Shown here: positions 1-64,000 of the stretch, one piece after another
Layout: every line of letters starts with the position of its first letter
Position numbering within the stretch: position 1 is the stretch's first letter
Source: Lineus longissimus
Taxonomy: Eukaryota; Nemertea; Pilidiophora; Heteronemertea; Lineidae
DNA length: 64,000 bases
NCBI RefSeq assembly: GCF_910592395.1
Contig: NC_088315.1
Span: 1,800,501 to 1,864,500 of the forward strand
Reading direction: 5' to 3'
The notes under the pieces: generated by a model
Told to the model about the DNA's origin: nothing
The model's database searches: none
Seen by the model: the letters and a program-made list of their open reading frames with translations, nothing else
Position numbers and translations under genes: made by a program

Positions 1-3000
1 AGAAGAGGTATCCTGTCTCCAAGGTACAAGACGATGCATCGTCTTGATGTGGTTGTGTCATCTAAGACTTGTGATTACTGGCCAAGAGAGAATATGGACG
101 AGGCTTGTAAGTTCATTTCCTATTCAGATTTTTTAAAGAAGAAAACACAGCGCCGTATGACCGTATTGCGCAGGGAATCGATTCCTAGCAACGACAGATC
201 CACCCGAGCTTTTCTAAGAGGAATTTTGGAGGTGTGATGGACTCTATTCACATTCGCCAATTTCCTATGCTGCAATATCATTGCTCTTCAGTGTTACCCA
301 TTTGATATTTGTGAAATGCGCGTACGGGCTGCGGTACAACCTCCGTAAACTGTTATTTTCCACTGCAGATAACCTGACGGTGTCGTACATCGGCTTCGCC
401 CGGGTGGCCGCCAGGACCGTTTGGGGCGCTATTAGGGGAATCGAAACATTCACACAACTCATTTGGATAGATGGCAACGGAGAGGTTAGTTAGATTACTC
501 ATGCTTTACACCATTTCCAAAACCAGCGTTCACCACAGAGACGGCTTTAGATTAGCTAATTTCTATAAACCGCCCGAGTGATGCAGAATCTACCAATTCT
601 GATCGGACAACTCGACCAGAAGTCATAGCAGTATCCTCCCGGGTCTGTCCCAAACATGTCTTCCTCTCTCGTTTCAGTACATGATAAACAAAACAACCAT
701 AGAGGATTCACCCAGATTCGCCCATAGAGGAGTTCTGATAGACACAGCCAGACATTTTATACCAACACCTATACTAAAGTTGACAATGGTGAGTTACTTT
801 TTGCTCTCTGTAATTTGAAGACCGAGAATGAAAAATGGCAATTATAGACTTTGAGCTTTATGGTCAGACATGTCAGACCATCGTAAGTCCAGCGCCACCA
901 CTGGCAGTGGCGAAGTGTTTAGAGCGACTGGCTCACATTGCTCATAATCAGGAGATCGCGGGTTAGTCACCGCTGTTTGATCTCCGTGTCCTTGAGCCAG
1001 ACATTGAGCCCTACCTTGCTTTCCTCGACCCAGGGGTATAGATTGGCAGCAAGCTTGCCTGGGAACATAACCTGCGATGAACCAGCATTCTATCAAGTAT
1101 CAAGAGTAATACTTCTCGTCGCTTGATGCTACGGAATCTTGGATAAGCTCAGGCCGGTTGACCCGTTGACGGCTCGGGCAACAGCCCATTAGCAGATCGT
1201 CAGTCTCCAGTCTATAATTGCTGTTTACCAATGCAACAGCATTTGACTGTTGGGCTGAGCCGATGTTGTTGCGCACTTAAATGACGCCATCGTAGCATGA
1301 CAAGTATTAATGAAACTGGAACGCTTTTTTACTGGAAAAACAAAAAGATCTTTCCCTGACCCTTGAACATGAAATATCACTTTCAACTTTCAACGTTTGT
1401 GTTTATTAGGATGCCATGTCATACAACAAATTGAATGTGTTCCACTGGCACATGACGGATGACGAGTCATTTCCTTACGAAAGTAAAACATTCCCAGAAC
1501 TTCATGAAATGGTACGTTATATTTCAAAACATTGACCTTGGCTGTATCGACGGCTATGGTTACCATGATGAATTTTAGTGGCCATCTTGGGATTTGGCGA
1601 CCATCTTGAATTTTGGGACGAAACGCGTTGTGGCCCAAGGCTTCTTAAAAGAATATAGGAGAATAGGCAAGAATAGACTGCGCACGGGAATAAGCTAGAA
1701 CAGATCGGGGGAAATGATTCCCGTATACCACGAGTGGCCGTATCTATGGGGTAGAGCTGTAGCCAGACCCTTGACCTTTACTGATATTACTCGATCTTGA
1801 TGTTGAAATCAAAGCTTTTTTTCTTAATATTTCATCCTCAATCCCCCAGGGTGCGTATTCGATCTACCATACCTACAGCCCGGGTGAGATCACCGAGTTG
1901 GCGGAGTATGGCCGAGAGTTGGGGATTAGAATCATTCCAGAGATAGATAGCCCAGATCACACACAATCTTGGGCGAAATCACATCCTGGTAAGCCAGCCG
2001 AGGTTAATTACAAAACAAAATGTATCGAGCTATGTAGCTTACCCTTTTAAAACGCAATAAAATGGTCAAATGACAACGAATCCAAATCGGAACAAAAATC
2101 GAATGTTCGATGTGCGCGCAAGATCTTACGATATGATGGTATCACTGGCATAGCTCACCGACTTAACTTAACGACAGTCGAAAAGTTATAAACACGTATA
2201 CAGGCCCTCTGAGAAAGCCTCTGGCTCTCATGTTAAATATATGCTGTGGAACCAGAGAAGTCGGTCCAAATTTCTGTTAACATTCATTTTCAAAAACGAA
2301 AAAATATCCCTCCATCTATCGAAGACGTTTGTAATTTCTGTTTGTAAACAAAACAACATTTAGGAGATAAACATTGTACCTGAGACAATAATGACTCGTG
2401 GGAAATGGTGTGGGAAACTTTGATTGAAGTAGGCTGTGTGATTAGACATACGGTTTTCCTTGCACCTGATGTAGCAGAATTAAAAAGCCTTCAGGCTGTT
2501 GTGATACCGTGAGGTTCTGAAGAGACTACACAGACTGGTGCTTTTTACTAAAATGAAGCTAATTGGCATAATCTTTCGTTTCAGAGCTTTTCACAGCATG
2601 TCAGTATAACGACAGTGCGGCCGACTATCGACCGCAAAAAGAACTGCTGAACCCTCTCGAGAAATCGACATACAACTTCGTGAGTTGGCTTATCTGGGAG
2701 ATAGCCAAGCTCTTCCCAGATCATTACATTCATGTGGGACTCAACGATTTGGATGAGGATTGCTGGTAAGCACAAAAAGTACAATGCTTTATATAGCACT
2801 AAATAAGACACCACTGACACTAAAACCCAAAATATCAATGAATACAACTTTGATTACCATATTTGATGAAAGAAATGGTTTATCAACAGGTGTGTCGGTA
2901 ATGAAGTTTTCCAATGCAAACACACGACCCGGCTCACTTTTGACTTCTTGCAGGCGTTCTAACCCCAACATCAGTGCTTACATGAAACGCAAGAGCTGGC

Positions 3001-6000
3001 CATTATCAAAGGTGCAGCAACAATACACGAACAAGGTGCTGCAGATGGCCATGGATGAAGGGAAGAAACCCATTCTCTGGCAAACGCCGCTGGAGAAGAA
3101 CGTCAAAGTGAGTACACAACCGGTATTGTATTTTGGCCGAGTATGATAATAGAGTTGATCATTTATGGTTTATACATTGATAATATCACGGGCGAGAAAG
3201 AAAAAGAAGGTCAAAATAAATGCCCCTACCTTTAAAACGTCTTCTCTTCCTTCTTCTCCTCCTCCATGTTTCCTCTATCCTTGTCATTATGCTTCCTTTA
3301 TTCTGCTTCCTGGCGAATTCACAACCTAGAGGTAATTTAAAACAAACTTACCCAATTCTTCTTGATTCTGGCTCCGAAAAGAGCTAACTTCATCCGATGT
3401 TGACAGGTCGTTTGAGTCCGGATACGATCTGTTGCGTGGTTTCTGAATCCAGCAACACTCCCGAAGTACCGATAAGAAATTTATCGAACACATATCCATC
3501 ACATGTTTATGAATCGTCAATTCCTCTCCAACGAAATGACAATAAGCCTATACTATATATGAATATCTGACTATCAATCAGAATAAATGCAGAAGTACTC
3601 ACAATTGTCCGCAGGGTAAAGAATATGAATAGTCAGGGCCTCTCCAACGAAATATGAATACACTATATAGGCCTATGAATATCTGACTATCAATCAGAAT
3701 AAATGTAGAAGTACTCACACTTGTCCGCAGGGTAAAGAATATGAATCGTCAGTTCCTCTCCAACGAAATATGAATACACTATATAGGCCTATGAATATCT
3801 GACTATCAATCAGAATAAACGTAGAAGTACTCACAATTGTCCGCAGGGTAAAGTATATGAATAGTCAGTTCCTCTCCAACGAAGTATGAATACACTATAT
3901 AGGCCTATGAATATCTGACTATCAATCAGAATAAATGTAGAAGTACTCACACTTGTCCGCAGGGTAAAGTATATGAATAGTCAGTTCCTCTCCAACGAAG
4001 TATGAATACACTATATAGGCCTATGAATATCTGACTATCAGTCAGAATAAATGTAGAAGTACTCACACTTGTCCGCAGGGTAAAGTATATGAATAGTCAG
4101 TTCCTCTCCAACGAAGTATGAATACACTATATAGGCCTATGAATATCTGACTATCAATCAGAATAAATGTAGAAGTACTCACACTTGTCCGAAGGGTAAA
4201 GAATATGAATCGTCAGTTCCTCTCCAACGAAATATGAATACACTATATAGGCCTATGAATATCTGACTATCAATCAGAATAAATGTAGAAGTACTCACAC
4301 TTGTCCGAAGGGTAAAGAATATGAATCGTCAGTTCCTCTCCAACGAAATATGAATACACTATATAGGCCTATGAATATCTGACTATCAATCAGAATAAAT
4401 ATAGAAGTACTCACACTTGTCGTTAGGGTTACAGCAATCTAAACAACTGGGAGGATCGTTTATCACAATATCAGACAACACAAATCATGAGCGACTAGTC
4501 CAGGATTTCAAGAAAGTCCAACACTAAATATATAGACTGCTGATGCTTTCGTGATGTATATAGGCCTATCACGAAAGCATCAACAAACTACTATATAAGT
4601 CCATTGTCCAAAAAGTGTCAACGGTCAGATACTTACTTTTCTAAGTAGTGAAAGTCCAACAAGAAATATATGGAGGGCATATTGTCAAAAACGTTTTTTG
4701 GCGGGAGTCAGACCTGGAGTCAAATTTCCCCCAAATTCTAATGGGAGCGCAGAATCACAGAAAACACGTAATGCAACGCGTCTCCGTTCTGCCATAACTT
4801 GTACCGTAAGGAACCCCCTTTCCTACGAACACAACATCACCATCTATAATGAGCTACAACTTCATCAAAACATTTTGTACAAAATTTCCAACTGTTTTAG
4901 AAATATTGACAGGTTTGAATTTCACATGAAATCGAATTTTTGAGAACGGCCGCCAAGGCGTAACACGAGACGTGCAAACCCATACCCGGCATGGTCCTAG
5001 TGAAGCATATGTAGTGTATTGCCATAGTAATACAGGTACAGGTGACCCCGTTGGACAGTACCCATTCCCGCGTCCACTGGACACGGTTTTATCTGCATGT
5101 TACGTTTATTGACCTTGTCGCTTTAGGCCTATCAACCACCATGAAAGCTGTTGCATGGGGGGGGATATTATCAGGATTTGCCCTCATAACCCGTTGAAAA
5201 GACAGTAGAACAATGGGGATTTTGGCCTGGGTGTGAGCGGGCTTACCGTGCATTGGGCTATACCCGGGTTCTTCCACCTGGGGTAAGGAGGACTATGGAT
5301 ATGAACGAGGTTTGAACCTACCTTGTCTGGATGGATGCTACCATCGCATAGTGCATCGAAAGTGAAAAGATCATCAGAGCAGAATCAGACGACCAACGAA
5401 AGCACATAATTCCTTCACAGTGATCGGAATCGATGCACAGAAATAACCAGATTCTCGACTATCATTCCGCGATTGATGATTGATTAGATGATCCTGATAA
5501 CATACGAATTAGAAAGGAGATAAAATGCGAGCAAAATTTTAAAACGCACACACCAAGCAATACAGGAATGGGCAAAGTTGAATTTTACTTGATCACACCC
5601 AGCTTGAATTAAAATTAGTTCACCTCCCTCTCGAGAATAGATTAAATGAAATTGATTCGAAAAGATTACAGTTTATGGTGATTTTAAATGTTATTTTCAT
5701 GTGGCTTAAAATCACCGAACCAAAGATTTTTAAACAGTCGTACAAGACATATTCTTGTACAGGCCGTTTCATAAAACTTGTGCCACCGAAAATAAGAAAC
5801 AATGTTTTTGTTGAATAAACGTATAGGCCAGTATATATGCCTCCGGGTAACACCGGTGAATACTGGGTTTCATATTCATCGCATGCAGGTCGCTTCGATC
5901 GGCGGCCGATTTTTGTCGCAGCCACCAGCGATTGGGACAACCGCAAACGACTGATTTCTGCTGCATACGATCATGAGCTTAAAGATTCCGCCTAATTTGT

Positions 6001-7655
6001 ATAATTTCCCCTCAATCCACAGCTGAAGTTCAGTAACGTCACCATCCAAATTGATAAGGAGTTAACGGACGATCTAAGAGAAACTATCCGCAATCTAGGT
6101 TATGACGTCATAGTTTCCGCATGCTGGGATCTTCATCACGTGACATATGGCGAGGATTGGCGGAATTTCTACGAATGTGAACCAGAAAATTATACTGGTA
6201 GGTTGTGAAACCAGTTGCTATAGAAATATGCGCAACAAAACAAATAAATGATGGTCAACTGGATGAAAAAATTGCGGAGTCCAAATATTTTTTTCACTTA
6301 TTTTTTTTCTCCTCAAAATGAAGAAAAATCATTAGCCCCAAAAGTTTTTTGTCTTTGAAAAATTTTCAGAATTTTGAACTCTGAAGGAAAAAATTTCTGA
6401 GTACAAAAAAAAAATTTTTAATTTTTTTTCTGTTCAAAATGAAGACACATCATCAGCCCCAAAAACTTTTTGTCTTTGAAATTGTTTGAGAATTTTGAAT
6501 AAGTTCAACAATTTTGCCGGGAAAACCTAATCATGCATTTTGCCGTCCCCAGATTTTCAACTTCACTAACGCGACCACCCCGGTAACGCGACCATTCAAC
6601 ATCGGTCCCATGAGTGGTCGTGTTACCGGGGTTCCACTGTAGTAACTGTTGCAGTGTATCATGATTAGCATCATTTGAGATAGAAAGATTGCTCGCGGCC
6701 CGCCCGACAACTCGTCCTTTTCCAAGCATGCTCCCTTCCTATTACTCTTTCTCTTTTAGGCGGGCCGTTAACAGATGGTTCTATCCTTGGAGGCGAGGCC
6801 ACGATATGGACCCAGTACATAGACGGACCCAATATGGTGCCTTTAATGTGGTAAGCATTATAGATCTAAGTAGTAGAGTCTATGACAGTACTGGAGTCTT
6901 AGTTGCTGTCTTGCTCCCCGTGCAATGGAGGCATATCGAATGACTTTGCTCCCACACTCTGCAGGCGAACCATCTGAAGATGATGTTTTTTTTCGTTCTG
7001 GTGGACATCCAACCGCTGCAATATGACTCGCACATTCAGCCACCAATAAAACATATAAACAACTGCTCCATCCATCTTTTCAATCAAAGCCCGTCTTTCA
7101 CAGTAGCTACAATCCATGCTTGTTTTAGGCCTCGAGCTTCAGCAATGGCAGAGAGATTATGGAGTCCAAAGGAGACACGTGACATAGACTATGCCCTATA
7201 TCGACTGGATGAACATCGATGCCGGATGCTGAGGTTGGTAAACCATATTTTCAGTTATATATATAGCCGTGTGCGTATCTCAAAACGTTGAAAACCAAAA
7301 GACCACTTAAAGAACATCCCCGGAGAACGTCCCTGCGCCTGCCGTCCAAAACAAGCCCGTGTCGTAGTAAATATTTGATACAAACAAGCATGGCCTGTAG
7401 CCAAACATCCAAAAAGCAGTCCATCTTCCACTGATTATTTTGTTTTATTCTCTTTTCAGGCACGACGTCCCCTCCCAGCCGCTCACCTCGGGTTACTGTG
7501 GCGAATACGAGTTCTACGGCTGGGTTCACAGCAAGGCAGCATCTTCTGATAGGGTGGCTTATGGCATCCTGTACATCATGTGTGCCTGTATCATGGACCT
7601 TATCAAGGATATCTTCACGTTTCCTTCGACCACCAATAGCACAGTGGAGTCCTGA
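1..7655 (+). CDS. GH20 beta-hexosaminidase-like protein, probable pseudoenzyme (5' end outside window)
   Basis: Lysosomal-type glycoside hydrolase family 20 homologue of HEXA/HEXB, which normally remove terminal GlcNAc/GalNAc. Exons: 1-106, 369-484, 678-788, 1410-1511, 1850-1988, 2585-2765, 2954-3107, 6023-6197, 6760-6850, 7129-7233, 7460-7655. All junctions are GT-AG, phases agree, and the total is 491 codons plus TGA. Family blocks are clear: [73 protein letters not shown]. The HxGGDE catalytic block, however, reads HVGLNDLD (Asp-Glu replaced by N245-D246). The usual WYLD is WDLH (catalytic Tyr replaced by D339), the Trp of the VEVW block is Ile, and WGE is WTQ. Fold and disulfide Cys are kept, so loss of hydrolysis is inferred, not decay: the frame is open throughout. 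A tail after the normal family end carries a hydrophobic stretch (residues 459-475). The N-terminus, about 100 or more residues, lies upstream of the window. Confidence 0.88.
3509..4428. repeat. Eight-copy tandem repeat, 116-bp unit
   Basis: Units start at 3509, 3625, 3741, 3857, 3973, 4089, 4205 and 4321, an exact 116-base spacing every time; the last copy stops near 4428. Each contains ATATGAAT, TTCCTCTCCAACGAA, CTATATAGGCCTATGAATAT (absent or altered in the first unit) and AGAAGTACTCACA. The first unit is the most divergent. Copies three to five share variants (GTATATGAATAG), which suggests local homogenisation. Entirely intronic. Confidence 0.95.
4541..4582. repeat. Perfect 15-bp inverted repeat, 12-base loop
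   Basis: Arms 4541-4555 (TGATGCTTTCGTGAT) and 4568-4582 are exact reverse complements around the loop GTATATAGGCCT. The loop repeats the TATAGGCCT word found in the neighbouring satellite. Two diverged copies of AAGTCCAACA..AAATATAT flank it near 4513 and 4649, so it may be a small non-autonomous element. Confidence 0.8.
6301..6500. repeat. Diverged AT-rich tandem duplication, period about 121
   Basis: The block starting at 6301 (T-run, TCAAAATGAAGA, CCCCAAAA, TTTTTTGTCTTTGAAA, GAATTTTGAA) recurs at 6422 with a few substitutions. It lies in the intron between GH20 exons ending 6197 and starting 6760. Confidence 0.7.
6568..6641. mobile_element. Possible pogo/Tigger-like MITE fragment
   Basis: An imperfect inverted repeat (GACCACCCCGGTAACGCGACC against GGTCGTGTTACCGGGGTT) ends in GGGGTTCCACTGTA, which resembles the terminal CAGTGGAACC of pogo-family elements in reverse. 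The other end is not recognisable, so this is probably truncated. Confidence 0.4.
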
Positions 7656-8016
7656 TCGATCGTGTAGCTCATCAGCAAAGATTTCAATAATTCCCGAGGG
7701 ACTTAAACGGGGACTGTCGAGATGGGTGTAGATTGTAATTTTAAGTGGACACATTTGGTTTTTTTATCACTACACTAGGTGCATACTGAATTTCCAGCGG
7801 TATTGCCCCTTTAGCAACCGCCCACAGGCCTATTGACGCGCTGTCTGGATGGAAGCTGAGCGATGTCAATACATTGAGGGTCGAGATGCACTAGGTGTGA
7901 CATTTTCACGATATATGATACTGTCTTGTCTTAAGTTTGTTGAAGGCTTATATGTATATTCTGCTAACCTTGGAGTAAGGATTTTTCTATTCCCATGGTA
8001 TTATTATCTTAATTAT

Positions 8017-8022
8017 AATAAA
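8017..8022 (+). terminator. Polyadenylation signal of the GH20-like gene
   Basis: AATAAA lies 362 bases after the stop codon at 7653-7655, in an AT-rich 3' UTR. It is the first good canonical signal on this strand after the CDS. Confidence 0.6.
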
Positions 8023-8344
8023 GTTTTCCTATGCTTTCTGTTATAACATCAGTATAATCCGGGTACGTCTAGTTGTTTTATCAATCAATACCTGTCCTCA
8101 CCCCCTGGCCACCCACGAGGCATGAACATACCCGCGTACGTCATTTCTTGTCCTATATACTGTAGAGCCATCTACAGTACAAAATACGAACGAAACCACC
8201 CAACTCCCTGGCCATCAGTTCAGTTCCACGACATGCCAAGAGATGGCAGCACCATTTTTCTTCCGGACTGGCTGGATCTTCACTGACGACTGACGACAAC
8301 TGACAAATCAAAAGACAGAAGAATTCGTTCAATGTCATTTGGGA

Positions 8345-8350
8345 TTTATT
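8345..8350 (-). terminator. MOB2: Candidate MOB2 polyadenylation signal
   Basis: AATAAA on the minus strand (TTTATT on plus), 323 bases from the poly(A) signal of the convergent GH20-like gene, so the two 3' ends nearly meet. Confidence 0.45.
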
Positions 8351-10291
8351 TACATCATAATTACAATGGTGTCCAATGATATCCAGAACATGTCATCAAG
8401 CAAAGAGAACTACATAATACACGGCAAATTAGCTAGCTGATTAATTACAACAGAGACCAATGGGAACAGTGATTGCACTTGGATGTGATTTGGTGCATAA
8501 GGTCTGCAGTCGAAAACCAGAGGCTGTTGTACATGTGCAGCACATGTCATGATCAGAGTATGGCTCAAAGCACTTGACAATGACTTTTACTATCATAGGT
8601 CTCCACAGAGGCACTCCATTATATGTCCCCCTGCAGGAGTTGGTGATACAGCGCTGTGAAGCACAAAATGGCCAATAGACCCCAGGTTCCAACCACAAGT
8701 CTGATACTCAGATGCCACCTTGTTCAAGGTGGTTGTCCTCGTCTGCTCTGTATTCCCTGGTGTAGTCCTTGGTGGACAGCCGACTCCAACCTGGGTGCAG
8801 CAGTGTATTCCAGGCTCATCACCAACTGAATGTCCAGTTTATGGAGAAGCTTTCAAACCCCACTGGTCGCTGTGGTAACCACACATATATAACAACAACA
8901 ACAAAATGTCATGGTAACACAAACAAGCTAACATTCCATGTTTTAGAAGAATGGTGTGGTAATATAGGCCTTGTGCCTTCTTCGCAGAGAGCCAAAGCAA
9001 TCTCGGTAACTATACCTAACCGATAAAAGCGGAAAAGCATGAGAAGCACCTAGACAGCTAGGACTAGCATTACAACTATCAGGTCCTTGAGATGACCAAA
9101 CTACTTCAGGGAATTCAGAGAATTCAGTTCAGGTATCAGCAAGGTCATATATTACTATCATTATGACCATCATTGTTTTCAAATCTGGCAATGGTGCATG
9201 AATAAAAAAGAGTAGGAAAACCAATAAACAGATACATCTGAAATGTAAATTCTTCACCAGCACATGAAATTAAGATGAAAATGTAAGATTTTTAAAATGA
9301 GTCAATCATATACACAGCATGGAAATGAAATAAACGGTCTCGAGAGCATGACCAACACTCTAATACATGGAGCAGGTAGGGGCCACATCTCAACGGGTAA
9401 CAATCTACAGATACAGTACCCTCCTCAGCTGATGTTACCTTTTTAGATCATAGAATGAAAAAGAAACGTTTCAGTCATGGACCCAAACGCCAGAGACTTC
9501 AAAGAAAGTAAGAAACAAGCAAAGAAATATACAATGTACGAACACCTCTTGAAGTTTAATATCTAAGTACTTCTGGTTGCTTTCTACCAGTGATTGATCA
9601 AAGTACCAGTAATCCTCAGTACCCAAGGTGAGAACTTCTTAATATCGAATGAAATGGTTTTGAACAAGAAGTAAGTACGTTTGTACAAAAACCTTTAGCA
9701 CTATCCAGCATTAACATCTCAAACAGTTCTATTCATGTCTGACAATTGAACTGATTCTCATTGCAATATCCTTCTATATATTTAATGAAATTGTGGACTT
9801 TTTCCAAACACCTCAACGAAAGCATGAATGAGATACAGCACAGTATAAATATTCTAAACCGTTTTACACCTCTACTATAATTCTGGTGCTATCACAAGAG
9901 ATCGCAGGTACCAAGGTACCGCTGAAAATACATCATCACCTCGACGGACTGAGAAAAATGTTTGCCACATAACATGACAAGGATGCCAAATACAAGGCTG
10001 CGTGTTTGTCAACAGGGTCAATGCCTCTTGTTCATCTTAGGTCAAGTTAGTGGCTGCTCTGTCATACCACTTGGCACCCCCAATGTTTCGCCACTGTCCC
10101 CATCAGGGTGTAGTTGTTCAAAATAGGCCCAGGTGCCCGAGACCCGGTCTCCATCTATAAACTCACTCCTAGTCAAACATCTCACTCAGTCCCTGGGTGA
10201 CATCTTGGGGCATCACAGCAGTTCGACAGTCAGGACCACCACTCTCAACGCAGCATCAAAAACTGCCTTATTATAACTCCTGCATAATACA

Positions 10292-10311
10292 TATATACAT
10301 GTATATTTACA
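10292..10311 (-). promoter_or_regulatory. Two Pumilio-type motifs in the MOB2 3' UTR
   Basis: Read on the minus strand, TGTAAATA (10311-10304) and TGTATATA (10299-10292) both match UGUANAUA, the PUF-protein consensus, four bases apart. Matching is by motif only. Confidence 0.4.
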
Positions 10312-12468
10312 CAATACTTTCAATAGTTATCCCACATGGCACATCTAATCATCTTTAAATACAAAGAAAATGCATGGTTCTGAAAGACAAGATGGGATTT
10401 CTTCAGTCATGGCAGACACTGATACTGAGCCATATGGACAAGAGAACCCTTGATTCTTTCCAAATATAGTCAGCCTTCATACCCTCGACTGGAAAAAAAC
10501 ATCCTGCCTCCCTGCCCTCTAAATCATGAGAATGGAAACAATCTCACTTTCAACTTACAATTCCGACAGCAGAATAACTTACTGTCAGTAATAGCGGTTA
10601 ACCATAGCAGACAAAATGTTCTCACGAGAGGTTTTAAAACAAATTATGATTACTATTCACATCTAGGATGACGAAGAGGTCTGGTAATGTCCCAAGAGTT
10701 GACTATGAATCAGACTTCCAACGTATGCCCACTTTCAGCTACCTCCTTTCGGATCATACCATGCTCAACATGGCTTTCTGTGCTGTGACATTTGGCAGTG
10801 ATAGACTAATACTGTGCCATGCATTGCAGCATGATATTGTAGTGTACATAATGACACAACTGATCTAAGTACCCGTTAATCGTTGTGAAGTTATTAGACA
10901 TTGGTGTTCAAATATTGAGTGGATACCAGATACAGATCTTAACATAACCAAAAGTCGTGACATTGCCAAACCTCTCTGGTCATAATCTTGAATAAATACA
11001 CATTAAATGAATAAAATCACATAGAACGTTGAATTCCCAACCGTATATAATCATCATAACATCTGGATGAGTTAAAGTTAAAGTCAAGTAACACCAAGCA
11101 CATTAAGGGAGGGGGCATAACCTCATTATACAGCTTGGCTGAAAAAAGTCTGGCTGGACTGCAACTACCAACTATCCACCAGTTGACACAGCACAGCTGA
11201 AAAGAATTAAGCTGATTATCACCCGGCAAGCATTTAGGGTACTTTTCAATATGTTCCAAGTTCCTGTTCACAGAGTGTTTTCAAAGCTTCTTCACCGAGG
11301 TGGAAATATAGATGCTCAGTCAGCTTGATTAGTGCTTCCGTTCATGAATAGCCATGATAGAAATACATGATAATGGACGTTGCATTGAGACCCGTCTAGC
11401 GGGTGATAATCACTTTCTTAGGTCAGATGTTCAAAAAATTGAAAACCTGGCTGCGAAAAGCAACCATCGATCAAGCCATCTGTTAGAAATAACCCTGTGA
11501 CTCCTGGCCAATCGTGTATAGTTTACAAAATAGCATCCAGTGATCACAACACAAAGCAGGATGATGTCATTGTCAAGCCAAACCAGCTTACATCTAAATT
11601 ACTGGCTAGATTTGGCTTCCCTCAATCATGCTACTGCTCTGTCGGTGTGAGGAAAAGGTGAAGGAAAAGAGGGGCAATGCTAGGTCCTGCTCCTACCATG
11701 TAGGGACCATCAAGAAACATCAATGTGACTCGCACTCTGAACCCTTTTACAACAAGGCATTGATGCATCTACTCCCCTTTCAATCTAAATATTGCTCCGA
11801 TTGTAACTAACAAAGCTGTGCAGAATGACTCAACAGTCAATTGAACAAGGTCACACCTAAAGCTTGGGCATCAGAGGTACATTTCCTCATATTGTTCTGA
11901 TAGCGATTCATATCTATGTGTAGTTGGTCCCTACCCATCTTAAAACCATGAAGATGTGGCCGGCATTCAACTGAAGACCACACTTATCACATGCTGCAAT
12001 GACTATCAACTTGCGCAGATCATTTCAAGGAAAGGCCTAAATAATTACTACACTTTGAGGTAGAGGTACACAGCATTATTGGTCAATATTTTCTTGAAGG
12101 AGAAGGATTCATTAGCACACTATTATAGGAGCAGTCCTCGTTAAACACACTGGAACTGGTAAATAACATGTAACAACTCTTTTATCAACATTTAAAGCTA
12201 CCTTGATCAAATATGACATGATGATCGAAGTTGGTTTTGTCAACGTTTATTTACGTACAGCTGAATGTGATGCCCAAAAAACATCAGTGAAATTTACAAC
12301 CTCAAAACAAACACATAACGTACAACCGCGTTTCCTTGCGAGAAGGTCTGCCGCCAAGGTAAGAGAAGCGATGTATTGGTCAGCTGACCATTCACATTGC
12401 ATTCCAGCTTCCATCACCCGATGAACCTCCAAACGTCCTGAGTAACCCTAAACTAAAAGACAGCGTCA

Positions 12469-15400
12469 TCACCACCATGATTTCAACTCCTTAGAGTCCT
12501 TATCGTCTTTGCCATCTTTCAATGTTTCGTTACTATTGTCCTGGTTTGTTTTACTATTCTCTTTATCCTCCGTTGACGTGTTATGGTTCGATAGCAACAC
12601 TCGCGTTAAATCGTCTAAGATATCAACATCCTTTTCGTCAATGAGGTTAAATTTCGTGTTAAAGATCATGAAGTGTTTCATGAGAATATTCAGATGTCCT
12701 TGCAAACTGAGTTGGACTAATTCCTTGAAGTGAGCGTGGTAAAGATGTGCTAACACATGGAATAACAGTCGATGAATCTTCTTGACCATCGCCTCAAAGT
12801 CTGACGGGAAGACTTGACCTGCAAGTGACAAGAGATTATTTAGCAGCTATCTGGGACAATGACCCAGAAAATCTGTTGAAAGACATTGAACACAGATGGC
12901 AGCACGTGATGATGGACACCAGAGTTCCTCAAGTGGAGTCGTTGGGTTATTTTGAGTTGTCTCAATGAGTCAGAAAAAGAGCTACATAAACTGGGTTAAC
13001 CAGGCACCTATGAGCCCAGATCACCTACTACTTCAGTTGATTCTAAAGGGAATGCTGTTATTTAATGACAACATGAACCTTGACAAAAAGCCCAGTCAGC
13101 AATCTCGTAATGATTTTCATTTCATGGGAAAGCTCATATGGCCAGCAAGGAGTCTTCCTCATTGATAACACTGCCTGGATATTTGTCACCAGAATGAAAG
13201 CTAACATTAATGAAGACGCCCTTCCAAAATGTTTTTACAGAGCCAATCTTGAATATCATGAGACAGCACCTACAGCCAGGGCAGCTTGGGTGGCCCACCA
13301 ACCATCAGATCGAGGCTCCAAACCCTCAGATCACATGCTGGACACCTTTGACCAGAGTTACATACGTACCATATTTGGTTGGGAAGATCGATTCATCCGC
13401 AATTGTCTTTTGTATATAGGTCATGACATAGTCCACGTACTGAGGGGCAGCACATTTACATTTTTTGCCTTTTTCGTCCAACCAATAGTATTGTCTGGAA
13501 AAGTTAAAACAGAAGTTCAATAAAACTTCGCCAACATTTTTTTAACTGTAGTGTCTAGAAAATGAACACGGAAGATCACCATGACATTTTCCCCATTTCC
13601 ATTTATCAAGATAACTTATTGATATCAGTAACGTACCAGGAAATCAGTCAGATACTTGAGTTATATCAGCAGAGTTACATGTTTGTTATGTCGCCACCCC
13701 ACTTCTACATACCAAGTCATTTCAACTCAGTTCTCGTTGATCAGGCACAGAAGACTTCATGTCATAGTGTCACCATGAGTTCCAACACAGTTCATCCGTA
13801 GTATGAGTGTGAGTGAGAAGGGTGCATTACCTCTCCATGGTACTTACGTATTACAAGGTGCTGTCATGGCAGTGCATCCCGTCGCTGTACAATACTCAGA
13901 TATAGTCCCATACATGAGGTTGATATGTTCAAAGAAGGAGATAGCTGCAAATAATAGTGTTAATAGTTTCATAAGAGCTGTGTCCATTTATAAGGGGTGT
14001 ATCTCACAGGTGTCCTAAGTTGGCCAAGGAACTTAGGACCTCTTGCTCCTGGGATATCATGGGTCCCTTCTCTTGAAGTACATTGTTGGGTACATGACAC
14101 AAAACTAGTTTTAAAGCATCAGCTTGTGGCCTTGATGTTCTCAGTCTGACTAGTCACACATGATGATAATATTTTGAAACATGACTCAGCTGGTTGTAAA
14201 GAAAATATTTTGGATCACTTCTAAAACTGAGAGCCCATGCTGTAGAAATCATCACCTGAATTCATCAGATAAAGATAACATTAACCTGCCACAACATATC
14301 GCTCAAGAACAAATCAGAAACAGCTTCTGATTAAATCTGTTGAGAAATTAGCCAAATTTCACTGTATCACTTTCGTATTCTCTGTGCTAGCTGCATCAAA
14401 GAAGTCTAACAGACACAGTCTTTGCTGTTGGAGACTGGAGAAATGAAGTTAATTGGTCCCTAAGTGATGATTGACAGGTTGTCTGAGACAGCTAACCACA
14501 AGATATTGTTTGTACTTGGGGAGACGACTGGGTTGAATAACAATCCCACCAGAGGACACAAGTCACAAATATTGTTCTTGGAGAGTGGCCAGCTACGACG
14601 AGCCAAAGACATCATTTGTTGATCAAATCACATATTTCCGTCTTCTCTAAATGTTTCAATCAGCAGTCATTTCAACGTCTTGGAGCTTATTTTCAACAGA
14701 CAGCGACATATCAAGCAGGCAGACAACATCGGAAATGAGCGGCTTCCTGCTGTCATTCTTGATCAAATTCATGTTTGAATTTGCGGTCTGAATTTGATTG
14801 ATTCTGACCGATCTTAGACACAGTGTCATATCTGACATCTTCAGTCTGGAGTGAGAGTTGAGGATGCCACTGGATTGTCACAAGATTCCTGCTTTTCACT
14901 TCTAGATTAGGGTTCCCAGATGTCCCTATACGAATGGTCAGGTGGAAAAGCACATGTCAGCACCTCATCTATACTCACTATGTGTTGCAAGCCACTCATC
15001 ATGACACAGTCCCTTTGGTTGGTGGATTAACTCTATGAGGTCACCGTCCGACACACACGAATCACGAACATATTGGTCTTCTAGGTAAAGTCTGTATTCT
15101 TCAGGGGCGGGGGTTGGCGAGTCTTTGTCTTTTCGTCGCCCTTTCCTGAAGAGAGAAAAGCGAAACAATGTGTTAGAATGTTGGAAGAGAATGGTGACAA
15201 CTTTGTCTTGACAGAAAATGCTGTTCCTAAGTTTGTGCATCATCATGTGGAGTTCTCAGATTGGCAGCAATTCCTATAAGCAACTGAAATAAAACAGGTG
15301 GTAAGTTTGAACTGTGTTCTGTTCTAATCTTTGATGATACTCTGTACAACACAGAAGTACAACCGACCCAAGCTTTTAACCTCTCAATCAAGCCCTCGGT

Positions 15401-18400
15401 TGACTTGAGGTTGAGGCTGACAACTTGGCATAGGTCTAGCTGAAGAAACAGAACAAGGGGCTACCTGACAAGTCCACAGAGTACCATCATTTAGTCAGTC
15501 TGTGCATCAAAAGTAACCCGGCAACTATCCATGTGTGCATGTGGATCTAATCTGACAGATCAATCGCATGCACTCTACAACCCATCATATCACACTATTG
15601 CCTATATCGCTCTCAACCACACCCATAGTTTCTAGGTCTATCAGTCAATAACACTCAATAACAGGTCTGAACAGATAGAATGCGTGTTGTTTGTAGAACT
15701 TGATTCAGTCAAAACGAAACTGATTTGCTTGAATGCTTCTGCTGTTGCCCTTGGAGAAATTGATAAAGAATTCTGAAGGCTTGTTGTCACAGTGAACAAC
15801 TAACTCCAGTTGGCTGTTCATCTGAGCATCTGAGATGTTTGTAGCAGGTACACCTGAGTACCTTGAGAGAGATAGGCTATGGTCCTCCGCTGGTATAGGA
15901 TCATGCAATACATTCAGCTCTGGAAGACCCAGGAGCAATATTTTTCTAGCAGTTGGCTACGCAACTTCAAGTACAATATGAAAGGGCCACTTGAAATGGC
16001 CTGGAGGTCCAAGTCGAGCTGGCCCTTCCCCAGGCAAGGCTACATGGAATAAGCTGCTCCAGAAAGAGCCAAGTCATGTTAGCTTGCTTCTTCATTTCTA
16101 TGCAGAGGAGAAATCTTTGAATAGACCTGACTTTAAAGATATTGTGACGTGTTCCTGGCACAGATTCAAAACAAGACGTCATCGCCTTCAATCGATATGA
16201 AAGCTGATGACATCTTTAAGTCCTGCCGCCTAACACTTGTTTCCTGTGGTGTTTTGTATTTTCCTTGATAAAGTGAATCATAGATTGGGAAATTCCTTGA
16301 GTGATATTGTTACACCACAAGATGATATCACACTGAGATTGCTCATGTCACGCATGCGAGCATTTGGTATCTGACGAATTGCTTCACAACAATATCGTCA
16401 TAATCACAACAACAGATAAATAATGCTCATCACCAGTTGTGGACAGTAAATACACAGTAAATTTAATGGGATTTTGTTATTGGGTCAACCTGTTTGAACA
16501 CGAAAGGCCTCCTTTCTGATAGAACAACTTACTTTTATGAATATCATTAGCCTGTTGAAACCCAGTCTAAGCTCACCTTATTATGATTTTGGTTGGAAGA
16601 ATATCCTTTGATGCAATGCCAATTTTGAGCCCATAAAACATTGTTATTCTCGACTGCAGGTTGAACAGGCAATTCATCTGTCAGGCTTGTGCCATCTGCA
16701 AACTCATGGCACAAAGGGCCGGTCCGTAAAGTCTGAACTGATGACAGTTGATACAGGCTTCGATTTGACTTACTCAATTTTCGATCTGAGTTAGAATAGG
16801 GCCCCACAGAGACTGTATTCTGGGGGCCAAACCGCTCCCATGGACCACGATGGAGTAGAGTAGAGTAGCAGGTACGGGAAAAGACCCTTGCTGCAGCCAA
16901 CGGTCTGATGAGGCAGCACACTAGGCCTACATACAGTGACACACACGGCTAAAGGTCTACCTTTGCAATGCGGCAATTCTAGGTGGACTGAGTGTAATAA
17001 CTTACGAAACTGGCGTCCAGTATCGAAATAGTGCCAACGTCTGCCTCATAGCCCAGGGATCCATTCAATATCACCATGCTCCCTGAACGGCCACAATGTC
17101 GTTAGAAGACCAGAACAAGCACAGCCCTATCGCCACACACCAACTACACCACAGTCAACAAGTGTACTGCCTGTGTGTGATCAAGCAGACGGCCAGCCAT
17201 TGTACCGTACTCAAGCATGGCTCAAGTGCGAATTCAATTCAACTTTGCAAATAATGATATAAGCTCAGAAAACAAGGTGAATATTCCATAAGACCACGAG
17301 TGTGTTGACTGTGTTGACAGGCTATTTTTGCATATAGTCGGGCATGGGGGTGTAACGAATCAATACAGCCATAATAGAAAGGGGTCTTTATCCTTTTAAA
17401 GATTGCAGTCACCTTAAAAAAGAAGGTCGAGTACAGTTCACCCCAGAGAGTGTTTTACACAAGTGCCTTGCTCAACGAAAATATTTCCAACACACAGTGC
17501 CAGTCAACCAAAGTAAGTGTCTGGTCCAAGGACACACGAGCAGTGGTACTGTGTGAATATGTGGCTTGTTAGCTGTATTGAAAATCAGTCATGCCACGAA
17601 GACATTTTGACTGAACAAGAAAGCCCTTGAGTAAGAAACAACCACCAGCCACTATTGAAAGATATCGAAGCAAACCATCTACCATCTGTTGCCTGCCATT
17701 TCAACTGAACCCGATGGCTAATATAACTCATCATACTTGCACTTGAAAAATGTAATTTCGGCATTTCAATACCACTCTGAGTGTTGACTGTATATAGCAA
17801 CTCATCAGAATATCGGGGAATTGCTTCACTTCAACATGTTCAATGTGACGGAATGGTTAGCATCATTATGAAGATTTCTTTGAGAATGTTAGCAATAAAC
17901 ATGAGAAAAACTGTCAACAACATGAACACTTCACAGTACACTTCTGCCATTCTGGAGAGAAGCTGTAATGATGAAGATTTTGAGATTAGAGTTTCATCAA
18001 GAAGACTGGATTACTTGCAGTATGCAGATGAAGAATATGTAAATAACCTTCACAATGAATGACGTAGCCCAAATTTCATCCCATTTCTGTACACAGAGTG
18101 ACACAGTCACCTATTAACACACTGAGTCTTGACATATCCTTGGGATATCTTGTGCCACTAGGTCATTCTGCAACAATGATGGTGACCTCAACTAAACCCG
18201 CATTCATTTGTCAAATCTGAATTGAAATGATCACCAGATTTTACTGACCATGCCATTGGACAAGCTGGAAACTCATCACAATAATCACTTAAATATCTAG
18301 GGTTCAATACTGACATATCTGGGTGGTTTTGTGATGATTCCAACAATAGTACAACATGATGATTGAATCTTTGTCTGTGCTGATTGGACTTGTGATGTCA

Positions 18401-21400
18401 GCAAAGATTGATCCAACATTACAAAACCAACACAATCTCGGGGGTTTTCTTCCCAACTGCAGCCAACGGAGATTTCTTCTGCAGAAAAAAGCAATACCTT
18501 GCTTGTTTCATCTGTGCTAAGTTAAACCTTTAGCTACACTAGAATCACTGGATGAACTGGATGCAGATTTGCTCAGATAAGGAGGAGTGTACGACTTTAT
18601 CTTGGTACAATCTTGTTCACAGATGGGTTAACACACCACACCTAGTAGACCAAAGGCAATCAAAGACCAACCATGACTGTTGGGCATTTCTCTGGAAGTG
18701 GTGCACCATGAATATGGATGGTGAATGGTCATCATCTGATCAGCCCCCAAAAAAGAATTACATCACTAAAGTGAGTCACATATTCGCATAGGGAGGATGT
18801 CATCACTGACGGCGCCCATAGCCGACTATAGGACCAAGAATATCGATATTGATCCAACTCATCATGTTCATAATTAGAATATAACCAACAGTCCTAGTGC
18901 TTTATCCCAGTGTTGACTCTGACCATTCATTCCTGCCTGATCCATAGGGAGGATGTCATCACTGACGGCGCCCATAGCCGACTATAGGACCAAGAATATC
19001 GATATTGATCCAACTCATCATGTTCATAATTAGAATATAACCAACAGTCCTAGTGCTTTATCCCAGTGTTGACTCTGACCATTCATTCCTGCCTGATAGC
19101 AGGGCCAATAAGGGTAGGCTTAATTGGAAACTACATTGTAAGACGTCAGATCAGTAAAAGACCGAAGGCTAATAACATGGTACAGCCAAACCGCTACATA
19201 ACTATGCAATGTTTAGATACATTACTTAAAATTAAACAGCCAGCCATGAAATGGCAGGGTCAAGGAGTCAGGTTGGTCATATTGGCATTTAAAGTAGATG
19301 AAAAGAGCCCACAATTTTGCAGGGAATGGCACTTATTTTCCTTTTTGAAGCCGCAAATATTTCCCAGGACTTAATCGACACTGTATAAAAATCTTCGGGC
19401 CCTGGAGTCAAATTAGGCAAATTGTCAAGTGCCTGTTCCACCCTGATGACTGCTTCATGATTATCCAAAACTTGGCTGTCTTTCTGCGAAGGACAAAGAC
19501 CAGGCAACAAGGCAGAGGTGGGCAATCCCTGTCACTTTTTTTAGCAACTTTCACCGATTGCTTTGGGGCACACCTGCCCCCTTGACATTCAATTAGCTGC
19601 ATTATCAAAATGATAAGTGGAGTTTGACAAACTGCTGAGGACATCACAAAGGAGGTGTGAAAATAGTCTCCATACGAATCTACCTCAGAGATATCAATCG
19701 CTACTTTCTTTTGTTCCAAATGTGGCACAGTCCTGGAGGGAATTCTTAATTTGTTCTTTTCCCGGATGTTGCGAAATCTGCGCGCAAGAACAAGGGCTTC
19801 GAGATCAGGGTTGCATGAAGGGAGATGGTGTGAGAGATATATTTTAGATAAATGAAGGCCAGGATGGCAGGAAGTTACTAATATACAAGCTGTCATACAG
19901 CGAGAGTCAGACTAGTTCAACAGTGCCACTGCCATCAGCCTGAACCGCACACAAGTCATACATGTCAATGTGGTAACCATTTCAAACCGTATTGATACAA
20001 ACCAATACGATAGTATGTACTGGCAAGAACGAATAGGTGGTGTCCCAGACTCATGGGTTGCCAACTGTAGCCAATACAGCCATCCAATGATGACCAAGTC
20101 GATACAAGAACCTCCCTTATGGTGTCAGTTGACACATCTCTCCCCTCATGATCCTCATTACGCCACCTTCAGTCACGTTACTCCCCGATAACACCTCATA
20201 TTTGACCTCCTTCGATAATAACTGCTTTGATGCCTTAACCTATAATAGGATAATTGACATCTGTCAAATCAATCAGTTAGGTAACACACAAAATGATCAA
20301 TCAATTATCATATTTATCATTATCACGGTACCTACCATAGTATCGTGATCACTGTCACCTGTTTTTTTTAATGTCACTCATGTCAAATTTTGTTTCACTT
20401 TGAACACCAGTTCAGGTAGTTTCATTCCCTCGACAAAACAGATAAGATTTTTGCCATTTTCACTGTAGTCCACCAAAAAGACAGTGCATGCAGTGTCTGC
20501 ACATCCCGAACTGTTCCTTGTTGGAAGCCTACCAGAAGTCACTGAACCGACAGCATCACAGGTGTCTGAAGTAGACTACTTTTCTAGGTACCTGTAAACC
20601 TATTATTAGGTCAAGGCAAGGCCTTTGCCAAACTTGAATGAGAGGAGAGAAGGCCTAGCACAAGCAGGTAGCTAACCAAGGCAAGAGGTGTATGGAGATG
20701 CTTCATTCTCAGAGGTCATGTATCAAATTGGACTACTACTCTATCAACAATACAACAGGTAGGCCTCTGGAAGATTTGAGTTAGGTCATCTGCACTGCCT
20801 TGAGAAGATATTTGGACACAAGTGCTCTTCCCCTTCCCACAATGCTAGACAGGTGCAACTGGTGGTTGAACTTGAGTTGCCATGTTTCAGGCACTCCCAA
20901 ACAGTCTAACAGGAACATATGGCCGAGCGTCTGAATTACCGGCATCAATGAATTATGAATCGAGGAAAGTCGATGTTTCATTCACAACGTTGAGTTGGTA
21001 TGCAGAAAGAATTGATCTAATCATCATAGCCACCTCATGTAGTAGGCAGCAACACTTGATAGCTGGACTTAGTTTGAACAAAACCAGTTACTAGGTGTTA
21101 GGGGGGGGGGGGAGGGGGACACACAGGCCCTGAAATACACAGCTAACGATGAAAATCAGCGAAAGAGGAGACAGCATCAAAGACAAGGCCTGAAGAGTTA
21201 AACACATCTTAGGCCTGAGGAGTTAAACACATCTTACAGGTCTGAAACAATCTGTAATGTTGGTCACACTAGACATAAGAAAATATCATAACGTTCATCA
21301 AATCTCACACTAGACATAAGAAAGATCAACATGATGAAAGAAATAGATGATGCTCACCAGAAGTTGAATATGTACAACGCCGAGTTCCGACCATGCTTCA

Positions 21401-21449
21401 TGAATGTATTTACTGCTCCGCGACCCATCTGTGCAACGCCAACTTCCAT
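12469..21449 (-). CDS. MOB2: MOB kinase activator 2
   Basis: MOB-family co-activator that binds NDR1/2 (STK38) type kinases. Coding exons in transcript order: 21449-21358, 15145-14979, 13944-13848, 13494-13370, 12818-12469. Junctions are GT-AG with matching phases, giving 276 residues. The start ATG at 21449-21447 has an in-frame stop upstream. The MOB core runs from about residue 45 to 233: DEWLATHT, FFEHINLMYGTISEYC, QYYWLDEKGKKCKC, APQYVDYV, FPTKYGQVFPSDFE, FHVLAHLYHAHF, and FNLIDEKDVDILDDLTRVL. Probable zinc ligands are C105, C110, H185 and H190. The KGRRKDKD block and the GTISEYC/FPSDFE wording fit MOB2 rather than MOB1 or MOB3/4. The C-terminus is a polar, Lys/Asp/Asn-rich tail ending SWW. 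The first exon is the least certain part; an alternative is listed separately. Confidence 0.9.
17006..17064 (-). CDS. MOB2: Alternative first coding exon of MOB2 (candidate)
   Basis: An ATG at 17064-17062 opens MDPWAMRQTLALFRYWTPV and runs to a good donor (TTTC|gtaagt) at 17006. It leaves two bases (TC), exactly the phase needed to join the MOB2 exon at 15145, which starts with one base and then KGRRKDKD. MOB2 genes in other animals use alternative first exons, so a second promoter is plausible. The 19-residue peptide itself is not recognised, and the phase match alone has a one-in-three chance. Confidence 0.4.
18787..19097. repeat. Exact 155-bp direct duplication (period 156)
   Basis: 18787-18941 and 18943-19097 appear identical, from CATAGGGAGGATGTCATC to CATTCATTCCTGCCTGAT, separated by one base. 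The lack of visible differences means a very recent duplication or an assembly artefact. Confidence 0.9.
21186..21235. repeat. Two tandem 25-bp copies
   Basis: AGGCCTGAAGAGTTAAACAC.. at 21186 repeats at 21211 with one A-to-G change. A second short duplication (CACACTAGACATAAGAAA, twice) follows at about 21266 and 21307, just downstream of the distal MOB2 exon donor. Confidence 0.8.
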
Positions 21450-24400
21450 CGAGATATCAGAGGATTATCACAACACAACATAAAAAGTCACAAAAACAGC
21501 CGATCTATGAATCAGAAACCATGCATGACATATGCTTTTCTTCTTTATAGTAGTTCCCTCGTTTGATGATTCACAATAGACTATAAATAAAAGCTGCCAT
21601 GAGGTCAGGTTGTTTTGAAAGCTCAAGGCCAGGTGGTGCAGGTGATGATGTCATACCTTATTTCAACACACAAGTCAGAGTATTTGATGCTTCCTATTGG
21701 CTATAAGTGAATGGAACTAGACTTGGTCACCAATAGGATGGGGACACCCATGCTGTCCCAATGGTCAGGTGTCCCAATTCAGAGGTCACATCCAGAACCT
21801 CCTAAAGACAATGAAAGACCATGGACACCATAGGGTGAAGGACACCAATCAGCACCAACAGTGAGCACTACTGGTGAGTGAGGAATCTGGAAGTTTAGAG
21901 TGCTTTCAGACAGGGTGTCTTCACTTTAACAAAAACTCCATAAAGGATTTTAGCCTGAAAACTATTATTTGTGTCAATATTTTCAAAGCTTTCCCTGAGC
22001 AGGCAGACATCTGATCCACACCACCTGTATTCTGACCTCGTTCTATCACACCACATCAGGTGAGCCAGTCTATTTCCATAACAAGGCCTAGCAGGCTGTT
22101 GATTGGCTTAGACATTTCTACAGCCTGGATAATGCCTGCTCACTGTAGGCCTGTTTAATGTCCAGCGCATACATATTGTATCATATGTCAGCATAAATCA
22201 CATGCATCAACCCCTTGTGTAAATCAATGTAGGCCTGCATAACATGTGTAAACTTGGGGTGAAGCAAACCAATAAGTATTTGATTTATTGATTTCATGCC
22301 AACAAGCGTTGATGATTTCACACACACATGTACAGACACTGTATGTGTTGTCTAGTCAGGTTAAGCTTGAAATCTGTTAAAGGGATTGAGTGTCATGGTT
22401 GTGGGGGGATTGAGTGTCATGGTTGAGAGCAAACCAAACAAAAGGACGACATACTCAAAACCCCTTGGGGAACTGTTATAAATCAACTCAAGGATACACC
22501 CTGCTGGGTGGGTCCTTCAGCAACAGGTTTCAGAGTGACTCACATGGTCCCACTTAGTCCCTCAAAATGCTATTGTCTCTTGCAAACGGCAACTGTGATG
22601 CCTCCAGTGCCGCAAAATGACTCAACCAGCTGGGCTGTTCTTTCCTCAACATTTTCCCAAACACAAGTCATGATCGTACCCTGCCCTCATGTCTGATGAT
22701 CGTACCCTGCCCTCAAGTCTGAGATTGAAGCACGTCTTTTGTGCACTGCTTTTTTAAATAAATGAGACTCATCCTCTCAGACCTTTGTAAGACAGCTCTT
22801 TCATATCGTTAAAAGTGTGACAAACCCCATCAACACGAACATTCACAGTTGCCAACCCTCCCAATGAATGTGATTTGAGAATTCATCGAGGTTGCAGCTC
22901 AAGAAGAACTGTCCTTTACCATGTGTCCCAATGAAAGTGATTTGAGACCACCACTGGGTGATTGTTGCAGATGTGGAAAGAACAGTGGCTTTCCCTTTGA
23001 TCAATCATAAAGAAACCAACCACAAACTCAATAGTGCTGCCATCTATATAGATTTTGAGTAACTGAAAATCTACCCACCAACAGACTGATGAATCTGATC
23101 TGCTGAACTGCAAGTAATATTTCCTGCAGTGCAAGCATTCCATGACTGTTTAAACTGTCACCTCCAGATCAAAGGTGAGCCTGGCTTCAGTTCTGTTGAA
23201 GAAGTCACATGTTCTGAGATGGTAAAAAAAGAGTCCTCTCTTGAACATCTCATTCTCGATCAACATCCAGGGTCATAAAAGCATAGCATCAATGAGTGCA
23301 GCATTGTTCCTTTGTCTCCCCAGACAATGGAAACCAAGGAGTTTGCTGCTGCTAGGCAACAAGACTCTCCCACGTTTCCCACAAGGTCTTCAGGGAGATG
23401 TCCTAAGGATATTCATGCTGAAGTGCCGATATTGAAAATGCGGAATGTCAAAATCAATACGTGGAACCTGGATTAGGCTTTGATCTACCGCAATGCTGGA
23501 CCGGGATGTGCTAATCACATTTTCTACTCCAGGGGTGGCTTATGAAATGAATCACAAGCTGAGAGCAGAGATGATGTGACAGAAAATGCATAGTGAGCTT
23601 GTGTAATCAACAAAGTGCTCCTAGTCCTAAAAACACAACCATTCACTCTGAAATTTTTGTTTCTGGACTTGAGCTCAATGGCACCAATTTATTCTACCAT
23701 CTTGCGTTGCTAGTTGATCTGATCAGTTCAAATTGATCGTAGAATCAGACATTGCTATCATCTGAATGATGGATGACACATAATCATTCCTTAATGAGTT
23801 CATTTAGTTCAGCAGTGGGAGTGGGGTTTAATTGGCATGCAATTCAGATTAGAGAAATGGCATTGCTGGCTGATGTCAGTTGAAGGAACTGGAACCAAAT
23901 CAGGATTGCTGAGATGCCACTTTACTATTAAAGGTACTACAACCGAATACTGAACCAAGGAAGCTACTGTACCACAACTTGACTCTAGCTCAGCTAGCCC
24001 CTCTGGACCTCTCCTCTGCTCTTGCAATGGCAGTCATTTCAAATTCAACGTCCACTCCAGGCACAACGGAGGCAGTCTATATCAGTATGATTAACTGTAT
24101 GAGCCTCCGGGGCACTTTAAAAGGTTCTCCTGCACTTCTCCTTCAAAGGAGAGATGCCAACATCTCGCCTCCAGCTGAAGATGCAGCCAAACAAGTACAT
24201 GTACACATCCTGTCTTGTTTGTTATTGACAAGGCTCTTTCACTGCTCTAAGCTATCTCTACAGAGACAATACCTTACAAGTGTATTTGTTCTTCCAAACA
24301 CTGTTTTAACCCGTCTTACTAACAGACATGCTGTACCAACCAGATTCCCAGTGTTTGGTAGCAGCTCAAACCCTAGGGAGGAGTGTCTGAGTGATGTCAA

Positions 24401-27060
24401 AGCCTTGGGGGTCAAGAGGAGACACGGGCAATTTTTCACTAATTTGCTCATTATTGTGCTCAAATTGGAGGAGCACAGCTTGACTTTTGGAGTCAAATCC
24501 GAAATGGCCATCTTGAGTCTCGCTGCAGGTCTCACCAAGGACATCATTCTTCAGATATAAATCAAAATGGATGGATACCATCATGATGGCAACGAAGGTG
24601 GTCACACTTATTGGAAATGACAAACGGCATGCGAACTCAAAGGACTTCCACCAATAGTCGAAGGAGTAACAGATAGAAGCCTAACTCAAGACGACAGCTG
24701 AAGAGAAGATGGCTCCTTCAATCTTAGAAAATAGACCAAAATGGAAGGACTAGCTTTTCCCCATTTTACCTTACGGTAATTCAGTTCCTGACAGAATGAG
24801 TGAATGATCAAATGCAAATCAGGTAGACATGCTTGGTTCAACTAATCCATTATTGCCATCTGAATCGTGGCATGCGCTGATGGATACAATTTATTGAATT
24901 ATGCTCAGTAATCATGTTGTGCCTGCATCAATATGATACGGCACAGGAATATAGCAGAATGTAAGACTATATTGCCAATTTGAAATGCCAAATGTGAAAC
25001 AGGGACAATTCCAACTGGAAAATAACTTGCTTATTGTATTTGTTCACAGGGTGTTAGCCGAGTTGTCTGTCTTAAACATCAAAGTGATACAACAAGATGT
25101 TCTGAATCTGACAAAACACTTGAAGAATTCAGACTGCTGAGCTGGAAAGCCTTACACTGAAATATCAACATGTGTCAGCAGCATCTCTCAAGAGTTGATT
25201 AGCCCGGAGAAACAAACGGTACATAGCAGCCGAGATGATTAAAACGTAGCTCTTCATAACCAGCTCGATACTACGCTGTACAACGTAACCAAGTCAACAG
25301 ACCGGTTTGTTGATTAGTATGGAGAAGTATGGAGAAGTATCAATACATATTATCACGAATCAATCATAGACAAGGGACACCAGAGACAGAACGTGGTCAT
25401 CTTCTGTTTTGTAAATAGCTCTTAGTTGTACACGTTTGGGACAGCCTAGCACATCCTGCACGCATCACCCATGACCATTACATGTACCTCAAAGATTTGC
25501 AACGTAAAATCTTCGCAGTCAGCATTCCTTTTCAGTGCTGGAATGGGTGACCATAGGAGGCACACACTCTCCAAGGAAGCGCACCCACACTATATACCCT
25601 TCTGCACTCAAACCAAGGCTTCTGTCACATCAAATGAAGCTTCATTAGCAAGAGTGTGCAACATGAACCGACATGGACGTATGCCACGTTGGACACCACA
25701 TTGATTTTGCTTCACATCATTATCCATGGTTTGCAATGATAACGGAGGACAGCTGTGTGGTGGGCGAGGACTGGTCTGTAGGAGGTATGCGGATAAGACT
25801 GTTCCCCATCATATCATTAGTAAGAATTTGTCCATTCTATTGGATGATTTGAAGCCAATACCAAACCACTAATTCAAAGTGGAAATATAGTGAAACAAGA
25901 GATTGGGGAGTATCAAGTTATGTCCCGGAACCTTCAACCAGGGGAGGACAAACTGCATGGCTGACAAAACATATCGTACCCATTGAACCCCCCCCCCCCA
26001 GGGAAGGTGCCTGACAGCAGCTGAATGTCCCACCTAACCAGTAGCATATCCGCCAGGCCAGCAGGGACAGAAGAAACAAAACTCAGAGGAAGAACGTGCA
26101 TCACAATTGTAGCTTCCACCGTGTCCAAGGACAGAAGTGAAACAGTCATGTACGTACCCATCTCCGAGCCCAATGAGATCTGTGAAGCGACACAGGGATG
26201 AAACAAGCCAATGGCCACAACCACTGAAAATGTCGAGGACAAACGTCAATCAAAGGATCGGCCTGGTACTCGTGGTGGAGGGGGGTGAAAAATATACACA
26301 TCAAACTGTCGATATCTACGCCATTTTTAGCAACATTATCTTGAATGTCAATCAGAATGTGGTGGCTGTGTTATCAGTGATCAGTTCCAAAGACAAGACA
26401 TTTGCTGATCACGGTTGACAGATGATCATCGCTTTTGGGAGATGTCCAACCCACAGTAGACCATTTCCTAAAGAAGACAGTCACTAAGTCAATCAGCCTG
26501 CTGGGTGGCCTGCCTCCCAACTTCAGCTCCAAATGACGTCACCGAGTGACCCACACCACTATGATATTCACACCTAGAACTACCTGAATACAAACCTGAA
26601 CAGATGTGGTATCCAAAACCTGTCATGGTTGTTGTGTCCAAACGGCTCAAAACGTTTTCTATGAGGGAAGGCCAGCTTGTCTGTTCAACAAACTCACTTC
26701 AAAAAGCCAAACCTAAGGAATTCAATTACCCCGTACTGCTGAGAGAGCCCACACTTGAAGTCCTCAGATGACTGGCCAAACGATGAATCCAGTACATTCC
26801 CCAGGCCTGAAGTACTGTTCATAGGCTTAGAAACTGCTGTGTTGGCAGCAGATGGCCAGCTGGTTATCTTAGCACAATTGACAAGATCTATACTTATGTA
26901 AATGGATATGCAGATTGATCAAGTTGTCCGAGGTCTGATATAGTGGCTGGTCCTGGATGGGAGTGGACTAAACTGTGATCTTTGACTCGACCGAATTAAA
27001 TTGTTCAATGATCATGTCATGAACCCAAACCCAGCCCAAGCAGCACTGTTGGAGGTGATT

Positions 27061-27108
27061 CAGGCGGTCATCCAGGCGGTCATCCAGGCGGTCATCCAGA
27101 CCTGTATC
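27061..27108. repeat. 12-bp minisatellite
   Basis: CAGGCGGTCATC occurs three times exactly (27061-27096), followed by an imperfect fourth copy CAGACCTGTATC. Confidence 0.95.
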
Positions 27109-29801
27109 CAGGACCAACCAGTCAATGTGGTCGACCCAAGCCCGACCCAACTCCATCACATTACAATTTACATGTTACAAGCCTGTCTTCTACACAGATA
27201 TCAGCTCAAACCCAGCTCATGATATGCTCGCTTAAAACAGCAGTTCATTTGACTATAAAATTAATCATCTTAAAAAATAGTAATCCACAATATTGACTGT
27301 TTTAAAGCGAAAGCAATCAATCTATATTGGGTGTATGCACAGCAGTTGTTTGCAGAGCTGCATCTGCTGCAGGTTGGCAGGATTCCATGATCAATCAACA
27401 AGAAAGATAAAACTGCAATGAGAAATTTTGTTTAATTGAACAGATATCTGTGAATAGATTATTACAAAACAGTCGAGTCCAGGTTTCGATTGCTTGGCCA
27501 GACCAACCTATTAGTAGGATTTTAAGAGTGAATTCTCAATCAAGGAGAAGGCTCTTCCTTGAAACCTTCGCCATGCTATTCTTTCTCTGTAATTCTCTAA
27601 TAAGAAAGGAAGCATTCCTGAGGCAGATCAAACAAACTTCAAACACTCACCTGTTGACATCAATGTGGAGATGAATCGAATATGAAAAGAGAAGAAGAAG
27701 GCCAATATAGTACAAAAGCATTCAAAATAAACATTTTTTGAAACAAAAGACATTCTTGGTTCTTCCATATTGGTATAGACTAATAGAAATTTGAAGCTAT
27801 ATGCAAATTTATATGCATGTCTCAAATTGATATGATCCCTGTCTCGCTACAACTGAGAAACCCATCCCAACAAACAGCCCATCACACCCAGAAGTGATCA
27901 GAACAGTTGCTTGGCAACAAGTATCAAATCCAATACTAAAAGCATATTGAAAGAAACACAATCATGGTGATAGACAACAAATAATGATGAACTGTTTCTG
28001 CTGAAATCGACCCACGCCTTTTGACAGAGGATTATTATCTGATTCTCTATCAGGAGCGAAATGCGTCTTGGATCGATGCAAAACTGGATGATCGATATTC
28101 CATTTCCACGAGTTGTTCTTCAGGGTGAAGACGCCACAGGGCTTAAAAGTCATAATTGGCTGCCGACAACATCGGGAGTGCATGGTTGATACGAATGCAA
28201 CGTCTGGCACGGGTAAATGTCATCTCCGTCCATAGCGAGACAGGAGGAAAGGCACAGAAATGCGTTACCCACGAATCTTGCTGAGGCAGTTGTCATCAAT
28301 GGAGTCAATTCAAAGCCGCATCAAAACTGGATAAAAGTTAGCGACCACATACAACAGTCAAGGACACAGAACCCTTTCCTCATCCAAGCCTTCTTGGAAC
28401 AAGAAAGTGAACTTCACGATTGCTACACTTGTATCCATCAAAACTGCACCTCAAGAAAATAACGAAAGAAGAAAACCATTAAGCAACATCAGCTAGAATC
28501 TCCTGAGATCTGATCCTAATTAATGATCTTCTCAAAAAAAGAAATAGCTGAGTCTACCGACGCCTTTGCTCGACAGCCTGATGAAAACTGATGAGAAGAT
28601 GATAATCCTGCGGGCGAAACAATCAACTCACTTCATGTCACTTTGACTCTGTTCTTGGTCCATTAGCAGACCTCTGATCTGAGGGCATTCACTAAGAAAC
28701 TTCTTTCATTCTTTTAGAGAGAAATGTGAAACTGTAAGCAGAAACCTTGGCAAAACTTACATGAAAAACAACCGGACACACAAAATGAAGTCCATCATCA
28801 TCCAGTAGGAAAGGGTGATTCAAATCTACGAGACTGGACTTCCGATGTCATGAATCCATCATCTCAGTCGACAGAATGACATTTGTGTCATCCCGGTCTC
28901 TTGCATATCTAGTTCCTCTGTGAATTTTGATAACAACTCTGTAACAAACTGATGAAGCCAGGTGTGAACATTATCAGCACAGGCATATTCGTCAGTTGAA
29001 ATTCCTTCATAACGGAACAAGCCCCACAACATTTCATATGTTAATATTGTGAGAGGGCCAGGTGTTTAAATAATTGAGCGAAATGCACTGATCAACACAA
29101 CATTTCTCAGAAAAAAGCATTTGATCCCTTCAAGTTCAATTTTTCAGTTTGCAATGATCTACAGTTAGGATTGCTCCTTCCAAGAGCCAACATTTAGTTG
29201 AACAGTTCTCATCCCATGCTTCATTGTTTTCAGCTGGTGTGGTAATCACCCACTTTATGTGATGTACTTGGAAAGGAGCATGACTGAGTATGGCCCTTCA
29301 TTTACATGTTTACATGTTATCATGTATTTATGGTTGAATAACAAAGCATTATGATCAACCAACCATTCCTTCCATTTCCATGCTTCCTGGCTTCAATTGA
29401 TGGAGTGTCACAGGGTATGTGAACAGGACCAAACCAGATTGTTTTGGTCATGATATTGATGTTGCCCCTTGGCAACTGTTGCTGACTTGATGAAAGAAGC
29501 TGATGTGACAGGAGTGATTGATCAGGGCAGACGCAAGAATGGTTAATATCTTGTAATATGTCGGAGTAGTAGGAGTGTTGGCTTAGTAAACATGGCCGCT
29601 ACCCGATTTGGAGACTTTATCAATTCCAACAAAGACTTAGTAAGGGATGACTTTTGCCCTTACTAAGAATAACAAACCTGGAGCACGTGTGAAGATAAAG
29701 CAAACTTAGTTCTTCAGACATCAACAACACCTCTTTCCAAATTTAATTTTTTGTAATTCCTATTGCGTATGTCTTCTGAACAGCATGTCCTGTCAGACAT
29801 G

Positions 29802-29872
29802 CCACAACAACAGGGTTGTACTATTTTCCTACACCACAACAACAGGGTTGTACTATTTTCCTACACCACAAT
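29802..29872. repeat. 32-bp direct repeat, about 2.2 copies
   Basis: CCACAACAACAGGGTTGTAC.. starts at 29802 and 29834, with a partial third copy (CCACAATT). Confidence 0.9.
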
Positions 29873-31471
29873 TAAAGCTAGCTGAAACCTAGTAACTCTA
29901 CAGCTATACTGCCATTTACAATGTATTGTGTCTACAAGCCAACCTTATGATGCTATTTTGAAATATAGTAGTAAATATCACTCAACTTTACTCTTTCCTT
30001 GATGACAATGCCGTACAATACAGCTCGCCTTCGGATTATCCTAACAAGAATTGCAACATAGCAGTTGTATACAGCTTCGTTATAGATCAGGGGTGTCGGA
30101 TGATGCTGCGTTGCAGAAATCAATTGTTCAAAGATTAATGGTAGACAAACACTGCCATCATGTGTATCTAGATCACGCAGGGAATCGATTCCCAATTTTT
30201 GAGAACTTGCTACTGGCCACACCTTAGCTAGGTTTTCTGTTGAATGTGATACTAATAGAGGATGTCCATGTATTGAAGAGAATGGAGGTGACCTAAGGGA
30301 CTCGGTATGATAGAAATCTAATGATGGAGAACAACTCTTCAGTTTATGACAAGACACAAGCAAAGATTAGCACATCATGATGTTTATACAAAGCCTAGCT
30401 TACAACTGGCGCCCACATATATGAATTTACCAAGCAAGCTAGGTGCTGGGTCGCATTGCAGAAGGTTCCATGTCAGTTGCGACTTGTCTTTCAGTTCGGC
30501 CACAGAAGGTCTAAATACTCAGTGTCAAGGGCAAGGTCTTTGAATAAGAAACATTCCTTGATCCCAGCCGAGGACTCTATGTTTCCTACTTATTCTACAC
30601 AGCAGTACACCCAAGTATAAATAATAGAATCCTAATCATCTCTATCGATTCCATGCGATGGTTCGGAAACGCACGGCAATGCCGATATTGACAGGTCCAG
30701 CTCCTGCTTCATTTACACTTTGATTGGAGTGTCCCATCCACGTGTTACTTCACAGTGGTTGGATGATCAAAATTGAACTCGAGAACGGTCGGCGGTCGTG
30801 CAAGGTAACTGGTTTACAGGTTTTCCTCCGAAGATCCACAGTCATGACTGCTTTTGACATTAGCAAGTCAATCTACACGTACTTGCCACATCCTCCGAGT
30901 CAGAACTAGACATAACATTTGTACCATTGTACAAGAGGCCTTTGCACAGCGCGCAAAAGACCCCACCCAAGTGAGAATTGTAACTCAACTCTTGATTGAC
31001 TTCTCCCCCACCCTGGCTGATGACACGTGACACAATACACACATGCCAAAATACCCCATATTGGCGCCAAAGTACAGCCATAACCACTAACTGGCAACAT
31101 ACATGTTTGCCACACAGCCCATCACATAATCTCCCAGGGCAGGAGCAGTTCACGGCATCAAGTCCGAGACCACATTTCCTTCAGCTACATCTAATAAAGG
31201 ACATGTCCAGATCTGTAACCTGAATTGTCCTCATATATCATACTTTCCATATTTCGCCATCTCCGGCAGATTTAATGGAAGATTCCTTGGTAGCCAAGGC
31301 AACCTCATACGTGGGTTTTTGCTGTGTCATCAGCAGAAATGCCCACTTCGATCAAGAGAGATTAGCTAACCTTAATTGGTTTTTGAATCAAACTGTTCTT
31401 CTGTAGTATAAAGCACACTACATGTATTCAGGACTGGGTGGTTCTATTATGAAAATGCCCCAGAAAAGATA

Positions 31472-31649
31472 CAGTGGAACCTCCCTTAGCGGACACCTTT
31501 CTATTAAGGACAACCTCACTATTAAGGACACTAGTTTTGGTCCCAAATTGGTTGTTTCCATTCAATTTGACCTCTCTAATCAGGATACCTCTCTATTAAG
31601 GACAGCACTTGTCAGTCCCGAGGGTGTCCTTCATAGAGAGGTTCTACTG
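31472..31649. mobile_element. Pogo/Tigger-like MITE
   Basis: A 178-bp element begins CAGTGGAACCTC and ends GAGGTTCTACTG. The ends are imperfect inverted repeats and are flanked by TA on both sides, the target duplication of Tc1/mariner/pogo elements. Internal sub-terminal repeats (CTATTAAGGACA) occur several times. There is no coding capacity, so it must be moved by a transposase made elsewhere. Confidence 0.75.
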
Positions 31650-34026
31650 TATGCTGCTTGAGAGAAACTGAAAAACACTAAACAATTATCACCAATTTTA
31701 TGGAGGTGTGGATGCCCCCACCTCCAGCTGCTGCCCTGGGATATGTGGGATGGGTCAGTCAGGATTGCCTGGTTTCCATTTTGTTCACAGAACAAGTTAC
31801 CCAGGTACATATATGTTCGTTGTTTTTTAACACCAAAACCTAGATGTCAACCAACCAGAAAATATAAACATTTATGACATTGTGTATCACAGTCTAGGTC
31901 AGATATGCTATTAAAGGGGAATTGCAAAAACATAAAGGCATATTGCCAAAATAAGCAGTAGCAAGATTTATAAAAGCAACACTTTTTATAATAAAGCCTT
32001 TCAGAAAAGCCAACATTCCTTTGGATTTTAATACAAATATTTTTGTTTGGGGTTAAACACACTTGATGGGGTGAATAGCCAAAAGCTATGAGTATGAGAT
32101 CTAACAAGATATCATTATGTCAGTGATATATTGATGATTTGCGAGGAAACTCTTCCAAGACTGATTGACCCGATGCCCAGATAACCACAGACAATAGACT
32201 GCAAAATATTCATAGATTGCCAGCAATGCCCACTGTACTGACCTCCGACTAAATAATATCCACCCCTATCCACCCCTATGTTGCGGACCAACATGTTATT
32301 CATTCCACTGCCTTTACACAATAAACAGAATTCCATTTTATTTTCTTTATATTGGTGACCTACCGGGTACATGTACAATGACCGAGTGATGCAGCAACAA
32401 GGAAGAGGATTGGAAACTGTTTTACGAGGGGAGTAAATTCTGAGCAGCCAACGCATCAAGCAACATTGCAATATACGGTTGGTATTCCCACAACCAATGT
32501 CTTTGAATACAGATAATTGTATCGACCCAACTGTTATACCTGCTATTGATGAATGTGCAATCAAAAATCTGACATCAAATCTACAACCTTTAACTTCAAG
32601 AATTCTTCAACCGGTTGACTCGTGCTAACTGCTAGTATTTGTAACTTTTTTGTGCAACACCAACACCAGAGGAAGAGCCTTGACTGGTGCAACATAGTCA
32701 CAACAACAGACTATGTAATTACCAGAACCAAGCAGTTTTCAGGACAGAACGCTGGCAAATGGCATGGCCCACTTTATCTATGAATAAAAATTATGGTTTA
32801 TTACCAAATATTGTTCACATATTTGGCCTGACAAAAAACATGACAAAGGGACCATGTCCTTAAATCACGTCCAGAATTGATCAACGTCAAATCAAAATAT
32901 ATAACCTCCAACCTCAGCCAAAGAAGACAACTAAATTTGGGATTCATCTTTAGCATTTTTATGAATTTATGTACGCTGAGAGTGAGAATTCAGCCCAGGA
33001 ATGAATACTCGTATGCAAAACCTTTCATGCCTTTGGAAGTTTGATTTCAGAGTGAAATGATTGGATTTTGTCAGCCAAAAACCATACAGTTTGTATACTT
33101 CCTGATGAAGTGATACCTAATATTGATTCATGATAATCAAGACATTGGATTACACTTGACATTTGAATGTCACCAGTCCGTGTAAAGAACACAAGAGACA
33201 ATACACCACAAAAATGATCTCCAACTGGGAGAGCTGGAGTCCATGTACACCTCCATGTACAAAGTTTCCACCAGTCGCTCAAACATCTTTATCTATGCAC
33301 CTACAGAATCTGAGTGAACTGCCCCCACACTTATGTAGATGGTCCGTTAGGGCCTTCTCTGCAATTGTAGGAAAGGAACAAGTCAAATTCTGTGTCAAAC
33401 CCAACACCATGGACGATAAAAACTATCAAACCAAATAAATTCCAAATTTATCATACACAAGTCACAATCTGACCAAGTCTACTGATATTCTTGCTACAGT
33501 TATCGCAGTTACTACAGGTGTTGTATTGCGAGAGAAATGTTCCCAAAATAGACTAAGCTAAGCTGATTGGAGCTGAGTGGATTGGCAGGTTTCATATAAC
33601 AGGATGGCATGACCTTCTCAGATTGGCAGATTCTCTTTACAATCAATAAGAATAGCAAGTTATTCAAGACGAGATACATCATTACATGATAGAAATTTTA
33701 TTCAAAAGAAAAACATTCAATAATTCTCTTCTCAGAATGATAAATGACAAAGAAAATGACAAAGAAATGACAAAGAAAATATCCCATTTTCTGTTGTTGC
33801 AATTTTGATGTGAAGTGAAACCACACCAACAACAGCCTGTTGCCAGTGTTGGTGCCGAGAAGACACTATTACATATCGACACAAATGAAACACTGTGTGA
33901 AGTAAACTCTTGTCGTCGCAATCATCTTATCATCGAGTGATCGACATCGATGACGATGGCATCATAACGAATACAGGCCGATTCGGTCCGTCCCCAACTC
34001 AGTCTCAGACCGCTTGTGTCACACAA

Positions 34027-34069
34027 AAATGATCTCCCAGGCCCTGGCCCTCGGCCTCGGAGATCATTT
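34027..34069. repeat. Inverted repeat with GC-rich loop
   Basis: Arms AAATGATCTCC (34027-34037) and GGAGATCATTT (34059-34069) are perfect complements around a 21-base C/G-rich loop. It sits in a CpG-richer patch (about 33.9-34.1 kb) compared with its surroundings. Confidence 0.7.
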
Positions 34070-34450
34070 CAAGTGGAACAAGCACGGAACAGCTGATATG
34101 TGATATCATGACAGCTGAAGACGTAATAAGAAGGGCTTAGCTTATGAACTCTGTGTCAAAGTCTGTACACAACAACAAGTACATTTTGTAACCTAACATG
34201 CAACCAGTACATGATCATCATGATGTACACAAAACGCACTAGAAACATGGAGGAGCTTAGGGACGTGTTTTTTGCACAGCTGTCAAGACATATAAGTGAG
34301 TTTGATAAGAGTTGCATCCTGCACCTACCCCATAAACCAGTCCATTGTGTCCCGAAAATATTCAGGGAGCCTCTCCAGATTGACGGTGTGAGTCGTTTGC
34401 CGAGAAAACACTCAACAAAAACAAACCCTCAAGATGCTCTTCTGCCCAAG

Positions 34451-34508
34451 ATGGCGGAGGGTAAAAGCGGCGTGTTGGCTGATCATACTATTGCTCCCCA
34501 ATTCTGTG
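34451..34508 (+). other. Possible first coding exon / promoter-proximal ATG
   Basis: CAAGATGGCGGAGGG opens a frame MAEGKSGVLADHTIAPQFC that ends at a donor-like G|gtgagg at 34509. CAAGATGGCGG also matches the YY1 motif found near many transcription starts. No downstream exon in the right phase was identified, so this is only a candidate. Confidence 0.25.
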
Positions 34509-35666
34509 GTGAGGCCTCGTTTTGGTATTTGTCGTAAATACGTCACATGGGCTGAAGTCTATTAATAGATGGGGATGACCACGGCGTACATCAGCTGCAC
34601 ATTGTGAACATAGTGCATGGGTGGTGTAAAGTGAAAGATAGTCCCGCAAATCATAGTCCTCAAGTATCTTTGATTGTTTATTGCTTCTCAGGACCTGTAG
34701 CATCTTAACGAGATAAACCATTCAATATGAACTCCAATGATTGTGGCTATATGAATTCATAGTCATACTGGTGAAAAACCAGTATCCATTCAATGTGAAA
34801 GTGATTTAGGTGATCCGAGAAATATGGATTGATACTAATGATTGTAGACCATTCAATGTGATTTCAATGTAAACCATACAACGATTGTGGTCATCTGATA
34901 GACCTTGGATTCATACTAGCGAACCCATTCAATGTATCACATGATGAACATCTCATCATTGGGGCACCAGTTAATACTAGTTGAAGTGTCGGAGCACCAC
35001 CAGGCTAGTAAAGAAAAAAAGCTACTTTAAATCATTTTCTTTTGAAAATTATTTATTCTTGCACATTCCAAAAATTATCCTAACATGGCAACTTGGAAAG
35101 TCAGTGTAGGAGGAAAACCGTTTCAACGGGAGAAAACCTACGCAATCGGAGGGAGTCGTCAACTCCATCACACAGGTGACAGGCACAGCGCTTACGACCG
35201 TAATGACTTCATACATGTACATTACATCGATCATAGTCACTATGCCACTCCGATGCCCATTAAAGGACGAGACATGGAGATAATTGTACTACCACACATG
35301 TTCTCCCCCTTTAAAATGTCCAAAAGAGACACTGCTAAATGGAGATCTTACACTGGAGGACTCAACAATTCCAACAATGAGCTGGCACTTAACCTCTGCA
35401 TGCATTCATCATGTCTGTATACATTCTCTACAAGTTTTAGCTGTTGTACTTGTATTAAAACCTATTGTGTATGACTTAAGATGAGCCATTTCAGTGAACA
35501 ATAGGTTAGGTCACTGCTCTCATTAATTCATGACTAAACAGGTTTAGGGCCCAATTTGAATAACAAAAGAACCATATTTCTCATGGCCAGGAACTGGACA
35601 GAGGCTGCCAATTAGCATGACAAAAGGAGCAGAGGTGACATGTATTTGCATGACAAAAGAGGTAGC

Positions 35667-35743
35667 TTGACCTGGCAAGACTGGATGTTGGTCTGGCAGG
35701 TTAGCTTTGACCTGGCAAGACTTGATGTTGGTCTGCCAGGTTT
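35667..35743. repeat. 40-bp tandem duplication, each copy self-complementary
   Basis: Two copies start at about 35667 and 35707. Each has CCTGGCAAGAC at one side and GTCTGSCAGG at the other, so each could fold as a short hairpin. Confidence 0.75.
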
Positions 35744-36811
35744 TTTTGCAAGTTGAGTCTTGGATCTCTTTTATTTTACTTACAAGATTTACATGCATTA
35801 CAAATATAATTACATACATATATGGCAATATAAAACGTCTTACATATTGACGTTACACTTTTCTCAAATCATTCAGTACCAAATCCAATAAAAATGTTCT
35901 TGATGGGGCAAAATGATATCTTTCATAACCTGCAGAACATGATAATTATGCTCTTGCAATGAGAGTCTTCTTGAATCGAAACAAAGGAAAAGACTAAGAT
36001 TCTTTCCTGTGAGACCGCTATAGGTAGGATCAAGAACCAGTCTTATTCTGATAAGTTTCAATAAAACAATAGTTTTATTGACAAAGCTTATCAGTTAAAT
36101 TCGTGAAAAGATGTTTTGCATCCCGTGATTTTTTTGTTCACGGGTATTGATTAAAAAGTGACAAGGAAATATAAATTCACTGGATTTGTGTTGTTGGTCA
36201 GTTGTCTCAAGTATGAAGGTAAAGACACTGAGCAACTGAGCCAGCCAATGATACGAAGGATCTTTGGCGCCTGGGCCCAGGTGGTGTTTAAATGCTGGTG
36301 GATTCTGTGGTACTGAAGAGATCAGGAAACAGTAAAAAGGCCTACAGTTCCATCAAGACACACATGTTCATTTGCTTTGCCTGGGGTCAGAGCAAAGCAG
36401 ATGTCATGTGAACCCCATGTCTCATGTGATGGACATGAGCAAATACAATATCTGATGAATTCGGTGATTTTTTAAGCAGAAAGATCTTTTTTGCTTGAAA
36501 CAAATCTGAAGCAGTCGGTAGGGTCCCAATGTTCCCTACGCAATTGCGAATGTTTTGTTTGGGTATCAACTTACCCTGTTGGCTGTCCTGTTAGCCAGAA
36601 CATCCCCTCCAAATTTAGATTTTTCTTATTAATCTTGCTTGAAAATAATTTCTGAGCTTGTGGTTACCTTATCACACCCTCCCCCCATTTTCTAAACTCT
36701 TCTTTAAATGTATAAGATTTTGAGCCATGGCAAGAGATTGTCATTGCCCGAAAGAAGGTAAATAATTGCCTTCTCGTAATCAGAAAATAAAATACCAGAA
36801 TTTTTATCAAA

Positions 36812-36948
36812 TCACCTTTCAATCAGATATTGCAATAAAAGTGCAAGGCCTACGGTGACAAAAATCAAAACCTCCTTGACAGCAACGGGAGCATGGTAGA
36901 GATGCGCTGGCTCAGCAACATCCTCCCTTCTGTGGGATGGCTCATCTC
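36812..36948 (-). CDS. Orphan candidate terminal exon with a C-terminal membrane segment
   Basis: A strong acceptor (TTTGTTTTTCAG) precedes a 45-codon open stretch ending in TGA at 36812. It reads GDEPSHRREDVAEPAHLYHA and then a hydrophobic run VLIFVTVGLALLLQYLIER to the stop, the layout of a tail-anchored or single-pass protein. I do not recognise the protein. A second exon-like block on the same strand at about 37600-37500 (GDSDDSTDIEPFSS..) ends in a donor whose phase does not match directly, so the model is incomplete. Confidence 0.3.
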
Positions 36949-38644
36949 CTGAAAAACAAACAGACAACATAATATTATATTTGTAGGTGCACACCATCAT
37001 CAGCAAAATATATGGTGCACCACTGGAACGCATTAATTTCCACAATAGTGAGGTTAAGATTGTACAGAAATGATAAAGCACCAACTTTATTGACATCCAT
37101 TTCGTTACCGTACTGTGAAAACTTGCCTTTCTAGAGTCAATATTTTATACGTAACATGTGCGCTAACGCAAACTTATGATTAGATTTGTAGATTGGGGAA
37201 TTGTATGCAGTCTCAGCCCCAATGCATGGGTTACTCAATGAGTTGCCCTAAAATTAATTGCAGTTGGTAAGTTTCCAAAAATATCATCAGGACTTTCAGC
37301 ACTGCTCAGATCAGCAACAGACACAAATCTGTCCCTCCTTGAGGTCATATATAAGCTGCACACTTCTCAATATCAGAGGTCTGATTAATCTAAGAAGTTT
37401 TCTCTTTTACAGTGTTTTTCACAATCCCTAAATAAGGCTAAAGCCTACACCAAAGCAATGACATAGAAATTAGAAATAGATTATTTTATATTATTACCGT
37501 ATGAGATGGCATCCTTCCATATGTAAGAGATGAGCTGGCTCCATGAGGGCTGCTGGATATGGCGTCACATTACATGATGAGAAGGGCTCTATGTCGGTAG
37601 AGTCATCAGAGTCCCCTTAGAGCATCATTTCGATTTTCATTAAAGTCTATTCGAAAGACACACGATGTAAGTGTCCACTGCCGATATCCCTGAGCGAGAA
37701 GATTCCATCCACTGAATCTATCCGACTCCCAGACCCTCATTCAAGCATGGCTGGAAAACAAAATATCAAGGTCAATCCATTGTTTACCAAGATTAAAGAC
37801 TTGAGCCATTTTGATAGAACTACAATGCAGGGCAATGTACCTTCAACCCCAGCTCAGTTCCTAAACTCATTGTGTCAGCATGGACTGCTTGTCTGTCCAA
37901 AGACATTTTTGACCATGCTTTTTCAAGATGTTTTAGTTCAGTAATGCCCAATTACAGGAATGCAATGAAGATTAGCTCAGCCTTTTTTTCAGACACAATC
38001 TTCAGAATGCCATTATACACAGCCCAGAGCAAAGGAAATATCTTTTCACTGGTAAACAGCTTTAGGGCGTTTCATAATATTGAATTTAAAGTACACCACT
38101 TTATCTTACTGTATACGCATTGAATCCTTCCTCATACAACATCTGCCAGGAAGATCCCCATGAAGGTCAATTAGGCTGTCTTCCCAAATTGTCGATGGAT
38201 GGGTATGAAGGCATCTTATCATGGGGCGAAGTTTTGACATCTGTTGTTTTCCGGGTCTTTGAGAGTCGTTATTGCTTCAGAAGGCATCGTAGATCGTGGT
38301 GGAAGTCATTGGGTCAACTCAACAGCCATCATCTCCAGTCATCTGCATAGCCTAGAAAACAGGGAAAAAATTAATTTAATACAGGGTAATCTCTACATCG
38401 ATTGAAGCCAAAAGAAACTAAATATTTGTTATTCATTTGGGGAGATGGTCATCACTTTCAGTGTCAAGTTTTGTTTTTGCCAAACTTTCTGACTTCAATG
38501 TTTTTAATGAAAGTGCTCTAAATTTTCTGTTATTTGTGCTTTGCCAAGTGGAGTCGACCTCGGTTGACAAGCTATTCTTGGAGCAACATTTCGATTGGCC
38601 CCTCTCTCTGTGGAGTGTACTGGTGTAGTACTGGTTTAGGCATT

Positions 38645-38790
38645 CTTTCTCAAACCCAGACACTCTGGTTGCCAAGTCATGAATCAGATCAGACTGAAAT
38701 TCAGTGTCCGAGGTCATCTGACCATGGAGTCAATGTGTACACAGTTCCAAGTTGATAGCTCTAGCAGTTGAAAAATGTGCCACTGTTTGA
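38645..38790. repeat. Diverged copy of the 43-45 kb dispersed repeat
   Basis: It shares GTTGCCAAG, GAATCAGATCAGACTGAAATTCAGTGTC, GAGGTCATCTGACC and GTGTACACAGTTCCAA with the blocks at 44.25 and 44.56 kb. Confidence 0.6.
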
Positions 38791-39505
38791 AATAGGACAC
38801 GACCACAGACACTGCACTGTTGTGTCGACTCACCCTACTGGTGAGCCAACCATCATTATTCCAGCGCCTTTCAATTTCAGGCCAATTTTGGTCAATCAGG
38901 GGGGTAGAGATCTACGGAGTAAATTTTATTTCAGATGGCACTAACTTCTCCTTTATCTTTTTATACTGTTGGCACTCATCACCCCCAGAGGTTGGGGATT
39001 CCAAATGTGGCCACCAGAGGACAAAGGTTAAAAATACATCAATGAAGTCAAAAGCACCCATCATGTCTGAGTCCATTTTTGTTCCATGTCGACGACAGGT
39101 GAGCACAATGATCCCGGCCAATTCATTTTATGAAGTGTCTTTGGTTGACAGTATTTTCTTGTGAAAAATGCTGATCAGCCACTCTTTGGCAGGCATAATC
39201 TTCATGATTCCTGGCCAATTTCATTTGTTGAAGACAGAGTCTTCAGTTTTCAGTCATAATAAGGGGGTAGAGGGTTAACAGAAATCTAACTCATGATTTG
39301 TCCAACTAATCAAGATCATCGAGGTCAAGTTGCCCATTTTGCTGTTACTTGAGCACTCTTGTTCAGGTGGTCTCACACGGGGATAAAACTTCATGACTTG
39401 GCCACCAGGGTGCGGGTTCGGCGACATGAAAAATGATTTTTTGCTCTTCTAAACTGCTGGTTGGACAGTTATGAAGTTTGTTTCATGAGTATATAATATC
39501 AACCA

Positions 39506-40227
39506 GGACTAAGTGATGCTCACCCTGTAGACTGCAACATCGTCTTTGTGTCCCTAGTTCTTCTGTCCCTTCTCCTTGCATCCCTTGTCCTTGCATCCCT
39601 TGTCCTGGCCCTGGACCTTGTGGCCCTTGTACAATGTTGGCTCGGGCTGCCTAAAAAGAATCATTTTTTTGTTGAGGGGTTTATCTCATTTCTGAGTGTT
39701 TCTACTGCATGCTGTGTTCACACTGAATCCGATTTAAAACTGCTTTGCAGAGAGCACTTTCTGGTATAAAAATTGGCTACACCAGTTTCGAAACGGCTGC
39801 ACCACACTTGGCCTAATGTGCATGCAATTCGATTTGAAAAGTGCAACTCTTGCCACGTATTGTAGTAACGTGCCTTTCGCGGATGAATGTCCCTGCCCCT
39901 TGTTGTAATTAGAAGATAATCAACACAGGAACAGGCTAGTGTGCATGCCCTCTGCCAATAGACTTCGTTGAAGCGGTTTCAAAACTGTATGAACAGAATT
40001 GTGTGTGGCAACCAAATCGTATGACAGTTGAAATTGTACATCAGGTTGATACTTTTTTAGGAGTTATTTTAACATCTTTGTAATGTTTCTTTTAACCCAG
40101 ATGTAACTGAGGACTAAGTGATGCTTACCCTGTATGGCTCCAACATTGGCAGCAACATATCCTTGCGGTCCATCCAGTGTCTTCTCGGCTCTCGAGCTGG
40201 AGGCCGGCTCTCCTTCTTCATCGCCGT
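39506..40227 (-). other. Duplicated exon-like blocks with matching donors
   Basis: On the minus strand two open blocks, about 40227-40129 (frame QDGDEEGEPASSSRAEKTLD) and 39650-39524 (Gln/Gly-rich, QGPQGPGPGQGMQGQGMQGE), both end in ACAGG or TACAGG. Both are followed by nearly identical donor sequence GTRAGCATCACTTAGTCC, 605 bases apart. The donors look duplicated; whether the blocks are expressed is unknown and joining phases are ambiguous. Confidence 0.25.
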
Positions 40228-40339
40228 CTTGTCAATTTCAGCGGGTGTATATAAGTTTTGTGAAGCACAAGGAGGTTAAGGACACTGTTGTTATCCAAAG
40301 AGCCCAATGTCTTCGTCATAGCACTAAACTGGTTTAGCA

Positions 40340-40470
40340 CAAGTACCACACGGACACGCCTGACATTTCGTCCGACGAAATTCCGCAGGCTAACAACAGG
40401 CCTCGAACCCCAGTCATTCCATCCCCCTCGAGATCAGGTAGGGGATCGCTGGCCAGCTATTGCTTACTAT
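40340..40470 (-). mobile_element. Possible tRNA-derived SINE fragment
   Basis: The minus strand carries GGGGTTCGAGGCC, a Pol III B-box-like motif (40412-40399), with a weak A-box-like TAGCTGGCCAG some 50 bases before it. A palindromic ATTTCGTCGGACGAAAT follows. Tentative. Confidence 0.3.
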
Positions 40471-40860
40471 TGTTAACATTCGTAAGACTTATCCCGCCAA
40501 CACTCTAAAACAAGGGGACCAATTGAATGACTAGCGACACGCAACTCTTATTGCCCGCATCAATCAACCACGATGACTCAAGGGGAACACGTACCCTGAA
40601 CCTAAGTCCATGTCATCACCGTCGAAACTTAGATGAGGACCGCAGAACAGAGTGGCAAGCATGCCTGGGACCCAGCCACCGCGCTTTGGACATGAGATGA
40701 GTTAGACTCAAGTCGCCAGTCACGATAACCAAATACACCAAGCGTATAGCTTGAATCGAACCCGATCTATCATCGTCATCGGTCTCCTGGCCTGGCCTGG
40801 ACAACTGAAAGCTGAATAGGTTGAAATAGATGATAAGCAGGAAACACGAAACCAAAAGAA

Positions 40861-40966
40861 TAACAACTATACTAGCTAGATAACTACTCTAACTACTCTA
40901 ACAACTATAATAGCTAGATAACTACAATTTAACTACTCTAACAACTAGAATAACAACAATAGCTAC
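40861..40966. repeat. AT-rich irregular minisatellite
   Basis: TAACTACTCTAACAACTA and TAGCTAGATAACTAC alternate several times with small changes. Confidence 0.8.
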
Positions 40967-42587
40967 AAAACTAGCACAACATTGATCAGTCACACTTCCA
41001 GCACTCACTCAGCGACTAGAGTCCCACCTCCCCAAAGACCTCCCACACCCTTTTTCAATCCCATCTCACACACGCACACACACTAACACAACATCTTACT
41101 ATGGTTACAACTATTGAATAACCGCCCGATTAGCAGATATAGAAGATAGAAGTGTCACTGTCAATTTATTTGATTTTCTTTTAATTACATGACCAAAATA
41201 TGATTTAGTAGTGGCTACATGATGTATGTACCGAATATATTACTGCATTTTATAAACATTTCTTGGGATAAAAATGTTTTATTTTGAATATGCAAAATAT
41301 AAACAAGTTGAAAGTTTTAATATCTTTGATCTCTTAGAAGAGTGCACATAATAAAGTTGCAATGGGGATAACAGTTAGACGTGTTCCATAATTTGCATTC
41401 TTTACACCAAAATAATTCGTTTCATTCTTTTTCCATATATCTCGCAGATTATTAGTCTGTAATTTTTTTCACTGCCTTGAGGCCCGGTGGGGGGTCAAGT
41501 TACAAGTTTATTTTACCAAAGATAACCAAATTTGACAGTGACACCCCTATTGGTCACGTCAGAGGAGTATACCTACCCTTCTTCTTGGAAATCAAACGAG
41601 AATCTTCGAATGCAATTGCGGACAAGGTTGTGTCATCTGAAATGACAAATTGGCACAAATGCGTCATTACAGCACTGCTTGTACTGTATAATCATTACTT
41701 ATACTAAATTCCTAAAAATGGTGGTTGAATTATGCCTCTCTATTTTTTACATGATTTGCCTTCCTTTGGCAGAGGTTGACCTTATTCCTTTGTATCTATG
41801 GAAATAAAAGTGACCTAGTTCATGGTATATCCACATGAGGAACCAATCAGATTGCATTACAGCTTCCAACATGGCCTCCTGACTCATGACCAGATTGATG
41901 AGATTCTTCTGTTCTGACAAAGAAATGGACACCATGAAAAAGTTGTGAGGTGGCCAGATTGCATAAATAATTTGAGCAAGCTGTTTTCCCCTTCTTAGAA
42001 CCAGCAAAAGTCTGATGAATAGGGTTCTGAGAGGGAAGGTCTCTCTCCATTCTGCTCATTCGAAAATGTCCACGCTTTCACTGAACATAATTCAGTGGTG
42101 ATAAATTTGAATATCTTTTCAGAGGGGACCTTTAGACTTGTTGAACCTTTAAAAATATGTTGTAAGAGAGATACAGGACCCTCAGGCCCAAATCAGAATG
42201 TCATAGACATGATAGATGTTGTTGAGTCATGTTGTGCAAACAATTTCTGTATATTTAGCCATTTGACAATTTGGCACTCTATTGACGGATTAGGCATGTC
42301 ATAACCTAATGGTATACATACCCTTGTAAATCATACAAGATTCTTCTGACTTTGCAATCGCAGAGAGGGTTTGAAGCATCTGTAAAGATAAATTGGCACA
42401 GATACGTAATAACAGCAATTCTATAAGATGTCATGAGATTAGCACCTAAAAATAATGGATGAAATAAATTTCTCATTCTCATTTAGGGTTTCCCTAGGCG
42501 TATATGCACTTTTTTCTTTCTTGTGTATTGTTTTTCATCTCTTGAAATTCTTGAGTGGCATATCTACATACAATGTACACCCAGAGT

Positions 42588-44700
42588 AGAATAAGTAAAT
42601 TGACCCCATTTGACCTCTGTGACCTTGAAGGAGGTCAGATAAAAATCTGTGTATCTCTGAGTAGTCACCATAAAAATGTTATCGAAAACACATTTCTTTA
42701 GCCAGGAGTATCTCCGTTTTAGTCAAATGAACGCCAGTTGGGCCAAAATATTCATTGATTTTCCCACTGTCTGAGAACTATGAAGATGCTCTTGTCCATG
42801 TACTGTCACAACCACCAATGGAGAATGGAGAAATAATGGAGCGACCAGGGCCATTGTGCTCACCTGTAGACATCAGCCAACATACGCTATTTTGTGACCT
42901 TGAAAAATAGGCTTAGGTGGGTTTGGGTCAGGGTTAGGCAGACACAGCAACCACTAAGGTATTGGAATAAGGACATGTTGTCCATGATCTTAACACAAGA
43001 GGAATCAGAATAACAACCAACACATACAGTAATGTAACCTTTTATCAAATTTTAGGCCTACTTTCGTGTCCGGCCACCTGGTGGTCAAATTTGAAAACTG
43101 ACCGTGCCAAAATTTGACATGCGCTTGGAGGTCATATTGAGGTAATCAAATATGTACATCCTAGATCTTTTTTTGAGTTTAAGCACTTGGATCCATTTTG
43201 GGTCAGGCCCCCTGGTGGCAATATCTGAAGTTGGATCGGGCTGAAATTTTGTGCCCCGGAGAAGGTCTTCCTGTCATACATTTTTCCAAGTTTTGAAGTT
43301 GCTATGTAAAACAATGACAAAACGTGCCACATTTTTTGTTTTTTCCAACTTTGACCTCTGTGACCTTGAAAAGTAACGTTTTTAGCTTTCTATGAACTGA
43401 CAATTGAGAGTCTTCGCAACCTTTATAGCATTCGCCATTTGACGATTTTTTTTTCTTCTTTCGCCAGACTTTCATGTTTTGCAGATTTGTCATTACCCGC
43501 TGGCCTACCTTCAAATGTGGTCCATTTGAAGTGCAATGTCTGTTTGACTGCCTTCGTCTCTCTCAAACCAACTATCTGTTCAGAAGTTGTAAAAATTGTT
43601 CTCAGAGGTCTGAGTGATGTCGGTATTGAAAACTGCATGTTGGGTCATAAGGTAATGCACTTTTCTCGCCAAAAAAACAGAGGAAAGTTGTGTTTTCTTC
43701 CAAAATCTCTTTTGCATGTAACAAGATAATGTCAAGATTCAGTCATGGTGATACCCACCTTTAAAAACATTTGATGCTAAACGCAAACAATTTTTCTATT
43801 TCAGAATGTTGAAATAAGTCAAAATTGGAGATAGTTCTTTTTGGAAGAACCATGTACACCCTGCCAGAACGAATGTTCTGCCTGCACTGCATGCTTGAAC
43901 CAAGCATTGGAAGATATAAAATGTGACCGGTAGTGGTTTTATGTAATATGCCCAAACTTTCTTTCAAGGTTGACAGAGTCTGTTGTTGCCTTAGATGACC
44001 AAACAAAGGTGTCAGATGTAATGGGCCAAGCCAGATTGGTAATGGGATTGGCCATAAGCCATGAATGAATAACCTTTTTATTTGATTATTATGGATTGGG
44101 TCTATAGAAATTGTACAGGGTGTTAATCAGTATAGTTGCTAGTTTTCCTCAAACAGTTTCTTGCAATGAAAACTGGTAGAAGAAAGTGGTGAACTAACTG
44201 GATAGCTTATAAGTGTGATATCGCACTTTTTAGATTTTAACTTTGACATTTTAACCCTGGTGGCCAAGTTTAGAATCAGACCAGACCAAAATTTGGTGTC
44301 AGAGGTATATGACGTAGGGAGTCATGTGTACCAAATTTCAACTGCATAGCTTTAGCGGTTGAGAAACGTGCCCTTGTTAATGTTACACTCAAATGGCAAA
44401 TTTATGCCATTTGACCTCTGTGACCTCGAAAATTAGGTCAATTCAGAAACTTTTATGATATGTGATGTATCCATGTAATCTTGGTAGGAGAACCTACCAT
44501 AAAGATTTTACCGAAAACGATTAACTCATCATAAGACTTAGAGAGATATCACACTTTCTAGGCCCCCTGGCCATTGGCCAAATCGAGAATCAGATCGGAC
44601 CAAAATTCAGTGTCAGAGGTCACCTGACCTGGGGGGGGTCCTGTGTACAAAGTTTCAATGTCTTTCCCGCCACAAGAGTGCACGCCAAGATCCGAGTTCA
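42588..44700. repeat. Cluster of decayed repeats with shared blocks
   Basis: Several blocks recur: CCCCCTGGTGGCCAA (43072, 43204, 44258, 44563), GAATCAGATCGGACCAAAAT (44.27, 44.59 kb), TTTGACCTCTGTGACCTTGAA (42610, 43351, 44411) and ATAAAAATGTTATCGAAAACA (42.67, 44.50, also 49.79 kb). They are diverged but in the same order, so this looks like an old repeat family or tandem array. There is no coding capacity. Confidence 0.65.
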
Positions 44701-44854
44701 AGTCACCCTGCTATTATTAAGACGCAACGCCATTTCCATTTATCATCACAGTTGGAGGGTAATCAATTGCCATCAGCTTGACGGCAGAAAAATTTATATC
44801 AGCACCATGACATCAAGGGGCAGATCATACTCATAGGTCCAGGAAACACCTTAA

Positions 44855-44969
44855 ATTCATGCACTTGATTGGGAACAACGTTTACACAGTGTTGGCTGTC
44901 GTCACGTCACGATGCATTGAATTGAAGCTCTGATGGTTTCACGAGGTGATGCCAATCAAGTGCATGAAT
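44855..44969. repeat. 18-bp perfect inverted repeat, 79-base loop
   Basis: ATTCATGCACTTGATTGG (44855-44872) and CCAATCAAGTGCATGAAT (44952-44969) are exact reverse complements. The loop contains CpG-rich TGTCGTCACGTCACGATG. It could be a solo element with short terminal repeats or a foldback RNA. Confidence 0.85.
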
Positions 44970-45939
44970 CTATAGTGCATTGTTCCACGTGGAAAGATTT
45001 AATGCGCACGGACGAGAGCTATTACTCAGGTCAAATTGGAGTCAACATCGGAAAAGCGCGATAATTCACAATAGACACCCTGCGAAAATACATTTCGGCC
45101 ATTTTGAAACAACCCCTTTTGGAACGAGTTTACAATCCCCGATCACACCCCAAAAAAAGGTCATCGGTTGACTAACCAAGCACCACTGTTCAATGGATTT
45201 ATAGTTGAATGCGATCAAACTACGTCATTTCCAATCGGGGATTCTAAAGTTTAGCCCCCCTTTCAATAACATAGAACATTGTAAGCAATCATGTTTCTTA
45301 CAACAAAGCAATATTTAGGGGTAAATTAACTTGATAGGGTCACATGACCAAAAAAACCGGGAAAAGTTACGCAGCATCCATTATTCACTTGGCATTGCTG
45401 CCCCTTTGATCACAACCAAAATCTCCTCATCAGAGGTATATATATATCTCTACATATCATCAACATGACTTACATCACTTTACTCCCATGCCCGCTCAAC
45501 AATCTTGCATGCCTTTCATGCAGGAGCGTAAAACTTTACCGTCTTGTACAGCGAAAAATACAGAAAATCGTAATTAGCGTGGTCGTTGTTACGAAACTTT
45601 CTCCTCCAGGACCAATTCCCAGTGGCCCGGTAGCGACAAACTGATTGTGACATCTTTTTCTTTTTGTTTCTGTTTGTTTGCCATGGTTGTGCCTATGTCC
45701 TGATCAGGTGTGAACAAAGCCTTCAGTAAGCCACCAAAGGGCACTCCGACTTGGGCCTCCATCCTTCCTATTGACCTGGGTCAGTATATTTCAAAACATG
45801 AACGGTTGAGGATTGGGATTGCTCCGAAGTGATCTTTGCTAGATAATCGAGCTCGTTCATTGCCTGTTTTGAGGTGGATTATCAGGTGTGGATCTGATTG
45901 TGCTGCCCTTGACTCTGGTGTAACAGCATTTGTTATCTC

Positions 45940-46060
45940 GGCGCCAGGTCTGGTTGGTGGCAGCATCTCATCAGGTCTGTTGCCAGCATCTCCTGTCTAT
46001 CAGGTCGGTTGTGGCAGCATATTATGGTATGGTTGTAGCTGTTACCTATCTCAGTATCTG
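45940..46060. repeat. Degenerate short tandem repeat
   Basis: (T/C)CAGGTC..GTTG..GGCAGCATCTC is repeated about three to four times with unequal spacing. An overlapping minus frame is probably incidental. Confidence 0.5.
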
Positions 46061-46544
46061 CTGTCTCGTCAGGTCTGGTGTTCTGATTTCGTGCAATCCC
46101 TTTATGAAAATGATCTCGTATTCACCATGTGAAAATGAGACCCAATTTTCCTAAGGGTGGAGACAAGGTCCACCCTGTAGAAAGATTGTGCACTGCGTTT
46201 GGGAGAGTACACATCCAGATCAGGCAGAGTACGCATCGTGAAGGGGGATGACACATCCAGCAACGACTTGGTACACACTCTGGCAATATGGCGAGCTATA
46301 AATGGGAGGGCACATCTAGAGGAGATATTGTGCACTGCTGTCTCATTGGCCGGAAGTCACTTCTGCAGGTAACAATATAGAGCGACGATAAAATAGACAG
46401 GCCCGTTGCGGTGGAACACAGAAATGTCCTCGTTTTTTCACTTTCGCTCCGATGTCTTTGAACAGGGTGACAAGTTCATCTACTACAGGGTGGCCCAGAA
46501 TTGTTTTCCCTCACCCACAATGGATACACAATAGAATTTCCTTC

Positions 46545-46611
46545 CCGACACGCTATCGACAAGCTACCGACATGCATGCATGCTAGCACATTTAGGTAGC
46601 TTGTGTGTCGG
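46545..46611. repeat. Bulged inverted repeat
   Basis: ACAAGCTACC (46559-46568) pairs with GGTAGCTTGT (46595-46604). An outer CCGACAC pairs with GTGTCGG (46605-46611) across a small bulge. The loop includes CATGCATGCATGC. Confidence 0.7.
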
Positions 46612-47027
46612 TAAGAGACTAGAGACAATCACAATCTGTTTTCAGACGTTTAGTTGTATGTTCTATGGACAGGTGTCGCGTCTGTGTAATAAGTGTAACA
46701 TGACGAAATGTCCCTAGCAATAAAAGTCATCTGTTATTCGCTCGATTTTTCCACGCGAGGTCAGACGGCACACCTTTCTGATGTTGGAATATAGGTCAAT
46801 ATACTCAATCAGGTATATGTGGCCCGAACCATACTTCGATTGTCGGACGATACGCCCATTCCTAAGCATTTATCCTTGTTCGCGGGATATTGCTTCATGT
46901 GATAAAAATCCACGTTACACCACCTGCTCCGCTTAGTGAAAATTCCGGACCGTCAGGTGGCGTAATGGTGGCGACATCTACCAACTTTCATAGGAACCAA
47001 CGTGTGCCACTCCCATTCACTCCGAAA

Positions 47028-47054
47028 ATGGCGGCTGGTTCGAAGTGCGTGCAG
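47028..47054 (+). other. Candidate first exon / transcription start region
   Basis: CCGAAAATGGCGGCTGG opens MAAGSKCVQ and meets a good donor CAG|gtatgt at 47055. The flanks are richer in CpG than the rest of this region. It is the nearest promoter-like spot upstream of the microRNA cluster and of SLCO on the same strand, so it may start the primary microRNA transcript or an SLCO 5' exon. No partner exon was proven. Confidence 0.3.
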
Positions 47055-48600
47055 GTATGTCGGAAATATTTTGCCAATTTTGTCTTTTATCACTCTTCAA
47101 AAATGTAATTGACGAGTTCATTCGATTTGTGTCAATACCAGGAGAAGTTTTCGTGAAGTTTCTTCTTCACTTTCTGGTGTTATTTGTCTTAGATATTGAC
47201 TCAAAGTCAAATGCACTAAATTTTCGTTTAGCCTACTCCCAGTCCCACACCGCATAGCCATAGGCCTATTGGGGGAATGCATGTAAAGTGAACGAACTGG
47301 TCACTTCTCAACATTTTTGCCAATATCTGTTATGCTTTATCGACAGAGGCTCTACATCAAGTTTCAGCAGTACAAGCCTCGCAGTACTGCGCTGTCGCAG
47401 ATTACTTAACTCTACCGTCTGTAGTGGATCCACGGACACTTTTACTTTTAGTTTTACAGAACACTCATACACTGTGACAGTCTGTGTGACTGTGCACTGG
47501 CCACATAATTAATGTCGTAATAATGGTGATTGCATTTAACAGAATGGTGTGTTGTGTGCTGGTCCTTTATGGCTTTTATACAGGCAGATTGAATGCTTTC
47601 ATTCTTGTGGTTTTATATCATTCTGTAAGTGTTACAGAGTTTACTATCTCAGTATCTTTGAAACTAAGTAGGCCTACATGTAGTAATAAGTATAAAACCA
47701 TATGTTTTGTCACCAACTGTCATCAAAATATTCATCTCCATTCAACAAGTATATATGTGACCCTTGCCCTATTAAAAAGAAAAAACATTTTTCTTTATCG
47801 TGGTACAGTGGTAGGCCTATAGGATGGTCGTTTATATAAAGTGAGTTACCGTCCGTATATTACCTCAGGTCCTTATTCTCTCTGTAATATTACAGGTCCA
47901 TGTAACACAGTCTAGGCGGGCTGAAGTATGTACATACATGTAAGGCTTTGGAATTTATGTGTATGTTGTCCTATTCCTAACATTCACTAAACCATTACAG
48001 GCATAACTGACGGCATAACTAGACTGAATGTTTAGGCTTTGTTACATCACCTTCTCCTTTGTAGTATGGTTGTGTGTATGCTTACATGTAGCCTGTTGGT
48101 GGAGGCCCATTGGCATTGCAGGACTCGAGGCCTTTGGATGTGGCAGCTTTTGGGGCGATCTTTACTCGTTTTGAAATTGTATTCTGTTCGTACTGAATTG
48201 ATTGTCAAGGTTGGTGATGTTTTGTATTGGGGACTTTCAAGAGATTGCGCTTTAACTTAATACTAGTTACAGACCTCTCATGACCTTCCGATTATTTGAT
48301 CAAATTAACCTGGTTGTGTAGTTGCCAGCACAAATTTTACCATCAGCGCTCAGAAACTAAAGCACAAGATGTGGTTTTCTCTTCTCAACAGCTGGTTCAG
48401 TTTGGTGCTAAGGAAGAAATGGTGACCAAGCCTAAAGCCATGCGTTTGTGTTGCTGATGACAGTTTTGTAAAAAAGAGAGACCATTCCGGTAAGCAGTTC
48501 ACTGTAATGTGAGTAAGGTTTATTTCTACGTCTGTCAGAATATAGACGGCTTTGCAAAAATACCTAGACGTTAACACATTTATTGCTTGCTCATGCTTGT
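47055..48600. other. No gene seen
   Basis: AT-rich DNA between the candidate promoter and the first microRNA hairpin. It would be intron or primary microRNA transcript if 47.0 kb is the start site. Confidence 0.4.
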
Positions 48601-48671
48601 CTTCATATATGGCACCGGTAGAATTCACGGCTGAATGCAACGTCGTGGTCTTTCTGGTGCTGTGTCTGAAG
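48601..48671 (+). ncRNA. mir-183/263-like: microRNA hairpin A, miR-183/263 family
   Basis: The 5' arm 48608-48630 begins TATGGCACCGGTAGAATTC and ends ACGG; seed ATGGCAC. This is the miR-183/263a pattern (known members read UAUGGCACUGGUAGAAUUCA or AAUGGCACUGGAAGAAUUCA). The 3' arm CGTGGTCTTTCTGGTGCTGTG (about 48644-48664) pairs with it, and outer CTTCA/TGAAG close the stem. The loop is about 13 bases. Confidence 0.85.
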
Positions 48672-48844
48672 GCACAGCAAATTCGCTTTCAGTGGTATCA
48701 AAACTACATGTAGACATTGCTGTGGCTAGTCCTCTACTGTTGGACGAGTAGTTGCTAGGAATAGCATCATTTGTGTCCTGTGTTGAGGTAGTTGATATGA
48801 GGTCACTCATGGTGCTAGTCGTACTGATGCTTTAGATGTGCTTT

Positions 48845-48909
48845 CTGTCTATGGCACTGGAAGAATTCACACAAAATAAAAGTTGTGAATCTTTTGGTGT
48901 CAAGTACAG
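48845..48909 (+). ncRNA. mir-183/263-like: microRNA hairpin B, miR-183/263 family
   Basis: The 5' arm 48850-48872 begins TATGGCACTGGAAGAATTCA, the closest of the six to the family consensus. The 3' arm TTGTGAATCTTTTGGTGTCA (48883-48902) pairs through G:U and Watson-Crick pairs, and CTGT/ACAG extend the stem. Loop A-rich, about 10 bases. Confidence 0.88.
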
Positions 48910-49010
48910 ATTGCTCTAGTTGCCTCTCCTGCTTGGTCATTAGTGTAGAATGTGTCGCTTCATAGCTTCTGCTTCATCAAATAAACCACCTCCATGTCTG
49001 ACCTTCTCTG

Positions 49011-49078
49011 TCTCTGAATGGCACCTGAAGAATTCACGGGACAAATTGAAACGCCGTGGATTTTGGGGTGCCGTACAT
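49011..49078 (+). ncRNA. mir-263-like: microRNA hairpin C, miR-263a-like
   Basis: The 5' arm 49017-49040 begins AATGGCACCTGAAGAATTCA and ends CGGG, with the 24-base length and AAUGGCAC start of arthropod miR-263a; only the TG at positions 9-10 differs (CT). The 3' arm CCGTGGATTTTGGGGTGCCG (49054-49073) pairs along its length. Confidence 0.88.
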
Positions 49079-49280
49079 GGATGGACAGTTTGCGTCTGAT
49101 CTGAAGAATATAAAATTAAACAGGAAAGTTGAATATACTCAATGTGGACGACATTGGAAATTTTCTCGAAAAACAAGCACGTTTATCAGGTTCCAAATAA
49201 CCTTTTTACACGTGAAGCCTATCTTGCTCTTTTGTCCTTTTCTCCACAATGAATGAGTGCCTGCTTAGACCACTGCTTAC

Positions 49281-49347
49281 AAGAGCTATGGCACTTTAGA
49301 ATTCACTGTCGTCCATCATCGGTGGCTTGTAGGGTGCTGTGGCTCTT
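49281..49347 (+). ncRNA. mir-183-like: microRNA hairpin D, miR-183-like
   Basis: The 5' arm 49287-49308 begins TATGGCACTTTAGAATTCAC, one base shorter in the middle than its neighbours. The 3' arm GGTGGCTTGTAGGGTGCTGT pairs almost fully, with many G:U pairs, and AAGAGC/GGCTCTT closes the stem. Confidence 0.82.
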
Positions 49348-50392
49348 GGTGTAGTTAGCTGCTTTCGCTGGCCATGGATGCTTAGTGGACAACTGCTGGC
49401 TTTGGTGCTGGATCTCAGTCAACAGGGATGATCTTTGGAAACTACAAAGTCACCTGGGAGGATGCCACCTATTCACCACTTTTCTCAGCAGAATTCATGT
49501 GGGACTTCCTGTCAGGTGACAGGTTTTGACCAATCAAAACCCCTGTGTGTGATAATGGCCATGATGTCAGTGCCGCACAAGCCTGATAGCTTGGGTGTTT
49601 CCTAAAATATCTGAAAAATAAATAGTCAACGTGTCTATAGTGAAGTGTGGTACTAGTAGTCGGTGTCAATAGTGTACTCCGCGTACTTCCTAACAGGGTT
49701 AAATGTTGTAACCCAGATCGTGAATGATTTGACCTTGTTATTACACATGATTATCAACTTGGTCATGACAGAATGACCAAAAATACTTCTGATAAAAATG
49801 TGATCGAAAATCATTCTGATCACAAGAGGTAGTGTTTGATTTCTGTCATTTTATAAACGGTACTTCAAAACTTGTTATTGTTTTGGATACACAACCTAAG
49901 CTAGCATCTTAAAACATTGAAGATGACAGGTAAACAGAAATAGGTAAGATTTTAATAAAGGTAAGATTTTGTCAAAAAGTCTATGGTACTGCCTGTGGTG
50001 TAGGGTAGGCTCGTAGGCCTTTATGTTCATCTGTCTTTATATTGCACTTGGCCATGCCTGGCTAGGGATGGATTGGAAGTTGCTTATCAAGTCTGCTGCA
50101 GAATCCTGACTTAGTTATGAAGACTTTGAATCGGAGCCACTGAAAATGAATCAGTGCTGCTGTTTCCAGTATTGGTTGGTCATGGAACCAAATGGCCAAA
50201 AAATGCATCCGAAAACAGCACTGCACTTAGCTGACTGGGTGGATTCTTTGGGCTATTAGTGCCATGACCCATCCATAGCAGCGCTATTTCCGTTCCAGGT
50301 CCCCAAATTGCAGCACCGATTCCATGTCCTCATAGAGAATTGTATCATAGTTCGTAGTTGTATATGTTTCTCCTGCTCTGCTTTGTCATTCT

Positions 50393-50458
50393 GTCTATGG
50401 CACCAGAAGAATCCACGGTGTTGATGATAATCTGTGATTGTTCTTGTGTCATGCATGG
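50393..50458 (+). ncRNA. mir-183/263-like: microRNA hairpin E, miR-183/263 family
   Basis: The 5' arm 50396-50418 begins TATGGCACCAGAAGAATCCA, with C for T in the usual AATTC. The 3' arm CTGTGATTGTTCTTGTGTCA (about 50432-50451) pairs with one bulge. The leading TCTGTC is shared with hairpin B, which supports tandem duplication. Confidence 0.78.
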
Positions 50459-50930
50459 ACTTGACTGCTTACCTCGACCTGCATGAGATGATCGTCTCTG
50501 CTCCAAGCTTCACTACTGCAGTTTCCATTCCAAGGAGGTTGAAGGGGATGAAGAAAACTGCGTCAACCTGCAGCCTGATGTAACATCCTGCTACCAGCAA
50601 GCCAGGATGCGGCACCCTTCACTGCTTCATCTGCTTACCTTTCATTGGCAACGCCTGCCTGTAGACCTCAAGTGCAACCAAAGCAAAATTCGACAGCACT
50701 TTCTCCTGTGAATGATTACATATCGAAGGTCTCCTAGGCCAGAGAACTGTGGAACTTTCAGGGTGACAGCCGGCTCTGTCTTCCATTGTCATTGGAATGC
50801 AGTGCTGCCAAGTAGAAATGCTGGTCAAAGGGCTTGGGTGCATTTTCACCTACTCTTCTTCCTTCTGTAGGTTGGGAATTTATAATTCTAGCAAAAGATT
50901 ATAGGCCTACTATAACTTAGTGCTTGGGTT

Positions 50931-50994
50931 CCAGGTTTGGCACCAATAGAATTCATGGTTTATTGGATCCATGAACTTACTGGTGACTCTCGTG
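50931..50994 (+). ncRNA. mir-96/263-like: microRNA hairpin F, miR-96/182/263b-like seed
   Basis: The 5' arm 50936-50958 begins TTTGGCACCAATAGAATTCA and ends TGG. Its seed TTGGCAC is that of miR-96 and miR-263b, not the ATGGCAC of the other five. The 3' arm CCATGAACTTACTGGTGACT (about 50969-50988) pairs closely. Confidence 0.82.
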
Positions 50995-51419
50995 GGGTGA
51001 CTGTACAGCGGCAATCAAAACATGGTACTGCAGTCGCTTTCCAGCTACATTTTATTCTATGCTAGCTTTGGGTATCAAATTTCGAATTATGAAAGTATTC
51101 CTCGCATCTTTGATTGGTGAATGTTTTATAAAAAGTAGAAAAAAGTTCTAACCCTGTTCATGAATATGTTACAAAAGACATTTGTTAGTTCATTCATTCA
51201 ACATTCCATTTATGATATATAGGTCTGTCTTTTGTTATGGCTCTTAGTCCTGCAAATTATTCTAAGAAGCGGCTGACCTGACCATAACAACAATTTATGA
51301 CTGTCATAGTGCTGCCTTAATCATTAGATTTCATACGAGCGATATCAAATCTGGTTACCAATATGTAGAGGCCTTATGAAAGAACTATATGTGGGGAGAG
51401 TAATTGCTTGACGAGAGTG

Positions 51420-51548
51420 TGCTAAGGATCAATCTCGACATGATTTCATCTAATTCGTGACTTCTCCTGGCATGGAGTAGCTGTTTACAGCAGTGCTGAC
51501 CATTATTCCCACGTAAACTTCGAACTTGTGTCCTCCAGTCGATTCAGG
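51420..51548 (+). other. Possible untranslated 5' exon ending at a strong donor
   Basis: GTCCTCCAGTCGATTCAG|gtaagt at 51549 is one of the best donor sites between the microRNA cluster and SLCO. It could be an SLCO 5' UTR exon or the last exon of the primary microRNA transcript. No supporting acceptor was fixed. Confidence 0.25.
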
Positions 51549-51549
51549 T

Positions 51550-54500
51550 AAGTCTTCAGCCACTGACTGAAGTCATTTTAGGGGATATTTATTCATCAAG
51601 CCAAGCCTCTGCTAAAAGAGCTATTGGGTTCGCCAAATTCAAGAAGAGCCAAAAACAATAAATGGATATTTTCTATCTGGTGGTCACAATCATCCTGTGG
51701 GGGTGCATAAACACATTCAGAGTTATTGCCAGTTGAGTCGAGCAAGTTGAGAATCATCATTTGCCTCGTTCCGTTCCAAATTCAGCGTTATTCTGCCAGT
51801 GTATTGTCACCTAGTGGAAAATTGTTTTGGGAAATTATTAGTTCCAGCAATATTTTTCTGCAAATGTGTGGCTTGAGATGAGGTATACAAGTACACAAAT
51901 TGCAGTGTTCTGTTATTTGATATTTTTCGAAAATGATAAAAGGCATCTTGAGTCTACTATACATATGTAGGCCCGTGAATTCCTTTCCTTTTTTGAATGC
52001 CAGGTGAGGATATTGCAGTTGATGGGTTTCTAATTACCTATTTACCTGATCAGCATAATGTTGTTGGCAGAGAAATGGAAAACATTTCAAACTTTTAAGA
52101 AAAAATGTAGATTTGCATGAAAAATAATGGTCAAATATGATGAAATGAACTAGTGATAGTACTTTCTGTAACTTTCTCAAGGCTGAATGAAAAAAAATTG
52201 GAGTTTAGATCTCGGAATGAAATGATGTATATTTCATGGCTGCCACACCCCACCCTGCCAGCCAACACAAATCAAACATGGCCGGAAACCTCTGGCATGG
52301 TCAGTCTATTAAAAATGCACTGGCTTGTTCCTACACAAACCCTCCACTCCCTGGCCATGGTGTGTTTTCTATACAGAAGCTCTTCTCGTGTGTGTAATGG
52401 TGTAATCTGTGTTATGTAACCTAACTCTATGCTCGACCTGTATGGAAGCACTATAGCCTCTACACAAATCCTGTGTTACCTAACATTTAGACCATTCAGC
52501 TGGTTTGGAAACAGTTATGATGTAACCCAGGCTACAAAAGATGTAATGTCATGGGGCTCACAAGGGGAAAGAGTTAGTTATTTTTGTGGCATTTGGCCTG
52601 GTTTGTTTGCTTGTACTTCAAATATTTTTGTTAAGGCTTTGGGCGAAAGAATGGATTTAAAACTGGCCATAATAAACGTTAAGCTGTTGGTAGAAGTTAG
52701 TATTCAAGTAAACCTTGTCCCAACCCATACAATAAAACAGGAGAATTGAGACCAGTGGATTCTATCCCAGTAGAGATCCAGTAGAAATGTGTCGCTTCAA
52801 TAGCCTCCAGTTGAGTCACTGTAAAAGGTTGGACAGTGGAATCCCAAACTTCAGCCTTGGCCATTCATGCAAAAGGTCTTAATTGTTCATTGGTCTGGGA
52901 TCTACCAGTGGCATTCAGCTTTTTTAAACTGAAGACATAGCTCATGATGACCACACAGAAATTGTATTAGCTTCAACACTAGGTGGAAAAAAATCTACCT
53001 TCACCCAGTGGAGCTTCAGTCTTTCTCTTTGATGTGTTCCCCTTGAGCCCCCTCTGGCACTTAAAAACCCTTCCAATGGCTAATACCAGTTGAATGGATT
53101 CCATGTGGAATCCAAAGGATTGATTGGTGTGTATTGGTCTTGTCAGTGTCAATGTAATTATAGCTCTCAAACCTTGTGTAAGTCTTGCATGAAATTATAT
53201 GATGATAAAGCTTGGCTAACCTTGGTCCAAATCAAGTCAAAACCTTTCCCTGGTATGGATTCATTGATAATGCATAAGTGTACAATAAATGACCATTTAC
53301 GCATATATTATCAATATGGTGCATACATTATCTTCACTGCTGCCATCTGGTGGGGATTTGATGCACTGATAATTTCAATGGTGACCACTTAGGAAGGTTT
53401 GCCCCTCTTTTAAATTAACAAATTTATATGCAGTGATATAATTTTAAGCACATGTCATCTCCATTTCGATTCCAGTTAATAACTAGTGTTAATGATGGCC
53501 TATACTAGTAAGTTGAGGATAATTGACTCATTACAGTTACATAAATTATGTCATCAATCAATTGCCCATTGTCACTTGAGGTGTTGATTGGCTGAAGTGT
53601 CCCCTCAGAATTGTTCTTGTTTTGTTTGTTTTAAAGGTCTGTCCCGTCAGAATTGTTCTAATATAAGTGTTGGTTTGTTGGTTTTCTGGTGGCTGGTGGC
53701 TCGGGAAGATACAAATACACAGAGTGGTTGTGCAGTTATCATTCATGCAATTTGTCTCAAAAGAAGCTTCTGCTAGCAACAGATTTCAGGTAAAATGAAC
53801 AGGAATGATAATGTACTTAGTACTCGCAACTGCTACGGGCTGACTTAACAGCACTTTCAGTGATTTCATAACATTTGGAGCCTCCCCTTTGAAAATGCAA
53901 CTGCTCCTGACTGATTTTGCAGTACACTGCACTGTTCAGTGACTTGAATGACTGAGTAACAAAAAGTGTGGAGCTTCCCCTTTAAAGATTTATCACTCAG
54001 CAACCGGAGGTCAGCTGGTACCCTGATGTGATGTAATCATGGCTAATACTAAAATAGTATTACTTCTGGCCTGCATCAGCCTGTTTTACCCTTATGTAAT
54101 ATCCTGTTATTGGCTTGATGGGGCTTCTGAAGGGGTAGTCTGCAAGCTATTTTTACTCTTGGACAGGTAGGGTTAGGTGTTTTTCCTATGGATTATATGG
54201 GCATGGTGGTGGAAACTATCTATATCAAAACATACTGAGTGATGATGATAGCAACAATCCATATATGTTATCAGAGGCCAGAGCCTCCACTTTGAAGTGT
54301 CTGGGCCATTGATTGGTTTCTGTGTGTGAAAATTAAAAGTAGTCATTGGCATCTAGGGGAGAGATGCCCTGAAAAATTATTGCTCTCCAACATGATTTTC
54401 AGCTTGATTCACCCCATGAGAGTCCTCATTGATTTTAATCTTCTCCTGCTCAGTTGGAAAAAAGTATGGACTCCCTGTTGTGTTGCCACATGGCAGGAGA

Positions 54501-55482
54501 GCAAATGCATTCTTTTGGTGGTAGGAAAATTATCCAGTTTTCTTGCCAGGAAAACCTTTGAAAGAGGGAGGTACTATCCTGCTTCTCTTGCACCAGAAGA
54601 TACCATGATTTGTATCATAACCAAACTCAACGGGGAAGTCCTTCATCATCCCTCGGTTCACTCCTGTCTGTGTGAATATTTCACATATCGACTAAATGTA
54701 TGTCCCCAAAGCTTTTCGAGGAGCCCCTGAGAGAAATGTCCCCCTTTATACTGCCTCCCAGAGAGGTTAATCCCCCCCCCCCACATGTTGACCAAAATAT
54801 GGCATTTATACTAGAGTTGAAGGCCCTGGAATATGTAACTGGTGTTTATTGTGGCTAAATATAGTTGACCAAGCCTATATTGCTGACCTTCAGCCTGTGA
54901 CTGCCCAGGTCTGACTAACTCCAGGGAATGTTTAGCAGAGCTGAAATGAGGACCCCCAAAGGGCAATAAAGAGGCACCTGGTCACATTCCATAGAACTAG
55001 AAGCCATACAGGTTATAATTAACTTATGTCTCAGCCCCGGACAACTGTGTGTTTTTTTCTCATTTAGATTGGCCTTGGCCCTTTAGAAACACCCTCCCAG
55101 GCAGCCTTCTTCAAATTGAAGGTGTGCTAACTGAATTTGCTTGAAGAGTGATGTCGTCTCCATCTGGTGGGAAAGGGAAGAACTGCTTTTCAAGGGACTG
55201 AAAAACTTCAGTTCAACCCCAGGGCCATGAATCCCTAGAGACCCTTCGGGTTGATTAATTTTGTTTGTCAACTTGACATTTCTTAGTTATCCTTCAATTT
55301 AGTCAGGGAAAATATGATTGCAACATGTTTACACCATTAGATTTGGAAGTGTTAATTTGTGTGGTGTTATGAATCTATCACATAATTCTCTCATTTTAAG
55401 TGTTTGGAGCAGAATGGTAGATGATTCAAGTGTGAACGTGTAACAGTATAGCCACAAGTCTTGCTCAACAAGACGTGTTACA
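51550..55482. other. No coding gene seen; likely SLCO promoter or 5' intron
   Basis: AT-rich DNA with chance frames up to 134 codons (54326-54730) that match nothing recognisable. It contains a poly-C tract near 54770. Confidence 0.45.
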
Positions 55483-58400
55483 ATGGGGGATGAAGCGAAA
55501 GGCGAGATTGATGTCACCGTGACGCCCGCCGTGTCTCGTGCTTCGCTTCAGGAACCAGATGAAGATGCAGGGAAGTGCGGCTATGGAGACTGTACACCCA
55601 ACTGCCTCCAGAGATTCCATAATCCTCCTTGGTTGCTGGCTTCCTTATGCTTCATGGTCATTGTCCAAGGTGAGTATGCAACGACATTTGGCCTTGTTTG
55701 TGCAAGTATGAATGTGCTGTCAGTCACAAGGCAGAAATTTGCCTCAATTTCTTCCTCATCTGGCCGAAGGCCTGATTGCTCCGAATTCTAAATCCGAATG
55801 AAAGAAAGACTGATCTTATCCTCATTATATTGGTTAGTTTTTTTCGACTTTTAGGTTTCATTGTGACTGGTCTGATGGGTTCCGTCATCTCCACCCTAGA
55901 GCGTCGTTTCAACCTGAGTAGTACACAAACAGGCTTGATTGCAACAACGTATGATATGTCTGTCGCCCTGGTGTTGATTCCAGTCACTTATTACGGCGGT
56001 CACCAGCACAAAGGCAAATGGCTAGGTAGGACATCACAAGGGGCCATACATGAAACAATTTGGTTGGTGACAATATTATATATGTGAGCCTTGAGTATTT
56101 GATACCATGTATGGTATCCTGGGTACCACCTGGGTGGATATCCAGGCCGATAGGCCTCTAGTTATTGATATGTCGATAATGAAGGAGACAAATGAATTAG
56201 AAAACACAGCAGTTCTGTGTAGTTGCTCCTGAAGTGTTGGTGGTTGGACACGAAAGCTGTCCAAAGACAAAGACATGACCAGAGGTTGGAGAGCTGTCAT
56301 TGGGAACTGTCAATGGCATTAACTTTTTGCATTTTCTCAGATGACGGCAGTGTTGCACATCCATCCCACATCCGTGACCTCTTTATTTCTCTTCAGCGTA
56401 CGGCAGTATAATAATGGGTGTTGGCTCCCTTGTGATGGTTATTCCCCAGTTTACCACAGACGTCTACAAGATCGGGTCGTCCCACCTTACATACTGTTCA
56501 GGTACGAGTCTTCTGCAAGCTGGATTGATAACAGCAGTCCAAGGCAGCTGGTGGGTGTCAGTGCTGATCTAATACTTTCTGTCGCAATGCCAATGCTGTC
56601 ACATTCCAAGTTTGGACAGGTTTGATTTTCGTGGTGTCATCCCTACTGTACGCCAGCCAAACTTACCTTATGAGCCACTCTGTCGAAAGCTTTCTTGTCT
56701 CGATTGGGAGACAAGAAAATAGTTTGTAGCTAGCTGGCTGCTTATCAACTGGTCAAAGACATTGGCACAACCCACAAGTCTCCATCTTTTCATCTGTGAA
56801 CTTGATATCTAAACCATTTGGACTTCATCTTTTATCAAGTTGGTTTCGCTGCCTCCATTTCAGCTTCCTCTGTAAACACGACTGCAAGACCTGAATGCCT
56901 GACCAATGAAAACTTAAGTGATTACATCTACGTGTTCATCCTGTCTCAGTTCCTGATTGGTCTCGGTGCCTCGCCAATGTTTTCACTCACTTTTGTCTAT
57001 TTGGATGAGAACCTGTCAAGTGATTCGTCGGCACTGTATATAGGTAAGTTTCTCAGGGGTGTTGCCCTTTAATTCTTGCCAGTTTTGTCCAAAGACAAGT
57101 GTGACCTAATCAGCAATTGACAGGATAAGGAGCCAACAGATGGTGCCTGTTATCCATCTCATACAGGGGCATGGCGATTGAAGCGACTTGCCCGAGTTCA
57201 CATGTGACGTAGTCTTTGCTATCGAACCCACTATGTTCTGAATATGAGTCTAACACCTTTGCCACTGAGGCATACTAGACCCCCCCCCCCCCACCCCTTG
57301 ATATTCTGTTTTTTTCCTTAGTATCCTGTTGGGTGACACACCAACTTGGTCCAGATTTCCTTTCATCTATCCACATATTGCATTTGTTTGTTTCAGGGAT
57401 TTACTACGCTGTGAGTATCTTGGGTCCAGCGCTTGGTTTCCTTCTCGGTGGTTACTTCCTCAATACATATGGAGATGTCGGATTTGTAGATGTCACCAGG
57501 TTAGTTGTGTTGGGCATGTTTATAAATCCCCCTGAACTAATCATCCCTGCATGGTTTCTGTTGTGCTTCTTTTCTGACCTGGTTCTGTCTCAAGACTTTA
57601 CAACTATGATGGGTCTCCTCAGGCAAACTCATGGGTATAAAGAGGTTGCCGATACAGTGTTAACTCCTCCACCGAATACATAGGAAATCCGTCTGAATCC
57701 AAATATGTTTCTACTAATCTGCTCAAACTTTTCACCTTCAGCCTAGCTATTACAAAAGATGACCCACAATGGTATGGAGCATGGTGGATAGGCTATATCC
57801 TTTGTGGCATCCTGGCCTTGATTGCGGCATTCCCACTCTTCTGTTATGCTCGGGAATTACCAGGCGCAGCAGCGAGGCGGCACAAAAGCTATAAAGAAAC
57901 TGATGAACACTCTAATGAATCTGGTTTTGGGACCAGCTTAAAAGACCTCCCAGCAGCTTTAAAAAACATTTTCCAAATACCGACATTTGTGTTATTAGCA
58001 CTCTGTGATAGTCTCGAGGCTTTAGCGGTTGCTGGGGCTGCCACGTTTATGCCAAAGTACCTCGAGACCCAGTATGGACTGAGTTCAGGTTTAGCTTCTA
58101 TAGTAGCAGGTAATTTATCATCATTGGTGTGGGCTTAGCCTTCAAAACTCTAGTTGTTTTGGAAAACTATCAGAAATGTTGCAAAGCTTTGTAATTCACA
58201 TGAAAAGAATAGTCCTATTAGTAGATTCACATCGAGAGCTAATTCAACTAATGGCTGTGAAGATTGAGGTTTTGACTATGTTACCTTTTGTGGACAATTT
58301 CTGTGTCCTTGAGTGACCTTCATATTCTTGTCTTCAAGGTGGTGTCATGATCCCTGCAGGAGGTGGCGGTGCCATCCTTGGCGGCATCATCATCAAGAAG

Positions 58401-60151
58401 TGGAAACTTGGATGCAGCAGCATCATGAAGGGCTGCATCGTTGCCCTCACACTCTCATCATTCTTCACCATCGCTGTCCTGGCTAGCTGTCCCAATAGAG
58501 ACATTGCTGGTGTAACTGTGCCATATTTTACAAAGTGAGTAAGAAGAGATGTTGGCTTGCTCTTGTGCAGACAACTCCAGATCATGTCATATGCGAGAGA
58601 AAATTGTTTATGCGGGAACGAGTAATTTGGATGTGTATGTTCAAGACTAGAGGCATCTGTAACAGGGAATATTTCCTAATTTACGGTATCACATATCACT
58701 TGATTTGAAATTTGTCAGTTAGTGTTATAAGTTGTCTTTCTTCTTTCTGTAGTACCTCCTTGACAACGATAAGTAGTTGCAATGCAGACTGCAATTGTAG
58801 ATTTTACGCCTACGATCCAGTCTGTGCCGACGAAAGGATAGAGTACCTGACTCCTTGCTTTGCTGGTTGCACCAACTTCACAGGTCAGACGGTAAGAATG
58901 CATTCTATGAGGCTCTCTTGAGGAAATAGTTGATGATTATCGATGAATAGTGTGATGTTGCTTCTCCACCGGTTGGTCAGAGGCCATCACTTTACCTGCT
59001 TTCTGTTAAGACTTTTCATAGTACATTGTATTTCTTGTAACTTGTGGCCAACTTACTTTCTACTTATGGCTCTTCATTCCTGGGCCACAGGCATGCAGCA
59101 TATTCGTCATCAATTTCAAGATGGCAGGGCAAAAATGTTGACTATTACTACATGACTGTGAAGAGCTCCTGACTGGTTTGACAGTACTTTTAATCAATAT
59201 GCTATTTCTTTCCAGCAATCCTGTCGTTGTACCGAGGGCACCAACCAGATATTAAAGTATGGGGCGTGTCCAGCAACTTGTACATTCCTGCCACTCTTCC
59301 TAACTGCTCTCTTCTTCATCATATTCTTTGGCTTCTGCGCTTCAACACCAACCGTCCAGGCAACTTTAAGGTGAGGAATGACTTCTGACCATCAATCTGT
59401 CGCGCGATCTGTCATCAATCTGTTGCAACTCATTCAGCCCAAGTTACAATCGAACTCTGCATTTTCCACTGTCACAACCTGAATTATCAATGAAATAACA
59501 GAAAGAGGTTCCACTGTATATTGGTAGCATATTTTTTCAGGTGTGTTCCATTCAAGCAGAGGTCTTTAGCGACAGGCGTGTCTTGGATCTTCGTCCGATG
59601 TCTTGGTAAGTAAAAGACACAGGACTCTAGCAAGCCGAGCCCTGAATACTAGGGCGATTTTGAAAGGGGTAAAAGGTTCCATGGCTAAAGTCTTACCAAG
59701 ACCCTTCCTTGATTCATTTGTTAGGGATTCTGGAACCTATCACCTAACTAACAAGGATCAGTAATCCATCTTTGTTTCATATGTTTCAGGTGCCATTCCC
59801 AGCCCATTGATATTTGGGGCCCTGCTAGATGGTGTCTGCCTTAAATGGGGGGAGCACTGTGGAGAGAAAACGTCATGTCAGATCTACGCCAATGAACAAG
59901 CGAGCTATCGTGTTGTCATTGGAGTCCTCAGTTGTAAGGTCATGGCCGTCCTCTTCATGGTGTTGGCATGGAAAATGTACCGACCGCCTCAAGATGCTGA
60001 ACCACTCGAGAATCATGTCTACCTGGAAGCAAAGGGGGAGACAAATATGGCACTTGACATGGATGGGACAGCTCCCAATGGGGATGTGAACTCTATGGTG
60101 AAATTAGATAGCACTGGATCTAATGGTGGTCCAGTGTCCAGTCGTTTGTAA
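55483..60151 (+). CDS. Solute carrier organic anion transporter (OATP/SLCO family)
   Basis: Twelve-pass plasma-membrane transporter for bulky organic anions. Exons: 55483-55669, 55855-56025, 56397-56501, 56864-57043, 57397-57499, 57742-58109, 58339-58534, 58753-58891, 59216-59370, 59541-59605, 59790-60151. Phases agree throughout and give 676 residues, the normal family length. The ATG has a good context (ACAATGG) and an in-frame TAA 39 bases upstream. Visible motifs: CGYGDCTPNCLQRF before TM1, RRFNLSSTQTGLIATTYD after it, the family signature as DDPQWYGAWWIGYIL (residues 255-269), and the Cys-rich Kazal-type extracellular loop from C446 (CNADCNCRFYAYDPVC..) into the next exon. The signature has Gln-Trp-Tyr where most members have Arg-Trp-Val. 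The cytosolic tail is Gly/Asn/Ser-rich. Which SLCO subfamily it belongs to cannot be told by eye. Confidence 0.95.
57165..57275 (-). mobile_element. tRNA-derived SINE in an SLCO intron
   Basis: On the minus strand TGCCTCAGTGGCAAAGG (A box, about 57273-57257) and GGGTTCGATAGC (B box, about 57230-57219) lie at tRNA-like spacing. The order is that of a tRNA-type SINE head. A poly-C run follows at 57280 on the plus strand. Confidence 0.6.
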
Positions 60152-60359
60152 AATGTATAATGTGATTCCTTTAGAACTTGTGTATTGGGACCAATAATGT
60201 GATGTTGCATTGTGCGTTAATTGTGTCATGAAATAGTTTCTTTATTACTTATACAGACTTGAAAAAAATAATACATTGATTTATGAATATTTCTGAAAAA
60301 TAATGTTGTACAAAGCACCTACTTTTTGATTCTGTCCATTGCCCGTGCCATGTTTTGTC

Positions 60360-60401
60360 AATAAATGTCCAATCTTATTTGTAAATATTCTATTTAATAA
60401 A
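60360..60401 (+). terminator. SLCO polyadenylation signals
   Basis: Two AATAAA hexamers at 60360-60365 and 60396-60401, about 210-250 bases after the stop codon. Confidence 0.65.
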
Positions 60402-60707
60402 TTATCTGTTTTGCCGTACAAATGTATTTGTTTTCTTGATAAACCCTGGAGGATTGAATTTGCAACCAGTTTCTAAAGCCTCGCCACAAATGTGGAGATG
60501 AAATGCACAATTGGATAAGGACACTGTTGATACACAGTCCCATCCCTCTGTTGTGCTGTCTCCTACTGCAAGGTTGAATCCAATTGCAGGACTGGACTGC
60601 TAAGACTTCCATATGTTGGTACATGTAATATCATCCTGGAGGACCAAAAGGTTAATATGCCCGTGAATATCCTGAAGGCCAGTTAACTTGGGCAATGATG
60701 TTTGTTG

Positions 60708-60713
60708 TTTATT
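60708..60713 (-). terminator. TMEM237: Candidate TMEM237 polyadenylation signal
   Basis: AATAAA on the minus strand, about 740 bases beyond the TMEM237 stop. If used, the two convergent genes end roughly 300 bases apart. Confidence 0.4.
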
Positions 60714-61450
60714 TGAAAGACTCTGGTGAGGGTCACCCTGGTTTATGACTGCAATTAACTTGGATCAAAGGACTGGCTTTTTCAGGCCTACGGTCCCTGT
60801 GCAGGCATACATTACTACACCTCCTGCCAGAGCTGCATTACTGCCTTAGGGTGGTGGTGTGGCTGATTTTTCTAGTCCAAATCTGCCGACTCTGTCATCA
60901 GGGGAATTCAATCCTGAATCGAAGGATGACAGAGGGTGGACACAGTCACAATCAGCCGAAAGATATGGGTTCTAATATTAGCTCGAGTATGGCAAAGTTG
61001 GTCACAGCCATTGTGAATAGCTGAGGTCCTGCGCGTATGAAACCGGCCATGGAGGAGACGCTGTATATCAACTGGACAGAAGAGGGGTCCAAGCATGGGG
61101 ACACAGACTCACAGTCACAATCACTCAGCGCGAGTTACACCAAGTCAGAGACTGGCACAAACATTAACACCAACAAAACTTTACCAAATAATAATAAATA
61201 GGATGTATTGATTTTGATAAAATATTACAAAACTATACAAAATGTGCAAGTGCCAACTTCTGCTCAGTACAATCCTGAAATATCCAAACTGTGGCCGACA
61301 AAAAAGTCCACAGCCAATCATCTCAAAAATCTCTTCTGTTTTGAAATGGTGAACTATTGATAACTAGTTATCACAACACAGCACTGTCTGACCTATACTT
61401 TACAAATTAGGGTGCACAATTCTTGGCACATTCTCTTGTCTGTTGCAATT

Positions 61451-64000
61451 TCACACTGCACTTACAGAGTTCATTTCCCTTCCTTCACCAAGTATGTTTT
61501 CTTCTCCAGATTTCAGATTCTGTGACAAGCGGTCGTATGTTGGCTGTAGTGCGATGATAAACCAAGCCACAACAGCGAAACAGCCCCTGGCAATGTTCAC
61601 GTTCCTCCAGGTGTAGATCAGATCGTCGGCAGTCTGCAAAGAATGCAATTAACACTAAGAAATAGGAATTCTCATCCTTGACTTAATTTCAACTCCCTGG
61701 GATTTTTTGACTTGGTGCTCTCACATTTTCAAATTCAGGAGCAACCACACAAGATAATGATAAAATACTTAAGGATGTCACAGGCCCGTGCTAATTTCAT
61801 GATTTCACCTAAGGACAATGCATATCTTGGCCATAAGCATCTTTAGTTTAAGGCCTTGAAAAACCCATTGGTTTCTTATACACATCAATACTGAAATTAT
61901 TACAGAAATATACAATCAGTGCTGCCTTGACAATTGGCAATGGGCAGGACGTAATTTCATGATTTGACGAGTGATGACCGACACATGAAAGCGTGGAGGT
62001 TTTTTTTCTTACCGTAGCATCTCCCCAGTAGAAAGTCGAGTTCACCCCATAAAGTCTCATCTTGTCATCCGTATCTGCGATGCTGAGGCTGAGAATCATG
62101 GCAACAAAGTAGAAGAGGATGGAGATGGCACCGTTCTGCATTGTCAGGCATTGAATCAGAAACCTTCGGTTCATGCGACACACATCAAATCTGAAATAGC
62201 AATGATAAAGAAATTGATACTTATAATTAATAATTTTATAAAATTATACAATTATAAGTTCAACCATTTACCATTTATTCTTTTTGCTAAGGAACTACAT
62301 TTTTTGCATTTTTTTTTCATCAGGATTTGAGATAAGACATTTTTTCCAACTGAGGTATTTTGATTAGGAATATAATTTGAAAACAAGAGCAGACAACTTA
62401 CCTGTCTAAAGCAGAGACTGTACAGATAACAAACATGAGATAGTAGGCCACTTGAACTGGCCATGCTATTTCGTTGTACAGGTCAAGAAATTCTGTATAG
62501 CTGTAGCCAAGGAGTATCAGCACCACAAAGCTGAACTGGCAGATGGCAAAACCGCCAAGTATTCCATGGATGAAGAGAGAGAAAATCCTCAGGCCTTTCT
62601 GGCTTGATAATGCAAAGTCTAAAGTGGATGCTCCTTTGGGCTCTTCAGTTTCTGCTGCGAGTCGACGTTCCTCAATTTCTGCCAAACGTCTGGCTAGTTT
62701 CTGTTTGTCCTCTTGTCTAAATCGGCCTGAAACAAGAACAATATAGGCCTCGAGAACCGTTCAACTATGATAGAAGAAGAAGGAACAGAGGGAGCCCAAC
62801 TATGTTTCGTGAATAGTGAATGGCAAAAGAGTGTTAGTATTATAGTGGGTCACCAAGGAACCCAATGTGCCATCAAGGGAAGTAATCAACCATCTAGCAG
62901 GTAAGCTCCTCCCCCATTCACTTCTCTCTGTATCTCTCTTCTCCCACAATACTTACTCTTCTGTTCTATATATAATTTGTTTGCCGGCTGACTCTTGAGA
63001 TTAACACCAGATGGTGCATTCACAACATCCTCTTCATCATCCTCATCATCTGCCTCGGTTTCAGATTTCACGCCATCAATGATGTCATCTTCCAAATCAG
63101 CAAGATCCGCAGCAAGACCACCATTGGCATATTCGTCTTTTAGATTGGTCCTATTGATTAAAGAGTCCATTATTTTTACAACAAAAAATGACATCTAAAA
63201 TATATGATGAGATTCATTTACACTACCATTGAACAGACCCTGTCTTCAAAGATAGACATTTAGAGTCAAGAAAAGACAGGACTGTGGGGCCTTGGTAAGT
63301 TCTAAACTTGGATAAGACCTCCACATACCTGGATGATCTTGGAGTTCTCCTCTTTTTCTTTCTTGGTGTCCTCCTGGGTGTTTCAGGTTCACCCTCGACC
63401 TCTTCAGACTGACCAATCAAACTGTGCTGACTGCCACTGGCATCTTGCTGCTGAAAAGAACAAAATGTCAACACACCAACATTAGACCACCAAACTAAGT
63501 ATTATTACACGGGGTTGATGTCATGGCTACTAAGTCAAACTGACATTGACAACAACAAGTTGGCCCCACTGGCCCCATTTCTCAGTCAATAAATATACGG
63601 TAACAAAGTGTTTATTTTAAACTTGCCAGCCGGCCATGGACATAGAGCCTAGACTAGAGGCTATGCGCCGAGCTAGACTTGATGCGCAATCCCCTCAGCA
63701 GTCAAGGCCTGGAGGTTACGTTCGTCACTGGCCAATCTTTGATGGATTCTAAATAGGGGATTCTAACACCATTCCTTACCGTCAATATGCTGCTGGGCTG
63801 TCAGTGAGTGAAATACTAGAACATTTAGGCCTACAAAACAATAATCTGCATTTGCATAGGATAGGCTATGCTACCGTCCTTTAGCTTACCTTTGGCTTCC
63901 TCGGCGACTTTTTTCGAGGTTTCCTGGCTCTTGGCGTTGCCTGATCGCCATCAACCACATCCCCACCAGTGTCAGCAGACGGCCCTTCTTCACCACCAGC
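61451..64000 (-). CDS. TMEM237: Transmembrane protein 237 (5' end outside window)
   Basis: Four-pass protein of the ciliary transition zone; the human gene is mutated in Joubert syndrome 14. Exons in transcript order: 64000-63890 (continues beyond the window), 63450-63329, 63150-62957, 62726-62402, 62190-62013, 61633-61451. Phases agree and give 370 residues to the TGA; the human protein is about 408, so roughly 40 residues are missing. The N-terminal part is disordered and basic (ARKPRKKSPRKPK; TPRRTPRKKKRRTPRSSR) and then acidic (ETEADDEDDEEDVV). A helical RRLAEIEERR stretch precedes four hydrophobic segments at fragment residues about 190-214, 231-247, 271-289 and 323-340. CTVSALDRFDVCRM matches the family's conserved loop. 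Identification rests on architecture plus this loop and the W-x-NVN-x-x-R block before the last segment. Confidence 0.85.

Follow-up and report, generated by a model that had tools for sequence, protein, structure and literature searches.

A probable tandem MIR-96/183/263 microRNA cluster in the nemertean Lineus longissimus

Does a short stretch of Lineus longissimus DNA, in which one motif recurs on a single strand, hold a cluster of microRNA genes, and how many of its members could still work as precursors? We analyzed a stretch of 64 kb (hereafter the window) from this heteronemertean, in which six loci, A to F, span 48597-51002 on the plus strand. The evidence makes it highly likely that A-F are a tandem MIR-96/183/263 microRNA cluster, very probably composed of five copies with the seed AUGGCAC and one divergent copy, F, with the seed UUGGCAC. 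Few microRNA markers of ciliated sensory cells are as well conserved as this family. As far as the excerpts of the published reports go, the family itself is already known, and the cluster is larger than its three-member deuterostome form; among the matches listed in literature searches, none dealt with a miR-183/263 cluster in a nemertean.

Motif, fold and conservation of the six loci

The motif TGGCAC...AGAATTCAC was present at six plus-strand loci, with TGGCAC at 48610, 48852, 49019, 49289, 50398 and 50938. A loose TGGCA...AGAAT scan also matched the minus strand at 48327 and 61255, neither of which is part of the set. With a 16-position motif and at most two mismatches, we found five sites on the plus strand and none on the minus strand of the window, against three sites in total in 100 dinucleotide shuffles (both strands); this motif was composed after the sites had been seen, which flatters the rarity figure, a fault from which the Rfam match is free. 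Being ungapped, it could not score D, owing to a 1-nt deletion.

All six loci lie on the plus strand. Hairpins A (48597-48675; predicted 5p 48608-48629, UAUGGCACCGGUAGAAUUCACG), B (48839-48915; predicted 5p 48850-48871, UAUGGCACUGGAAGAAUUCACA), C (49006-49086; predicted 5p 49017-49038, AAUGGCACCUGAAGAAUUCACG), D (49276-49352; predicted 5p 49287-49308, UAUGGCACUUUAGAAUUCACUG, with the deletion in mid-arm) and E (50385-50464; predicted 5p 50396-50417, UAUGGCACCAGAAGAAUCCACG) have the seed AUGGCAC in common, the predicted 5' ends of A, B, D and E beginning UAUGGCAC and that of C AAUGGCAC. Locus F (50925-51002; predicted 5p 50936-50957, UUUGGCACCAAUAGAAUUCAUG) begins UUUGGCAC, has the seed UUGGCAC and a weak lower stem. 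The 5p pattern of the family, a (U/A/C)(A/U)UGGCAC seed region followed by the 3' half AGAAUUCAC, was found at all six, with small variants (the deletion in D, AGAAUCCAC in E and AGAAUUCAU in F).

When the whole 64 kb was searched against 4227 Rfam families, the only gathering-level match was mir-263 (RF00706, gathering line 51.3 bits) at 49006-49086, with 53.4 bits; C is thus the one locus of six to pass this line, and the other five score beneath it. In a search of 47.5-52 kb, mir-263 matched B, E, A and D at 48.0, 43.9, 42.2 and 27.4 bits, with E-values of 3.6e-10 to 0.0011 in these 4.5 kb, and antisense matches below gathering appeared at E (26.4 bits), B (25.8 bits) and C (18.4 bits). F reached 16.7 bits (E 0.071) when its 121 bases were searched alone. 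In a comparison with reference sequences, the arm of C was nearest fly miR-263a (21/24) and worm miR-228 (21/23), that of D nearest Halocynthia miR-183 (21/24), and those of A, B and E about equally near miR-263a and miR-183. The arm of F, against the same references, was nearest Halocynthia miR-183 (19/24), and this likeness over the whole arm argues against filing F as a miR-96 orthologue.

Folding with tight ends gave energies of -32.8 for A (z -6.05), -26.8 for B (z -5.93), -33.8 for C (z -6.21) and -34.1 for D (z -5.99), none of them equaled in 1000 shuffles, whereas E (-24.9, z -3.3) was equaled by 3 and F (-20.6, z -1.99) by 39 of 1000. Wider ends and 200 shuffles yielded z values of -7.25, -5.91, -6.63, -6.71, -2.97 and -0.28 for A to F, with 71 of the 200 shuffles as good as F. 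The plus strand of A-E folded better than its reverse complement; for F the reverse complement was slightly better (-21.9 vs -21.3). Predicted inter-arm loops measured 13-18 nt. The two arms of a genuine animal microRNA are expected to have no fewer than about 16 nucleotides paired, a level reached by A-E (19, 20, 19, 20 and 19 of 22) and not by F (14 of 22).

Mean identity over the 15 hairpin pairs was 0.836 for the 5p arm, 0.557 for the 3p arm, 0.375 for the loop, and 0.348 and 0.370 for the two sides of the lower stem. The 5p arm is therefore the best-conserved part, which is the pattern expected of a 5p product under selection. Two-sided changes that keep the pair were seen at 10 of 27 consensus pairs, compared with a mean of 5.1 in 500 shuffles (10 reached in 2 of them) and 4-5 pairs when the partner was slid by 1-3 columns; the consensus structure was derived from the same six sequences, which gives it an advantage in either control, and a set of six related sequences is small. 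UG at -14/-13 and CNNC are processing marks whose positions were counted from the predicted cut sites. Five of the six loci (B-F, not A) carried CNNC at an offset of 16-18 beyond the predicted 3' cut, with a background of 14.2% of window positions (P ~3e-4 for five of six), and one of the six had UG at -14/-13.

These results bear on what a first-pass annotation of this DNA had proposed. Its six motif sites on one strand within 2.4 kb were recovered by the loose scan, and the motif, the folds and Rfam bore out the family and microRNA nature of A-E, as did arm conservation and covariation. Its six hairpins became five: judged by fold energies against shuffles, A-E are solid and F is weak (39/1000 and 71/200 shuffles as good), so that the folding check it had suggested came out clearly for A-D (0/1000) and for E (3/1000) and did not set F convincingly apart from shuffled sequence.

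It is extremely improbable that chance hairpins, or an inverted repeat of a mobile element, merely mimic the family here: the window does hold additional strong hairpins that belong to no known family, for example at 34000-34085 and 6560-6650, but motif rarity, the Rfam match, the 5p-biased conservation and the covariation all speak against this explanation, and the cluster DNA did not recur elsewhere in the window at E 0.01. A model built from A-E without F scored F at 23.5 bits (E 1.7e-4; the antisense of training hairpin C scored 23.7), and F is related to A-E by alignment, with 0 of 500 shuffles as good; on both counts F is a family member by descent. As a working precursor it is doubtful. 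It is quite possible that the working microRNA genes are limited to A-D or A-E and that F is a decaying copy, the functional cluster then having four or five members, as the z values of F (-1.99 or -0.28), its 14 of 22 paired arm nucleotides and its bulged lower stem suggest, together with the modest fold of E (z -3.3, 3 of 1000 shuffles equal or better). Against decay, F retains its 5p arm, a CNNC at offset 17 and its kinship with A-E (0/500 shuffles) and shows a pair kept by changes on both sides (columns 34/53, C-G to U-A), and E has 19 of 22 arm nucleotides paired.

Run over the window with filters off, the A-E model produced 28 hits with E-values of at most 10. Beyond the training hairpins the best were antisense C (23.7 bits) and F (23.5), followed by antisense B, A and E; lower scores fell on a palindrome at 31587-31642 (18.7 and 18.4), on 50178-50269 of the minus strand (15.7) and on 6574-6635 (15.6). 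Elsewhere in the window, 34000-34085 is a near-perfect hairpin (-44.4 on the minus strand and -37.2 on the plus strand, with slightly different ends) with no Rfam match; it may represent either a new microRNA or an inverted repeat. The repeat at 6560-6650 is long and perfect-looking, with GC-rich arms (-42.6), and resembles a mobile element; it has no second full copy in the window. We also noted a minus-strand 18-mer, TTGGCACTTGCACATTTT, running from 61256 downwards, with one mismatch to the miR-96 core (0/100 shuffles at one mismatch or fewer). It was rejected as a family locus, having no hairpin, no good complementary arm within ~450 nt and no Rfam match to MIR-96/183/263.

Duplication history and genomic setting

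The first-pass annotation had A, B and E sharing flanks as well as arms, which a comparison of 120-nt flanks did not find. Long flank matches (77, 90 and 51 nt) arose only where neighboring 120-nt flank windows physically overlap, the others being 9-12 nt, and what B and E have in common is 7 nt, TTCTGTC, beside the 5p arm and inside the lower stem. Whole-hairpin identity ranged from 41% (B/D) to 67% (A/C). Because the copies have diverged this far and their flanks are unshared, the duplications look old. The serial tandem duplication proposed earlier fits the layout of the loci, but the shared flanks that would mark a recent series are missing; from the alignments, the copies look tandem yet old.

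The enlarged cluster might accordingly go far back among lophotrochozoans instead of being an expansion within nemerteans, a reading that we regard as tenable though short of favored. The distance between copies (41-67% identity over whole hairpins) and the lack of common flanks are in its favor, as are the several MIR-96 paralogues named in oyster, e.g. Cgi-mir-96-P3, in an excerpted report (PMC7488030). Against it, no linked set of at least five members in another lophotrochozoan was found among the matches listed in our literature searches.

Three genes were recognized around the cluster. Downstream on the plus strand, the coding exons of an SLCO4C1-like gene (55483-60148) account for 675 of the 676 residues of a Lineus longissimus NCBI protein in 11 exact pieces, in order, the sole missing residue falling between two pieces, as with a split codon; a protein assembled by eye from the exons at 55.4-60.2 kb matched the NCBI protein at 97% over 100% of the query. 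On the minus strand lie a TMEM237 gene (61851-62760, two exon-bearing ORFs, Pfam TMEM237) and the 3' coding part of a MOB2-like gene (12472-13939, Pfam Mob1_phocein), the latter with three significant tblastn pieces at 12595-13939 when human MOB2 was the query. Pfam domains were found in 6 of the 20 ORFs searched, all from these three genes. Since the significant MOB2-like coding pieces extend up to 13939 and SLCO4 coding begins at 55483, the cluster looks intergenic, with undetected 5' exons of the neighbors possible. Placement inside the intron of a host gene is disfavored by the same two boundaries.

Several further features of the neighborhood were observed. TMEM237 is a ciliary transition-zone protein, and its gene sits ~11 kb from this cluster, whose family is itself associated with ciliated sensory cells. 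Four of the eight plus-strand GTGCCAT seed matches lie in or just past the SLCO4 gene (58369, 58518, 59790 and 60345), one of them ~200 nt beyond its stop codon. This neighbor could be a candidate target of the cluster microRNAs, a pattern noticed post hoc. The window also holds two tandem arrays, one at 3508-4421 (116-bp unit, 7.9 copies) and one at 18787-19097 (156-bp unit, 2.0 identical copies).

A complementary site between D and E

Between D and E lies a further hairpin, G (50178-50269), with a fold z of -4.81 on the plus and -3.75 on the minus strand. Its 3' arm contains GTGGATTCTT-10 nt-GTGCCAT at 50239-50265 on the plus strand, complementary to the 5p arms of A-E with a central bulge; in RNA form, GUGGAUUCUU-10 nt-GUGCCAU, it provides the A-E microRNAs with a 7-nt seed match and about ten 3' pairs. 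On the minus strand G reads ATGGCAC-11 nt-AGAATCCAC, and the ATGGCAC-AGAATCCAC pattern with a gap of 0-20 nt was found in the window only at A-E and G, with a single occurrence over both strands of 300 shuffled windows. Among 21,095 plus-strand windows outside A-F, 50239-50265 gave the top-ranking duplex with every one of A-E (-22.5 to -26.6 kcal/mol); its duplex with F ranked ninth. Shuffles of the 1934-nt spacer (n = 100) never matched the duplex energy of the site for B or E, the two tested. The duplex ranks, the rarity of the pattern and the spacer shuffles together indicate that this complementarity is not due to chance.

We rejected G as a seventh member on the sense strand, where it scored 3.7 bits and 379 of 500 shuffles were as family-like. 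On the minus strand, the 5' half resembles the 5' halves of the family (0/500 shuffles as good) and the other half is unlike the family 3' halves (107/500 as good), leaving the whole moderately family-like (7/500 shuffles by sum score, 46/500 by best score). The idea that G is an inverted copy is thus half supported by these scores; the site may be an inverted copy with a drifted star arm or a target site that has been kept, and both fit. Two further hairpins occur in the D-E spacer on the plus strand, one at 50140-50235 (z -3.35), which overlaps G and represents a different folding of some of the same sequence, and one at 49436-49536 (z -1.90); neither showed family likeness beyond that of shuffles.

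A bolder reading, which we consider unlikely, is that the cluster carries its own candidate target site: the mature microRNAs may bind their own precursor transcript and either feed back on its processing or be degraded, with five same-seed copies raising the dose and the 5p-like sequence stemming from an inverted E-type copy. In C. elegans, let-7 autoregulation reportedly works by way of a let-7 site that the let-7 primary transcript itself contains. The arrangement here is similar in that a site complementary to the mature microRNA (50239-50265) lies within the presumed primary transcript, and differs in that the candidate site is part of a hairpin and may have arisen as an inverted copy. 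If the site does bind, self-feedback by a microRNA cluster could be put to the test here.

Proposed function and comparison with known systems

Strand and spacing suggest that one non-coding plus-strand transcript probably bears the hairpins, which Drosha and Dicer would cleave; arm conservation suggests that Argonaute would be loaded with the conserved 5p arm. With the seed AUGGCAC common to A-E, all five should repress the same set of mRNAs, those bearing GUGCCAU. They would differ mainly in the 3' half, whose conserved part in D is displaced by one nucleotide, and five same-seed copies permit a test of dose versus target splitting. F, with UUGGCAC, the other old seed of the family, would act on a second set of mRNAs if processed.

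By analogy, the cluster is likely to be expressed in ciliated mechano- and chemosensory cells, a sensory role that we infer for Lineus longissimus from the expression of the family in other animals. A larval apical organ marked by miR-183 has been described in an annelid. Part of that report places miR-183 in two putative mechanosensory cells of the organ (PMC3939940), and an excerpt of another describes protection of the sense organs of flies by miR-263a/b, along with expression of the family in sensory organs with cilia across several animals (PMC2885982). Amphioxus miR-183 is likewise found in sensory cells, with linkage of members reported in other deuterostomes (PMC3145563, in part). During metamorphosis of the whelk Rapana venosa, the values for miR-183-x (51432, 40226 and 407 TPM) and miR-263-x (57624, 41416 and 514 TPM) change in step with each other, according to an excerpt of the study (PMC5714496).

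Among protostomes, C. elegans has several 5'-related members, miR-228 and miR-63 to -66, -229, -790 and -791, in the portion of the report consulted (PMC2486268). Hairpin C is like miR-228, at 21/23. The other C. elegans relatives are more divergent, and unlike them the Lineus longissimus copies retain the AGAATTCAC half. Fly miR-263a/b have the same two seed types as the loci described here; C resembles miR-263a at 21/24, and Rfam mir-263 is the model that matches. The fly genes are two separate loci, whereas in Lineus longissimus the set is tandem.

The closest parallel in arrangement is the deuterostome miR-183/96/182 cluster. Halocynthia carries miR-183, miR-96 and miR-182, in that order, along one strand (PMC5399378, in part), and in both systems, as far as the excerpts extend, the members are linked on one strand with an AUGGCAC-type member first and a UUGGCAC-type member last (PMC5399378, PMC4551935). 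The differences lie in number and type: the deuterostome cluster has three members, whereas here six loci, five of them with the AUGGCAC seed, occupy 2.4 kb; the miR-182-type seed (UUGGCAA) is absent; and F is nearest miR-183 over the whole arm, not miR-96. Linkage of both seed types in a lophotrochozoan, in the order known from deuterostomes, would be consistent with a linked pair that predates the protostome-deuterostome split.
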